Assembly: GCA_963281255.1 (NCBI GenBank)
Contig: OY725494.1
Coordinates: 372,001 to 436,000, forward strand
Source of the DNA: Aphrocallistes beatrix
Taxonomy: Eukaryota > Porifera > Hexactinellida > Sceptrulophora > Aphrocallistidae
DNA: 64,000 nucleotides
Reading direction: 5' to 3'
A program made the translations under genes and the position numbers. The notes below the pieces were generated by a model, which worked only from the letters and a program-made list of their open reading frames with translations, did not search any database and had not been told where the DNA came from. Below, piece by piece: positions 1 through 64,000 of this stretch; within the stretch, counting starts at the first letter, position 1, and every line of letters begins with the position of its first letter.

Positions 1-69
1 AAGGCACTGGGAAATTCCCACTAGACGCAGACTATGGGCCTGCAAAAGAAGCTTTGGCTAAGGTATAAT
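1..69 (+). CDS. Possible end of an upstream exon (partial, unidentified)
   Basis: Frame 3 reads an open, gene-like peptide starting GTGKFPLDADYGPAKEALAK. It is followed either by a stop (GTA TAA) or by a possible splice donor, AAG|GTATAA. The piece is too short to identify, and no ATG or acceptor is inside the window. It could also be chance. Confidence 0.3.
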
Positions 70-695
70 AGCCTTAGCCATCGAATCGAGTAATTCTTCG
101 TACTAACTTCTCAAATCGCGGTTGTTAACACTTTCTATCAACTCACCTGTGATGATTGGAGTAGAAGACTTTGTCATACTTTGAATCTGATTTTTGATGT
201 TGGTAGTTAGGTTTCTTCCCGTTTTGTAAAGTTGTATGTTCACTACTTTTACATTACTTAGGATTAGTTATTCTTCTAGCTTTTTCTCTCGGGAAATTAA
301 ATGCTTTGTATAGTAAAATATCTTAACTGCCCTTCTAAAATACCTTGCTACCTTTCTACATATTTTTTCCTCATAACCAAGTGTGAGAGGTGAATTAATT
401 TTGTATTACAAAGATTTATTGTTTCGTTCAATAAGAAAAGGTGATTTTGTATGTGAACCATTCTATAAAAAATGCGAATATTTTATTAATTGATACAAAT
501 AAATATAGCATATTGTCTATATTTAAAAAATTGACTTTATTAATATGGTTTAAGAAATAAAAGAATTTTAATATCACAAAGTTCGGAAAAAAGAGACTGA
601 ATTCAATATGCAATAATAGCATTGCATGTATCATGTGATGTTGATGTAGTTAAATTCAATCAAATCTTGTGATTATTGTTTGTCAACAAGTTTAA
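70..695. other. AT-rich spacer, nothing recognised
   Basis: I see no credible coding frame, RNA gene or repeat family here. The stretch is AT-rich. The minus-strand open frame around 428-634 is low-complexity and lacks gene-like composition. Confidence 0.6.
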
Positions 696-740
696 AAATC
701 AACCATGACATTTAGCGTTACGAATCCTGAAGTATAAATA
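696..740 (+). promoter_or_regulatory. PSE-like box and TATA box of small-RNA gene 1
   Basis: The box AAATCAACCATGACATTTAG (core ACCATGA at 702) is followed by TATAAATA at 733 and by the inferred RNA start at about 764. The core lies 62 bp, and the TATA 31 bp, upstream of the start. The same arrangement precedes the other two copies (62-64 and 30-32 bp). A PSE plus TATA is the known layout of type-3 RNA polymerase III promoters such as U6, 7SK, Y and RNase P RNA. Confidence 0.6.
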
Positions 741-763
741 CATTTTGTTGATGTATACAATTG

Positions 764-1278
764 AGTGAGCCGTTGACCCTCTCACTCGAATCAATACTGA
801 GCCGAAAGCAGTATTGAGTTCAGCTCACTTCACATTTCGATGTGTTGTGTGCCCAAGTTGTTTGTTCGTGGTGGTTAGTTCAGCAAACATAAATTGTCTT
901 GGTATTTTTGAGATTGGTTGATAATCTTTCAAATGAGTATACAAAAAAATGAATAAGGATTGATACCTTTCATTTATAATGTTGTTCTTATAAAAACGAG
1001 CAATGGAAATCGTATGGTGTAGCAGTTGGATAGATATATCCAAATGCGAATGTTTTATGCACAAGTAATGAGCAATTGGTATGATGATTTGTAATCTTGA
1101 ATCAGAAATGCGAGTTCATAAATAACGAGCATCGAGTATTTTCAGAGATAACTTTCAAATGCAAGTTCACACAGAAGTAACGAGCATATGGAGTTTGTTA
1201 GTGGTTCTAGACTTTCGAATGAGAGTTCATTATTATTCGCGGTATTTTTGAGAGGGTCTAACTTGAAGCTCACTTTTT
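764..1278 (+). ncRNA. Putative Pol III small RNA, copy 1 (long form)
   Basis: The 5' end AGTGAGCC and the 3' end GCTCACTTTTT pair (GTGAGC 765-770 with GCTCAC 1268-1273). A second 9-bp stem pairs GACCCTCTC (775-783) with GAGAGGGTC (1250-1258). A conserved hairpin follows the 5' strands: AATACTG, loop AGCCGAAAG, CAGTATT (793-815). The end is a T5 run (1274-1278), a typical Pol III terminator. This copy is about 515 nt, against 214 and 190 nt for the others, and its extra middle consists largely of a degenerate repeat. An internal T5 near 1245, and an alternative GCTCAC at 823-828, mean the true product may be shorter. Architecture (paired ends, U-tail, variable interior) resembles Y RNA or nematode sbRNA, but I cannot assign it to a known family. 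Confidence 0.5.
1041..1240 (+). repeat. Degenerate tandem repeat inside small-RNA copy 1
   Basis: Units of about 50-65 bp share AAATGCGAGTTCA and, about 15 bp later, TAACGAGCA. They begin near 1041, 1107, 1156 and 1216. Weaker relatives occur near 929 and 995. The repeat is absent from the other two copies. Confidence 0.5.
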
Positions 1279-1460
1279 GCACCTCATTCTTTTAGATTTT
1301 TTTTAGTTGTAGATAAAAGATTCCCTGGCTAATTTTTCGACCTATACTCAAAGTACCTCCAACCATAATATTGGATTATCCATTTAAAACTTATTCTGCT
1401 CAAATTCTGCTCAAAAGTTACATCTAACTTTTCAAAGCTGTATAATTTATTATTAGCACA

Positions 1461-1808
1461 CATACTTGCCAACGGTGATGCGGAAATAGTTCGACTTTTC
1501 GAAAAAGGAAATACATAGTTCGAATTGCGGATTTAGGAAATAGTTCGACTTTTTATCATACGGATTAATGGTGTTTTTTTTCGAACTATTTCCGGTTTTT
1601 GTGCGAACTATTTCCACCATACCCTTCCCAACTGTCCCGTTTTTGGCGGGACGTCCCGCTTTTTTCACTCTTCTATTGAGCTAATTTTCGAGTGTCCGGC
1701 TTTTACATGAAATGTATCCATTATATCCCGCTTTATTGGATTCCATGTATAATACGTACTTTTCTATTGCGTCCCGCTTTTATCATGGCTCAAGTTGGTA
1801 CAGTATGT
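1461..1808 (+). mobile_element. GGCGGGACGTCCCGC MITE, interrupted by another MITE
   Basis: The family begins CATACTTGCCAACTGTCCCG and ends TCATGGCTCAAGTTGGCATG; the ends are inverted repeats (CATAC.TGCCAAC). Typical copies are about 215 bp. Other copies are at 24249, 42158, 43789, 44639, 51884 and 59789. This copy carries the 1474-1623 element inside its 5' end. Confidence 0.75.
1474..1623 (+). mobile_element. GGAAATAGTTCGA hAT-like MITE, nested
   Basis: A 150-bp element built of repeated GGAAATAGTTCGA in both orientations, with ends GGTGATGCGG..CCATACC. It sits between CTTGCCAAC and CTTCCCAAC, an imperfect 8-9-bp target duplication of the host MITE. That shows it inserted into the older element. 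Confidence 0.8.
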
Positions 1809-1995
1809 ATGTATGGCTTTATTTCTCTGAATGGTTAACTAAATAACATTAAGAAAAAAACATTAATAAAACCCGAAGCAGAAATAGTCGATACTCTTTT
1901 CACCCCACCTATCTTCATCCCTTGGAACTCACTAACCCCTACTAAGGGTGGTATCGTTCCTGTTGAAATAACTTTCTTAGACTGTGATACGCAAA

Positions 1996-2270
1996 TGATC
2001 TAGAGCGCGAGACGCTCCTTTAGGCGTATGAAAATCCAGAATAATACCCAATTTATCCATATTATTATGTTATTTATCGATTTAACTGTAGAATGCCCAG
2101 CATTTTTATGACTTCACTTGCATAGAAAATGGCTGGGAGACATCCGCGATATTGGGGATACTGTGTCCTCAGTGGGCATTCTACGGTTATTAAATAATTA
2201 AGCATATGAAAATTTGGGAATTTTTGATTTGGAGCGTATCTCTGGAGGGCTATAATACCCTGGTGATATG
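1996..2270 (-). mobile_element. MITE with GGTATTATACAGCCCTCCAG end, hosting a second MITE
   Basis: The left part carries GAGCGCGAGACGCTCCTTTA and the right part ends GGAGGGCTATAATACCCTGG, the same end as copies near 17416, 26073, 26576, 26965 and 49285. The segment 2083-2190 is an inserted element (CTGTAGAATGCCCAGC..GGGCATTCTACGGTTA) that also occurs at 23481 and 23735. Confidence 0.65.
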
Positions 2271-2295
2271 TTATTCAACTTGTGTGATAGCATTG

Positions 2296-2343
2296 AAATC
2301 CGACCATGATTGCAACTGACTCATCAGTTGGCAGTATATATAT
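2296..2343 (+). promoter_or_regulatory. PSE-like box and TATA box of small-RNA gene 2
   Basis: GAAATCCGACCATGATTG (core ACCATGA at 2303) is followed by TATATATATG at 2335 and by the RNA start AGTGAGCC at 2367. The spacing of 32 bp between box and TATA, and 64 bp from box to start, matches the other copies. Confidence 0.6.
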
Positions 2344-2366
2344 GTTTGAAGTGTTGTATTACATTT

Positions 2367-2580
2367 AGTGAGCCACTGGCCCGATCCACAATACTGAGCC
2401 GAAAGCAATATTGGAAGAGTAAAAAGAGTCATTTAAAATTTTATCACGATTACGTTTAATTTTCTCAACTGAATAATAAAGTGTCTTGAATTGAATTACA
2501 TGCGATTTAATTTGAACTAATTTGGTACTAATTTACGATGGATCAACTAAGGAGAGGGTCTAACTTGAAGCTCACTTTTT
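2367..2580 (+). ncRNA. Putative Pol III small RNA, copy 2
   Basis: A candidate RNA of about 214 nt. P1 is GTGAGC (2368-2373) with GCTCAC (2570-2575). P2 is GGCCCGATCC (2378-2387) with GGAGAGGGTC (2551-2560), which pairs except for a tandem G-A/A-G step. The hairpin AATACTG..CAATATT occupies 2390-2412 with loop AGCCGAAAG conserved and one stem mismatch. The 3' module TAACTTGAAGCTCACTTTTT is identical to copy 1. The interior (about 2413-2550) is AT-rich and unlike copies 1 and 3. Confidence 0.6.
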
Positions 2581-2730
2581 GTTATATTTTAAAATTAATA
2601 AAGATATCTGCTCTTCTCTTTAATTTTAACATTAAAAAAATTGAGAATAGAGAATTATAACCAAATGTTAGCTCAGTTTTACAGATTTAGATAATATTTA
2701 GGCGCTATAATTTAAATATACCATGTTGTT

Positions 2731-2780
2731 AAAATTCAACCTTGATTTTTAGTTCTCTCTCCTATTGGTGGATAAATTTT
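2731..2780 (+). promoter_or_regulatory. PSE-like box and TATA-like box of small-RNA gene 3
   Basis: AAAATTCAACCTTGATTTTT (core ACCTTGA at 2739) is followed by GATAAATT at 2771. The RNA start is at 2801, 62 bp from the core and 30 bp from the TATA-like box. This is the same geometry as copies 1 and 2. Confidence 0.6.
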
Positions 2781-2800
2781 GTTGAAATTAATCTGTATTT

Positions 2801-2990
2801 AGTGAGCCAATAATCCTCTCTCATAATACTGAGCCGAAAGCAGTATTAGTTAGTTTACAGTGTCCAAGGAATAGGTCGCCTTTTTGGATTTCAAGAAGTC
2901 GTTGGAACGTGCGTTCTGTGGAATAGCGGGATTGGATGACTATTCTGGGGGCACTAACTGGGAGAAGGTTTTACTTGAAGCTCACTTTTT
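2801..2990 (+). ncRNA. Putative Pol III small RNA, copy 3
   Basis: A candidate RNA of about 190 nt. P1 is GTGAGC/GCTCAC (2802-2807, 2980-2985). P2 is CCTCTCTC (2815-2822) with GGGAGAAGG (2960-2968), with one bulge. Both P2 strands differ from copy 1 yet still pair. The hairpin AATACTG..CAGTATT is at 2825-2847. A third helix in the interior pairs GTTAGT with ACTAAC. One internal T5 run (in CCTTTTTGG) could cause early termination in vitro. The interior has no similarity I can see to copies 1 or 2. Confidence 0.6.
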
Positions 2991-3174
2991 GTCTACAAAA
3001 TTTATTTGCTAAAATATATGACACACACTTCTACTTTTTTGTAAAAGATTAGAGATTTTAGATCATGATATATAGGCAAAATACAATAAAACTCTAAATG
3101 TTAAATTCCTGTTATCGACTAATGTCCTAGGCCAAATATTTTTAACTTTGACAGTCTGGGTAACTTGTTGGACA

Positions 3175-3526
3175 CAAGCGGCTCCACAGGGGAAAGGGGG
3201 GGGGAGCATGCCCCCCCCTAATAGAGTTATAAAGTTGCTTTCTACTTTTTCGCTTTATTTTTATGCATCAAAATGAATGAATAATAAGATAAATTAGATC
3301 AAAATTTAGCTTCCATAGAAAGCTAGAATAGTTGTAGATCGATCTTTCAGCGTCTAATATTTGAAAATTTTCTGGGGGGCACCCAGACCCCTTATTTGCT
3401 CGCTCAGGACCCCCTCCCCCCAATCCAAAATCCTACCTACATCCTGCATTAACGCTGGTCTTCTAATTCTAGGACAACCGAATTTAAGTTAGCCCCCCTA
3501 AATTAAAAACTCTGGAGCCGCCACTG
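3175..3526. mobile_element. hAT-like element with 8-bp target duplication
   Basis: The ends are (CA)AGCGGCTCC.. and ..GGAGCCGCCACTG. GTTGGACA flanks both sides (3167-3174 and 3527-3534), a clean 8-bp duplication. The interior is C-rich and G-rich with no coding frame. Confidence 0.75.
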
Positions 3527-3746
3527 GTTGGACATGATTCGCGAAAATTCACGGTTGCCTCTCTTGTGACCATCATCCGAATCCTCGCCCCTGGTTCCAC
3601 TCTGAAGAGAAGAGTTAATCCAGGGTGAAAACAGTGTTTTTCATTATTTAATTTCCCACGGAAATCTTTTTTTTTGTACCTCTATTTATAATTATGTATC
3701 GAAATGAAGCATAGAGAAGGTGTGATCTTTTTTGCTTACTTTCTGT

Positions 3747-3896
3747 GGTAATGCGGAAATGGTTCGACTTTTCGAAAAAGGAAATAGTTCGAATTGCGGA
3801 TTTAGGAAATAGTTCGACTTTTTATCATTAGGATTAATGGTGGGTTTTTTTCGAACTATTTCCTTTTTTGGAAAGTCGAACTATTTCCACCATACC
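3747..3896 (+). mobile_element. GGAAATAGTTCGA hAT-like MITE
   Basis: Starts GGTAATGCGGAAATGGTTCG and ends TTTCCACCATACC. CTTTCTGT flanks it on both sides (3739-3746, 3897-3904), an exact 8-bp target duplication. Confidence 0.85.
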
Positions 3897-4143
3897 CTTT
3901 CTGTCGTGTGAAAATTATATTAGATAGTAAAAATTTGCTTCCCAAACCTAAACAGAAAATTGAAAAAAGTAACTTCTTCAGACATTAAACAGAATGATCT
4001 GCAATTGTCCAATAAAACTAATTACTTCTAAATTAAGATTAGATTACATAATAGCAAATAGTGTAGGCTCTCATTTAACTTTATAATGATTTTAATCCAG
4101 CTTATTCAAATAACAAATATCTTGCCTCGATAGTATCATTGAA

Positions 4144-4398
4144 ATGGCTGATGGACCATTAGTAGAGATTGAAGTACAGTTTGTTGATGTTAAAGATTTT
4201 GAATTTTTCAAATTAGAAGTTGAAAATGCTCTGGGAGTTGGCAGATTTTCGTTTAAAGGTTCGCAAGGAAAACAATTTCGAGTGACGAAAGGATCTGAGT
4301 TGATTTGTGAGAATGTGCCTGTCGATACAGCACGTTTTGAGGGAAAATATAACGCGGAATTTAACAAGATTTTAGAGAAATTAAAGTCGCTCTCTTGA
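4144..4398 (+). CDS. Small SelW/Rdx-like protein lacking the redox motif (tentative)
   Basis: A single-exon ORF of 84 residues starting MADGPLVEIEVQF. The layout resembles the SelW/MIEN1 (Rdx) thioredoxin-fold family: a first strand VEIEVQF, a helix FEFFKLEVENAL, then FRVTKGSELICEN, a D-x-x-x-F pair and a C-terminal amphipathic helix (FNKILEKLKSL). In that family a CxxC or CxxU redox motif follows the first strand. Here that place reads VDVKDF, so no redox pair is present and an oxidoreductase role is unlikely. AATAAA follows at about 4498. The minus-strand frame over the same DNA is a shadow. Family assignment is by eye only; it may simply be a lineage-specific small protein. Confidence 0.6.
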   Translation: MADGPLVEIEVQFVDVKDFEFFKLEVENALGVGRFSFKGSQGKQFRVTKGSELICENVPVDTARFEGKYNAEFNKILEKLKSLS

Positions 4399-4754
4399 TG
4401 ATCATCTTTCTAAATATGAACTTATAATTAGTTATACTTTCAATCACGTTTGTTAAGACTTCATATTCTGGATTTCTATATTCTATTATTAATGTTAATA
4501 AATACTAAACTAAGACAACAATTTGCTCGAGTTTTAATACACTTGGGTTTCTTTATACTAGTATAAATTAATGTTAGTTTTTTGGGTTTGGAGATTTGAG
4601 AGCTGAAGAAATGCCATTATTTATCCTGGATTCCTATATTCTTATATACCCATAGCGAGTATTTTGGCGTTTCTATTCAGCTGCTTACCAGAATTTTTCC
4701 AGAGGCAAAGAGCGAGCTTAGCAAGCAAGGCATACTCAAATTCTAACATCCATC

Positions 4755-4916
4755 CAGTCGACTCTGTTAATAGGGTCACATCGTTCAGAGGACCATATTA
4801 ACCGAAAATATTTTGTATTAGCTTCAATGTATGAGAGCTATTCCGATCCCACCAAAGGTGGCCCGATTAAGCGATTGACCCGATTGAACAGTGACCCTAT
4901 TAAGCGGAGTCAACTG
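4755..4916. mobile_element. TA-flanked MITE, CAGTCGACTC..TTAATAGGGTCAC family
   Basis: Inverted ends CAGTCGACTCTGTTAATAGG and ..TAAGCGGAGTCAACTG. Other copies are at 22485, 44924 and, in part, 60120. Confidence 0.75.
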
Positions 4917-5041
4917 TACATAATTCATGAGAAATTGTGCAGCTATCTTTTTGCTACAGGACGAAAATTATCCAAAATGCACCTTAAAAAAACAGCTATC
5001 AAAAACAATATTTTCACGAAATCTGTCCCCCCCCCTGAAAT

Positions 5042-5521
5042 ACTCTAATCGGACAAAAGTATTTGAAATCCTTACTATTTTCCATCATAATTAGTTATAA
5101 AGTGGGTCTATTTATGAGTGAAATGTAATCAAACTGTTACAAATATTGTAATTTCGATTTCTAATTCATATTCTACACATTCGAATTACTCAGTTAGATG
5201 TCTTCTATTGATTTATTCATTTCCAAGGTTAAGATTCACAAAACTGTGCCACTTTGTGCCACTCCACGTCATCATGTCTAATGGTAATGGGAGTGAAAAG
5301 TGGCACAAAGTGACATAGATTGATAATAATTCAACTTATGAATGAGTATAGCAATATAAGGCTTCAAACCTGAGTAATTCGAATGTATAGAATATGAATT
5401 TGAAATCGAAATTACAATATCTGTAACAGTTTGATTATATTTCACTCATAAATAGACCCACTTTATAACTAATTATGATGGAAAATAGTGAGAAATTCAA
5501 ATACTATTGTCCGGTTAGAGT
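5042..5521. mobile_element. Large-palindrome Tc1-like MITE
   Basis: A roughly 480-bp near-palindrome whose ends read CTAATCGGACAAAAGTATTTG and its reverse. The centre includes CCACTTTGTGCCACTC and a reverse copy. Better copy at 42766-43235, diverged copy at 6709-7165. The open frames seen here are by-products. Confidence 0.7.
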
Positions 5522-6708
5522 AGGCTGTGCCCCATTAGTGGTGCCAAGCTAGCGCCGCCCCTCGCTTTGATCAGACGCCTAACAAGGGAGGGGGGGTCTC
5601 CCGGACAAAAGTTGGAACAATGTAACTATGCCACTGTTTCTATTCATATGCTAACTGTTTGTTAGGTATTTATGCATAACAATATCCCTACATTGTTCCA
5701 AACTTTGCCCTTTGGATAAAGTTAATATTATTATTACATTATACCCAGTTCCACCAATTGTGGCTATTGTAACCATTTCGATTGATAGAAATTCGATTGT
5801 AGCATTTTCTAAACTTAATTTGATTTACTTAAGCAATTGTTAACATTAATTAAGAGATTATTCTTTGATATTTCCCCCGAATTTCAAGCCACAAAGTAAT
5901 ATATTCATTCAAAAAATATTGTAAATGCTAATGCACGGAGAATAAAATTGGAGTAAGCATCAGAATATCCAACAAAGCCGTTTGACAAAGTGAACTCTAC
6001 TCGTACAAAACTCCTTCTCAACCTAGATTGGAACTAAGCATTTTAGTTCCATATTGATAACATTTTTCTTATTTTTACCGTATTTGTAATACTATACTAC
6101 ATACCACGAGTTGATTAGTAAAAGTTCAGTAGAGATTGGATATTGTGATATATTAGATATTGGACCAGTGAAGTCTCCGAATAACGGACACATAAGATTT
6201 GTTCGTTGTAGAGAGATGTCCGCTTTTAGGAGACTATTTAATTCTGTTTGTTGGTTAAAAGGAGACTATTTTTATCAGAATGTATGTATAATTTTGGTCA
6301 GAAATGTTGAATTTGTATTACTTTATATTGAAATTCAACATTTGTGATCAAAATTCTACATATTTTTCTGATCAAAATTCTGCACTTTTTCTGATCAAAA
6401 TACAGTCTCAGTTAAAAGGAATAAACCTTAACACATCTAACGTCATTTGGTATTACTGATGAGCAACTTTCATTAATTCAATGATGGTGAATAGTGACGC
6501 GAATTCGCACAGACTAATAATTTTGTGCTTATAAATAAGCAGTTGTGTTAAATTGGAAATAGTGATTCCAATGTCTAGACTACGATTTTTGCTGAAGTAT
6601 AGATGAGTTCTTACATTTCCTGACCTTTTCAAAGATGTTCCAAATTATTTACATAATCTTTTGTAAGCAAATTTATTGATTGTCGGATATTTTCGTCAGT
6701 TCATTGTG
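5522..6708. other. Non-coding stretch with one dispersed repeat
   Basis: The segment from about 6285 to 6400 contains repeated TTTTGATCAGAAATGTTGAA units that recur at 54545-54640 and 57770-57890. Nothing else is recognised. The frame at 6111-6347 looks like chance. Confidence 0.5.
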
Positions 6709-7165
6709 CACTGTCTAGCCAAAAGTATTCGAACCCTATATTAATTTCAATAAAATAATGTTAAAATAAATAAAAAAAAATAATATTAAAATTGGTCTAT
6801 CCATACAAGCCAATTTATTCAAACCACTACAGCTCTGAAAATCTGACATCAAATTCGAAATCTACACACTCGAATTACTCAGTTTAGAAGCTTCCTATAG
6901 ATTAATCCTTTCCAAAGAGTAATTGCTAGCACCTTCCTCAACTCGTGCCACTTGCCACTTGTTATAAGTATAACCATTATATATTATGGGAACAAGCGGA
7001 TCAGGGTAGCACAAGTGAATATTAATTACATTTTAAGTATAATTGATATATAGAAAACTTTTAGACTGAATAATTCGAGTGTTTAGATTTCTCATTTGAT
7101 ATCAGATCTTCAGTAGCTATCGTGGTTTTAATGAATTGGCCTCCATGGAGAGACCCATTTAGTAT
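6709..7165. mobile_element. Diverged copy of the palindromic Tc1-like MITE
   Basis: Begins CACTGTCTAGCCAAAAGTAT. Internal blocks (CACTCGAATTACTCAGTT, GTGCCACTT) match the 5042 and 42766 copies in order. The right end has decayed. Confidence 0.6.
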
Positions 7166-7603
7166 GATTTACTGAAAACATACTGCAATCATTTAAGGAT
7201 AAATGTTAATTAACCTGTGACCCAAACTTTTAATTTATTCATTGCAACATATTTCGACATATCAAAATCTGTACCAATATAAATCTAATTTCGTTAGCTG
7301 TAATCTGTTTTTAGTAATCTGTGGAGTCTTAAACTTACAAAAAACAAATTATCGTTAATGAAATTATAATTTGTTATTGAGTATACATGACTTTAATAAA
7401 ACTCCCTAATCATTGTGGATCATTTATATGTGTTCATTTTAATTCTGTTTAGGGGAGAAATCCCCAGTAATCTATCATGTGATATTTCTTGATCATTCAT
7501 ATTGTCTTTTATTTGCAATATCAGTATTACGTTTGCTAATGTATTGAGTGCAAAGTTTCTTCTTACTCGTATGAAGTTAGGATTATTTAATTATATTTTT
7601 TAG

Positions 7604-7721
7604 GGAAGAAACATACGAAATCTTTGAAGCCTAATGTCTCCTCTGCGATTGATAAACAACCTTTTGTAGAACCTCCTCAAACTCGAGCTAAACGGACTTC
7701 ATCTTTTCAGGGCCAATCAAG
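7604..7721 (+). CDS. Disordered-protein gene, first visible exon
   Basis: Acceptor TATATTTTTTAG|GG and donor TCAAG|GTATAA. The 118 nt give 38 codons plus AG, which joins C at 10950 to make Ser. The peptide is Lys/Pro/Ser-rich. Confidence 0.55.
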
Positions 7722-10700
7722 GTATAAATCACATTTTCAGAGATATAATGTCATATTAATATATTAAATACTGACCATCAACTTCTGTTATAATAAAGCC
7801 CTCGATTCTATTTTGTAAAAGTATAGATTCGCTATAAAAACATTCTATGTACATGGACGAATAAAACGAATTTGAGGGCTGTTGGATGCAAAAGTAAGTT
7901 CATCCATGGTCCATTTGGGGTTTTATCATCGTAAATTGTATCGTGTACCACTGAATTTTGTCGCGTGCCACAATTTTTTGGCGATAGTTATCAAGTTACG
8001 ATGAAACAGATTTAACCACAGGGTCATTTGAGTAGTGAAACTAAATCTTACGATTCTACGGAATAGTACGGATAATCTCAGAATTCTACGCTACAAAACC
8101 ATCCATGGTTATGAAGTATAATAATCTCTCGGATCCACGCAACAAGCCTAAAACAGTGCACCTGTAACTGATCCAAATGCTGCCTTCCCCAGCTACTTTC
8201 AACTTATTTCCTGTTTTTAAAAGAATACAAAATGCGAGGAGAATTACCAAATTAGCAAAAGTTTATATTTTAGCAAAACTTGAGCATTTTAATACGCTTT
8301 TATTAAGATCGATTCGAATCAATAAGCATATAATATTGTTGCTATTTTAAACTCGAATGAACTATCATTTCCCTGATATAAGACACAATTTAAACTTCCT
8401 TTTGTTGCTTGTTCAACTTTGATATTATCTCGGACATTTTACTGCACAAGTTCAATAATCAATTACATAAGATTTATTCAAAAGGGAGAAATCTCAAGTT
8501 TTCCTTACTTTCAATTTGTAATCTGATTGTATAATCCACTATATATAGTGCTCAGAGTATTTATATGTATATATGTGCCTTTGAATTGAAATGAATTTGC
8601 CATATGCTAATATCGGTGGATTGTATCTACCATACTCTGTATCTCTACTTGTAGATATCCTATCTTCATTCCTAATAATTTCACTCCTCGGTTCCGCGAT
8701 CTATTTAATTTTCCATCTCTCCTTTCTCTACTACAGATCCAATAAACAGTACTTATCCCGACAAAGGGGTGGCTTTAGAAATGGTAGCGCAGTGGGTAAG
8801 CTATCGGATGACTATGCAATGCTTGTTAAGCTGAGATTGCTCATAGTTATATGTGTGTTGGAATTATTGACTTTTCTGACGGTTTTGGGTGAGCGACTCA
8901 CCATTATGGTCTTCGCCGATGTCAGGGGCATTGCGTCTGATAATAGTACTTGTACTTTAGACCAGATCACACCGTATCTATATCATAAATTTCCATTGAC
9001 AGGATTTTTAGTTTCTATGGCTGTGTTTTCAATTATTTCCATGTTTTTCTTCTTGATTATTTTGCTGAAATACTTGGCAAACTATTATGAGAATCAAGAG
9101 TTATATGTAATACGATTTCAGCATCGAAATTCAATCATTATATTTTATGCCTTCATTTCCTTGTTTGTCCCTTTTCTCGTTTACAAATACACGTTCTTTG
9201 TCGCATTTTCTCTTCTATTGATTATCACCGTGATCCAGTTCATCACTATCTTGATGCTTCTTCGAAAGATATACAAGATTATGAAGCGAAGAATAGCTCC
9301 AATGAAGGACAACTTGAGGAAAGAAACGATCCAGTTGTACCGGAAGCATTTGAAAATGATCCAACATTTCAGAATCCTCGCATTTGTAATGTTTAGTGTA
9401 GTCGGACTATTCCTCTACTCACATCTTGCCGGTCATTTCTCTATTCTCTTCAAGCTTATTCTCTATGATTTCTGCTTCAATTCCTTTCCACTAAGTTCAC
9501 AGCTTTCCAATTCGTTAATGATTTTCGATAAAGCCATTGAATACTCAGTTCTGATCAGTTTTCATATCGCAGCACTCGCTTTGGTCATTCCTTATATCTT
9601 TCTTATTCTATTCAAGCTAGGAAGGGTTTTAAAAGTCCGGATTTCTGCTCTGATAAAAAAATATAAATCAAAATTTATTTCCAGCGATGAAGATTTGAAT
9701 TCAAAACTAATTGATTGAATTATTAAATTGATTTTCATTTGTGATTTTAAACATTTTAACTGTATTTTGATACTGGCATGAGTATATTTAATTAAACTGA
9801 AGAATTGCTCATTTTGAATCTATACAATTCCCCCCCCCCCCCCCCCCCCGATTATTTTAATTTGCACCTTTCAAATGAAGGATTATCAGTCGATATTCTG
9901 ACCAATATTTATCAATGAAAAATGTCTGAATTGTGAACTCGGTTCCCTTCTCCAAGCAAGAGATATATGACCATGCAGTTCCATTATCCTATTTTGACAT
10001 TTTCTTGTATTAACCTCAGTGATAATAGCTTTTTTATATGAGTATGAGAGAGAGGGAGATTGGCAGAAGTGCCATCCAGCCTGGGACCTCAGCTCAAAGG
10101 GTTTTTAAAACTGAGAGGGTTTATACAATTTCTGTTTTCCTTTTTAAAACTTCCAAAGTTGGATAAAACTTTTGTCAATTAAATACTACATTATAATTGA
10201 TTAATTATATCTCATCCTATGTTATTATGTCTTCATTTTATCTTTACCTCTTAGATCCTCATAGAGATCTTGATCAAATTTATTTATTTATTTTTTAAAA
10301 GTTGAAACCAAATACAGTCAGGGTCGCTTATTGTGAATCACCAGGGGACCAAAAAAATTGTTCATAATAGAGATACTTCATAATAAGCGAACTTGATTTA
10401 ATACAAATCCTATCTAAAAATGAAATTGGGACCAGGAGGTTAGTTCATAATAAACGAATGTTCATATTAAGCGGGTTCATAATAAGCGATCCTGACTGTA
10501 ATGATATACCGTGATATACGGCTAGACCTCTGTAAACATTGTTTTAATAATACAATATAACCTGCATAATCCGACAACCGTTGTGAAACGAAAAAACTAT
10601 ACAGTGCAATTTCTGCTGCCCAACGCAAATTTTGGTAGAAAACGATGTCGGATTATGTCTTCCGGATTATACAGGTGTCGGATTAAGGAGGTTCTACTAT

Positions 10701-13700
10701 AGTACTTCATAACTTCAGGGAAAAACGACTTTGATTATATCCGGTTTAGCTGAATATTAGTTGGTGAATAGTTGATACTCGGTGCCAATCTAAAATCAAA
10801 CCAATATGAGATTTGGTATTTGGATGGGGCAGTGGTTCCCAACATGGAGCCCGTAGAGGACGCAGGGGGGGCTACAGCTTCCCCCCACCCTGTCGGGGAA
10901 ATTTAATAATCGATTCAGGTTTGATCAGTTTCGAACTGTTTTTTTTTAGCGTTCAGATACCAACACTGCTTAAAGGTTACGAGTCAGATTCCGCTCTGCA
11001 CGAAGTGAGATCCAAATCTCCTCACGGACAAGGCCGTATCCTCCTAGCTGTGGATCAAACTTCACCTTCTTCCGAACAGAATGATAGAGGAGGAGGTGTT
11101 GAAAACCGCACTATGAATTCCGCGCTTGAACAGCTAATAGAGGAACTAAAACAACCAAATTTGGATATCGAACGCTTTACGAGACAAATGTCTACAACTC
11201 CCTTTTCCGCGAAATCTAACAAATCTCAATATATTCACAGCACTGATAAAGCTATTCGATTGTTTTCAGATTCCAAGTTGACCAAGACAGTTAAAACAAT
11301 GAATCTCACCGAAATTGACGGTATTTAATTGATCATAAAATAGTATTAATACTTCGCTTGTATGCATTCGCGGATAGCGAACACTGAGTAATACAGGTGT
11401 CCTATATGGAGGAGCCTATTACTTCTTACATTGTCTGATCCATGGACGCATGAGGATTACTCGCTTTATCATGGATATCATGAACAAAGTTCATAGATTT
11501 GACCATTTTCATGAACTTTTGACTTGTGGCATGAACATGGCAAGAACTTCTTACTTTTGGCATAAACATGACAAAATACTTCTTTGATTTGACGTGAACA
11601 TTGCATGAACTTGACATGAACATTTTATTTTGGTAAGAACTTGGCAAGAACATTTAATGCTGTATGGCATGAACATTTGATCTGGCAACACTGATTACAA
11701 GCATAAAATTTAGAAAATAACTTTGTGAAGCGTACCACTCTTCTATCATTATATTACCATTATCCTTTGAAAAGAATATTAATAATTTGGTGTTCTAGCG
11801 TAATTTTGTGTTTTAAAATACAGTTTAGAATAGAATAGAATTTCTAACTCTGTTATGAGGGATATTTAGGTACATATCCTAGAAGAGTGGGATAAAACCT
11901 TACTACACATCCTGTTTTTTTAGACCTTCATACAGGCTTCCCTTAGTAGAACTTAAGGTCAAAATACAATTATAAGGTTTTACTTTAACATGATCTAATG
12001 TACTACGTCTAAGCTAATTTTAAAGGCTTTAATTTCAACTGTACATATATACATATTACATATACCTGTAATATGATATGTGTAAATTAATATTATATAA
12101 TTTATTACTTAATATTTCTAGTGCTGATTAAAAAAATATGTTTCAATAGTTTATTTCTATTTTCAGATCAAAACACGCCTACATCTCGTGAGCAATATAT
12201 TTCTCCCTCACGTGTTGAATCGAATCAGCTAACAGCAGACAAACATATACCTTTATTGCACAAACAGAATGAAGAAAATGTTTTGGTAGATTCTCTTGAG
12301 GCACCAAAGAGTCCTGTGGAAACCACTGAGTTACCTGCCACAGACATAATTCGAATCGTCTCGGTTGAGTCAGAAAGTTCCAGTTCGTATTCACCGCCGC
12401 TCTCACCAACCATCGGGAATGGTAAATTTGGTATTAAAATTGCCGAATATTTATATGGCGCTGACCGATAACATTGCTGACTCGACAATGCCACTAGCTT
12501 AAAAACATCCGTGGTTTTCAGGCCATATTTCCACACCTAAAAAACACCTGAGTGCCATATCTCCCCCAAAATGCTGCTAAATCGGTCTCTATCGCTAGAG
12601 TCAGCGCCATAGGCGCCAAGTGTGGGTACCTGGGGGGGGGCAGGTTTGGAGCCTGTGGGGGGCCGTGGTGCTGGGTAATGGAGCAGTGGAGGAAACTGTG
12701 GTATGGCAGGACTCCACACAAACTTATAGGTTACAACTAAACCCCAAATTATGTTAATTGAGTCTAAATATATATCCCAATTTCATTTTTCTTCCACTAT
12801 AGATTTTCTTTTCCCTAGGTAACAACGATATTTGAGCATCTAAGATTTAAAAAATTCGCTCGCTTCGCTAGTTCTTGGACCCCCAGGTTTTATTCAATCC
12901 TCCAAAACTTGGCACCTATGGTCAGCGCCATATGAGTATTCTGTTAAAACAGCCGTTGACATTTACGTCTTTTTTTTATGACTTGCCCATGAACAACTGA
13001 GTGACTTTGTGACTTTTTAGTTCAAATAAACAGAAAATGTAATAAAGTCGACCTAAAAACTAACTTGAGCATATTTAATAGATATATCCCTGATTAGATG
13101 GATATGATTATATTGAAATTATATTTAGTACAACTAATTGAGTTGAGCAATATTATTAATAATTATAAACTTCAAGAACCTAACGTCTCTAACTTTATTA
13201 GCCTTCGTTAAACTGACAAACTGACTTCAAAATATGACTATTTCTTTCTCAGTCAATTGAATACCTTTAAATTTCACAAAATTTTAGGTTAATCAGACTT
13301 TGCTCATCTGATATGAGATCATATTAAATTTCAATTAGTAGATTATTACTTTTTCCTATAACTTGACCTTTGTTAATCTTCGTGGAAAGATGATTCATAC
13401 AGACAACTTTGATATATTTATATATTACCCTCTCTCTGTTTTGCTTATTTGTTTCTTCATAGACAAATTAACCCCAAATTATCTAAACTTTTTAAAAGCA
13501 GTAGAAATAGGATAAATTATTTGCTGTTCTCGATGGTCAGTATAACCTATGCATAAGTCGATATACAGCGCAATAATTTTTAAAGGATATATCCTCTAAC
13601 TTTCACAAAGCACAAAAAATGTGTGTAGAGTGACGGCAAACTTCTGAGCAATTTTCCACTTGATGTGATCATAGGCGCCAAGTTTGAAAAATAAAATAAA

Positions 13701-15659
13701 ACCTGGGGGGATAAGAGCAAGCGACGGTAAGGGGGGTCTGGGGGGTGCCGCCCAGAAAAATCTTAGACACTCAAATATCGATCTACAGCTATTGTTGTTA
13801 CTTAGGGAAAAAAAAATCTAGGACTATAGTGAAATATAATTTAATCGGGATATATATATCTAGACTCAATAAACATAACTTGGGGTTTAGTTGTAGCATA
13901 TAAGTTTGTTTGAAGTCCTGCTATACCACAGCTTCCTCCAGTGCCCGGCTCCCCCCCCCCAGTCCCACACTTGGCGCCTATGGATACGATTAACCATCAA
14001 TGAGTCTATGGATTTTGCTAACTCATTTCCGGTTAAGTCATTTTGGGCGGGGAAGCCTTAGAAATGCGGTGTCCATGCTATAAATAGAATGGACTCCAGG
14101 TCATTGGCGGTTATATAATAAGCATTTGCTGACTAATTTTCAGACGAATATTTTCAATATTTGAAGTGTAAATTAAATTTTCTCAGAATTTCGCAATAAT
14201 AGTATGCTGAACTCAATGATTTGTAACTAACGTTACACCTGGTTAATCTTAATAATTATTATAAATTATTCAAACACACAGTTCTAATTTGATTGACGTC
14301 ATTTCTAAACTTTTCTCATAGACGAACCAATTGAACTAGAAGACTCACTGGATGAGTCTCGTGTTCCCACTCCACCCCTTCCAGATCTTGTGCCATTACT
14401 CCGTGAGTTTAAAACAATTCAGCCTCCTCTTGATTTCCGAGACACAGAAATGGTCAAAACGAAGGTTGTTGATGTGAAGAGTGAGCCTTGGAACTGGGTG
14501 GGCATAGTAGAAGATGGAAATGTTGAAGAAACTACACCTGTCGTATCTGAAGATGAATGTGTTGATTCTGCTGGTAAGAATGAAGAGATAGAAGGTGAGT
14601 TTGATTACTTTAACGAGTTTTTATATAAGGATACAATATATGCAGTAGATAAGATACTATGATACTTATTATGAATGCCAGTCAACTCGTACCGAATCAA
14701 CAGAAAATCCTGCTTTTGCTGTGTTCTTACAGAATTCTCATCCAATATGTTATAGAAATCGTATACAGTGGAATTCGCTTATTAGCAACTCCCTTATTAG
14801 CAACCAATCTTCAGGTCCCAGGTGAAGATTTTGTGTTAATTATGTTCGCTTATTAGCAACCATTTTATGAGCAAAACTCGAGTTGCTAATAAGCGAATTC
14901 CACTGTATTTCAATTTGGTATTTGGTACGAGTTGACTGGATCCCATACACCTATTTATTATTACACTATATTTTCCCTAACCAAGGAATTAAATATTTAG
15001 AAGATTAATGCACTGAAAGCATTAAATACCGAATAACTTCGAGAAAATGGGATTAGAAATGTACTACTAGAATGTCACGTTTTCAGTTCAAATTAATCTT
15101 ATATCTGATACAATGGATACGCTAAACCATTAAGAATATTTTTCTAGGCTTTAAATCGGCCCCAACCCATATAATCAACATTAGTTTATCCAATATCAAA
15201 AAAATGGCCCAAACTTTTTCTTCTACTGATTCAAGTAAAGTAAACTTTTACTTTTATATACCCCTAAATCCATTTATGTATACAGTAGAACCTCGTTAAT
15301 ACGAAACTCCGGATTATACGAACAGATATTTTATCCCCTAGGGTGAAAAATGCATGTAAATCACTCAGGTTAATACCAATCTCGGAATAAAACGAACAAA
15401 TTTCAACCGTCACCTGGTATTCGTATTAACGAGGTTTTACTATATGTTCTTGGGGGGTTTGACAGTCAAGTGAAAGTACTAAACTACTGATAGTTGCTAT
15501 TCTCGACTATGAGTAGCAAGAAAGGTAATACAACCTCTCTTTTCGGGTGACATCCTTAGTGCTTTCACTTCACTAAGGTTCTACAAGAGTGTTCTACAGT
15601 CCGTGGTTCGGATCTTGCAATAATCGGTGCTTTTCATCCTTACTATTAAAACTCGATTA

Positions 15660-15746
<87 letters not shown>

Positions 15747-18700
15747 GTCGAACCTGCTATAACGGCCACTCTATATAACGGTCACCTGTCTATAGCGGTC
15801 ATCAATGAACAGTCCATAATATTGACCTGTGTATAGCGGTCACCTGCTCAACGCGGCCAGCGGCCACCCTTTTGTAGTCCCTTACTGACCCTAAAACTGT
15901 GTATAACGGCCATCACCTGTCTATAACGGCCACCACCTTTTTCACCTTTTTATGTGTTTATTACAGGACATGTTACGAACGATAAACAAGTTTCATGTAA
16001 TTACTTCAAGTAATGGAACTACGTACATGTAGAAACTATGTTTCATTCTAGATAGGGTTAAGACAATCACCTGTATATAACGGTCATCTGTGTATAACGG
16101 CCAATTTTGTACAGTCCCTTGGGTGGCCGTTATATACAGGGTCCACTGTATATATATATATTACGAATTGATTGAAAAAACAGGCACAGAAAGCTGATTT
16201 TCTTTTGGCTATGGCTCCACAAATTTCTGACCTCATACCAAAATATCGACTCATCATGGAATTATTACGTCATTGTCACCTTTTTATAATTATAAATTTC
16301 AGTTTTCGACCATAACTCAGCCGTTATAAGTGATGGAAGGCTGAAATTCTAATAGAATGTGTATATAAATATTTTTCACATATGATACAACTATCATCAA
16401 AAAATGATGACTCATCACTCTGTTATGACGTCATCATTACGCATCAAAAATTTTCAAAATTCGGCCGCGCAGCGCAAGCAAGCGAAGCCCGCTTGTGCTA
16501 TATTATATTGCCATGACGCACTGATCATAGCAAGATTCGAACCAGGGACCAAGGTCTCCAGTTGCTTACAACTCGCTTAGCTAATAATCTATCCACCACT
16601 ACACTCAAGCAGATGCAATCGCTTCTAGATTTAACATTCCCATGTATTTCTATAACAAGAATTGGGAGTATTATGCAAGATTAGATCAAAGGGAGTTCTA
16701 TTTCAGTGTTAATATTTTATTACTAAGCAAATGTATCAATAATTATCTCAAGAATGACGTGTTATGTTTCATAATACGTACATTGTTGATGAAAAGTTAC
16801 AATTGAATTCGATTAGCATTTACTCGGTTAGACAGTTTAATTACTTCACAGGGAGTCAAATTTTTAAAATAGCAGAAAAATTTTGGACGAAAGTGATGTT
16901 GAAATTTGTACCTCTGTACCAAAAAGCCTCAAAAGACCCCTTTGACCCTTTTTTTATCCAAAATGCCTGCTTGGTTTAATTAACCCTATTTAGCCTTGAA
17001 GTATTTTCTATTTATAGGATGTACCCACACTTTTAGGGTTTCCCCGCCCAAAATGACTTAACCGGAAATGAGTTAGCAAAATTCCTAGTCCGAATCGGGG
17101 TTTAATAACTTAGAAGTTTTACGTTATTGAACATATCATTTTCGTCCCATCATTGTCGTGAACTTGTTTTGCTATTTAAATTTTGACTTTTTGCGGCGTA
17201 ATTTTTAACCTTAAACCGTACTCGGATGTAGTCAGTCCTCTCTAATTGTCCACTTCTGTAATTGTCCAGGTTCTCTATTTTCCACTTGCCAGAATAGGAG
17301 TACTATGTGCACACACACTTCGAATTCTCTAATTGTCCCAGGGTTCTCAAATTGTGCAGTTAGGATCCCATTACAATGGTGGACAATTAGAGTACTTAGT
17401 GAATGCATACTTTCGGCCAGAATATTATACAGCCCTCCAGAGATGCGCTCCTAGTCTCAAACCCATAAGTTTTCATACGCCTAAATCGCTAAATTTAATT
17501 ATAATATATGACGAATTGGGTAATATTCTGAATTTTCACGCTCCTAAACACTTTCGGGCTTAAAGTCATACGCCTAAAGGAGCGTCTCTGGCTCCTAGAT
17601 AAAGCCCTGCTTTCAGTCGATACGTTTCAAATAACATAACCGAGGTTTCATTGCATCATTGTCTTCAAAAATGACCATTTTGCATTTTTAGTCTGAAAAA
17701 TGACACAAGTTCAATTATGCTAGTTATGATGTAAATGAAACTCGAACCCTAAAACCAATGACTATATTCAGATATTTCACATTCTTCCGTAATGAGTGGC
17801 TAGAACTAATCACTGCCCATCATCACTACAAGACTGCCTACTCAGTTTCAATATAAGCCCTCCCAAATTCTTTAGAAATTCTTAAAATATTGACATAGAA
17901 AGATATTTCTATCTAAATGTATGACTCCTACTCAACTATACTAGTCACAATGTATGTCCACCGAAATAATTGTTCGTGGTAAAGGGACGTGCTTCAATTT
18001 AGATGAAAGGAAATCTTCCAGGTGGGAAAATGAAAGTTCCATATTTATTTGGAGGTATGTACTGTCGTTTAAGCTTAACTTTTCGTTGCTTTTTCCCGTT
18101 TGGTTTTTCTTCAAGTTTCACCTTTGCACATGACGGAGTAATTTGAACGTTCAAATCGATTTTTTGTTCAACTTTGCAAGACTCAGAAAGTTCATTTTTT
18201 TGGTGAACTTTAGTCTCTTCGATACCGTTAATGTCTGATATGATTTGATTGCTATTTTCTTGATTTGCCACCGGATTTGGAAAAATTTCGCTGTCTTCTA
18301 TGCTAGAATCCTCCGAACTTATTTCGAATTTTCCGTTTCGTTCAGAATTCTTTCTCGATGGTATAGGAGTGTTGTCGGTACAATAGTCGAGTGAGTTGAA
18401 ATTTCGGCGTTTTATGTCAACCATATGTTGTCTAAAATAACTTTCGCTCACAAAATCTCTTTTCGCACTAATAAACTCATCTGACGCACGCTTTATCGCT
18501 TCCATCCAAGAGTCGATGACCTGAGAATTGCCGCTTTTGAAGCAAAGGATTTCAGTTGGCATATTAAATTCGGATTGGGAGATTAGAAAGAATTGGTTAT
18601 GTGGGCGTTTTTCTATGATAACACTGTCTAGTAAGATAGGATGCTTCAGTAACGAAATTGTGTTGCGTTTTGTTTCTCTTGCAATTAAGATTATATCAGT

Positions 18701-20104
18701 GAATAGGTAGATGTTAACTGGTGAAAAACCGGTACTATTTTCCTGTCCAAAAGCGTTTCTCAAACTGGATAGTCTGTAAGTCATATCACGCATTTTCAAC
18801 TTACTATACTTGAATAGAATCCTTGCCATGCTGAATGGAAGACTTGGCATTGGAGCTAGCAGATCGAACTTGTAAAATTTCGAAAGAAATTTATCTTCAT
18901 GGCCGTTTTGTTCTATGTGAATCGACATTTCTATCCTATTATTAATCTGCTGAACTATTTCCATCTCTTCTTGTTCGCGTAATCTTGAATCGATTTCAGC
19001 TAAAAAACTTTGTAGTTTTTCACTGATTTTTACAAATTCCATCTTCGTATCCGGGGAAGGACAATGCGTTTTGATTGCGTTTATCAACAGTGCATATCTC
19101 ATCATATGTTGCATAGGTTCTATTAGAAAAGATCCTAATTCCTTCTTTTGTGAATATTTGTGATTTTTGCACCAGTTCAAATACTCTTTAAAAGCTAAAT
19201 TATCTTCAACATTCATTAACTGTTCTTGATATTTGGCGGCGAAAAGGCAGTGAGATAGATATTCTTCGAAGTTTTCCTCAAAGTCATCTGGGAAATACTC
19301 CACTACTTTTCCTTCTGATAATAGCGATTTCTTCCTTGCTGCTTCTTTCATACATTTTTCTGGGCATTGTTTCCAAAACTTAAGATGAGCTTGATATATC
19401 TCACTGATTCCCCCGAAAATATTTTGTGGATGTATATCAACTAAGTTTCGTTCCTTCAATAGATTTAACTGTGGTACGAAAATGTCTTGAACGATCTTCA
19501 TATTTGTTAGGAAAGTTGACTCCGTTAATATGAACTCCCAAATGGCCTCTTGTAGCTTCACTTCCTGTTTGTTTAGTGCTTGAAGGACTTCATTAGGCAC
19601 CCATTCAGCCCAGTGTGTGTATTTCATTGTAACCTCACTCAAATCAATTGTAATTTCCCCGCTTATGTTGTTGACTGGAACTACGAACTCAATTTCATCT
19701 GTTGTTTTCGTACCTCTAAGATTGAATGACGGTGGAAATTCGGTTCTCTTGTCACTATGGCTTCTTGCGAGATTTTTTTTCCCCTTCCATTGCTTGTAAT
19801 TCGCATCGTCTTTACTCCAATTGCCAACAACCGCGTTTCGACGCTGAAGACTGTCATAATTCAGCCACCTATATTCTAGAGTGTTGTTTTTGTATCCATT
19901 CGAAATTTGGTTGGAGTTGATTGGCGAATTTAATATCTCTTTCTGGTTGAGTAGAGACGATGTCATTACCTCTGAATAAGAAGATTTCTTGCTTACTTTC
20001 TCATGTCTATGATGCTTCATCTCGATAAAATTCAATTAATTTGGTTGAATTAGATATGATAATTAGATTGACATGTATGTATTTGCCTTTTAATGGAAAA
20101 TCAC

Positions 20105-20137
<33 letters not shown>

Positions 20138-22988
20138 TGTATTTGGAATTGGTAGTGTTGAATTTCCACTAATCGATTTTAGAGGTATCACAAGACCATT
20201 GTGAAGTTGCTTATTGCTATGCTAATTAGCAAAGTTCAAACTTATAATTATGCAATTTTCAAAAAAATTATTGTTTGCTTTGATTCTCAATATGATACTG
20301 ACACCCATCCTGCAGTGTGGAGTAACACCTGATAATTGGTTTAATAAGTCATTATGGGATGAACTTTGTTAGCTATCGATTACATCCTAATATTCTCTGT
20401 ACATTTTGGTCTATCTCACTAGATATGTTGGTGACTTGTATGTTTATAGAAAAACCGATTACTTTTTAAAGAATCCACTTGGAATGATTCAACAATTTCG
20501 AAATACTGAATACCTGTCACGTGGATAAATTATAAAGCTGATGATTTCAATACTACTCTTGTATAAGAATCAAATGGGTGTGATTGCCTCCACAATTTCC
20601 TTTCGAATTTGCATATTTTCAGTCTATTCAAAACAATTCCTCGACATTCCTTAGTACAATTTGCTACTGTTATTTCTAACATCAAAATTGTGAATATTAA
20701 ATATTAGTTAGAGTATCCCCACTCTTCATATCTCCCTTAAGTTCTTTTCTTGTATGTATATAAAGATACTCTCAAAATTGATAATGCTCAGAAATCAATT
20801 GACTCAATTCCAAATGTTATCGCTTCTTTTAGTTCTCTCAACTAAACTAATTGGAATCTTAAAGACATCGAAGTCTCCATCTAATACAGTTCGGTCACAG
20901 CGCAGAGTTAGGTTTGGAGGTGTGGAGTATATGACTCTGCAAGCTCCTGTTCGCCAATACCATACATCATCTCTCTATCCGAATCGGACATTTCCTTATA
21001 GAGTTTCATCTCCAACTAAAGGTAATCATTCACGATTCTCTACTAACATTCATTAAACCCGCTAATCAGAGGCGTAGCCATCCCAATTTTAGGTTGCGGC
21101 AATTCCACTCCATTCGGTGGGAGGGTTGCGGCACCCAATGCTAATTTGTGAAATTTTAGTGGGCAAAGCTTTTGAGGTTGGGGCCTAGGCCCCATGTGCC
21201 GCACCCTGGCTACGCCTCTGCCGCTAATGCTATAAGGTCTATTCTAGTTTTCGTTAAAATTAATTCAATACAAGAGTGATAAAAGCGGAACGGTTGGCAT
21301 ATCTGATACAGTAGAACCTCTAAAAGTGGGGTCTCTTTATGTGGGGCAAATTTAGGCCATCTTTATTCATTTCACTTGACCCGAATTGAGAAAATGAACG
21401 AAATAGATGCATTATAGACCATAGGCGCCAAGTTTTGTGAAATAGAATAAAACCTGGGGGGGGCAAGAGCGAGCGACAGTAAGGGGGGTCTGGGGGGCTT
21501 GACCCCCAGAAAAATTTCCAAATCTTAGATGCTCAAATATCGATATACAGCTATTGTTGTTTCCTAGAGAAAAGAAAATCTCGGACTACAGTGGAAAAAA
21601 AATGTAATTGGGATATATATTTAGACTCAATTAACGTAATTTTGAGGTTTAGTTGTAACCTATAAGTTTGTGTGGAGTCCTGCCATACCACAGCTTCCTC
21701 CACTGCTCCAATTGCCCAGCACCACAGCTCCCCACAGGTACCCACACTTGGCGCCTATGTTATAGACCTAAAATGACAAAAAATGACTTGAATTTACTAT
21801 CAATGGATTTTTTAAGCATTTTAGCTAAATATATTGTGATTATTGTACACAATCATAAGTGAGGAATGGGGGAGTAGGCATATTTTAGCCTTCCCGAGCT
21901 CCCCAACTTATATAAGTTCTACTGTATATAAATTGTTTTAATGGATAATATAGGAATTAACACGGCATCTCTATCCATCATTGGAGAGAACTCATCACTC
22001 AATAAGAACAGCAACCCAATCACAATCGCGAAATCTAACACGCACACAACAAGTGAGGACCCATTCTCTCTTGATACCACTCCTACTGATACTGATATTC
22101 ATCTTATTTGGAATCAAATTCGCGAAAATTTACGCAAAAACACGAATGTTCCTTCCAAAAAGAGTTCTCATCCTGAAACAATTACTCACACACACAAACC
22201 TATCATCAGTGCTAAGATCGTATCCAAAAGACATCCCAAAATTAACCGAGTTTCGATAGGTAAGTTTTCCGATTAAATGGTTTAACTACTTTCATTAACA
22301 ACTAAAATTCATCACCAATCGGCAGTAAATCTTAATTGCATTTTAGATCGAACTTGAGCTGGTTGTTAACATTTCAAATTCAATCTCCAAATCAAACAAT
22401 TACATTTAAGAACCAATCATCAATTATTTATATCTCCTCTAGAATAAGAGCCGATATTTACAAGTAGATATAGATATAGAAATATAGTCGACTCCGCTTA
22501 ATAGGGTCACATCGGTCAGAGGACATTTTCCCCCGATTAAGCGGAGAACCCTATTAACCGAAAATATTTGGTCCTGCCAAAAGTGACCCTATTAAGCGGA
22601 ATCGACTGTATAATGCTTAGTAAATGCTGTTAACAGCTTGGTTGTTTCCATCCCTGTTTACATATGATACAACATTTGAATAAAACCACAGCGTTCTAAT
22701 ATATGGAAATTTTATATCTTCCGCGAGTATAATGTATTATTCAATTTAGCTCCCAAGCAGACTGATTCAGAGTTAGTTGCATGGAGCGATCAGGCAGGCG
22801 TACAGAAAGAACCACAGCCAAGCCAACTCTCTATGGAAGAAAATAAGGTTTTAGCTTCGCTTGCAAGACTGGACACTCAGTTAGAAGCTAAGCAAGCTTT
22901 CGTTCGTTCAATGAGACCACAGATAAAACCTTCAAAACCGATCATAACCGCGAATTTTAGCGCATTTTCTGGCTACAAAAATTGTTGA
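7604..22988 (+). CDS. Seven-exon gene for a Ser/Pro-rich disordered protein (5' end missing)
   Basis: Exons 7604-7721, 10950-11320, 12167-12421, 14322-14594, 20833-21021, 21954-22259 and 22750-22988 join into one open frame of roughly 580 residues ending in TGA. Every junction has GT..AG ends and compatible phase: entry in phase 1, then phase 2, then phase 1 five times running. The product is polar, rich in Ser, Thr, Pro, Glu and Lys, and lacks membrane segments or a domain I recognise. The C-terminus has a short predicted helix (MEENKVLASLARLDTQLEAK). No start codon is seen, so at least one 5' exon lies between about 4.4 and 7.6 kb or upstream. The introns host an intronless 7-TM gene (8591-9718) and a RhoGEF on the other strand (17999-20020). 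Function unknown. Confidence 0.7.
7722..8590 (+). other. Intron stretch upstream of the nested 7-TM gene
   Basis: No repeat family is recognised with confidence. 7840-8150 shares short blocks (CTACGGA, CCATCCATGGTT, GATACGATGAAACAGATT-like) with 51660-51840, so it probably holds an old dispersed element. Confidence 0.4.
8591..9718 (+). CDS. Intronless seven-transmembrane protein, unidentified
   Basis: A 375-residue ORF with a good ATG. Hydrophobic spans lie near residues 18-45, 83-110, 140-165, 178-200, 202-225, 262-290 and 320-350. The N-terminus is short and apparently extracellular and the tail is Lys-rich and cytosolic, as in a 7-TM receptor. No DRY, NPxxY, GPS or ion-channel pore motif is visible. 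TM2 has the pattern (K)xxLLIVICVLELLxFL, similar to the frame-broken gene at 53546. It lies inside an intron of the disordered-protein gene, on the same strand. It may be a lineage-specific receptor family; that is inference. Confidence 0.75.
   Translation: MNLPYANIGGLYLPYSVSLLVDILSSFLIISLLGSAIYLIFHLSFLYYRSNKQYLSRQRGGFRNGSAVGKLSDDYAMLVKLRLLIVICVLELLTFLTVLGERLTIMVFADVRGIASDNSTCTLDQITPYLYHKFPLTGFLVSMAVFSIISMFFFLIILLKYLANYYENQELYVIRFQHRNSIIIFYAFISLFVPFLVYKYTFFVAFSLLLIITVIQFITILMLLRKIYKIMKRRIAPMKDNLRKETIQLYRKHLKMIQHFRILAFVMFSVVGLFLYSHLAGHFSILFKLILYDFCFNSFPLSSQLSNSLMIFDKAIEYSVLISFHIAALALVIPYIFLILFKLGRVLKVRISALIKKYKSKFISSDEDLNSKLID
9719..10949 (+). other. Intron stretch with C-tract and one MITE
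   Basis: Holds a poly-C tract (9831-9849), a MITE (10315-10498) and a short segment with TCCGACAACC..GTCGGATTA inverted ends (about 10560-10705) that looks like another MITE. The rest is featureless. Confidence 0.5.
10315..10498. mobile_element. TA-flanked MITE, CAGTCAGGGTCGCTTATT family
   Basis: Ends CAGTCAGGGTCGCTTATTG and CATAATAAGCGATCCTGACTG with flanking TA. Interior repeats GTTCATAATAAACGA-type units. Copies at 27030 and 43357. Confidence 0.85.
10950..11320 (+). CDS. Disordered-protein gene, exon 2
   Basis: Acceptor GTTTTTTTTTAG|C and donor GACG|GTATTT. The open frame continues upstream only as a G-rich stretch that is not gene-like, supporting the acceptor. Encodes an acidic, Ser-rich segment with one short helix (ALEQLIEELKQ). 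Confidence 0.65.
11321..12166 (+). other. Intron with CATGAAC-rich simple repeat
   Basis: 11465-11680 contains about ten scattered CATGAAC/CAAGAAC units, an imperfect simple repeat that creates a false minus-strand ORF. The rest is AT-rich with nothing recognised. Confidence 0.5.
12167..12421 (+). CDS. Disordered-protein gene, exon 3
   Basis: Acceptor CTATTTTCAG|AT and donor AATG|GTAAAT. Phase 1 at both ends. Encodes a Ser/Thr/Pro-rich segment including SESSSSYSPPLSPT, a likely phosphorylation-rich linker. Confidence 0.7.
12608..12920. mobile_element. CATAGGCGCCAAG hAT-like MITE
   Basis: Ends CATAGGCGCCAAGTG and CTTGGCACCTATG. GTCAGCGC flanks both sides (12600-12607, 12921-12928), an exact 8-bp duplication. 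Copies at 13670 and 21420. Confidence 0.85.
13670..13982. mobile_element. CATAGGCGCCAAG hAT-like MITE
   Basis: Ends CATAGGCGCCAAGTTTG and CACTTGGCGCCTATG. The flanks GATGTGAT and GATACGAT match at 6 of 8 bases. Inverted relative to the 12608 copy. Confidence 0.8.
14020..14115. repeat. Dispersed short repeat (TTTCCGGTTAAGTCATTTTG)
   Basis: The block TCCGGTTAAGTCATTTTGGG followed by GGGGAAGCC recurs in reverse at about 17025-17090 and forward at 47635-47725. The ends are not defined. Confidence 0.5.
14322..14594 (+). CDS. Disordered-protein gene, exon 4
   Basis: Acceptor CTTTTCTCATAG|AC and donor GAAG|GTGAGT. Phase 1 at both ends. Encodes an acidic segment with the proline run TPPLPDLVPLL. 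Confidence 0.7.
14766..14905. mobile_element. TA-flanked MITE, CAGTGGAATTCGCTTATTAG
   Basis: A 140-bp element with near-perfect inverted ends CAGTGGAATTCGCTTATTAG and CTAATAAGCGAATTCCACTG, flanked by TA. The GTTGCTAATAAGCGAA unit appears four times. Confidence 0.85.
15283..15442. mobile_element. TA-flanked MITE, CAGTAGAACCTCGTTAATAC family
   Basis: Ends CAGTAGAACCTCGTTAATAC and GTATTAACGAGGTTTTACTA, flanked by TA. A second copy is at 57889-58213 and a partial one near 50610-50680. Confidence 0.85.
15662..15746. repeat. (CA)n then (TA)n microsatellite
   Basis: About 32 CA units followed by about 10 TA units. It produces false ORFs on both strands. Confidence 0.95.
15745..16148. mobile_element. 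TA-flanked MITE, CTGCTATAACGGCCAC family
   Basis: Begins TAGTCGAACCTGCTATAACG and ends GGTCCACTG. GTCTATAACGGCCAC-type units recur in it. Second copy at 30241-30618 in the opposite orientation. Confidence 0.8.
16150..16612 (-). mobile_element. tRNA-derived SINE, full length, (TA)n tail
   Basis: Read on the minus strand, a tRNA-like head (about 16610-16530) carries a B-box GGTTCGAATCT and an A-box-like TAGCTAAGCGAG. The T-stem does not pair well, so this is not a working tRNA. The body follows, and the 3' end AATCAATTCGTAATA runs into a TATATATA tail at 16150-16165. The second copy at 33151-33620 (plus strand) ends in the same way. Confidence 0.65.
16613..17230. other. Intron stretch, little recognised
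   Basis: 17000-17100 is a reverse copy of the TTTCCGGTTAAGTCATTTTG repeat. Otherwise nothing is recognised. The open frame at 16764 has no gene-like support. Confidence 0.4.
17231..17397. mobile_element. MITE with CAGTCCTCTCTAATTGTCC ends
   Basis: Repeated CTAATTGTCC units inside, with GGTGGACAATTAGAGTAC at the right end. Only one copy in the window, so the boundaries are approximate. Confidence 0.55.
17416..17612 (+). mobile_element. MITE with ATTATACAGCCCTCCAGAGA end
   Basis: Begins ATTATACAGCCCTCCAGAGA and ends TAAAGGAGCGTCTC..CTCCTAGAT. Same family as 1996, 26073, 26576, 26965 and 49285. Confidence 0.7.
17999..20020 (-). CDS. Dbl-family RhoGEF (DH-PH), PLEKHG5/6-like
   Basis: A 673-residue intronless ORF. 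The first ATG is at 20020; the frame extends 5 codons further without one. The DH domain begins around QEAIWEFILTESTFLTNMKI (about residue 160), with helix FLIEPMQHMMRYALLINAI corresponding to the conserved region near the Rho-binding surface, and ends near residue 345. A PH domain follows (about 395-515; NIYLFTDIILIARE is its typical strand pair, and WMEAIKRASDEF its C-terminal helix). The tail is Ser/Glu-rich and ends in a basic stretch (KKQRKVKLKRQY). The family catalyses GDP-GTP exchange on Rho GTPases at membranes. The WxxxVPxEVLQALNKQE lead-in resembles PLEKHG5/6. The gene lies inside an intron of the plus-strand disordered-protein gene. Confidence 0.85.
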   Translation of the reverse strand: MKHHRHEKVSKKSSYSEVMTSSLLNQKEILNSPINSNQISNGYKNNTLEYRWLNYDSLQRRNAVVGNWSKDDANYKQWKGKKNLARSHSDKRTEFPPSFNLRGTKTTDEIEFVVPVNNISGEITIDLSEVTMKYTHWAEWVPNEVLQALNKQEVKLQEAIWEFILTESTFLTNMKIVQDIFVPQLNLLKERNLVDIHPQNIFGGISEIYQAHLKFWKQCPEKCMKEAARKKSLLSEGKVVEYFPDDFEENFEEYLSHCLFAAKYQEQLMNVEDNLAFKEYLNWCKNHKYSQKKELGSFLIEPMQHMMRYALLINAIKTHCPSPDTKMEFVKISEKLQSFLAEIDSRLREQEEMEIVQQINNRIEMSIHIEQNGHEDKFLSKFYKFDLLAPMPSLPFSMARILFKYSKLKMRDMTYRLSSLRNAFGQENSTGFSPVNIYLFTDIILIARETKRNTISLLKHPILLDSVIIEKRPHNQFFLISQSEFNMPTEILCFKSGNSQVIDSWMEAIKRASDEFISAKRDFVSESYFRQHMVDIKRRNFNSLDYCTDNTPIPSRKNSERNGKFEISSEDSSIEDSEIFPNPVANQENSNQIISDINGIEETKVHQKNELSESCKVEQKIDLNVQITPSCAKVKLEEKPNGKKQRKVKLKRQYIPPNKYGTFIFPPGRFPFI
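20021..20832. other. Intron and RhoGEF upstream region
   Basis: A (TA)n(CA)n microsatellite lies at 20104-20139. Otherwise AT-rich and unremarkable. It must hold the RhoGEF promoter, but no motif stands out. Confidence 0.5.
20833..21021 (+). CDS. Disordered-protein gene, exon 5
   Basis: Acceptor CGCTTCTTTTAG|TT and donor AAAG|GTAATC. Phase 1 at both ends. Encodes a basic segment (RSQRRVRFGGVEYMTLQ). Confidence 0.65.
21067..21220. mobile_element. CAGAGGCGTAGCCA hAT-like MITE
   Basis: Perfect inverted ends CAGAGGCGTAGCCA and TGGCTACGCCTCTG. CCGCTAAT flanks both sides (21059-21066, 21221-21228), an exact 8-bp duplication. Second copy at 49325. Confidence 0.9.
21309..21924. mobile_element. TA-flanked MITE (CAGTAGAACCTCTAAAAGTG) hosting a hAT-like MITE
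   Basis: Outer ends CAGTAGAACCTCTAAAAGTG and AAGTTCTACTG with TA flanks. The segment 21420-21759 is the inserted CATAGGCGCC element. Confidence 0.75.
21420..21759. mobile_element. CATAGGCGCCAAG hAT-like MITE, nested
   Basis: TTATAGAC flanks both sides (21412-21419, 21760-21767), an exact 8-bp duplication of the outer element. The interior matches the 13670 copy. Confidence 0.9.
21954..22259 (+). CDS. Disordered-protein gene, exon 6
   Basis: Acceptor GATAATATAG|GA and donor ATAG|GTAAGT. Phase 1 at both ends. Encodes a Thr/Ser/Asn-rich segment with a short helix (IHLIWNQIRENLRKN). Confidence 0.7.
   Translation, partial: ELTRHLYPSLERTHHSIRTATQSQSRNLTRTQQVRTHSLLIPLLLILIFILFGIKFAKIYAKTRMFLPKRVLILKQLLTHTNLSSVLRSYPKDIPKLTEFR
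22485..22608. mobile_element. TA-flanked MITE, TAGTCGACTCCGCTTAATAG family
   Basis: A 124-bp copy with inverted ends TAGTCGACTCCGCTTAATAG and TTAAGCGGAATCGACTG, flanked by TA. Confidence 0.8.
22750..22988 (+). CDS. Disordered-protein gene, last exon
   Basis: Acceptor CAATTTAG|CT in phase 1, then 79 codons including the stop TGA. Contains the helical stretch MEENKVLASLARLDTQLEAK and a basic Pro-rich end. Confidence 0.7.
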
Positions 22989-23480
22989 ACACCCACGGTA
23001 CCCAATTCGTATTTGTATATTTTTGATGTTTGTTTACGACTTGACTGATAGTGAGTTGAGTGAGGATATTTACCTGTTTAATCTAGCTTATCCCATCATT
23101 AGTATTGATTGTATTTAAATATATATAATCTACTTCCCAATACTTCTAACTCTTCGAACAGTATGCACTTTATTAAAATTATAACTCATTGCGTTTATTA
23201 CAAGAATTCATCAGTGACCAACAGGGGCGTAGACCCACGATGAGGATTGGAATGGCCATTTTGGACAAATCGTATTATGACAAATAGAAGATAAAAGTCT
23301 TCAACAAATTATTGATAAGACCATGGATATAGATCCCAACTTTACCAAGACTGAAATGCTGGTCATGACCAGTGAGTCCACATAATAAAAAGATCAAATT
23401 TTTAAAATTAGGCAATACTTTACTGTCCAGGGTGATTTATTTATTGTATGCAGTAATTATGTATTGGATTAAACGAGTCA

Positions 23481-23740
23481 GTTAACCGTAGAATGCCGAC
23501 TGGAGACCAGGGTTGCAGTGGGAATGGGAATCTGTGGATATTCTCATATGGGATGGGAATGGGAATTGGAATGACTTTAAGCCTATGGGTATTCCCAGAG
23601 AAATCCTGTGGGAATGGGTATTGTAATTCTATTCCCACTGCAACCCTGCTGGGGACACAGTGTCCCCGATATCGCGGATGTCTCCCAGCCATGTTCTACG
23701 TCATTGAAGCCATAAAAGTCATATACATGCTCGGCATTCT
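23481..23740. mobile_element. GTAGAATGCC MITE interrupted by the GGGAATGGGAAT MITE
   Basis: The outer element has GGTCACAG-like and GGAGACATCCGCGATAT blocks shared with 2083 and 23735. The inserted element 23508-23648 begins CAGGGTTGCAGTGGGAATGG and ends GCAACCCTG. Confidence 0.7.
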
Positions 23741-23856
23741 AGATTTAACTGTAGAATGCCCGGTATTTATATGGCTTCAGTGCCATAGAAAATGACTGGG
23801 AGACATCCGCGATATCGAGGACACTGTGTCCCCAGTGGGCATTCTACGGTTAAAGT
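23735..23856. mobile_element. GTAGAATGCC MITE, uninterrupted copy
   Basis: Ends AACTGTAGAATGCCCGG and GTGGGCATTCTACGGTTA, about 120 bp. Adjacent to, and sharing its end with, the interrupted copy. Confidence 0.75.
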
Positions 23857-24248
23857 TAATATTGAGATAAATAATTTTGTAAATTTTATAATCATGCTGA
23901 ATTAGGGTGAAAATGCTGGTCACTTGGGATGTATGGCCATGGTCATAGCCGCCAAACCCGGGGGGGCTGGGGGGATCGAGCCCCTCCTGGATTCGAAGAT
24001 GGTCCATAGACGCAATACAAAATTTACGGTCGAGCCCCCCCTGGAACCCCGAAATTGTCCTTAGATTTCGAAAATTTCGGCGCCCCTGGCCATGGCCCTA
24101 CCAACCCTTCTGGAGTCTACACCTATGACCAAGTAAGAAGATTGGGGATTTGTTAAGTTATATTAAATTACAAAAGAAATTAATTTGTGAAGTCGTGGGA
24201 TGCGAAAAATAAATGTCCGCCTTTTTCGATGGTATTATACATATTATA

Positions 24249-24455
24249 CACTTGAGTCATGATAAAAGCGGGACGCGGCGTTGAATTTCGCGGGAAATGG
24301 CGTAACGCAATATAAAAGTATCATACATAGACTCAAAAAAAGCGAGACATGATGAAAAAATTTCATGTAAAAACAGGACATTCGAGAAAAGTATCCCATA
24401 AGAGAGATACAAAAGCGTACGTCCCGCCAAAAAACAGGACAGTTGGCAAGTATGT
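24249..24455 (-). mobile_element. CATACATGCCAAC MITE
   Basis: Reverse copy of the family at 43789; GTCCCGCC-type blocks and the GGCAAGTATG end are clear. The left end is decayed. Confidence 0.7.
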
Positions 24456-24716
24456 GGTATTCTCAAGTGAACTATCAATTTATTCAATCGCTTTATAAAC
24501 CTAAAAACAATATTCAAAATTGATACATTTTTTGCAAAAACTGCAAAAATAGTCCAGATGTATACAAATATTATATTGTTATGAAAGATAATAAATTTTC
24601 TCTTTCAAATACTTATTTTAAAAGTAAAAAAATTGTGTTAAAGTTTTTTTATTGAAAACTGACTTTCATTTCTGTTACTATATATGTCAATTAGAATTCA
24701 ATGTTACTGAATATCC

Positions 24717-25541
24717 ATGGTTGATACACACCTGTTAGCAGAACATGAAAATACTGAACGCTCTTACAACACGACTCGTAGTGTGAGCTTACTCAGTCTG
24801 AATGAGAAATGGTTTTTCCATGACTTATCGCCTGAAGTTTCCAATCGCATTCTCAGCAACACACTCCTCCACACCTGTTTCCTAGTCACAAACTCGTTGG
24901 ACATTCCCACTCATTTCTTTATCTATGTTAAATATAACAATGACGATCTGCGTAGATTTGAAGTGATACAGAATGCACCTGCACATTTCCAGATATCAAA
25001 ATCTTCTGGGCAAACTTACTCATCGCTTTTTGAAGCGGTTTACGCGGCAAGAGATATACACTTCAAGGATGTACCACCTATTTTTGACCGGGCAGAATTG
25101 ACTATGGAGACAATGGAGATAAGTTCCATTTTGACACCTCCTTCTTATGATGAGGTACTCAATTTCCAAGCGGCCCTTAAAGATCTCCCGCCCATTTCAA
25201 GCGAAAATGTTGCACGTCCAACTGAGGCGACTGATGAAGATTTGACAGGTGGTCGACACCGGTTTCATGATATGGATGAGCCCAATTTAAACTGTTTCGA
25301 GAGACTCATTCAACAGAGACGCTTTCCAGTTAGGAGGAGTTGGGATCTTCGGAATTCAGGCGCATTGCGAGTTGTGGCTATGCTAGTCTTCTACTTCTCT
25401 ACTCTCTGCATTTTACCTCATCTATTAGCTCTATTTCTGATTGTTGTCTGTTGTGGTCTTGTATGTTTACCACTTATCATCCTGTTTATTTTTTGTTACC
25501 GTAGTGCGTTTGTTTATATATTTGGTGAAGATGATGATTAG
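24717..25541 (+). CDS. SH2-like domain protein with C-terminal membrane anchor
   Basis: A 274-residue intronless ORF with a good ATG. Residues 30-112 follow the SH2 pattern: start KWFFHDLSPE, helix with RIL, strand FLVTNS (55-60), strands FFIYVKY and RRFEVIQ, and the closing SSGQTYSSLFEAVYAAR. The phosphotyrosine-binding arginine of FLVRES is Thr58, and the usual His before the aromatic of strand D is Arg80, so classical phosphotyrosine binding is doubtful. After the domain comes PPSYDEV (141-147), a PPxY motif of the kind bound by WW domains. Residues about 222-266 form one or two membrane segments followed by an acidic end (GEDDD). An adaptor held at a membrane is a reasonable inference; the family is not known to me. 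Confidence 0.75.
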   Translation: MVDTHLLAEHENTERSYNTTRSVSLLSLNEKWFFHDLSPEVSNRILSNTLLHTCFLVTNSLDIPTHFFIYVKYNNDDLRRFEVIQNAPAHFQISKSSGQTYSSLFEAVYAARDIHFKDVPPIFDRAELTMETMEISSILTPPSYDEVLNFQAALKDLPPISSENVARPTEATDEDLTGGRHRFHDMDEPNLNCFERLIQQRRFPVRRSWDLRNSGALRVVAMLVFYFSTLCILPHLLALFLIVVCCGLVCLPLIILFIFCYRSAFVYIFGEDDD

Positions 25542-26575
25542 CCCTTTATTGGTAATATTTTATATGTGTATTTCTCATATCCAATTGTTTTCATATTAAA
25601 CATTATAAACTAGTTTGAAACAGTTTTACAAATGTGACTTTTCACGATCGAAAAATGGGGATTCATATGTTTCGTCTTATCTGAGGTTTACTGATATGAA
25701 CCGAAAAATCTAAGGATCTTACTCCCCTAGATTTTTCGGTTCATATACAGTAGACCTCAGATAAGACCAGAGCCGGCGCCATCGGGGGTGTCCTGGGTGT
25801 CCAAACACCCACTGCGTCCTGTTTTATCATATTGTACAATATATATTCCTCCATAAATGGACACCCACTTTCAGGGAAATCCCTCTTAGGACACCCACTG
25901 CCGATAAAACATGGCGCCGGCCATGAAGATGTACCCCTCCGGAAGCGGAACAAAGTACTTACTATCCGTAGTACGTACTAACCGAGTTGATATTACATAG
26001 GAATCTGCGTTTTATTTGAATGAATTTTGGTTCCGAGAAATGAGTACGTACTAACCGAGTTCTACTGCAAGAGACGATCTAGGAGCGCGAGACGCGCCTT
26101 TAGGCGTATGATTTTAAGCCTCAAAGTGTTTAGGAGCGTGAAAATCCAGACTAATACCCAATTTACCTTCTATTATAATGTTATTTCTCGATTTAGGCGT
26201 ATGAAAATTTAGGGGTTTGAGATAAGGATCGTATCTGGGCTGTATAATACCTTGTTATACTGTATAGGGTTTCTCTAGCCCCCTCAGGGGAGCTGCTAGC
26301 ACCCCTTGATTTCAACTAGCCCCCCCCCCCCCCCCCCCCCATCCTAAATCGTGTCCACTCCGCAAGAATGATAAATGATTTTGTAGACATTATTTCAGGG
26401 TTTATAGCAATCTATTTCTCGACATTATATGAACCCCTCCCAATAACTGTAATACAAATTTCAGATCCTGACACCCTTAAAGCTTAACCCTTAGACTCCA
26501 GGCTGCCCCCTTCCCCTCCCACATGAAATTTTCGGGAGCTGCCACAACGTATGGACCAAGTGCGCTGACCTAATA

Positions 26576-26964
26576 GGCTGGGTATTATACAGCCCTCCAG
26601 AGATGCGGTCCAAGTCTCAAACGAGGGATTATCTAGGAGCGCGAGACGCTCCTTTAGGCGTATGATTTTAAGCTTCAAAGTGTTTAGGAGCGTGAAAATC
26701 CAGATTAATACCCAATTTACCTTATACAGTAGAACTCGGTTAGTACGTACTCATTTTTCTGAACCAAAATTCATTTATTATATAGATTCCTATGTAATAT
26801 CAACTCGGTTAGTACGTACTTACGGATAGTACGTACTTTTTTCGCTTCCCGGAGGAGTACGTACTAACCGAGTTCTACTGTATTATAATGTTATTTATCG
26901 ATTTGGGCGTATGAAAAATTAGGGATTTTAGATTAAGAGCGTATCTCTGGAGGGCTGTATAATA
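26576..26964 (+). mobile_element. GTATTATACAGCCCTCCAG MITE interrupted by another
   Basis: Starts GGTATTATACAGCCCTCCAG and ends GGAGGGCTGTATAATACCCTGG (split across the end). The insert at 26727-26880 is flanked by TA. Confidence 0.75.
26727..26880. mobile_element. TA-flanked MITE, CAGTAGAACTCGGTTAGTAC
   Basis: Ends CAGTAGAACTCGGTTAGTAC and GTACTAACCGAGTTCTACTG are perfect inverted repeats. A partial relative lies at 25975-26068. Confidence 0.85.
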
Positions 26965-27029
26965 CCCTGGTCTCAAACCCCTACATTTCCATCCACCTAA
27001 ATCGATAAATAATATCATTATAATACATA

Positions 27030-27199
27030 CAGTCAGGTTCGCTTAATATGAACATTCGTTTATTGTGAACAAACTCTCTGGTCCCAATTTAACAGGTTCC
27101 ATAGGATTTGTATTAGGTCAAGTTCGCTTAATATGAAGTCTCTCTATTATGAACAGACTTTTTGGTCCCCAAGGTGTTCATAATAAGCGACCCTGACTG
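27030..27199. mobile_element. TA-flanked MITE, CAGTCAGG.TCGCTTAATATG family, nested
   Basis: Ends CAGTCAGGTTCGCTTAATAT and TAATAAGCGACCCTGACTG, flanked by TA. It interrupts a GTATTATACAGCCCTCCAG-family copy (about 26965-27302). Confidence 0.85.
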
Positions 27200-27388
27200 T
27201 ATAAGGTAAATTGGGTAATATTCTAAATTTTCACGCTCCTAAACACTTTCGGGCTTAAAATCATACGCCTAAAGGAGCGTCTCGCGTTCCTAGATATCCC
27301 TTGCCAATAAGAGACGTGTTATCTTTTTCTATAATAATAAACAAGAGTGCTGAACATGTTTTAAATTTTCTTACTCATTAGCGCATAG

Positions 27389-27925
27389 ATGACAGAGAGT
27401 AGACCACCCACAGACAAATCAATTCCTAAATTAAGCATTTATCCTGACGACATCCCTGAACGACATTCTCCTCCAATCAAACCGAAACCTATCTCCTACA
27501 TACAGCCTATGGTACATGATGTGAGGCAGTATTTACAGCAAAAATACAGCCTTTTTTCTGATCAATTGAATCGATCTTTTCTGAAATTTGATTCACACTT
27601 GTCACAGATGAAAACTTATGCACGTGATGATAGAGTGCAACTGAGTGCGATTGGGATTTCATCCTACTTAGCTACTTTTATTCTCGTTCGCAAACGAAAA
27701 CCCATTTGGAAATATTCTCTGCCTATTTTAGTAGGTGTGGGTATAACTAGTTACGCATATCTACGTAAAGAATGGAGAAATTTCGACTTATATAGCACAG
27801 TTATATCACTGCAGAGACGGACTCCTTTACCGACAGAGAAACACATTGGTTCATCTTCTGAGAATCCACAAGAGTCAGAAACTCAAAGGCCGACATCTGA
27901 ACATGAAGGAAATTCGAATCCATGA
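27389..27925 (+). CDS. MICOS subunit MIC26/MIC27-like (apolipoprotein O family)
   Basis: A 178-residue ORF. An N-terminal KLSIYPDDIP motif, a helical segment (QPMVHDVRQYLQQKYSLFSDQ) and two membrane segments (about 85-100 and 108-125) connected by a short basic loop match the layout of MIC26 (APOO) and MIC27 (APOOL). These proteins sit in the mitochondrial inner membrane and help build cristae junctions in the MICOS complex. The tail is Ser/Glu-rich and variable. The ATG directly follows GCGCATAG, which may be an acceptor of a 5' UTR intron. Confidence 0.7.
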   Translation: MTESRPPTDKSIPKLSIYPDDIPERHSPPIKPKPISYIQPMVHDVRQYLQQKYSLFSDQLNRSFLKFDSHLSQMKTYARDDRVQLSAIGISSYLATFILVRKRKPIWKYSLPILVGVGITSYAYLRKEWRNFDLYSTVISLQRRTPLPTEKHIGSSSENPQESETQRPTSEHEGNSNP

Positions 27926-29492
27926 TTTTCCATTCATTCACAAAATTGTCTTAAATGTTACGAGTATTTTAATTACTTAGTTAAATTCGTGTATTGTATT
28001 CCGATTAAATTTAAGCGAACCTATTATCGAACAGGAGGGAGAGATCCTCCCCAGAAAGGGTGCTAAAATATTTTATTACCAATTTTTCCCTCCTACGATT
28101 TATCTAATCACTGGTGTGGTCAAGGACGTAGGTAAGGGTGTCAGGGGTGCAGTCCTCCCCCCCTGGCTGGACAAAGTAATTATTTTTTATTAAATTATAA
28201 AATAATAGATGAGAGAAGAGTGTTATCGGAGTTAATTTGTATTTCTAGAACCTCAAAATTAGATGAATCAAATTATGAGACACATTGTTGTTAGCTTGCC
28301 CCCCCCCCTGGATCCCACTGGGGGGTTTGCAGCCAGGGTTGCCGTGGGAATGGGAATCTGTGGATATTCCCATATGGGATTAGAATGGAAATGACTTTAA
28401 GCCTATAGGTATTCCCATATGTGGGAATCTGTGAGTATCCGTGAGTCTCTATGGGCATTTCTTGTGGGTTTCTGTGGGTATTCCTACAGAAATCAGGTAT
28501 TGAAATTCCATTCTCACGGCAACCCTGATTACAGCGCCCCCAGACCTTCAGTTGACTGCTATGCCTCCCTTACAAAATTTCCTGGCACGCCCATGGGTGT
28601 GGTAATATTCATTGAAAAGGTTCCTTTATTTCTAAAGTTAATTTTCAATCAGGTGGCAATTGGGACTAAAGATTCATAATGCCCAAGGCTAGTGTTTGAG
28701 TATAGTACTATAGTAAAATATATATGTAGATATCATACGAGTCCATTTGTATTAGTCTTTAATATGATATGGTGACGACAGAAAAAAACGCTCGCGGGTA
28801 TTTAGGAGTGAATGCAAAGTATAGTTAGCAAACTTAAAATGAGAATCCCCAATTCTATATGATGATGTAATTATGTATATTTGGTACTCAAGACATTGAT
28901 TTGTTTGTTGAACAAATGATTCTATCTCAACGCATATTGTCTATGACTATATAGAACACTTTCAATTCGTGGAATCGATAGCAGCTCAGACTGAATGATC
29001 TAATGTACGTGCTTATGTAATCAGTTAATGTGGTGTAGAAAAATTACCTGAAAATTTAGGATGTCTTTACTAAACCTGTTCATTTCCATTACAACCAGTT
29101 GTACTTTTTTATGAGTTCACTGGAAACCCCCTGATGATGCTGTCAAATTTTTCAAATATCAAACAACAAAGATATCCTATATAATCATTGTGCTGAAAGG
29201 AAGAGAGAGTTGATTCGAAGAATTTCTTAAATGAAATTTTTTCACTGGAAACCCCCTGAAGCCCCCTGTTACATACCTAGACTTCTATCAGCATAAAGAT
29301 ATCTTATTTTTGTGATGAAGCATATATATATATATAGATATAATATACTTATTCAACTTCTGCGATATCTCGGTCTGGAAAGTACAGAAAAAATTTCTAA
29401 ATTAAGATCTCAAGAATATATATATATATATAAAGCTATGTTTACTATACATATATATATATATCTTTGTATAAAAAACTTTGGAAATAAAT
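27926..29492. other. Intergenic region with one MITE
   Basis: 28334-28527 is a GGGAATGGGAAT-family element. A C-rich stretch (about 28120-28320) looks like another transposon. 29100-29280 holds two ACTGGAAACCCCCTGA repeats. Several short (AT)n runs lie at 29318-29465. Confidence 0.5.
28334..28527. mobile_element. CAGGGTTGCCGTGGGAATGG MITE
   Basis: Ends CAGGGTTGCCGTGGGAATGG and CTCACGGCAACCCTG. Flanks TTTGCAGC and ATTACAGC match at 6 of 8 bases. Confidence 0.75.
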
Positions 29493-30125
29493 ATGAGTAC
29501 AAGTGATGAATATTCCGACGATTATTGTCAAAAACTGTCTAATCTTTCAGGTAGCCTGAATACATCCACTTCCCTTCAGGAATTAATCCAAGCAAATCTT
29601 TCCGTTTCGACGCCTCTGCAACTTTTCGGTTCTCACCACCAAGAAAATCGCCAGAATACTAATTTCGGATGGGAGGCAGCACTAGCTTTTTCAGAAGATA
29701 GGACTCCCCTGATAGCTTCAAACTTGAGCCCACTAATAATCCCTAACCCATCAATAAGATCTGAGCATTCTATCCTGCGAAAAGACCGAAAAGAGACACT
29801 CGACATTCCACGGCCATATTCTAAGACCTTCAATAACACCTCTGAATTGACTCAGCAGCTGAGCCCACTCAGTTGTGTCTTCAAGAGAGAATGGTTTCGA
29901 ACTTGCGACGATGATACAACGGGAGCAGTAGACATCATCGCCATTATCAGACAGTGTTTAGATTCAGACAAAGTGAAACAGAGAAAACCCATGGAGTTAT
30001 CGAGCATAATGGATTCCGCTAAGCTGAATGGATACCAGCAAGGGAAGGTGTTAGAAATTAGGCGCAAAATGATGAGACAGAAAACTGCTCATTTAAAACG
30101 TGAATCACTCTCTAGAATTATTTGA
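29493..30125 (+). CDS. Unrecognised acidic N-terminus/basic C-terminus protein
   Basis: ATG at 29493 (MSTSDEYSDDY); the frame is open a few codons further upstream but without an ATG. The 210-residue product is Ser/Asn-rich and probably disordered through about residue 130. The last 80 residues look helical and basic: TGAVDIIAIIRQCLDSDKVKQ and KVLEIRRKMMRQKTAHLKRE. No signal peptide, membrane segment or domain is recognised. Low-complexity (AT)n precedes the start, and the composition is gene-like. Confidence 0.6.
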   Translation: MSTSDEYSDDYCQKLSNLSGSLNTSTSLQELIQANLSVSTPLQLFGSHHQENRQNTNFGWEAALAFSEDRTPLIASNLSPLIIPNPSIRSEHSILRKDRKETLDIPRPYSKTFNNTSELTQQLSPLSCVFKREWFRTCDDDTTGAVDIIAIIRQCLDSDKVKQRKPMELSSIMDSAKLNGYQQGKVLEIRRKMMRQKTAHLKRESLSRII

Positions 30126-30240
30126 AGTTTGGAAACATTTGTTTTGAATAATTGGATCAGATTCTGTATTTTTATCACTAATATATGTCATATTTTGTTT
30201 CCAATGAATTATTATTTCAGAATATTATTTTTAAGAAATA

Positions 30241-30618
30241 CAGTGGAACCTATATATAACGGGACTGGACAAAATTGGCCATTATACACAGGTGATTGTC
30301 TTAATCCCCAAAAGGTATCAACGTAGTACAATAAATATCAAGTTTTTGGAAATTCATTACTTGAAGTATAACATGAAACTTGTTTATCGTTTGTAACAGG
30401 TCCTGTAATAAACACATAAAAATGTGAAAAAGGTGATGGCCGTTATAGACAGTTTAAGGGTCAGTAAGGGACTACAAACGGGTGGCCGCTGGCCGCGTTT
30501 AGCAGGTGACCGCTATACACAGGTTCAATATTATGGAATTTCGGACGGGACTGTTCATTGGTGACCGCTATAGACAGTTGACCGTTATATAGAGTGGCCG
30601 TTATAGCAGGTTCGACTG
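30241..30618. mobile_element. TA-flanked MITE, CAGTGGAACCTATATATAACG family
   Basis: Begins CAGTGGAACCTATATATAAC and ends GTTATAGCAGGTTCGACTG. Inverted relative to the 15745 copy. Confidence 0.85.
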
Positions 30619-30891
30619 TACTTAGTATATGGTTACTTTTTTGATAAACACTGGTGGATACTAATATTCTCTCATCGATAATACCCATTTATTTGGAGTA
30701 TGACGCACCGTATCATAAATGATTATTACAATCAAACTTAATGCAATTCGAACTGTTAGATTTCTTAGTGCGGGAGTTTCGGATTGGTCTGAAAGTAGAC
30801 CCGTTCAAACTCTGCTTCCATGTCATAAGGGAAACTCCCTGTAGAAGTTTTACTAATCATATTCCCAAAAAATTAGCACTAAATTTGCATA

Positions 30892-31203
30892 CAGTCAACT
30901 CCACTTAATTGAGACAAGTCTCCAGGAACGGAATGATTCCCACACATTGGAGCTAATACTAAATTTCATCGGTTAATTGGGAACTTCGCTTAATTGAGAC
31001 AAAACATCCGGGACCAAAGTAGGTAATCCGGAAATGGTTCGACTTTTCGAAAAAGGAAATAGTTCGAATTGCAGATTTAGGAAATAGTTCCACTTTTTAT
31101 CATTAGGATTAATGATGGTTTTTGTGTGAACTATTTCCTTTTTTGGAAAGTCGAACTATTTCCACCATACCACCAAAGTGTCCCTATTAAGCGGAGCCAC
31201 CTG
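30892..31203. mobile_element. TA-flanked MITE (CAGTCAACTCCACTTAATTG) with nested hAT-like MITE
   Basis: Ends CAGTCAACTCCACTTAATTG and TAAGCGGAGCCACCTG. The interior CCGGGACCAAAGT is split by the 31022-31171 insertion. Relatives at 37441 and 37658. Confidence 0.85.
31022..31171 (+). mobile_element. GGAAATAGTTCGA hAT-like MITE, nested
   Basis: ACCAAAGT lies on both sides (31013-31020 plus one extra A, and 31172-31179). Two uninterrupted relatives of the host element read CCGGGACCAAAGTGTCC or its reverse, so the empty site is known. Confidence 0.9.
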
Positions 31204-31482
31204 TACGTGTATGTGACCTCATCTGACCCATTTCCCTTAAAATAATAGAATTAAATCTTGTCTTTTCAATACACAATATATAATCATACGTATCATACTT
31301 TCAAACTGTAAGTGTTCTCATACAAAGGAAATCTTGCTCTTTTCAATCCACAATTCACAAATTTAATCACATTTCATTCACGCACCTGAACACATGACAT
31401 GCACAAATCTCACTCACTTATAAAACTGGTCCCAAAAATTGTTCACCAATCTTTCAAAACATTTATCATATAGTATACTTAA

Positions 31483-33045
31483 ATGAAACAATTTTTGAAG
31501 ATTCTGCAAAATTCTGGTTGGATGCTAGAGGAAATCATATTTTTCTCTAAACTAGCACTCCCTCCCTCGATTGTATACCTCACTGAAGGACTCCAAATGA
31601 AAATAAGCAACGTGTTCATTGGTAGGAATTCCGGTGGTAACATAGAAAATATGTTGAGTGCTTTATTTCTCGGTCAAGTTGTGGTAAGTATGACTTCATA
31701 TGCTTTGACTGAAGGACTTTCCATCTACATCAATATCCTATGTTCTCAAGCATACGGAGCTAAACAGTATAAGTTAGTAGGTCTGTATTTCTATAGAGCT
31801 CTCTTCATGGCAGCTCTCACATTCTTTCCTCTCTCTTCACTCTTCATCAGTATACGTCCTATCGTGTACTCAATTACACAAGACTGGGAACTAGCTTATC
31901 ATGCAGGTAGCTACACTTCTGTTTTGTGCATCGGCTATCCTGGTTATGCGTATTTCAAAACTTCCCTACGCTTTCTCCAAGCACAGAATATTGTCTGGCC
32001 TCCATTACTCTATATTATTCTAGGAAACATCTTGAATGGCATTCTACAATACGTTTTAATATGTCACTACCACGCTGGTATAGCTGGGGCGGCAGCTGGT
32101 TACGTCATCAGTCTCTATTTCATTGCACTATTATTATTTGCACATATCAAACTTACTCGTGTTCACATTGTGACATCTACCAATTGGACTTGTGCCATGA
32201 TTGATGAATGGTTCCATTCAGCTAGTTACACATTTTTTCCAATGATACAAAACTTGGCTTCTAACTCATCTTCAAGTTTAGTTCCACTCATATTGCTAGG
32301 ATTCATTTTTGATGATACATCTCAACTTGCTATCTACACAATACAAATATCTCTATGGGTTGTGTTCGCGTTATGGGCTATGGGATTTTCAAGCGCTATC
32401 ACAGTTCGTATAGGAAATTTGCTTGGTGCATATGAATATAAGAGGGCATTTCGAGCTGCTATGTTCTCTATTGTTTATGGCGAAACAATTGCATTAATTC
32501 TAACAGCATTATTGTTCTTTCTAAGCGGACCATTCAGTCATCTTTTTACAACAGATTTTGATTTTGCACAGAAGTTATCCTTCAACATAAAAGGAATGTG
32601 TTTCATTGTGCTGTGTGACCACCAAATATTCACGCAGGGGATATTGAATGGCTGTTGCATGCAAGGAACTCAAGCCTTAGTTAAATTTGTGTCTAGAACA
32701 GTTTTGGGCATAACTCTAGGTATTATTATCACAAGTTTGGTTGAATGGAAAGCACTGGGTATCTTCTTAGCAAACGGTATAGCTTGCACTGTTGCATTTG
32801 TAATAGGAATGGCGATCATATTGACACGTAATTGGAAAGACGTTGCATTAAATGTGAGTAAAAATACAACAAGTATACATAAAGAAGGGAAGTTGAAAGA
32901 GAAACATCGATTCTGTAGCAGGATTACTCGCAAACTGTGTAGGAGTGCTATCTGGGAATCGAAAATATTTATCAAATGTCGCTATTGTATTGTGATTCTG
33001 TTAGGTGGTTGTTTATTTTTTGGTGTAGCTTTGTGTCAATCCTAG
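31483..33045 (+). CDS. MATE-family transporter (SLC47-like)
   Basis: A 520-residue intronless ORF with about twelve membrane segments plus a possible thirteenth at the C-terminus. It shows the MATE order: an N-half with LSIYINILCSQAYGAKQY (the family's ...ETLCGQAYGA-like motif after TM2), LRFLQAQNIVWPPL, a cytosolic middle loop, then the C-half with FSSAITVRIGNLLGA. MATE proteins export organic cations and other small molecules by H+ or Na+ exchange, usually at the plasma membrane. The common Glu/Gln of the SQ motif is here Cys-Ser-Gln (ILCSQAYG). It converges with the adhesion GPCR gene, about 930 bp apart. Confidence 0.88.
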   Translation: MKQFLKILQNSGWMLEEIIFFSKLALPPSIVYLTEGLQMKISNVFIGRNSGGNIENMLSALFLGQVVVSMTSYALTEGLSIYINILCSQAYGAKQYKLVGLYFYRALFMAALTFFPLSSLFISIRPIVYSITQDWELAYHAGSYTSVLCIGYPGYAYFKTSLRFLQAQNIVWPPLLYIILGNILNGILQYVLICHYHAGIAGAAAGYVISLYFIALLLFAHIKLTRVHIVTSTNWTCAMIDEWFHSASYTFFPMIQNLASNSSSSLVPLILLGFIFDDTSQLAIYTIQISLWVVFALWAMGFSSAITVRIGNLLGAYEYKRAFRAAMFSIVYGETIALILTALLFFLSGPFSHLFTTDFDFAQKLSFNIKGMCFIVLCDHQIFTQGILNGCCMQGTQALVKFVSRTVLGITLGIIITSLVEWKALGIFLANGIACTVAFVIGMAIILTRNWKDVALNVSKNTTSIHKEGKLKEKHRFCSRITRKLCRSAIWESKIFIKCRYCIVILLGGCLFFGVALCQS

Positions 33046-33976
33046 TTTGTTGATTCTCAACAGACAACTTATTGTCTGTATGAACTTGTCGTAATATGCA
33101 GAAATAGTTTTGTGTACTCGTTATTGACTAACTAACTTAAAATATGACAAGCGCGCTTCGCTTGCTTGCGGTCCGCGGCTGGCGAACACTTTGTGTCCGC
33201 CAGAGGCGCCCTTTGGGCATCTAGGCTCACATTGATTGATTATAAGGGAGATAACATCTCTAAATATGTATCTTACTGTTATAATCGATATTCACTCGAA
33301 AAATCACAAAATTTGTCAACTTTTTGATGCATAATGATGACATCATAACCGAGTGATGAGTCATCATTTTTCGATGATATTTGTACTTGTATCATATGTG
33401 AAGATATTTATATACACATTTTATTAGAATTTCAGCCCTCTATCACCTAAAATGGCAGAGTTATAGTCAAAACTGAAATTTTTGATAATAACAAGGTGAT
33501 AATGACGCCATAATTCAATGACGAGTCGACATTTTGTTCTGAGGTCAGAACTCAGTGGAGCCATAGCCAAAAATCAGCTTTCTGTGCCCGCCAGTTTCTT
33601 CAATTAATTCGTTATATATATTTTCTTCTCACCGTAAACATTTTTATTACTAGTAGAAACTCCATCACAAAATAATCAGATTTTAAACCTTTTTTGACAC
33701 CTAGGCTATGAAATAAATTAGAAAAAAAGCCGCTTCGACTGTTGTTATAAAAAATGGAAAATTAGGATCGGGATAGATCCTGCTGTTTTTGATGTTCTCG
33801 CTCCTTTCAATTCAAACACATTGATTATTTAATCAGTAATTAAGAAACATGTAATAGACTAAAAGATAAGCAACCTTTGACAAAATAGAAAGATAGTAAT
33901 ACACAGTACAAACAGGCTAATTAGGGGAAAAGAGCATCTAAGCTAAGCACATTTACAGAAAATAAAGTATTTTTCA
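33046..33976. other. Convergent intergenic region containing a SINE
   Basis: Holds both 3' UTRs and the SINE at 33151-33620. 33650-33780 shares AAAAAAGCCGCTTCGACTG-like blocks with 48035. Nothing else recognised. Confidence 0.5.
33151..33620 (+). mobile_element. SINE copy 2, 5' truncated, (TA)n tail
   Basis: The body matches 16150-16500 in reverse (blocks ATGACGTCATCATTACG-like, CACATATGATACAA, AATCAGCTTTCTGTGCC). It ends AATTAATTCGTTATATATA. The tRNA-like head is missing. Confidence 0.7.
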
Positions 33977-36628
33977 TCACTTATCATCTTCATCATTGCT
34001 AGGATTAGTTGGAAGAGTATTGGATACCTTGCTGCTTTGAGAAGAAAGTGTGTTGAGTTTAACAAATTTCTTCATCGCATAGGGATCCCTCCATTTGAAC
34101 ACATACTCAATGACTTCCTCATTTCTCGCCACATGTGCAAAGAAGAAGAACACACCTTGAAGTCCAATAAATATGATGAAAAGGTACCCGAAAGCGACTG
34201 TTGCCTCATTAATGTAAATAACCCCAACAATCCACGGAAGAGCTAAGAGTGGTAGGAGAACGAGAGAACTGATGATAATGGATCGTACACGGGTACTGGT
34301 CTCATCACGTTTCTTAACTCGATATATGACATAGAGTGTGTAGATGTAGAACAGGAAGTTGGTGGGTAATAGCATCAACATTGGAAGCACGAAGGAGAGC
34401 AGTTTAAGATGATTCGTGTTAGTTAGAATACAACCGACTTCAGGATTCACATAGGATGTATTGGTGTGATGGGTGGTATGAGTGAGTGTAACCGTAATGA
34501 CTAACACTGGTATTGCTAGTGTCCATCCGAGTGGGATTAGGACGGGCCAAAGCCTTTGACTTTTGTTCCAGAACTTGATCTTCCAAACAATTGCGATGCC
34601 TTCACATAAACTCCAACTGAACACTGTAAGCCAGAGGTAGTGTTGAATAGCGGCTACCACTGTACATGCAATCAAGTTTCCCGATGCGACACTCGAAAAA
34701 AGGAAAACGAGAAGTCCCAGCAGTAATGCAATGCAAAGGTTGATATGAATAATGAAGATTGAGTCTTGATTTTTGAAAGGATTTTTGTTTGAATTCCGAG
34801 TTCGTATGTAAAGTATAGCATAACAAGTGAGACTTGCTAAAAGTGCCAGAACGGACATGCTGCACACGATGTAGGAGAGAACTCTCTGTATTGTGTTATT
34901 AACTCCTTTTGGTTCATGTGAAGATAAGAGTAGTGCGAAACTAGTCAGGTGAGTAGTTGTACACGTGATCTTGAAAGTTCCGTCAGAATGCTGTCCTATC
35001 TTAGTTGTTACACCCTGCATTGACCATGTATTGGAGGTTAAGTTCCAGAAAGCGCATTTAACAGATGATGGAGAAGAAGAATTTTCCTTGTTTGGGAGGG
35101 ATCGTAGTGAGAACTGGATTTGAATAGGACTTGAACCCAGGAAAGTATCTAGGTTTGCATTTCCACATATTTTTGAGTTAAGAGATAGCACATCACTCTC
35201 CAATGTTGTGTTAGTGCTGCCTTCCTTGTAATCTGAATTTTCTTTCTCTAACCTAGCATATGGAAGTATTGATTTGACAGTTGGGAAATGGAGCGAAGTG
35301 AAGAAGCTTCCTTTACATTTGTTGTTGATTTGCTCTATTATTTTCTGACTAATGCGTACTTCAGTTTTGAAGTGGTTTGTGTCATTGATGGGAATATTTG
35401 GATACTGTATTTCAATGGGGGAAGTTGTTCCTATAAAGTTATATGTAAGAGCAACGTTTTGATCTGTGATTGCTTCGATTGTCTGGTTCTCATTCTTTGT
35501 CCGATTTAGAGAAATTGACATCTGTTCTAAAGTACCAACCAAGGCATTCACAGTTGTCCTGTTTCCAAATGCATTATCTTTCTCTGCTAATACCCAACTT
35601 TCCCGATTGGCCATTTCTAATAACAGAGAGGCTGTTTCTATCGCAATTTGAGGCGTTTTCATTGCTGCAGTTGCCACATCCTGAGGAGATTCTTTCATTT
35701 GTGCCTCAATATAATTGGTTACGAGTGTCTCCAATCCTTTGTTCACAATGATAATTTCAAATGGATACAACTTTGAAGTGTTTTCTTTAATCACTTGATC
35801 GAGGCTATTTTGGAGTGAGACCAGGTTCGATTCATTTTGCATCAATTCCACTTTGAGATTTTTGATTCCTTCGCTTAGACATTCGGAATAATCGGCTTCT
35901 TCCCACTTTGAATTTTCAGAACATTTTCTTCTTGCAATACCCACAAACCGTGAGTGTATCTTATCACAGTCTAGTATTGAGGTCTCATTTGATCTCTGTT
36001 CTGACCATTCTACATTCAGGTCAATGTACCTGTCCCTTGTTGTTAAGCAGTATTGAAATTCACAACATAGTCCATATCTCCCTTCACTACAGCTACATAC
36101 TGAATTGGATCCGTTATTTATTATATTTCCATACTTCTCACAAGTAGCGAAGTCTTGACACGATTGGCATCCGGGCTTATAGGGTTGATGCTCTGAATTT
36201 GGTGGACATGAACAGTTGTAGCCACCAACATAGTTTGTACATATATTATTCCCACACATTGGGACTGACTTTCTCTCGCAATCCACTGGAGTCTGTGTAC
36301 AAGCATCATTAAAACCGCAATATCCAAATCCTTCAACGTATCCTGGATTGCATAAATCCTCTATCTCAGCCACACTGCATTCATCGATGTCCACACACGT
36401 TGTAGTGCTATATTGGGCTTTTTTACCAACCGGACAGAAACAGAATTCTCTTACGTGACCAGGAGATATGTCAACACATTTATATAGACTACCTTCAACA
36501 CAAGGCTTCTGCTCGCCAGCATTTTTTAATGCACTACAACTAGTAATAGTTGCAGTGACATGTGAATTTAAGATGAAGAGGTATGCTAGTAAAATGGTGA
36601 AAACGTTTGCATAGCTTTTACAGGCCAT
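33977..36628 (-). CDS. Adhesion GPCR with EGF-like, HRM-like and GAIN/GPS regions
   Basis: An 883-residue intronless ORF. A signal peptide (about 1-26) is followed by Cys-rich EGF-like modules (DIDECSVAEIEDLC at about 80 is a calcium-binding EGF start; second module about 125-150). An HRM-like segment follows (about 207-252, SILDCDKIHSRF..RRKCSENSKW). A GAIN-like region leads to the GPS at about 525-568 and the 7-TM bundle (about 583-840), then a short tail. The cleavage triplet HLT is present (THLTSFALLL). Only two of the four usual GPS cysteines are there: CAFW and the first of the CxC pair; the GC and the second Cys are replaced by GV and Thr. Class B2 receptors sense adhesion or mechanical cues and signal through G proteins; the ligand cannot be told. 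Confidence 0.9.
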   Translation of the reverse strand: MACKSYANVFTILLAYLFILNSHVTATITSCSALKNAGEQKPCVEGSLYKCVDISPGHVREFCFCPVGKKAQYSTTTCVDIDECSVAEIEDLCNPGYVEGFGYCGFNDACTQTPVDCERKSVPMCGNNICTNYVGGYNCSCPPNSEHQPYKPGCQSCQDFATCEKYGNIINNGSNSVCSCSEGRYGLCCEFQYCLTTRDRYIDLNVEWSEQRSNETSILDCDKIHSRFVGIARRKCSENSKWEEADYSECLSEGIKNLKVELMQNESNLVSLQNSLDQVIKENTSKLYPFEIIIVNKGLETLVTNYIEAQMKESPQDVATAAMKTPQIAIETASLLLEMANRESWVLAEKDNAFGNRTTVNALVGTLEQMSISLNRTKNENQTIEAITDQNVALTYNFIGTTSPIEIQYPNIPINDTNHFKTEVRISQKIIEQINNKCKGSFFTSLHFPTVKSILPYARLEKENSDYKEGSTNTTLESDVLSLNSKICGNANLDTFLGSSPIQIQFSLRSLPNKENSSSPSSVKCAFWNLTSNTWSMQGVTTKIGQHSDGTFKITCTTTHLTSFALLLSSHEPKGVNNTIQRVLSYIVCSMSVLALLASLTCYAILYIRTRNSNKNPFKNQDSIFIIHINLCIALLLGLLVFLFSSVASGNLIACTVVAAIQHYLWLTVFSWSLCEGIAIVWKIKFWNKSQRLWPVLIPLGWTLAIPVLVITVTLTHTTHHTNTSYVNPEVGCILTNTNHLKLLSFVLPMLMLLPTNFLFYIYTLYVIYRVKKRDETSTRVRSIIISSLVLLPLLALPWIVGVIYINEATVAFGYLFIIFIGLQGVFFFFAHVARNEEVIEYVFKWRDPYAMKKFVKLNTLSSQSSKVSNTLPTNPSNDEDDK

Positions 36629-37440
36629 ATTTTTGAATTTTTGAACTTTTGATTTGAATTGAGATGCCCATTAAACATTTTCAATACTATTTATACTGTA
36701 CTACTAAATAGCTTCGACCTATATTCATAATGTTATACAACTCTGTATAATCAAACTAAATTATTTTTTCCGTAAATTTTACCTTCATAATCGAGTTTAT
36801 CTATTTTATTTTTCCGTAAATTTACCTTTATAATCAAGTTTATCTATTTTTCCTTAAATTTGAACTCAAACGACTAAATATACATGTTGTGCAATGTACA
36901 TCATACACTGTTTTAATATACACGTAATATTAAGTAATAATAATAATAATTACACTATTCTTCTTTTCTGTATGATATATTGTTCAACGGAGAAATTATC
37001 ATATACTCTAATATGTACTCGTAGTATAGTCTACAGAATAATCATAACATCATACAGAGTTCATATTCATAACTGACCCAGTGGCATTCTTGCATTTACG
37101 TAAATCTATACTTTGTATTGTAAATGATGTTGCCTATTACTATTCGAAACCACTAAATGATAGCAATGTGCGCCTAAGCCACAAAATTACAATGTTAGCA
37201 ATCATCCACATAGTATGTACCTAAATATGCCGTTTTGGCATCCTGGATTTATTTAAAAAATCCGTTTTTATCTCAAATACTAATAATCAAGATAATATTG
37301 TTGTTATGAACCCATTTAATCGAGCAGTGCAGGCTAACTTGAATATTAATGGAATAGTTTTTGCATAATAGATCGAGGTAAAAGATGTGCCATATTGGTT
37401 TCTATGGTTTTACTTTTTAGCATACGGCATTCTTCTGTAT

Positions 37441-37608
37441 ATACTTTCAACTCCGCTTTATTGGGACACCGGTTAGTCGGGACAAGTCTCCAGGAACGGA
37501 ATAGTTCCCATACAAAGTTGCTAATACTTAATGTCATCGGTTTAATTGGGAACTTCGCTTAATCGGGGCAGAATATCCGGGACCAAAGTGTCCCCATTAA
37601 ACGGAGTC
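37441..37608. mobile_element. MITE, relative of the CAACTCCGCTT..GGGAC family
   Basis: Contains GGACAAGTCTCCAGGAACGG and GGGACCAAAGTGTCCCCATT blocks as at 30892. The terminal CAGT is decayed. Confidence 0.75.
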
Positions 37609-37657
37609 ATGGATGATAATCATTTTAACAATTTTTTGATAACTATTAATCAGCGTA

Positions 37658-37812
37658 CAGGTGACTCCACTTAATAGGGACACTTTGGTCCCGGATATTT
37701 TGTCCGGATTAAATGGAGTCCACCCGATTAACCGATGAAATTTAGTGTTAGCTTCTATGCATGGAGACCATTCCGTTCTTGGGGAATTGTCTCAATTAAG
37801 CGGAGTTGAATT
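37658..37812. mobile_element. MITE, relative of the CAACTCCGCTT..GGGAC family, inverted
   Basis: Begins CAGGTGACTCCACTTAATAG and contains GGGACACTTTGGTCCCGG, the reverse of the 37441 copy. The right end ..AAGCGGAGTTGAA lacks the last bases. Confidence 0.8.
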
Positions 37813-37814
37813 TT

Positions 37815-38075
37815 CGTCCCCGGAGATGATTTCGGCTGTAATGCAAACTTTCCCATGATTACATTGTCATGCGCCTAAAATGCTACGAAATCACGTGACT
37901 ACTTTAATTTTACACCTCAAAAGCCTCTTTGACACCTAGTTTCGAGCTCCATTCCTACTTTCAAATGCAATTCGGCCTTTGGCCTCCTCATCCTATTTCA
38001 ACACCTAAAAGTACCCACTCCCTCCTTTATTACACATTGTCTACAAAACTTAGGTTTCGGAACGAATAATCCGTT
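37815..38075. repeat. Dispersed element with GTCCCCGGA..AAACTTAGGTTTCGG ends
   Basis: Blocks AAAAGCCTCTTTGACACCTA, GAGCTCCATTCCTACTTTCA and CACATTGTCTACAAAACTTA occur in reverse at 52120-52300 and in part near 51290-51350. Confidence 0.65.
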
Positions 38076-38357
38076 TTCGGTGCCTACGACCTTGTATACA
38101 TATGATTTTCCTTATGGTTGCTTTTAATAAAAGGCATGACGCCAACAATTAATTTGAACAATATTCTATATTTTCATTTTTAAAATGAAAATATAGGATA
38201 TTGTTCAAGTGTTTTTATCACTATTATAAGCATTGCCCTTTCCCCTTTTTCAAAACCCAGGTATCAAAGATAGCAAAAACTTGTTTACAGATAACATTCT
38301 AAATGATAGAAAACAAACTATTTGGGGTAAATATAAACACACTAAGCTACTTCAATT

Positions 38358-40088
38358 TCACATTTCTTCTTTTTTCACTCCTTCAGTCATACTAATTGTT
38401 TCTAGCACACCCATTCCAACTGTTTCTTTAGCTTTTTTCCGTTCTTTATAGTCATGGGTAATCTTAATAACTTCAAAAACAACATACAGTATGGCCAGTC
38501 CAATTAACATCGCAAACCACAATCCCCATATATAACTAGGCGCCAAAATTAAAAAGAACCCAAGACTGATATTCACAATGGCGAGAATCAATGCAATTCT
38601 TCCAGAATAAACATGGAAGTAGGACCATATGATTCTCCTGAGCTTAGGTTTTTCGCCCTCTTTGATATGAGGACGAAAAAAGCCATTTATCGGTTGTTGA
38701 ACGCCAATAACCATAATGAGGATACCTAAAGCCCCGTGCACGAACAAAGGAATGCTAGTCTGAAAAAAACCTAAGATAAATCCTATCACAGCTAACGCTA
38801 ACCCAGTCACTTGGAAGATTCGATGGAGATGGAACCAAAGAGGAGCTTTGAAACGCAGGTAGCGAGCTATAAAAGCGCCTGCCTGAAGAAAAACGCCCCA
38901 ACCCAAGAACATTAGAATTCCATGCATCATTGGGATCGAGAAAAAGTGGTTTGGACAACCGATATCATAATTTTCTACATAACTGCCTTGAATACTCCAA
39001 AGATCTCCTAATCGCTCTTCTGTGTAGAAATCTTCACCACCGAACATGTAAGCTTTACCATTTCCAGTGGTCATTGAGTGTTTTTCTCTCCAAATAGGAT
39101 AATCGCCACTTAAAGTCAATGCACTACGTCTTGTCCATTTGCTACTGGTTTCTAAGTCAAGAACGTCAATTTCGTCAGGGAGATACGGTCCACTAGCTAC
39201 TGATGGTACATTAAGGCCTCTTGGGTTTCCTGCGAACAATACGGCGGTATTGTTACCAAGATAACTCATAGCGACAAAGAATCGTGGACTAATGCATTCA
39301 GGAAGACGTTCCCATACACCCTGTGTAAAGTCAATACGCCATGAGTCATAGCTAGGACAAGGCCCGCCAGCCCCAAACGAAGGCGAGTTGAGACAACCGC
39401 CGTACATTACCAGCACAGTTGGACTTATCATTGTACCAGCAGCGAGGCACCTTGGGTGTGGTCCAGACACGACGTATGAGCTATAAGGCCCAGCTGCTTG
39501 CTGCCAACGTTTCGCTGTATTTGAGCGTAATTCTGTTACATTCATGACGAACGTATCAGAGGTTCTCCCTGCTCTAGCGAACCCATGAGACACCGAGAAT
39601 AGATCTCCTTCATGATGGATACCGCCAACAGCCCCATAGCGGACTGAAGGTCTTCCGCCCTCAATGTCTACTTCATTCCAACCACCAGACCCGTTCAAAT
39701 CGTAGTACCAGATATCATTGTAATGAGTTCTTCCTGACCCTTCACCAGTTGCGATAATGAATAGGCCTTCTTTTTCATAGACACCGGAGACCATAGAGAA
39801 TCTACCAGGTGGGATATTGGTGGTAAATGGTCTGTTCCAATTACAGGTTTCCGAACTATTCCCCATCTGTTGGAGAGTGCATATCCACAGGGCATTGGTA
39901 GTCCCCCCAGCCCCACGTCCGCCGAATAAGATTATTTGGTTTCTAGCAGCGTAAAACCCCAACCCGGGTAATTCTAAAGGGGGAGGAGATGGCGAGTTGG
40001 AAGTAACTTGGCGCCATGTTAGAGGGTCCGAGTTTGATGTAAGAATGCTCACAGAGAGTAGTAATATCCCAAACAAATGGTGAACCAT
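38358..40088 (-). CDS. Kelch beta-propeller fused to cytochrome b561
   Basis: A 576-residue intronless ORF. A signal peptide (about 1-20) precedes kelch-type repeats to about residue 370 (IILFGGRG, IATGEGSG, VLVMYGGC, VLFAGNPRG, AYMFGGED mark the blade strands). Then come five or six membrane segments of a cytochrome b561 core. Histidines fall at the places that hold the two hemes in that family: H389 (MMHGILMFLGW), H420 or H422 (LWFHLHRIF), H451 (FVHGALG) and H492 (YFHVYSGR). The b561 core passes electrons across membranes, often from ascorbate. The usual animal partner domains are DOMON or reeler, so a kelch propeller is unusual. The propeller should be luminal or extracellular. What it binds is unknown. 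Confidence 0.85.
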   Translation of the reverse strand: MVHHLFGILLLSVSILTSNSDPLTWRQVTSNSPSPPPLELPGLGFYAARNQIILFGGRGAGGTTNALWICTLQQMGNSSETCNWNRPFTTNIPPGRFSMVSGVYEKEGLFIIATGEGSGRTHYNDIWYYDLNGSGGWNEVDIEGGRPSVRYGAVGGIHHEGDLFSVSHGFARAGRTSDTFVMNVTELRSNTAKRWQQAAGPYSSYVVSGPHPRCLAAGTMISPTVLVMYGGCLNSPSFGAGGPCPSYDSWRIDFTQGVWERLPECISPRFFVAMSYLGNNTAVLFAGNPRGLNVPSVASGPYLPDEIDVLDLETSSKWTRRSALTLSGDYPIWREKHSMTTGNGKAYMFGGEDFYTEERLGDLWSIQGSYVENYDIGCPNHFFSIPMMHGILMFLGWGVFLQAGAFIARYLRFKAPLWFHLHRIFQVTGLALAVIGFILGFFQTSIPLFVHGALGILIMVIGVQQPINGFFRPHIKEGEKPKLRRIIWSYFHVYSGRIALILAIVNISLGFFLILAPSYIWGLWFAMLIGLAILYVVFEVIKITHDYKERKKAKETVGMGVLETISMTEGVKKEEM

Positions 40089-41228
40089 ATTGCCTTTGAA
40101 TTGTGCAATGTGATTCTAAGATTGAATGAATCCAAGCCTTTTATTGAACTGATAAGGGTAATTAAGAATAAACCTATTTAATTCCAGTTTAAGTTGCAAA
40201 ACTAGATGGTTATTTCTTCCAAGATCTCAACATGTAGCTTGTAGGCCTCTTATCTACCTACTAAATTGGATACTGTCGCATAACTTCTGTTTGTGTGAAT
40301 AGATACTGGGAAACAATGATTTTCCAATTAACAGTTTGTATTCGTTGCAATTCTTTTTTTGTACTTTTTGCCTAGTAGTCGATTCAGTATAATAATATAC
40401 CTCCTACAACACTATTTACTTCGTCAACCAAAAGTTGGGTTGAAACATTGTCATTATTGCATAATTATGAAGATATTTAACATGTCTAGAATGCGAGAAA
40501 TAAGATGTGGATATGTACTACACAAAGTTTAACATTGTTGTATCAGCATACATGCCAACCGTCCCTTTTTGTTACTATCATATACCATGTAATATATGTA
40601 TATGATATATGATATTCAATGGTTCAGAGGATACACTCACCCCGGGGGATCGACGGCACTCCGACACATGGGCGGCGCCAGGGGGGTGCACCACACCTCC
40701 CTGCATCCCCCTGCACCCACTGTTTCACCCCTGACTGAGCACCAGGGGAAAATACTTATATAGTACGTATATTATGTCACAGTTAAAACGTCAAATTCGC
40801 TATTTTGTATATATAACACCTGGAAATTTCAGGCAATTTCCATCTGTTAATGCACCCCCTGCACTTCCCTGTTCAGGAAGCTTGCGCTGCCCATGCTCCC
40901 GACACCAGCTATAAACTACGGCGCCCAATTATTGCCTGAGCCCACAGCCCAAGCGACAGGGATTCCAGAACTGACGGTTTTTGCCAACCATTTACTTGCT
41001 ACTTTATTTTTTCCTCCATTTTAGGTTTAGTTTTACTCACTCACTACTTTTCTTTTACTTGCTACTTATTTTTTTTCAGAATCAAAATTTTCTTAATTTA
41101 ACCGTGTCCAGTTCCTCAAGGTGTCTGGGAAATTTACTTGCTACTTTTTTTTGCTCGCTATCCAGAATATTTATCTACTACCTTTTATTTTCCTCCAAAA
41201 AGATTTGTTAGTAATTATTGTTTAGAAG
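40089..41228. other. Shared upstream region of kelch-b561 and NUDT1
   Basis: A divergent spacer of about 1.1 kb. It contains a GC-rich element (about 40668-40893, ends CATGGGCGGCGCCAGG and TTGCGCTGCCCATG). 40990-41150 holds three imperfect TTTACTTGCTACTT units in a T-rich stretch just upstream of NUDT1. Confidence 0.55.
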
Positions 41229-41705
41229 ATGGCTCTGAAGCTTAGCCTAGTATTCGTGTTTAGAGAAGGCCAGGTGTTACTGGGACTGAAGAAACGAGGC
41301 TTTGGTCAAGGACTATGGAACGGATTCGGAGGCAAAATGCAGGCTGGTGAGACTATCTTACAAGGCGCGCTTCGAGAATTGCAAGAAGAATCGGGTCTAA
41401 TCGGGGAAAATCTAGAAAAAGTAGCGATTTTGAGTTTCCACTTTGAGAAGGATTTGGCTAAATATACAGAATTAGAAGTCCACGTTTTTAAAACTGATCT
41501 GTTCGAAGGTGAAGTTGTTGAGAGCGATGAAATGATGCCGAAATGGTATGAAATTTCCCAGATACCATATAAGGAGATGTGGCCTGATGACGTATACTGG
41601 TATCCTTTGATGTTTGCTGGTAAACTCTTTTTAGGCGATTTCAAGTTTAAAGATGAGAAGACTCTGATTTCGCATGAATTGACAGAAGTTCCCAACTTAG
41701 ACTAA
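41229..41705 (+). CDS. NUDT1: MTH1-type 8-oxo-dGTPase (NUDIX hydrolase)
   Basis: A 158-residue intronless ORF, close to the family's usual 156. The Nudix box is complete: G35, E41, R49, E50, E53, E54 and G56 in GGKMQAGETILQGALRELQE followed by ESGL. Conserved flanks WNGFGGK, VESDEM and MWPDDVYWYPL are those of MTH1, which hydrolyses oxidised purine nucleoside triphosphates such as 8-oxo-dGTP and so cleans the nucleotide pool in cytosol and mitochondria. WPDD contains the paired aspartates used for base recognition in MTH1. The minus-strand frame over it is a shadow. Confidence 0.93.
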   Translation: MALKLSLVFVFREGQVLLGLKKRGFGQGLWNGFGGKMQAGETILQGALRELQEESGLIGENLEKVAILSFHFEKDLAKYTELEVHVFKTDLFEGEVVESDEMMPKWYEISQIPYKEMWPDDVYWYPLMFAGKLFLGDFKFKDEKTLISHELTEVPNLD

Positions 41706-41822
41706 ATATTTGGTAATTTTCCCTCTTCACTTATATAATTCAGGTATATTTATGCTTTAGGTCAGTTTATGTTAGTTCTGTTGTGAGAGTGCCAGTGGTC
41801 CCCTCGAGTGCATGTATTAAAT

Positions 41823-41994
41823 GGTAATGCGGTAATGGTTCGACTTTTCGAAAAAGGAAATAGTTCGAATTGCGAATTTAGGAAATAGTTCGACATTTTA
41901 TCATTAGGATTAATGGTGTGTTTTTTGCGAACTATTTCCTTTTTTGGAAAGTCGAACTATTTCCGTTTTTTTACGAACTATTTCCACCATACCA
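41823..41994 (+). mobile_element. GGAAATAGTTCGA hAT-like MITE
   Basis: Starts GGTAATGCGGTAATGGTTCG, ends TTTCCACCATACC(A). TATTAAAT lies immediately before and after. Confidence 0.85.
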
Positions 41995-42157
41995 TATTAA
42001 ATATTCTTTTTCGACAGTCGAATAAGAGTTAGTCGACTGTCGAATAAGGAATTTTAATACCTCTCGGGTGAGGTGTCCCCCAGACTTCTCACCCTAGTGC
42101 CACAAGTCCGGGGGCACAATCTGGTGACTACGGTATCATAGGGGACACAGCACTATG

Positions 42158-42332
42158 GATACATGCCGACTTGAGCCATTATAAAAGCGGGACGCAATAG
42201 AAAAATATTTTACTTATTTTACATAAACTCAAAAAAAAGCGGGACATAATGGAGAATTTCTTGTAAAAATGGGACACTAGAGAAAATTAGCCCATAAGGA
42301 GAGATAAAAGGCGGGATAGTTGGCATGTATAC
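42158..42332 (-). mobile_element. CATACATGCCAAC MITE, short copy
   Basis: GATACATGCCGACTTGAGCC to GGATAGTTGGCATGTAT. Flanks ACTATGGA and ACTATGAT are a likely 8-bp duplication. Confidence 0.75.
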
Positions 42333-42475
42333 TATGATACCGTAGTCACCAGATTTAAGGTAAGCTAAATTTCACCATCAAAAGAATGCTCCAGTTGAAC
42401 CAGACCTATCCCTGTATAAACTCTTTTGAGTCTCAAGGCCGTAGGCCCTAGGTTTGAAGTGGTCAGGTTGAACCC

Positions 42476-42585
42476 ATATTGGTCCTATTGGTCCTATTGG
42501 TCCTACTGGTCCTATTGGTCCTATTGGTCCTACTTGTTCTATTGGTCCTACTGGTCCTATTGGTCGGTCATATTGGTCCTATTGG
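42476..42585. repeat. Minisatellite of TATTGGTCC units
   Basis: About eleven 9-bp units (TATTGGTCC, TACTGGTCC). They create a false ORF with repeated WSY. Confidence 0.9.
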
Positions 42586-42765
42586 AAGGGCGTTCTTTGT
42601 GTAAAAATTACACCCACGATTTTTGGTAGTTGCACCATTATTTGAGTAACGATTTTTTCTATACATTGCCAGGTTCATATTTTTTGATGGTTAACACCAC
42701 GGATAAGCTGAGTTAAACAAAATTCTCAAACTTAACAAATACCTGTTCAAAACTTCAAGTATATA

Positions 42766-43235
42766 CACTACCCGGACAAAAGTATTCTACCACCACGAAA
42801 ACTTCCATACAAATAGTATTAAAGTGGATCTATTTATAAAGGAATATCTACTCAAACTGTAAGAAATATTCTATTTTTGATTTCTAATTCGTTTACTACA
42901 CATCCGAATTACTCATTTTTGAAGCTTTTAACACAAATACTCATTCTCATGTAGAAAATTATCAACCTGTGCCACTTTGTGTCACTAATCCCATCATATT
43001 TAATGGCCCTGACTAAGTAGCAGCAGGTATCGGAGCTAGATTTTTTTAACTTGGGAGTTAGAATTGAGTTAAAGCTCTCAATTATCCGTAATTAGAATGT
43101 GTAGATTTACGAATTTGAAATCAAAAGTAGAGTATTTCTTACAGTGTGAGTACGTATTCCATTGTGGATAAACCCACTTTAATACTATTTGTATGGCGGT
43201 TTTCGTGGTGGTCGAATACTTTTGTCCGGCTAGTG
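42766..43235. mobile_element. Palindromic Tc1-like MITE, best copy
   Basis: Ends CACTACCCGGACAAAAGTAT and ATACTTTTGTCCGGCTAGTG flanked by TA. 470 bp, near-palindromic throughout, no transposase. Confidence 0.85.
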
Positions 43236-43356
43236 TATAATACTTGAAGCGCCTTATTAAAATAAGATAATAATAATACTTACGGATTTTAAACTCCTTT
43301 TATGACGTTTAACGTCCATACGTATGATTATTTTATTATTTTCATATTCTCAATTA

Positions 43357-43541
43357 CAGTCAGGGCCGCTTATTATGAACACCTTGGGGACCAAAAAGTA
43401 TGTTCATAATAGAGAGACTTAATATAAAGCGAACTTGACCTAATACAAATCTTATGGAACCTGTTAAATTGGGACCGGAGAGTTTGTTCATAATAAACGA
43501 ATGTTCATATTAAGCGGGTTCATTATAAGCGAACCTGACTG
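43357..43541. mobile_element. TA-flanked MITE, CAGTCAGGGCCGCTTATTAT family
   Basis: Ends CAGTCAGGGCCGCTTATTAT and TTATAAGCGAACCTGACTG. Interior as in 10315. Confidence 0.85.
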
Positions 43542-43558
43542 TAGTGGTGTAAAAATCA

Positions 43559-43780
43559 GTACCGTAAACTGAGGTGACTTTGTCCCACAATAGCAATTTT
43601 AATAAAATATACTCAAACTTAGAAATACTGCAGTTTAAATATCTTTGGATAGATTAAGAGTTTCTTTCAACATATTATCAATGTGATTACATTGATTCAT
43701 AAGTTTGAGTATATTTTATTAAAATTGCTATTGTGGGACAAAGTCACCTCTTAGGGCCAAAGTCGCCCCAGTTTACGGTA
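43559..43780. mobile_element. MITE with TACCGTAAACTGAGGTGACT ends
   Basis: Inverted ends TACCGTAAACTGAGGTGACT and CGCCCCAGTTTACGGTA. A left-end partial copy lies at 53091-53249. Confidence 0.8.
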
Positions 43781-43788
43781 CATTACTG

Positions 43789-44003
43789 CATACTTGCCAA
43801 CTGTCCCGTTTTTGGCGGGACGTCCCGCTTTTTTCACTCTTCTATTGAGCTATTTTTACGAGTGTCCCGCTTTTACATGAAATTTCCCCATTATGTCCCG
43901 CTTTTTTAATTCTATGTATAGTACATTTCTATTGCGTCCCGCCATGTCCCGCCAAATTCAACGCTGAGTCCCGCTTTTATCATGGCTCAGGTTGGCATGT
44001 ATA
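43789..44003 (+). mobile_element. CATACTTGCCAAC MITE just upstream of SPT4
   Basis: A complete 215-bp copy ending 55 bp before the SPT4 ATG. ATTACTG flanks both sides. Confidence 0.85.
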
Positions 44004-44057
44004 TTACTGTTAACGCGTATTTCACATTATACTAGTGTTTGTCGAGACTATTTTACC

Positions 44058-44429
44058 ATGGAAGGTGCTGAAGAACTAAGACTTGATATAATTCCGACTG
44101 AGATGAGATATCTTCGCGCTTGTAAGCTCTGTTCCCTTGTCAAGACCATGGATCTATTCCTTTACAACGGATGTGAGAACTGTGATTTTTGGTTGAAAAT
44201 GCGTAAGAACAAAGCTCTCGTAGAGGACTACACTAGCAACTCTTTTGATGGGATTATATCTCTCATGTCTCCGAAGGAAAGTTGGGTAGGAAAGTGGCAG
44301 CGCTTGGAGAAATTCATTCCTGGTTGCTATGCTATTTCAGTGACGGGAGAGTTGCCTAGCTCTAAGATTGAAGAGCTGAAAGATTCAGGTTATCGGTATA
44401 AATCTAGAGATACCAGTGTTAAGCATTGA
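44058..44429 (+). CDS. SUPT4H1: Transcription elongation factor SPT4
   Basis: A 123-residue intronless ORF, ATG at 44058 (the frame is open further upstream into the MITE, with no family similarity). Four zinc cysteines are C22, C25, C39 and C42 (ACKLCSLVKT, NGCENCDFW). The SPT4 signature runs SFDGIISLMSPKESWVGKWQ, then PGCYAISVTGELP and YKSRDTSVK, closely matching the animal protein of about 117 residues. SPT4 pairs with SPT5 as DSIF to control pausing and processivity of RNA polymerase II. MITE copies of one family lie on both sides. AATAAATA follows at about 44507. Confidence 0.95.
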   Translation: MEGAEELRLDIIPTEMRYLRACKLCSLVKTMDLFLYNGCENCDFWLKMRKNKALVEDYTSNSFDGIISLMSPKESWVGKWQRLEKFIPGCYAISVTGELPSSKIEELKDSGYRYKSRDTSVKH

Positions 44430-44638
44430 TTGTTTGTTTGTTTGTTTGTTTGTTATTACTTGACACATTTGACTTGACTTCAGTGTAATTGCACTTTGTA
44501 CTGGGAATAAATATTTTTTGGAACACAAACGCGCTTCTTTCGCTTGCGAAAAGTCCAAACCTGAGGTCGGACTGGCTAGGTCCCTCCGATCGCCAGAATC
44601 ATAAACTAGACGGTTATGGTCCCTATTCCTAGAGACTA

Positions 44639-44851
44639 CATACATGCCAACTGTCACATTTTTGCGGGACATCCCGCTTTTTTCACTCTTCTATTGAGCT
44701 AATTTTCACGAGTGTCCCGTTTTTACATGAAAAGTCTCCACTATGTCCCACTTGGATTACATGCTTAATACTTTTCTATTGCGTCCCGCCATATCCCGCG
44801 AAAATTCAACGCCGCGTCCCGCTTTGATCATGGCTCAAGTTGGCATGTATG
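44639..44851 (+). mobile_element. CATACATGCCAAC MITE just downstream of SPT4
   Basis: Full-length, same orientation as the 43789 copy. Ends CATACATGCCAACTGTCACA and CAAGTTGGCATGTATG. Confidence 0.85.
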
Positions 44852-44923
44852 TGACTAGTTTGACCCTTACTTGCCCCACTCCAACTTGGGACATATGCTA
44901 CAGTTAAACCTCTTACGTATATA

Positions 44924-45111
44924 CAGTCGACTCCGCTTAATAGGGTCACTGTTTAATAGGGTCAGCCGCTTAAACGGACCACTTTTGGCAGGACCGGAAT
45001 AGCTCTCACACATAGAAGCTAATACAAATTATTTTCGGTTAATAGAGTTCTCCGCTTAATCGAGCCAAAATATCCCCTGACCGATGTGACCCTATTAAGC
45101 GGGGTCGACTG
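44924..45111. mobile_element. TA-flanked MITE, CAGTCGACTCCGCTTAATAG family
   Basis: Ends CAGTCGACTCCGCTTAATAG and CTATTAAGCGGGGTCGACTG, flanked by TA. About 145 bp upstream of the ZDHHC ATG. Confidence 0.9.
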
Positions 45112-45256
45112 TATATATATTTACAATAAACACCTTGAAATAGTCCAATCCCAAAAGTTTCTCAATTAAATAACCTCTATTTAAAAAAAATCATGTACAA
45201 CTCCAGTGACGTATCTCTCAGTATTATAGAAATCTAGCACACACACCCCACTCCTG

Positions 45257-47377
45257 ATGGCTGAGAATACAGAGGACAGTATTCAATCTGGAGAGACGGA
45301 CTCAGCACCCCCTCAAGCCACTTCCAAACCACCCACGACGTCTCGACACCCTGACCCAGCACAAATGGACATCGTACAAGCCACCCAATACGGCTACCTC
45401 ATCCGTTGTGCTGACATTGTTGAGAAACAGAATATTGATGTGACGAAAGGTGATGAAGAAGGAATCACACTTCTACACTGGGCATCCATCAACAACCGTG
45501 TTGACATAGCTGAGTACTACATACACAAAGGTGCTGATATCAACGCGACTGGTGGGCAATTAAAGGCCTCGCCGTTACATTGGGCGACACGTGAAGGACA
45601 TCTGAAAATGGTTGTACAGCTGATTAAATACGGCGCCAACCCGGAAATGCCTGATATTGAGGGGAAAACTTGTCTTCATGTAGCTGCACAGTTTTCGTTT
45701 ATTGACATAATCGCTTATTTGGGTGCTCATAACCCTGAACTTTTGCAGTCAAAAGATACAAACGGACAAACACCATTGATGTTAGGCGTTTCGCGCTCTT
45801 TTGGCTATGACCCCACACGCTTACTGATCAAATTGGGCTCACCCGTCAATGAGAAAGATTCCCATGGCAACACTGCCCTACACCATGCCATCCGGTTAGC
45901 AAACCACCTCGCTATAGATGTGTTGTTAGAAATGGGCAAAGCTTCGTTGCATGTTTACAATGATGAGAATCAGAATGCACTGGATTATGCTTTTCATTTC
46001 AAGCATTTGCCAGTTATCGATGGTCTGCAGAAGCGTATTAAACTGAATGACAAGTCAACTGTGTTCAAACGTATGACGAAAAATTACACTTTCGCTAAGA
46101 ACTGTATGAATGTCCTTCCTTTCTTCTTCATAGGAGCTGTTGGCTATGCAGCGAACATTTCAACTCAACTCTTACTCTTTTTCGCTCTTTTTTTCTTTAT
46201 TGTTGGCTTTTCTTGCCTCGTTTCGAGTTTTCTATTACCCACAATTTACCCGCGTTTCCCATACTTTGTTAGTTTCGTTGCTGCTTACATCTTCTACTCG
46301 TATGGGACAACTTTCTACTTTGGATTCGCGAATGGAATCGCGACAACTTTACTCTGGCAGATCCAGATTTGGACAACTTCAGTTTTTCTCATTTTCTCGT
46401 TCTACAAATCCGCTACCTCCTCACCAGGCGTTATAAAACCTTCCAAGAGCGAATCTTTAGCTGAAATTATTAAACTCTGCGAAGCCAATGATTTTAAATA
46501 TTCCAATTTCTGTACAACCTGCCTGATCCGTAAGCCATTACGCTCCAAGCATTGCCCAGTCTGCAACCACTGTGTGGCAAAATTCGACCATCATTGCCCT
46601 TGGGTTGATAACTGTATCGGTGTATCGAACCATCATTACTTCATAACTTTCCTGCTGAGTGGTAACGTAATGTTGTTCAACCTGTTCTATAATGGCGTGC
46701 GGTTTTTCTTACAGGAATGTGAGGGAGTGAGAAACGCAGTTGGGTATTTTCCAACGATTCATGAAGCAGGGCTTTGCTCGCCTTGGGCATTTTGGATGAT
46801 TCTTCTGACGTCAATAATGTTTATTTGGGTGACGTTCCTGCTTATTGGGCAAGTTTTCTCGAATATCATTGTCGGCCAAACGACAAATGAGTATATGAAC
46901 CGTCACAAGTATTCTCTCCGTCAGAATTATGCTGAAGCCACTACTTATTACTATTCCGGGATAATCGGCAATATTGTTGACATGTACGGCATTACTTTTT
47001 GCCCAATTGTGAAACCGAGGAACATAGACTACTTCACACTATACGAGTTACCGGAAGAAGCAAGGAGAATCCGCGGGAATACCGAAGGTTTACCGGCAAA
47101 CCATCCAGCAAAACGTGGCCAACAAATGGCCGCAGGTGGGCCAGGTGGCGGCCTTCGATTGTCAGAGGTTTTACAAGACGAGAAATTACGTGCTAACATG
47201 ATCAATGCGCTTAAAACAAACCCAAAAGTGAAAGCGAATTTCAGTAATGAACTGGTACAGAAGCCGGAATTGAGGGATAAAATGTCCCGGATTCTCCGTG
47301 ATGAACCGGAACTCCATGAACAGTTACTTGGGACCAAATATTCAATCGATGAACGGAGTGAGACGGTGCAGAAGTGA
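45257..47377 (+). CDS. Ankyrin-repeat palmitoyltransferase, ZDHHC17/13 (HIP14)-like
   Basis: A 706-residue intronless ORF. Ankyrin repeats span about 50-270 ([54 protein letters not shown]). Four membrane segments precede the Cys-rich catalytic domain ([20 protein letters not shown] to [13 protein letters not shown]); the DHHC is residues 444-447, with Cys447 as the acyl carrier. Two more membrane segments follow. HIP14 enzymes attach palmitate to proteins at the Golgi and choose substrates through the ankyrin domain. The C-terminus, after about residue 620, adds roughly 80 residues: a Gly-rich linker (AAGGPGGG) and a helical segment with [20 protein letters not shown] that recalls STI1 repeats. 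I know of no such tail in the usual 620-630-residue enzyme. Confidence 0.92.
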
Positions 47378-47732
47378 TAAGAATCTTCCACACAATTACT
47401 ATAAAATATTTTATATAAGGATTAGATTTGAATTCCAATCTGTTTATTAGTATTAGAAAGTCTCAGTTTGGATACTATCATTTATGAGTAATGACACACA
47501 TTAGATTATAACATTATTCTATCTTGTATTGTACTATATCTGAGTGTTTTAATTTTGTCCTTTCCTTAAATAATATAATTAAGTATTTGTGAATTTATGA
47601 CTTTAACCTCCGTTGCCCCAGGAATGTGTCGCGTCATTTCCGGTTTAAGCCATTTTGGGCGTGGAAGCCATAAAAATTCGGGGTATTTACTATAAATAGA
47701 AAAAACCCAAGCCATCCGAGGGTTTTAAAACG

Positions 47733-47911
47733 GGCATGCCCAATTTCCGGGACGGGACGGGATCCTGTCCCGGAAATTAGGTATCTTAACCCGTCCCGTC
47801 CCGGAGATTAGGCATTTTGACTCGTCCCGTCCCGGAAATTAGGCATCTTAACCCGTCCCATCGCGGAAATTAGGCATCTTAACCCGTCCCATCACGGAAA
47901 TTAGGCATGCC
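47733..47911. repeat. Minisatellite, about 33-bp units
   Basis: About five units of the form CCCGTCCCGTCCCGGAAATT followed by AGGCATCTTAA. Unit differences (GTCCC/ATCGC/ATCAC) suggest independent decay. The flanks share GGCATGCC. Confidence 0.85.
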
Positions 47912-48584
47912 CTTTTAAAACGGAATTTTTATGTACTTTCTAAGTCCTTTTTTGTCCAATCTGTTACAGTCAAAACCCCGACTATTTTGTAATGGAGAGT
48001 TACTACTAATAATAAAACAATGTTACAGAAATTTCAAAAAAAAATGGCTTCGACTGTATTATAGGGACTCTAATCAGTGAGTTAATGTATGTAAAAAGCT
48101 TTGAAAATACTTTCTGGAATTTAATTTGAAAATAACTTTCTAAAGGATTCTCCGTTCCTTTTGTTCTTTGAAGAAATCATCAGCTCCTTCAGTAGATGAT
48201 TACAATATATGTACTATGGTTTTCTACGAACTTAGGCTTTCGGAAACCCAAAAATGGTCAGTAACAACTGACCTGAGTTTCTTTTCAATATGTTTAAAGA
48301 CCTTGAGATGCATAATCGTAAAATTATCTATAACTATTTTATCTAAATACAAATGCATTCAGGTTTAGATAATTTTCTTAAAGATAGCATCGATAAGCTT
48401 TTACTGATGCGAATAACTCATTGAATCTGTGTGGCGTTTTCCTGGAAGCGAGAATGAGTAGGTACTTTGAATAGTTATGACATATCGAGTGAAAGAGACA
48501 CCATAAAGAAAGGTACCAAATCCAGAAGTGGATTCAGAAATTATGGTAGATGTCACGGAAATACCTAATTTACGGAATTTGACT

Positions 48585-48737
48585 GAACGGTTCCGCAATT
48601 TAAAATGGCTATTTTACGGAATATTCCATTCCGGATATTATAAATGCCTAATTTACGCAACATTCCGTAAATTAGGCTTTTATAATATCCAGAATGGAAT
48701 ATTCCGTAAAATAGCCATTTAAATTCCGGAACCGTTC
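48585..48737. mobile_element. Long-hairpin MITE
   Basis: Two arms of about 70 bp (GAACGGTTCCG.. and ..CCGGAACCGTTC) separated by about 10 bp are almost perfectly complementary. The element repeats TACGGAATATTCC/GGAATATTCCGTA inside each arm. A transcript would form a long hairpin. Confidence 0.75.
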
Positions 48738-48867
48738 AATAAATAGCGTTATTTTGCAAACAAGATATGAGCCACAAAATATATAATTCTTAGCCAAAAA
48801 AACACTATTTAATTTCCAGAATAATATTACATCCTTTTTAGAAATCTCAAATTTAGGATAGTATAAA

Positions 48868-49156
48868 ATGGATCAGCCTCATAGAGGTGGGAATGGTGGA
48901 AGAGGTGGAAGAGGTGGGAATGGTGGGAGAGGGGGGAGAGGTAAGAAGAACGGAGGTGGTAGTAGCCAATCCGGATCTTCTAGTCCCCATACGACCAGTT
49001 CCGCGGGCTCTACACCTCCTCACACAGCCTCAGATACTTCTTTAGAACAGACGAGCACCTCAGTTCAACAGCTCAGTCTACAACCAGCTACTGGTGATAC
49101 GAGCGTACCAGCAGGTCTCCAGGACTTGCCACAGCCTGCACTGCCTATACAAGAAG
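48868..49156 (+). CDS. AGO: AGO exon 1: RGG-rich N-terminus
   Basis: ATG at 48868 after GTATAAA. Gly/Arg-rich then Ser/Thr/Gln-rich, 96 codons, ending in phase 1 at GAAG|GTAAAC. Confidence 0.85.
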
Positions 49157-52100
49157 GTAAACCTGCACCAACTTATCTATATATTGTGTGTAGGGCGCTA
49201 GTTGATCGTGAAAAAGAAGATTGCGATTCCGATCTTAGCTGATATTATGATCGGCGATCCCGGTCAACATAGGCGCGCCGAACAGGGTATTATACAGCCA
49301 TCCAGAGATACGCTCCTAGACTCAAACAGAGGCGTAGCCAGCCCAATTTTTAGGGTGCGGCAATTCCGTGAGAGGGTTGCGGCACCCAATGCTAATTTGT
49401 GAAATTCTAGTGGGCACAGCCTTTGAGGTTGCGGCCTAGGCCCCATGTGCCGCACCCTGGCTACGCCTCTGGTCTCAAACGCATAAACTTTCGTACGCCT
49501 AAATCGATAAGTAGCATTATTATAGAGGGTAAATTGGGTATTTTTCTGGATTTTCACGCTCCTAAACACTTTGAGGCTTAAAATGATACGCCTAAAGAAG
49601 CGTCTCGCGCTCCTAGATAATCCCTTGGTGGGGACTGGGGGGCTCGAATCCCCCCCCCTGATTGGAAGATGGCCCTTAGACGCCATACAAAATTTAGGGC
49701 TGAGTCCCTCCTGCTCATAGATTTCAAAAAGTTCGGCGCCCCTGCCGATCAAGATCAAAATTTCAAAAAGTAACGCGATCTCGATCATTTTTCCGATCGT
49801 TTTTATTGCTTGATTTATCATTCTTATCGGAACTAAAATTCGAAATCTAATCAAGCTTAGCTTAGCTATCAAAATATGTAAGAGTCTTTTAGTGCTGGAA
49901 CAAGACTCAATTGTTAGCAGCAAAGAAAAATATAATAACTTAATGATGATGAGGAGAGAAGAAAATACAAATTTCCAAAAATGATCGGGCTAAAAAAGGA
50001 TTTTTCAAAATAAAAATGATTGCCGATCATCAAAATAGGATCGTGATCGAGCGATCCGATTGCCTTAATACCATATCTTCGAATAGTAGATATGTATATA
50101 TATCGACTTAAAATATTTTTGCATTTATTGGACGATATTCTGACGGAAAATAATAAAAATCCATTATAACTTAGTTTTGAAAAAATCAATCAAATTGTCA
50201 TTAAATTGGACGCAAATTTGATTCGTGTGAAGCAGTGGTCCGCCAAACCTGTGGCCTGTGTATTGTCCTTAGAATTATATAATATTTTCTAACATTTCTA
50301 TAGCTGGAGGTGCTACACCTTTTCCTATTGACACTCCTGAATCTTTTGCGGCCACAGAATCTCCATCTACACCTCACGTTCTCACGGAGAGGAAATTCTT
50401 TCCTCCCGCAAGACCTAACTTCGGCAAAATGGGCAGAGTCATTCCTTTGCTGGTGAACTTTTTCCCAATTAAGATTGATTGTGGAACGATCGCACAGTAT
50501 GATGTTAAGGTGTTCACTGAGGAAATGGTCGCGAAGAGAGGTAACTTCATTTCTGTATGAGCACCAATGGTTGACATATACTTTATCCCTTACGGGGGAA
50601 AATAAATGTAAATCACTTCTGCTAGTACGAATTCCGGATATTACGAACAAATTTCGACCATCCCCTGGTATTAAAACCCTAATTTGCATCTGGGATTTTT
50701 CTATTTATACTAACTACCCCAAACTTGTATGACTTCCCTACTGAAAATAGCTTAAACCGGAAATGAGGAAGCAAATTTCCTAGGCAGCGAAGGGTCAAGG
50801 TTCTACTGTGCATTATTTTACACTTTACAATGTGCTATAATGTGAACTAGGTTACGAAGGCAACGGAATGCAAGATCGTGAAGAAAAGCGCTATGTGATG
50901 GAGAGTTTCTTGAAGGACTGTGCTACTCTCTTTCCAGGAGAATGCCCAGTGTACGATGGTAGAGCTATCATGTACACTAAGAAGCCTTTGATGGAGCGGC
51001 CCTTTCATCTTGTGGAGTACAGCGACCCAGAAGATGGGAATAATGGAGAAAGGAGGAAGGCTCACGTCGTGTTAAAATTCGCAACGAGGTAAAGTTTTTT
51101 GAGATTTTGTAGATATTTTGTATAGAAACAATGTCAACTCATCGCGCAACTATGACATCATCGTCACATTATAGATTAAATTTTTTAGTGATAACATAGA
51201 AGGCGTCTACTTTAACTTATTATTAGAGATAATATCCCCTCCATTCTTCCAAATCCCCCACTAACTCCATAGCAGTGTTTCCCAGGCCGAATTGCATTTG
51301 AAAGGATGAATGGAGCTCGAAACCAGGTGTCAAGGAGGCTTTTGACCTCAAATATTTGTGGGATGTGAGTCGGGGACGCTGCATTTGTCCGACACCATAT
51401 GTAGGCATTTATCCGATAACTTTTCTTCTCGTAAACGGAAGTTTCGTCCCCAGAAACCTAAACTATGACATCATTGTCACATTATAGATTAAAAGTCTTT
51501 AGTGATAACATAGCAGGCGTCTACTTTAACTTATTATTAGAGATCATATCCCTCCATTCTTCCAAACCCCCCACTAACTCTACATATAGCAGTGTTTCCC
51601 ACAGAATTTTTAGAAAGCGCTTATTTAGAAATGTTGCGTATATTCGTGAGATTCTTATAACCATGGATGGTTTTGTACCAAATTGTGTCATGCGACACAA
51701 TTTGGTGGCGTTGATTATCAGGATACGATGAAACAGATTGAACTACAAGGCTATTTGAGTAAGCGAAACTAAATCTCACGATTCTACAGATAACCTCGGA
51801 ATTCTACACTACACTACCATCCATTGCTATGCAGTATAAGCATCTCACTGATCTACGCAACAGTACCCTCGACTATAAAAATGCATACTTGCCAACTGTC
51901 CCGTTTTTGGCGGGACGTCCCGCTTTTTTTTTACTCATGTATAATACTTTTCTATTGCGTCCCGCCATGTCCCTCGAAATTCCATGCTGCGTCCCGTTTT
52001 TATCATGGCTCAGGTTGGCATGTATGAAAATGATTAAAATTTAAAAGAAGTTTGACGCAGTTTGAAGACTTAAGCGCTTCGGGGACGCTTCATTTGTCCG

Positions 52101-55100
52101 ACAACTTTTCAAATTCGTCCCGGAAATTTCGTCCCCGGAAACCTAAGTTGTGTAGACAATGTGTAATAATGAAGGGAGTGGGCGCTTTTAGGTGTGGAAA
52201 TGGATAAGGAGAGGCCAAAGGCCGAATTGCATTTGAAAGTAGGAATGGAGCTCGAAACCAGGTGTCAAGGAGGCTTTTGAGGTGGAGAATTGAAGTATTC
52301 ACGTGATATCGTGGCGTTTTAGGCTCATGACAATGTAATAATGGAATTTTGCACAACAGCCGTAGTTTATGTACTAACTTGAACTGTCTTGGCTTTTAGC
52401 CGCTATGACTCGGAATTATCCGAAAGATGGTAAATATAGGAAAGTTGTCGGACGAATGCCAACATCTAAAATTTGGACAAATGCCTACATACAGTGTCGG
52501 ACTAATGCAGGCGCTCCATTCGAACGAGTTAACTGAATTGGTTCGACTGGAATAAGTCCGACCAAATTCCATAGCTGGATTAAGTCCGACTGGAATAAGT
52601 CTGAATTTTCGAAACTGGAAAGAGCCGAATAATATGTACATAATACTGGAATAAAGAAGTGGCTAACAAGTTAGATATACATTTTACTTAAAAATTTTGA
52701 AAACATTCCGCACCAAAAACCCATAGAATCTCCCCTGGTTCCTAACAAACCAAAAAATGCCTCCAATCGACCCCCATTCTTTTATTTCACAAAATAAACA
52801 CCATTCTTCCTCTGCATCCAAATAGATCATTCGACCTTATTCCAGTTTTGAGAATTCGGCTTTATTCCGCTTTCCCTTTATAAGTTGAGCACTGGGCTGT
52901 CTGCGAATAACCCGGCTCTCTTAACTTGAACCGAGGCCTTCTGAACTCGATGAAGTGGAATTTGGTCGGGGTCCATTTAGGGAAATTAGGACTTATTCCA
53001 ATCGGACTTAATCCAGCTCTGGAATTTTGTCGGACTTATTCCAGTCGGACTTAATCAATACGGACCTATTACAGTTTCCCATTCGAACTACCGTAAACTG
53101 AGGCGACTTTGGCCCTAAGAGGTTGCTTTGTCCCACGATATCAATTTTAATAAAATATACTCAAACTGGTTTAAATACCTTTGGATATATCGAGAGTTTC
53201 ATTCAACATATTATCAATGTGATTACATTGATTCATAATTTCAATCAAATGTTTTAGTCTGTGCCAAAATTAACCCCTTAAATCGCTTCGAAATTGATTT
53301 TTCAAATTATCATTTTTCCTTTGCATCTAAATTTCAAATATTTTGTTTTCACTATCCTGTAATCATTTGTAGAATTAAAGAAAACCCCTCTTACTTTCAT
53401 TAATCCAACGAAGCAATAACATAACTGATTTGGTCTACAAGCAATTTATATGCTACGAGTATAAGAACTAAGCAATCTTATTCGATATTAAAATAAAAGT
53501 CCACATCCAGATACCAAGAAAATATTTCATAACTTAAATATAGATGTGATTTTTGGATACTTGATAGTTTTACCATTTACTGTGGTCTGTGCGTTGGTGT
53601 CCATTATCTGGAATGTATATTTCGTGAGAAAGATAGTTCAGTTTATCCGCTCATACCGTCATTGCGTTGAAAAGGCAAAATCAGATCCATTCGGAAATCT
53701 TTCAGAAAAAGCCTTGTATCTCAAGTCAGAGTTCATTAAATACGTATTTCTACTACTAATCAACATCACTGAGTTTGGTTGCCTTTTATTGTTTGTGTTA
53801 GTTTGGCTGAGATACCAAGTGCTTACAGACTTAGTGACTCAAACTGTACCAAAATGTTAACACATTTTAAAAATCTCCACACTAAGTTAATGTATGAAAA
53901 TCCGATCAATTATATCATACTATCCGTTGGACAATCAGGAGGATTGATATCTCTAGCATTTGGCATTTGTCTGATGAAATTCCTTCATGAAAACTTCCAT
54001 AACATCCGTTCCACTGCATTTCATTCCATAAGACGCCTGCTGGTTAGGATTAACAATTCTACGCTTAAATTTGTATGAATTTATAGACAGTATATTTACA
54101 CTACTCACTATCGCTCGCGCTCTACAAAACGGTCCGTGTCTATTCAATCATCTTTACGGAATTGCTTACTACAAGCCAGTGCTTGTTACTGAACGAGATA
54201 TTGAAGCGTTTAGACTCGCTTATCATATTAAGGAGTCTGTCACTTTCATACTTGAATCAATAGCACTGTTTTCACTTGTATCTCAGTACCTGTCATGTAC
54301 TGTTCTGTTCTTTGGCCGGATCCTTGTCAATCAGCTGAAATACCGCTATGGTTACGTGCAAACTAGGTTCACACCTAGTCTGAATGAGACGCTTCTATAA
54401 TTAAGTGAACAACATTTGATTAATATTAAACTCTGTATTATGTACATTATTGTATAGTTGTTCATTCTTTTGTGATAATGACATGGTAGCACAATGCAGA
54501 GTTTATTATTACTTACACTAAATTATGGGAAGAGACTGTATATTTCGATCAGAAAATATGTCGAATTTTGATCAAAAATGTGGAATTTCAATACTAATTA
54601 ATACAAATTCAACATTTCTGATCAAAATATACTCATTTCAAGAGGTAACTCCTCAAAGAGACGCAAACCATGAATTATAACCAGGGTTGCTGTGGGAATG
54701 GGAATCCCCATGGGATGGGGATGGGAATGGGAATGGGAATGGGAATGGGAATGGGAATGGGAATGGGAATGGGAATGGGAATGGGAATGGGAATGGGAAT
54801 GGGAATGGGAATGGGAATGATTTTTTCCCCCGTGGGGATTCCCATAGGAATTATATGGGAATGGGATGGGAATTGAAATTTCATTCCCACGGCAACCCTG
54901 ATTATAACTGATGGATAATAGTGATCCTTCAATTCATTTAAGTAGGATAGAATCTTAAATTGTTTTTTAATTATGCATTGATAGAAAATAAATGTGCAGA
55001 ATCACTTTTTTTTATGAGGTAATCTTTTTTTCGAAATATTTTGTTCGTAATTATCTCCATATGCTCAAATAGATAGAAAGATTTTTGAGCTTATTTCGAA

Positions 55101-58100
55101 TTCTAATATAGAACTATATAATGTGGAGAGTACAAAACTAGCTAGACCAATCAAATTCATTATTTCTGTGTTTCTGAATGAGTTAATTCGTTATAACTGA
55201 AGAAGATCATATGTGTATATCAAAATGTTCCTCTTCAATACTCTACTTATTTGCATACTATGCTCAACTTCTCTTATCAAATTCTCTACATCCACTAAAC
55301 CCGTGATAAACATACTCACACAACTCAGTACAAAACTGCTTCAAGTTGAGTTCAGATACGAAGGACCGAAAGCGGATTTAATTATACTTAACTGTCGTCA
55401 TTTCAAAGACCCTTGGAATCGAAATCATGAGATCACAATTCGCGAAGTTGGGAAAGTTCCATCCACCCCAGGCAAAAGCTTTTACTCAGTTCTTGTTAAA
55501 GATCCTTATTTAGGTAATTCTTGTATACGGGTATGCGCGAAATTTAACACGAAAAGAGAGTGTAGCATTGTGAGCTACCTTTCCGTACTATCTTACAGCG
55601 ATGATATCAAATCAGTGCTGAATGTTAAGCAATCAGAACTCGGTCGTTTTTGGCCGTATATGCTCTCCATAGAAAAACACGGTCTTGATTTTAATACCCA
55701 TTTTAAGTTTAAATATTTTCTGCGTTATGATGGCAAGGGCTACCATTCCGTTATAAATATGTTTACCTGTCGATTCACCTTTGAACCCTTCACTCTCACC
55801 TCATGCAGGCGTCTGGATGCTGGAGGTTTTGGTATATTTGATACGGTACACACCATAACTAAATTGCCTTGGGCTGTGGATACGGGTCGATTTGTGATTT
55901 TCGTTTGTTTAAGAGATCCTCATGGCTCGTGTAGTCCGCCTTTTTACTATGAAACGAAGAATACTTTCACTGAAAAACCGATCTTTCCTTATATTTCACG
56001 CGTAGAGAAGTTTAATAAATTCGGTTACAGCAATTTCCTCAATGTAGAATGGTACTATGACACAACTAAATCAATACATTGGATGCAAGTAGCTGTTGGA
56101 TCTTGCTATAACGGGTTGAATATCATCGCCAGCAAAACTGATACTTTCAACGGACCTGGTAACAAACTACAGAAATATTACAGGAGAGTATTCAAAAATC
56201 TCCCGAGAGGATTGAACTGTGTTCAGGCTTGTGATGGCAATGTAGGATCTCAGAGATGTTCACGCCCACTTATCCTGTACAACGCAGATGAAAAGTACAT
56301 TGATAAGCAAGGACGGCCTAAAATCACTCGTGCGGTTAAAAAGTCTCGTTTTGGGTACAGTAATGAAGTTGAAATATTCTATGGAATCCCACCAAGTCTC
56401 TTCCAATTGAGTCCCATTGTTGATATTTACCGCTGTCAATTCACTGAGAACCCATTTCGCGTGTATAACTATACATGGGCGAATTGGAAAAGTTTAGGGA
56501 GATTTGGGCCTGAGCATAATATCATTATCTCGAATATGCCTATTGGAGGTGCATGTGTGACTATTTGCGGAATGCGAAATAAGATTGAATCGTGTAGTTT
56601 GCCGTACAAAATTGATAATTACATTAAAACGCGTACAATGATGGACTCACCAGATTCTCCACGTGTTGTTAGCATGAAGAAATTCACTAAATTCGCCTAT
56701 TCAAATAATATAAACTTAACATGGTACTATCCGAAGAGTTTGATCGACAAACACCCATTTATGCATATATACACGTGTCAGTATTCAGAACCATCTTCGA
56801 CTTTTAACTACACCCTCGCTGTTCGCTTAAAAGCTGACAAAAACCGCGATAATTACAAGCTTGAGATATACAACTTGCCGACTGGGAGAGTTTGCCTTGT
56901 GATATGTGGCGACAGCAAAACCAGTGAGATGTGTGGGTCTATATTTAAATTTGAAAATCTCGTTGATGTGAATCTGAAGAATGTTCCTTCGGGATTAATC
57001 AGAATTAGCGGATTTAAACGTAAAGTGAAATACGGTTACACAAGTGGAATCGAGTTAAGTGTTAAATTCCCATCGAAAACACAGAAAACATACCCATATA
57101 TGGTCATCTACAGGTGTGAATACACCTACTACCCAAAGTACCAAACTTCTAATTATACAATTGCTATGCGGGTTAAAGGACGAAACAATGTTGAAGATTA
57201 TTCCTTAACTGTTGAAGGAATGCCAATTGGATTAGCTTGTATCCATGTTTGTGCTGAGAATAATAATTTCGAAACCTGTGGACTACCATATCGTGTGAAA
57301 AACACTCGAAAAGTCGAAGAAAAAGATTACACACGAAATGCACCGAAAATCATACATGTTGCAAAAGCCCTTGAACATGGATACAGTAGCATGGCATCAG
57401 TGAGATTTTCATATCCGAGTGAAGTAACCGCGAAATTTGACGCCATTTCCATCTACCGTTGTCGATATTATGAAAATCCCTTACGTACATTCGACTACTC
57501 GTTAGCAATGGAGTTGAGAGCGAGTGGAGATAAGAAGATTCACACTACGCAAATAAATGATTTGCCACGAGGCAAAGCTTGTGTACAGATATGCGCTATG
57601 AATGAGGATTTTGAGAGTTGTGGTTTGCCATATAAAATAGTGAACTGATCATGTATTAGTGTTCATTTGATGTTATTGAGTTATTCCTTATCTGTTGTAT
57701 TCATTATAATTAAATTTAAACCAAGAGTTTTCTAACCAGTAACCTGGGTTGATAGAAATGGCCTGACTGTATATTTTGATCATAAAATATGTAGAATTTT
57801 GATCAGAAATGTTGAATTTGTATTAATTAATATTGAAATTCTAATTGAAATTCCAAGAACATTGATTTTCTGATCAAATTCTATTATACAGTAGAATCTC
57901 GTTAATACAAACACCAGGGGACGATCGAAATTTGTTCGTACTATCCGGAATTCGTATTAACCGAAGTGATTTACATGGAGGGGAGCATGGTGGAAATAGT
58001 TCGCAAAAAAACCCGGAAATAGTTCGACTTTCCAAAAAAGGAAATAGTTCACATAAAAACCACCATTAATCATAATGCTAAAATGTCGAACTATTTCCTA

Positions 58101-61100
58101 AATCTGCAATTCGAACTATTTCCTTTTTCGAAAAGTCGAACCATTTCCGCATTACCTTTACATCCTCCGTAGGGATAGTATATATGTATGTTCGTATTAA
58201 CAAGGTTCTACTGTAGTTCCTGATAAAAAATAGTCTCCCTAGTTTGCTGGTTTTAAAGACTAAGTACGTTTGCTTAATTTCATTTTACCTATTTTTATTT
58301 ATCATTGCCTCTTCTCCCCATAGAGTGGATCTCTCTCTCTTGAACCATTTCGTAAACAGGAAAGAGCATTACAGAACTGGTTTAGAGCGCGAATCAGAAA
58401 TAGATCATCTCCAAGTCGCCATCACTGCGATTGACATTATACTCAAAGAATTACCCAAAGCACATGCAATTCCACTCGGTCGGAATTTCTACTTCTACCC
58501 TAAAGATTTGAATCAACAAAATGATCTTCGTGGAGGCCGGTGGATCTGGGACGGTTTCTTCCAATCCGTACGTCCCGGACAGTGGAAACCGTTTATTAAC
58601 ATTGACAAGACGAGTGGAGCTTTTGTGAAGCCAATGCCACTACTCGATTTCATACTGGACCTGACTGATACTGATGATGTGAACAAGGCATTGGATAAGA
58701 AGAATCGACAGAGAATCGCTGATCACATCTCTAACCTGTTGATTCAGACTACTCATATGAAGTTTAAGAAGAGGCAGAGGATTATTAGTCGCCCTAAATT
58801 AGTGTTTTTGGAATCTGCTCGTGATGAGATATTTGATAAAGATGGGAAAAAGATGAGTGTTGAGCAATACTTTCTTCAACAATATAATTGCAAGCTAAGA
58901 TTCCCGATGATTCCTTGTATTGATGTAGGTAAGTGACGGAGAGGAATTATAATTTACTATACACTTTACCATAGCCTACTGTATATAAGGCCTGACAGTA
59001 ACTTGCGGATTTGGGACTAGAGATGCGGTAGAAGATGGTTGAACTAATACATGAGCTGCCTTAAATCATTAACAAAGCACAATAGAGCTTAGGAATGTAT
59101 TACCAGCATATATAAATATGGTGTCAAAGTACCCATATCCGTTGTTAAAATTTAGATTAGTCACCATATGGTTGCGCAATAGGTTATATTTGTGACAAAT
59201 TTGGTGATTTTCAGAGGTCGTTTAAAGGCACTTCTAACTGTGTTTATTATAAGATTTTTCGCAATGAACTGTGATGTGAATGGGTTAGTGTCTAATACAG
59301 TGGTTCCCAACCTGGGCTCCATGGACCCCTTAGTGGTTTACAGAAGATGTCAGGGGGTCTACAGGATTCGAAATTTTGTGTGACGGTTAATTGGAGGGGT
59401 TCCACAGAACATAGGAAAATTTTTATAGGGGGTCCACAGCCCAAAAAGTTTGAAAACCGCTGGTAATGCATTGTTTTTGATGCAGGTACTAGGAGGACCC
59501 CAGGTACTATAACCATTTCACTGTATTTTATAAGTATTAATTTTCAGGTAAACCGCCTACTGCTAGGTTTGCTAAGCGCAAAAAAACTGCTCTCCCAATC
59601 GAATTGTGTTTGATAAAAGATGCACAGAGGAGTGGAATGGAATTGGAATCTGATCAGACTACGACGATGTTGAGAATGGCTGCCAAACCTGCCTTTGAGA
59701 GGAAAATGATGATTTCCGAAGTAGCGAAACACGTTCTAGGCGAAACAGACAAGGTTGGTATATATATCCGTACAAATTATTAAAGTACTGCATACATGCC
59801 ACCTGAGTCATGATAAAAGCGGGACGCAGCGTTGAATTTCGCGGGACATGGCGGGACACAATAGAAAAGTATTATACATAGAGTAAAAAAAAGCGGGACA
59901 TAATGGGGAAATTTCATGTAAAAGTGGGACACTCGAGAAAATTAGGTCAATAGAAAGGTGAAAAAAGCGGGAGTCCCGCCGAAAACGGGACAGTTGGCAA
60001 GTATGGTACTGGGTTCTCTCCAACCCGTTATGGCGTATCGGGCCGACACGTCTTCCTTTTTTAAGGAAATTTTGTGAGAAATTTTACATTTATTTTGTCA
60101 TTTTCTCGAGAAGTATAGACAGTCGACTCCGCTTAATAGGTCACTGTTTAATCGGGCCACTTTTGACAACGACTTTGACTGTGCTAACTATATACTAGGT
60201 AGTAACTAGTATACCTGATTTAAATAATAATTAATTCTCAGTTCAGGAAGCACTATCAGATCTCAACTGAGCCTAACATGCTGCGTGTAGAAGGCCATGT
60301 CTTACAACCACCAAGAATTCTCTACAAAGATAACACCAAAGCCGATCCAAGAGGTGGAAAATGGGACATCACCCATTATCAATTGTTACAAGCTAAAACC
60401 ATGTCACACTGGGTACTGTTGGATCTCGTTCGTACCAGCGTGGGAAGTATTGATAAATTTGTCGGAGAATTGCAACGTCAAGCCTTCGCTAAGGGAATGA
60501 AGATCGAGCTCCCAGTTGAAATTGTGAAGAAAGAACCGAGAACCGATAAAGAGATCAGGAAAATTTTACTCGACCTGAAAAAAAATTTCGGGAATTTGGA
60601 ACTCATACTTGTTATCATGGACGAAAGAATGCCGCCGAGAAAATTTAGTTTTGTAGTGTATAGAGAGGTTAAGAAGGTTGGAGATACAGAGATCGGCGTG
60701 CCCACACAATGTGTTAAAAAGTTAAATGTTGATAAAGCGAATGGGAGCACTGTCGGGAATATCTGTTTGAAGATTAATGCAAAGTTAGGTGGAGTGAATC
60801 ATACTGTTATTATGGAAGGTGAGCTTATCCTACATGTTAACATTATTAATTGTAAAACTCACATAAATTGATGGCGTATTAAAAAGTTGGGTCCTGTCAC
60901 TAGGATTGCTGTGAGAATGGGAATGATTTTTTCCCCCGTGGGGATTCTCACAGGATTCCTATGGGATTCCCACAGGATTCCTATGGGATTCCCACAGGGT
61001 TCCTATGGGGATTCCCACAGGAATTCTATAAAAATGAGATGGGAATGGGAATTGAAATTTCATTCCCACGGCAACCCTGCCTGTCACGCCAAAATGGTCC

Positions 61101-64000
61101 TGGATAAACTTGACCCGAGGGAACAACTTTGGAGGCAAACTGGTTACCTTGGCTGTATTCGGTCCCCTTGGACCAGTTTTCGTTCCAAATTTGCTCCGGG
61201 GACTAGTTTTAGCCGGGCGAAAAATGGTCCCCCGACCATTTTTTCGCGATAATATATCGCATTTCTCCAAGAATATAGCGCATTTTGTTCGAGATTGCCC
61301 CCAAATACTACAAATGCATAATTGCTTGTAAAACCTTTTTAGAACATGAACAGAATAAACACTTGGTGTAGTGTGTTAAATCCTAAATTTCTAATACAGT
61401 AGAGCCGCGATAATTCTAAACCTGTATAATCCAGAACAGATCTATAATCTGACACTGTTTCATATCCAGGGGTTTATATAGGTGCCAGCCTGACATCGTC
61501 TGAGGAGCCAAGGTGCTTGCAGTGGATTCGATTTTAGTGTTGAGTTGCTACCACCCATGGAAATATGAGATAAATCCCTGTTTGGGTGCCATATAACTTT
61601 TATCACCTTCAAAAAAGTGCCGGACTGGAAAATCCTAAATAAACTCATGTTCATATCCCAATGAGCTTCAAACCATTCAATTTCTACTGCATAATCCGAA
61701 AATTTGGCAATCCAACACTTTTTTTTCCTAACGAGTGTCGAGATTACCGTATTTCCCTGAATAAGCGCCGGGGCTTGAATAACCGCCGGGGCTCGAATAA
61801 GCATCGGACGCCGGGGCATTTTAGTTCTCAGTTGTGGCAAAAATAAAAGTGCCAGTCAATGTAGAAAACAAAAAAAAGAGCGCCGGGTTAAAATAGCGAG
61901 TGAAAAAAATAAGCGCCGGGGCTTGAATGAGCGCCGTTTCTAAAGGGTGGACGAAATAAATAAGCGCCCGGGCGCTTATTCGAAGCAATACGGTATGCAG
62001 GTTCTACTGTATACCTATCTTGAGCCAACAAGTTAGAATATTTCCCTCTAACAGGCACTCCAACTGCAGAATTACTAAAAGTACCCACAATGTTTGTTGG
62101 TGCGGACGTTAACCATCCCAGTCCCGGGACTGACAAGTACACTCCCTCCATTGCAGCAGCAGTTGCAACCCTAGATAGGAGACTCGCGAAATATAGCAGT
62201 GCTTGTAGGTTCCAGCAGCATGAAAGAGCGGAAGCTGACACCGCAACAGGTGCGAAAAAACGCTTTCGAAAGGAGATTATTGTTGAATTTAAAGAGATGA
62301 TGATAGAGCTATTGAAAGCATTCATGAATTTCAATAAAGGAAGAAGACCTCAGAGAATAATATACTATCGGTGAGATATTATTTAGAGTTGTTTTACCTT
62401 TAAATTTTAGGCGGGAAAGTCATATAAATGTAAATAGAAAATGCCCCAAGGACCTCTGGATATATTAAAATAGGATTTGAATATAATATTCTAATTAGGG
62501 CATCCTTTTTTTGAGGATCGATATCGGATCGACGATCCTTTTTAAAAGTAGAATCGGGATCGAAACTTTTACTGAATTCGATCCGATCCTTTTTCTTTTT
62601 AATCCCCAAGTTGGAGGTGAAAGTGTTGAAATTTATGTTAATTAAATATATTTTTTTAATGTGTTTTATGGTTTGAATACTAACTTAAGCACTAAGTACG
62701 CCCCAGGCTGCTGCAGACGTACGGACATTGCACGCCGTCCATGCCATAAAACATCTCCTTCCAGGAGCTCTACTAAGAATGAAAGTCCTCTGACTATTAT
62801 TGAAAGGATCTTTTTGGGGATCGTGATCGGATCGAAGATCCTTTTATAAGTTAGGATCTGGATCTAGATCCTTTTTTTGAGGATCGACTAATGCCCTAAT
62901 TTTAATAATAGCGTTTTATACCACTCATTCATTATCTCCAGTTTGTTATTATTACATTTCTTACGCAAATGTTAATGTGTAATTGGAAAGTTCTCTTGTG
63001 CTTGTTAAATACGAGTAGTATTCAATATTCCATAGATTCGAATGGGATGTGATGTAATTTGGCGATTAAATTATGTTTTTTTGCTAACATTCTTCTGGCA
63101 ACTAATGGAATTAAATTTATTTGCCAAAATGATGTCTGTTTTTTTAATAAAATACAGCCGAAACCGTTTTTTTCTCACTCCGGTTTATCCTTACTTATCG
63201 TTTTTTTCTTACTGTTTGAACATGTAAAGAAATAGTAAGAAAAATTCGGTTTCGACTGTAACACAATTTCATTGCAAAAATTATGGTAGGTCCGATTTGA
63301 ATGAAGTATATTGACTATGTTATAATATTTTTAAATATTTTCGTAGTATATCCCAATTGTTATTACGGTCTAGGCACATTTTTATATATAGCTTATCACT
63401 TTATTCGTTTTGAGTCCATCAGTGACCATAATCAACCTTCAATTTAGTTTTTGTCGACTGAAATATTCCAATTTCTTCTTGAATACTTCTGTACCATATT
63501 TACATGTCCAATCCATCTTGTAGTGACGGAGTGTCAGAGAGTCAATTCATGTCAGTGCTAGAGCACGAACTGTTAGCTCTACGTGCTGCCTGTACTGAAA
63601 TAGATCCAGAATACAAACCAACAATGACCATCATAATTGTACAGAAACGCCATCACCTGAGAATGTTCCCAGCCAATCCTAAAGACGAGACAGGTAAAGC
63701 TAAGAACATTCCTCCCGGAACAGTTCTGGATCACACGATCACCCACCAAGTGGAATTCAATTTCTACCTAAATAGTCACTATGCATTGCAAGGCACTTCG
63801 AAATGTTCCCTCTACCACGTTCTCTGGGATGAGAATGATTTCAAAGCAGATGAGTTGCAGGCTATTACCTACCAATTGTGCCATACATATGCTCGATGTG
63901 CTAAATCGGTCTCATACCCAACTCCAGTGTACTACAGTCATTGGGTAGCGTTTCGTTACAGTCGTTCTGCTGGTTATTCAGAACCAGATCGTGATCGCAA
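48868..64000 (+). CDS. AGO: Argonaute-clade slicer (AGO), eight exons, 3' end outside window
   Basis: Exons 48868-49156, 50304-50540, 50851-51088, 58324-58928, 59548-59753, 60242-60818, 62055-62370 and 63524 to beyond the end join in frame, all with GT..AG. The N-terminus is RGG-rich ([11 protein letters not shown]). The order is N domain, linker, PAZ (ends [10 protein letters not shown]), L2, MID and PIWI. The catalytic tetrad is all visible: D in [10 protein letters not shown] in MMIELL, D in YYRDGVSE and H in YYSHWVAF. It is AGO rather than PIWI clade ([19 protein letters not shown]-like [20 protein letters not shown]). It uses small RNAs to cleave or silence transcripts. Introns are about 0.3-7.2 kb; the third hosts a broken 7-TM gene and a secreted-repeat gene. 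The last bases (QKRHH through DRDR) leave perhaps 40 residues missing. Confidence 0.93.
49157..50303 (+). other. AGO intron 1 with MITEs
   Basis: Contains a GTATTATACAGCC-family MITE (about 49285-49622) interrupted by the CAGAGGCGTAGCC element at 49325-49474, a GC-rich remnant (about 49625-49745) and short palindromic GATCG-rich sequence (49745-50060). Confidence 0.6.
49285..49622 (+). mobile_element. GGGTATTATACAGCC MITE with nested hAT-like MITE
   Basis: Begins CAGGGTATTATACAGCCATC and ends AGCGTCTCGCGCTCCTAGAT. The nested piece 49325-49474 has ends CAGAGGCGTAGCCAG and CTGGCTACGCCTCTG and flanks GACTCAAA and GTCTCAAA (7 of 8 match). Confidence 0.8.
50304..50540 (+). CDS. AGO: AGO exon 2: N domain start
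   Basis: Acceptor TTTCTATAG|CT, donor AGAG|GTAACT, phase 1 both ends. Encodes [20 protein letters not shown] and the first N-domain strands ([16 protein letters not shown]). Confidence 0.88.
50851..51088 (+). CDS. AGO: AGO exon 3: N domain
   Basis: Acceptor GTGAACTAG|GT, donor ACGAG|GTAAAG, phase 1 to phase 2. Encodes the helix [16 protein letters not shown] and [13 protein letters not shown], both typical of the AGO N domain. Confidence 0.88.
51884..52026 (+). mobile_element. CATACTTGCCAAC MITE, internally deleted
   Basis: 143 bp, with both ends intact and the middle missing. Flanks AAAATG on both sides. Confidence 0.8.
52087..52380. repeat. Dispersed element, reverse copy of 37815
   Basis: Blocks GTCCCCGGAAACCTAAGTT, GAAAGTAGGAATGGAGCTCG and GGTGTCAAGGAGGCTTTTGA are the reverse of those at 37815-38075. 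Confidence 0.65.
53546..54400 (+). pseudogene. Frame-broken 7-TM gene nested in AGO intron
   Basis: Three overlapping open frames (53546-53860, 53779-54069, 54071-54400) read as one hydrophobic protein of about 285 residues if one base is missing at an A-run near 53850 and one at a T-run near 54068. The first segment has a basic cytosolic loop and TM2 pattern [19 protein letters not shown] similar to the 8591 protein. The start codon at 53546 is GTG in DNA, so even the start is uncertain. Either it is a decaying pseudogene or the two indels are assembly errors in homopolymers. No intron fits these junctions (no GT..AG of plausible size). Confidence 0.6.
54401..55224 (+). other. Spacer with one MITE
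   Basis: Holds the TTTGATCAGAAAATATG repeat (54545-54640) and the element at 54682-54900. The remainder is AT-rich. Confidence 0.5.
54682..54900. mobile_element. CAGGGTTGC hAT-like MITE with (GGGAAT)n expansion
   Basis: ATTATAAC flanks both sides (54674-54681, 54901-54908), an exact 8-bp duplication. About 17 GGGAAT units (54719-54818) fill the middle and create false ORFs on both strands. Confidence 0.9.
55225..57648 (+). CDS. Secreted protein of about seven Cys-containing repeats, unidentified
   Basis: The first ATG is at 55225 ([17 protein letters not shown]), giving about 807 residues and a signal peptide; no membrane anchor follows. Seven repeats of about 100-115 residues fill the chain, starting near 30, 145, 265, 375, 485, 595 and 715. 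The later ones follow the pattern GYS..V.+..(Y)P, then YRC.(Y)..NP, NYT.A..LK, and L.(D/N)LP.G.AC(V)..CA...FE(S)CGLPYKI.N. Four Cys recur per repeat (YRC, C-x3-C, ESC). The pattern suggests a small beta-sandwich like FN3 or Ig, but I cannot place it in a family. NYT sites suggest glycosylation. It sits inside AGO intron 3 on the same strand and is intronless. Confidence 0.8.
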   Translation: MFLFNTLLICILCSTSLIKFSTSTKPVINILTQLSTKLLQVEFRYEGPKADLIILNCRHFKDPWNRNHEITIREVGKVPSTPGKSFYSVLVKDPYLGNSCIRVCAKFNTKRECSIVSYLSVLSYSDDIKSVLNVKQSELGRFWPYMLSIEKHGLDFNTHFKFKYFLRYDGKGYHSVINMFTCRFTFEPFTLTSCRRLDAGGFGIFDTVHTITKLPWAVDTGRFVIFVCLRDPHGSCSPPFYYETKNTFTEKPIFPYISRVEKFNKFGYSNFLNVEWYYDTTKSIHWMQVAVGSCYNGLNIIASKTDTFNGPGNKLQKYYRRVFKNLPRGLNCVQACDGNVGSQRCSRPLILYNADEKYIDKQGRPKITRAVKKSRFGYSNEVEIFYGIPPSLFQLSPIVDIYRCQFTENPFRVYNYTWANWKSLGRFGPEHNIIISNMPIGGACVTICGMRNKIESCSLPYKIDNYIKTRTMMDSPDSPRVVSMKKFTKFAYSNNINLTWYYPKSLIDKHPFMHIYTCQYSEPSSTFNYTLAVRLKADKNRDNYKLEIYNLPTGRVCLVICGDSKTSEMCGSIFKFENLVDVNLKNVPSGLIRISGFKRKVKYGYTSGIELSVKFPSKTQKTYPYMVIYRCEYTYYPKYQTSNYTIAMRVKGRNNVEDYSLTVEGMPIGLACIHVCAENNNFETCGLPYRVKNTRKVEEKDYTRNAPKIIHVAKALEHGYSSMASVRFSYPSEVTAKFDAISIYRCRYYENPLRTFDYSLAMELRASGDKKIHTTQINDLPRGKACVQICAMNEDFESCGLPYKIVN
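57649..58323 (+). other. AGO intron 3, right part
   Basis: TTTTGATCAGAAATGTTGAA repeats at 57770-57890, then the nested MITEs at 57889-58213, then about 110 bp leading to the exon acceptor. Confidence 0.55.
57889..58213. mobile_element. TA-flanked MITE (CAGTAGAATCTCGTTAATAC) with nested hAT-like MITE
   Basis: Ends CAGTAGAATCTCGTTAATAC and TTAACAAGGTTCTACTG. 57989-58156 is an inverted GGAAATAGTTCGA element (GGTGGAAATAG..GCATTACC). TTTACAT lies on its right, and also 14 bp to its left. Confidence 0.85.
58324..58928 (+). CDS. AGO: AGO exon 4: N domain end, linker 1 and PAZ
   Basis: Acceptor TTCTCCCCATAG|A, donor GTAG|GTAAGT, phase 2 to 1. Encodes [31 protein letters not shown] and PAZ through [20 protein letters not shown]. 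The ORF upstream of the acceptor is intron. Confidence 0.9.
58929..59547 (+). other. AGO intron 4
   Basis: 59296-59465 is a GC-richer element (ends CAGTGGTTCCCAACCTGGG and GTTTGAAAACCGCTGG). Otherwise unremarkable. Confidence 0.5.
59548..59753 (+). CDS. AGO: AGO exon 5: end of PAZ and linker 2
   Basis: Acceptor TTAATTTTCAG|GT, donor GACAAG|GTTGGT (weak), phase 1 to 0. Encodes [10 protein letters not shown] and the [17 protein letters not shown] stretch, equal to AGO's L2. Confidence 0.85.
59789..60005 (-). mobile_element. CATACATGCCACC MITE in AGO intron 5
   Basis: Ends CATACATGCCACCTGAGTCA and GGACAGTTGGCAAGTATG. GTACTG flanks both sides. A partial CAGTCGACTCCGCTTAATAG copy lies at 60120-60170. 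Confidence 0.8.
60242..60818 (+). CDS. AGO: AGO exon 6: MID and PIWI start
   Basis: Acceptor TTAATTCTCAG|TT, donor GAAG|GTGAGC, phase 0 to 1. Encodes [17 protein letters not shown], the MID domain, and [18 protein letters not shown].. [13 protein letters not shown]. Confidence 0.92.
60901..61079. mobile_element. CAGGGTTGC hAT-like MITE
   Basis: Ends TAGGATTGCTGTGAGAATGG and CACGGCAACCCTG. CCTGTCAC flanks both sides (60893-60900, 61080-61087), an exact 8-bp duplication. Confidence 0.9.
61745..61995. mobile_element. MITE with TACCGTATTTCCCTGAATAA ends, nested
   Basis: Ends TACCGTATTTCCCTGAATAA and TTATTCGAAGCAATACGGTA. AAGCGCCGGGGCTTGAAT units repeat in both halves. It lies inside 61396-62009. 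Confidence 0.75.
62055..62370 (+). CDS. AGO: AGO exon 7: PIWI catalytic part 1
   Basis: Acceptor CCTCTAACAG|GC, donor ATCG|GTGAGA, phase 1 to 2. Encodes FVGADVNHP (first catalytic Asp), [10 protein letters not shown] (catalytic Glu) and IIYYR, split before the second Asp. Confidence 0.92.
62371..63523 (+). other. AGO intron 7 with MITEs
   Basis: 62494-62903 has ends TTAGGGCATCC and GACTAATGCCCTAA with GGATCGATATCGGATCG-type inner palindromes. 63155-63258 is a TA-flanked MITE (CAGCCGAAACCG..CGGTTTCGACTG). The remainder is AT-rich. Confidence 0.6.
63524..64000 (+). CDS. AGO: AGO exon 8: PIWI catalytic part 2 (cut by window end)
   Basis: Acceptor CCATCTTGTAG|T, phase 2. Encodes RDGVSESQF (second Asp), [24 protein letters not shown] and [14 protein letters not shown] (catalytic His). 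Continues beyond base 64000. Confidence 0.92.

Follow-up and report, generated by a model that had tools for sequence, protein, structure and literature searches.

What kind of element keeps its two ends and its promoter nearly constant, and holds an interior that differs from copy to copy? The question is raised by three copies lying close together in a stretch of 64,000 nucleotides of the glass sponge Aphrocallistes beatrix (contig OY725494.1, positions 372,001 to 436,000; hereafter the window), which a first, sequence-only reading had taken for a three-copy family of putative small RNAs transcribed by RNA polymerase III (Pol III). The nearest named protein for the window, at 75% identity, is from Oopsacas minuta, also a glass sponge. 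Here, the three copies are placed in the context of the whole 100.5-Mb genome, and their frame, promoter and interiors are compared with those of known scaffold RNAs.

Copies in the window and loci in the genome

The three starts given by the sequence-only reading are correct, and the positions that it assigned to the upstream and TATA boxes are likewise confirmed (Table 1). The predicted RNA starts with AGTGAGCC and finishes in a 3' module, ACTTGAAGCTCACTTTTT, which is found three times in the window, always exactly, as against 0.16 matches expected when up to three mismatches are allowed. The sequence GAGCCGAAAGC also occurs three times without mismatch (0.46 expected with up to one mismatch), a number reached in 1 of 100 shuffles. 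A hairpin is present in all three copies, as had been claimed, but in copy 2 one position is unpaired (5 of 6 arm pairs). The interiors are mutually dissimilar, no blastn match being found between them at E 0.01.

Table 1. Positions of the predicted RNAs and their elements within the window
Feature	Position	Strand	Remark
Copy 1 (M01), predicted RNA of 515 nt	764..1278	+	
Copy 1 PSE-like box (ACCATGACA), -62	702..710	+	geometry as in this genome's U6 (-63)
Copy 1 TATA box, -31	733..738	+	
Copy 1 terminal stem, 5' strand AGTGAGC	764..770	+	pairs with 1268-1274
Copy 1 second stem, 5' strand GACCCTCTC	775..783	+	pairs with 1250-1258; p 0.001
Copy 1 hairpin	793..815	+	loop core GAGCCGAAAGC at 799-809
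Copy 1 3' module: second-stem strand, linker with ACTTGAA, GCTCACT, T-run	1250..1278	+	
Copy 2 (M02), predicted RNA of 214 nt	2367..2580	+	
Copy 2 PSE-like box (ACCATGATT), -64	2303..2311	+	
Copy 2 TATA box, -32	2335..2340	+	
Copy 2 hairpin	2390..2412	+	loop core at 2396-2406
Copy 2 3' module	2552..2580	+	
Copy 3 (M03), predicted RNA of 190 nt	2801..2990	+	
Copy 3 PSE-like box (ACCTTGATT), -62	2739..2747	+	
Copy 3 TATA-like box (GATAAAT), -30	2771..2777	+	
Copy 3 hairpin	2825..2847	+	loop core at 2831-2841
Copy 3 3' module	2962..2990	+	

The family is real, but it is larger than the three copies first counted: a search of the genome finds at least 22 loci, spread over ten contigs and clustered in places. 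The full analysis covers 21 of them (M01-M21), all of which have the 5' domain, the 3' module, the second stem and the promoter boxes, with predicted RNAs of 165-515 nt. The 22nd locus, the second C17 copy, stands outside all statistics; its 5' domain is present and its 3' strands pair by eye, and the T-run is absent.

The main 5' pattern alone proves nothing, because genome-wide it has 22 forward matches and its reversed control has 20; membership rests on the other features. Twenty of the 22 matches were accepted, and C9:4844049 and C11:4686664 were rejected for want of the 3' module, the latter being a repeat present also at C19:848902 and at window position 15552. Likewise, an early search gave 12 matches, six of them members and six dropped as lacking the 3' module (C3:3841894, C3:6264454, C7:2631169, C7:3141206, C14:3574717 and C15:2403406). 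A further pattern, which M06 and M15 do not fit, gave 20 members among 23 matches; C7:431999 and C10:4036459 were rejected from the matched letters alone and C19:848902 after reading the locus. Another search with 23 matches returned 13 members and 9 rejected candidates, six of these with look-alike endings of another repeat, and one more pattern had 168 matches, from which 30 were cut out among the roughly 100 matches listed. The remaining one of those 23, C3:780178, is a 3' end that lacks the 5' domain and is not counted as a member, and weak model matches within the window at 47433 and 15552 were rejected on reading.

Pairing kept through sequence change

The terminal stem is mostly GUGAGC/GCUCAC, with an asymmetry of 5' CC versus 3' GAH in most members. 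This stem, too, shows both strands changing together, as in GGGUGAGC/GCUCACCC in M14, GCGAG/CUCGC in M15, AUGAGC/GCUCAU in M06 and GUGUGAG/CUCACAC in M21. The second stem is variable in sequence; across the 21 members its native pairing averages -14.84 kcal/mol versus -7.43 when strands are swapped, a value reached in 0 of 10,000 permutations between genes. The result is the same (0/10,000) for a set of 20 members reduced to 16 non-redundant ones, and taken singly the stem is significant (p<0.05) in 17 of 21 members and not in the other four. Compensatory change in this stem, proposed from the window, is thus strong family-wide but weak from the three copies alone, because copies 1 and 2 have an identical 3' strand and copy 3 by itself gives p = 0.07.

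The hairpin behaves similarly around a near-fixed loop core, GAGMMDAAAGC. Its arms pair at 118 of 126 positions in the 21 members, as compared with a mean of 70.9 for swapped arms (0/10,000 permutations). On 20 members, 94.1% of cells are paired, 37 of them doubly changed, and the covariation score is 0.793 versus 0.219 for shuffled and at most 0.272 for slid alignments; M13, with a loop longer by 2 nt, does not enter the pair count for that reason. Coarser pair measures are unexceptional (6 double-change pairs vs 4.8, and 13 further types vs 11.4). A second element, motif 2 (UUGANNUWGNA), follows the loop core after 10-12 nt in 11 of the 21 members. Loop core and motif 2 together have 12 matches in 100.5 Mb, all within the family, and the reversed pattern has two. 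That the paired ends are held through changes of letters suggests some importance of the folded RNA for the sponge.

Ends that form short inverted repeats, and copies dispersed and locally clustered over ten contigs, would also be expected of mobile elements of the SINE or MITE kind, and this origin shares them with the sponge family. It is nonetheless extremely improbable. Target-site duplications, which would have told against the sequence-only reading by its own criterion, were looked for in 25 nt on each side of the RNA ends and are not seen there, the longest word shared by the flanks averaging 4.67 versus 4.86 in shuffled sequence. The promoter is external and conserved outside the RNA, the arms change in pairs, and the interiors are unrelated; two of the 21 were checked at E 0.01 with common words skipped, and each has a single copy in the genome, apart from the inverted repeat internal to M04.

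Promoter, T-runs and interiors

Upstream of the 21 loci a box lies mostly at -61 to -64 and a TATA box at about -30. This geometry recurs at the single U6 gene found here, with its upstream box at -63 and TATA at -31; the comparison, which the sequence-only reading had called for and had named as able to refute it, comes out in its favour. In a leave-one-out matrix scan the best upstream site falls within -72..-58 in 19 of 21 members; that of U6 is at -63, with a low score (4.6, next best 4.3) but exactly placed, the U6 start being assumed. The box pattern itself is matched in 19/21, and M16 and M19 carry ACCACA at -62 and -61, respectively. Type-3 Pol III genes (U6, 7SK) resemble the family in the spacing of PSE (about -63) and TATA (about -31), as judged by the U6 gene of the sponge, and in a T-run at the end; the RNA is unrelated to theirs, and the family differs in having many divergent genes. 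The 7SK model RF00100 has no match in the genome or at the family loci, but controls were equally silent in the genome search.

The terminal T-run is T5 or more in 20 of the 21 members and exactly T5 in 19, and it directly follows the stem in 19; M19 ends in an interrupted run, TTATT. Internal runs of four or more T show no significant depletion (28 vs 31.3 expected), and seven of T5 or longer occur within five members; M21 contains a T8, and copy 1 has two T5. Such runs should halt Pol III early and so count against transcription of the family. They would be better accommodated if the genes were PSE-driven transcripts of RNA polymerase II, of the snRNA type, with the terminal T-run belonging to a 3' box. 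The TATA box at about -30, where U6 also has it, the T5 placed right after the stem, and Sm-like words that a crude word search finds in just 7/21 members at scattered places argue against polymerase II here, and make it highly improbable. A spliced-leader RNA, a reading not favoured here, would call for a splice donor in the 5' part besides an Sm site, and the crude search gives donor-like words in 3/21. A spliced leader of ~37 bp has been reported for Aphrocallistes vastus, according to the accessible part of the source (PMC10282587).

The interiors range from 65 to 417 nt and, over the 21 members, are unrelated between genes, the exceptions being two pairs of paralogs and two stretches of short length. 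In the C17 pair, 171 of 173 bp are identical across the promoter, the 5' domain and motif 2, after which the two sequences become abruptly unrelated; by eye, their 3' regions remain complementary to the second stem that both share. The interior folding z is below -2 in six members (M04, M06, M13, M17, M18 and M19), and M04 and M18 contain long inverted repeats. These interiors invite the idea of Pol III-driven precursors, whose hairpins would be cut by Dicer- or Drosha-like enzymes, and miRNA precursor models do score within M18 (29.3 bits, cut-off 70, E 0.06) and M04 (27.9 bits, cut-off 79, E 0.23). These scores are far below the cut-offs, and stronger sub-threshold miRNA matches fall outside the predicted RNAs. 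Besides, z is -2 or higher in 15 of 21 interiors, and processing of this kind would leave the conserved hairpin loop, motif 2 and the second stem unexplained; a precursor function is quite improbable.

Taken together, the loci are probably genes for structured small RNAs with U6-type Pol III promoters, whose frame would serve a common partner and whose interior evolves freely. The evidence agrees with the sequence-only reading of a U6-type family whose ends pair and change in compensation while the interiors are free. The sequences themselves show the family, a pairing that outlasts changes of letters, the spacing of the promoter boxes and the divergence of the interiors; transcription by Pol III, the RNP proposed below and any role of the interior are inferred from them. 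Pol III would transcribe each gene from the external promoter. Each predicted RNA closes by its terminal stem and then by a second stem, whose sequence varies while its pairing is kept. The hairpin with its near-fixed loop core comes next, with motif 2 added in about half of the members. The frame would most likely be a binding platform for one common protein, which, together with La or a LARP bound at the U-tail, may form a stable ribonucleoprotein (RNP); what is particular to each RNP, be it cargo, partner or target, would most likely come from the interior. A bolder version, possible though rather doubtful, sees a private glass-sponge RNP system in which loop and motif hold a fixed chassis and interiors are swapped wholesale between near-identical copies, as fast-evolving guides or decoys; the C17 pair would then represent a recent swap.

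Likeness to known scaffold RNAs

That no known RNA family could be recognised in the window holds in Rfam, where no match reaches the cut-offs; the other family loci also lack matches at cut-offs and return only sub-threshold miRNA models. Nor is such a family apparent in the titles and abstract openings of the literature matches listed, a search whose scope lay outside subscription journals and preprints. If transcribed, the loci would constitute a Pol III RNA family of many genes, present in a class of animals that branched early and absent from Rfam and from the literature matches listed. Their covarying frame, set against unrelated interiors, offers a clean way to ask how an old RNP gains new RNA function.

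On the best reading, the frame is like that of Y RNAs and sbRNAs or that of dictyostelid Class I RNAs, but falls within neither definition. The conserved loop of the hairpin, like motif 2, is not known to have a counterpart in Y RNAs. The resemblance to Y or sbRNA-type scaffolds noted at the outset stands as regards architecture, namely paired ends with a U-tail, an asymmetric stem, a variable loop domain and several genes, but no Y RNA match is found in Rfam (20 loci, E up to 1). It would be explained if the sponge RNAs were very diverged homologues, with the terminal stem bound by Ro60, the U-tail by La, and the interior as the Y loop domain. The sponge does have a Ro60 (TROVE) gene, at C11:118688-120009, whose best piece scores 153 bits. 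In the accessible part of the source, the Ro60 site is a seven-bp helix with a bulged C that faces a three-nt bulge (PMC4726728); the sponge terminal helix is of ~7 bp, with C8 in 21/21 members, opposite GAA, GAU or GAC in most, although a C8-G pair with a 2-nt bulge fits equally. The same source counts at least 18 sbRNA genes in C. elegans. Pol III, which makes those RNAs, is the putative polymerase of the sponge genes as well. Against such homology, Y RNAs measure 84-112 nt in the available portion of PMC8973356 and the sponge RNAs 165-515 nt, and UUAUC appears in just 7/21 members at scattered places. Moreover, as far as those partial sources describe the Y RNAs, the sponge family differs by its internal hairpin, motif 2 and a second stem that diverges yet stays paired. 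Common descent with Y RNAs is therefore considered unlikely.

The dictyostelid Class I RNAs, in the part of the source available (PMC7919456), have a short terminal stem, an 11-nt motif adjacent to its 5' strand, a variable remainder, an upstream element ~60 nt before the start and, in many cases, a downstream T-run. They share with the sponge RNAs the condition of a multi-gene family of one lineage, with a stem joining the ends, a conserved motif and a variable remainder; the upstream elements agree in position (mostly -61..-64 here). In Dictyostelium discoideum they are 42-65 nt long, in contrast to 165-515 nt in the sponge, and where they carry the motif beside the 5' stem the sponge RNAs have the variable second stem. 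By that same partial account, the second covarying stem, a loop core borne by a hairpin, the TATA box and an animal host belong to the sponge family only. The idea of a scaffold plus a free loop, drawn from Y RNAs and Class I RNAs, becomes testable in a third, apparently independent lineage.

Family membership and paired frame

Genome searches (100.5 Mb, 28 contigs) with a DNA query, which recovered two close relatives, and with the loop core (GAGMMDAAAGC), the 3' module, the 5' end plus loop core, and the loop core plus motif 2 brought together a family of 22 loci of predicted small RNAs. This count is a lower bound, because members changed at both ends would escape such searches; 21 loci (M01-M21) were fully analysed, and the second C17 copy is left out of the statistics. 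In this genome the window spans C8:372001-436000, and its three copies (M01-M03) have the layout that the sequence-only reading had claimed for them.

Positions of family members and other features (k, thousand bases)
Feature	Location
M01 / M02 / M03 (copies 1-3)	window 764-1278 / 2367-2580 / 2801-2990 (+)
M04	C8:1009.9k
M05	C3:431k
M06	C14:3932k
M07 / M08	C18:1112k / C18:1206k
M09	C3:774k
M10	C3:5946k
M11	C3:6305k
M12	C3:6310k
M13	C20:1534k
M14	C1:163k
M15	C2:246k
M16 / M17	C3:6348k / C3:6349k
M18	C6:4050k
M19	C14:3929k
M20	C15:2364k
M21	C17:669k
Second C17 copy	C17:678k
Orphan 3' end	C3:780178
Repeat with loop-core-like hairpin	window 15540-15600 (-); C11:4686664; C19:848902
Inverted-repeat element	window 1474-1626; 3747-3899
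Stretch shared with M21 downstream region	window 3176-3310
Five single-frame genes	window 17999-20035, 31483-33045, 33977-36670, 38358-40115, 45230-47377
Palmitoyltransferase ORF (ZDHHC17)	window 45230-47374
Ro60 (TROVE) gene	C11:118688-120009
Weaker TROVE match	C14:490558-491636

Pattern counts by themselves do not prove membership. Forward versus reversed-control matches numbered 22 vs 20 in the first search with the 5' end plus loop core and 23 vs 9 with another version, 23 vs 5 for the 3' module (168 vs 335 with 3 mismatches allowed), 12 vs 7 for the loop core by itself, and 12 vs 2 for the loop core plus motif 2. Membership is defined jointly by the 5' domain, 3' module, pairing second stem and promoter boxes. 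An orphan 3' end about 6 kb from M09, resembling that of M09 and with no 5' domain in the stretch read, is a broken copy.

In most members the terminal stem reads (A)GUGAGC/GCUCAC(U); both strands are altered with pairing kept in M06, M14, M15 and M21, and M18 pairs via a G-U. By eye, position 9 is A or G opposite U in most members and G opposite C in M20. The second stem differs in sequence among most members, the strands of one gene pairing with each other (swap test, 21 members: native mean -14.84 vs -7.43 kcal/mol, 0/10,000; likewise 0/10,000 for an earlier 20-member set reduced to 16 by removal of M04, M05, M08 and M10), individual significance being absent in M03, M08, M09 and M10. The compensatory change previously proposed for this stem is thus strong family-wide, but weak from the window copies only, copies 1 and 2 having an identical 3' strand and copy 3 giving p = 0.07.

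Hairpin arms are paired at 118/126 positions. Among 20 members (17 distinct rows), 94.1% of cells are paired, 37 are doubly changed and covariation is 0.793, each value matched by 0/500 shuffles, which disregard relatedness; pairs with double change (6 vs 4.8 shuffled) and further pair types (13 vs 11.4) are not exceptional in this set. A second GCTCACTT right after the hairpin (window 821-830 in copy 1, likewise in M04 and M05) could pair with the 5' end instead of the distal 3' end, and therefore a short/long closure switch of the RNA is possible. A repeat found at three places has a loop-core-like hairpin around GTGARNNNAAAGCACTAA and lacks the 3' module.

Motif 2 (TTGANNTWGNA) starts 10-12 nt past the loop core in 11/21 members and is also carried by the second C17 copy; it is absent from M01-M06, M18 and M20, with near versions in M08 and M19 (by eye). 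All 12 exact genome-wide matches to loop core plus motif 2 lie within the family. In M11 it reads TGAGGTAGTAGG, identical to the let-7 start, a likeness probably due to chance because other members vary here.

Promoter and internal T-runs

The upstream box mostly starts at -61 to -64, overlapping matches extending over -60 to -67. For the TATA-like box the position is -27 to -34, varying with the choice of overlapping match. The box pattern is matched in 19/21 members, M16 and M19 having ACCACA, a form outside it, at -62 and -61; a leave-one-out matrix places the top site within -72..-58 in 19/21, the exceptions being M03 and M19. Scoring of 48 of 13004 candidates identified a single U6 gene, with CCCATAAC at -63 and TATA at -31 if the start is the G preceding TATAGC. 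The boxes, for which the sequence-only reading had proposed a comparison with U6, do share its spacing, the U6 upstream site scoring just 4.6 by matrix (runner-up 4.3).

Family genes would be transcribed by Pol III. Internal T-runs count against this prediction, being near expectation in number among the 21 members (T4+, 28 observed vs 31.3 expected; T5+, 7 vs 9.4, in M01, M03, M09, M14 and M21): such runs must be tolerated, certain loci must be weakly expressed, or a polymerase other than Pol III must act in some cases.

Interiors

All-against-all blastn of the 21 interiors (E 0.01) limits between-gene likeness to four pairs, M07/M08 and M09/M10, and, over short lengths only, M01/M05 (25 nt) and M16/M17 (16 nt). 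M01, M04 and M05 are 86-91% identical in 5' domains, 81-92% at 3' ends and 73-79% upstream; their interiors show 39-50% identity, at most 2 points from one shuffle each. In the C17 pair (C17:668900-669480, with M21, and C17:678300-678800), 171/173 bases are the same from promoter through motif 2, past which the interiors are abruptly unrelated; either 3' region is able to pair with the common second stem (by eye), and the second copy has no terminal T-run. The M01 and M04 interiors (2/21 tested) occur once each in the genome, M04 with its own inverted repeat, and folding z is below -2 in 6/21 interiors. The M13 interior contains three tandem hairpins of pattern CTGGGTTG...CAANCTGG, whose arms differ yet pair, hinting at RNA-level selection within at least one interior.

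Genomic surroundings and known systems

An inverted-repeat, MITE-like element (GGAAATAGTTCGACTTT / CGAACTATTTCCACCATACC) occurs twice, between copies 1 and 2 and past copy 3. By eye, the regions downstream of copy 3 and M21 have in common CGGCTCCAC...AAAGTTGCTTTCTACTTTTT...TTAGATCAAAATT, which may be a dispersed repeat lying close to both members. Introns seem to be scarce in this part of the genome, since five long animal genes (RhoGEF, MATE, adhesion GPCR, Kelch-b561, ZDHHC17; 520-897 aa) are each one uninterrupted open frame. In protein comparison the palmitoyltransferase ORF shares 75% identity with Oopsacas minuta LOD99_5728 and, its own record aside, 77%, 77% and 58% with three other relatives, the remainder of the 120 proteins listed being at or below 40%, which places the window in a glass sponge (Hexactinellida). 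The genome also has a Ro60 (TROVE) gene and a second, weaker TROVE match. A trans-spliced leader of ~37 bp is reported in the Aphrocallistes genome paper (PMC10282587); the main text of that on Oopsacas (PMC10280926) has no instance of the six non-coding-RNA terms looked for.

At the level of sequence, members share their promoter geometry and conserve certain unpaired elements, the closed frame stays paired as its bases change, and the interiors are free. The loop core, with motif 2, would be the binding site of one common protein, and each interior would confer a specific function. By the definitions in the respective papers, the family lies outside both Y/sbRNAs (PMC4726728) and dictyostelid Class I RNAs (PMC7919456), yet it would work in a manner like either of them.
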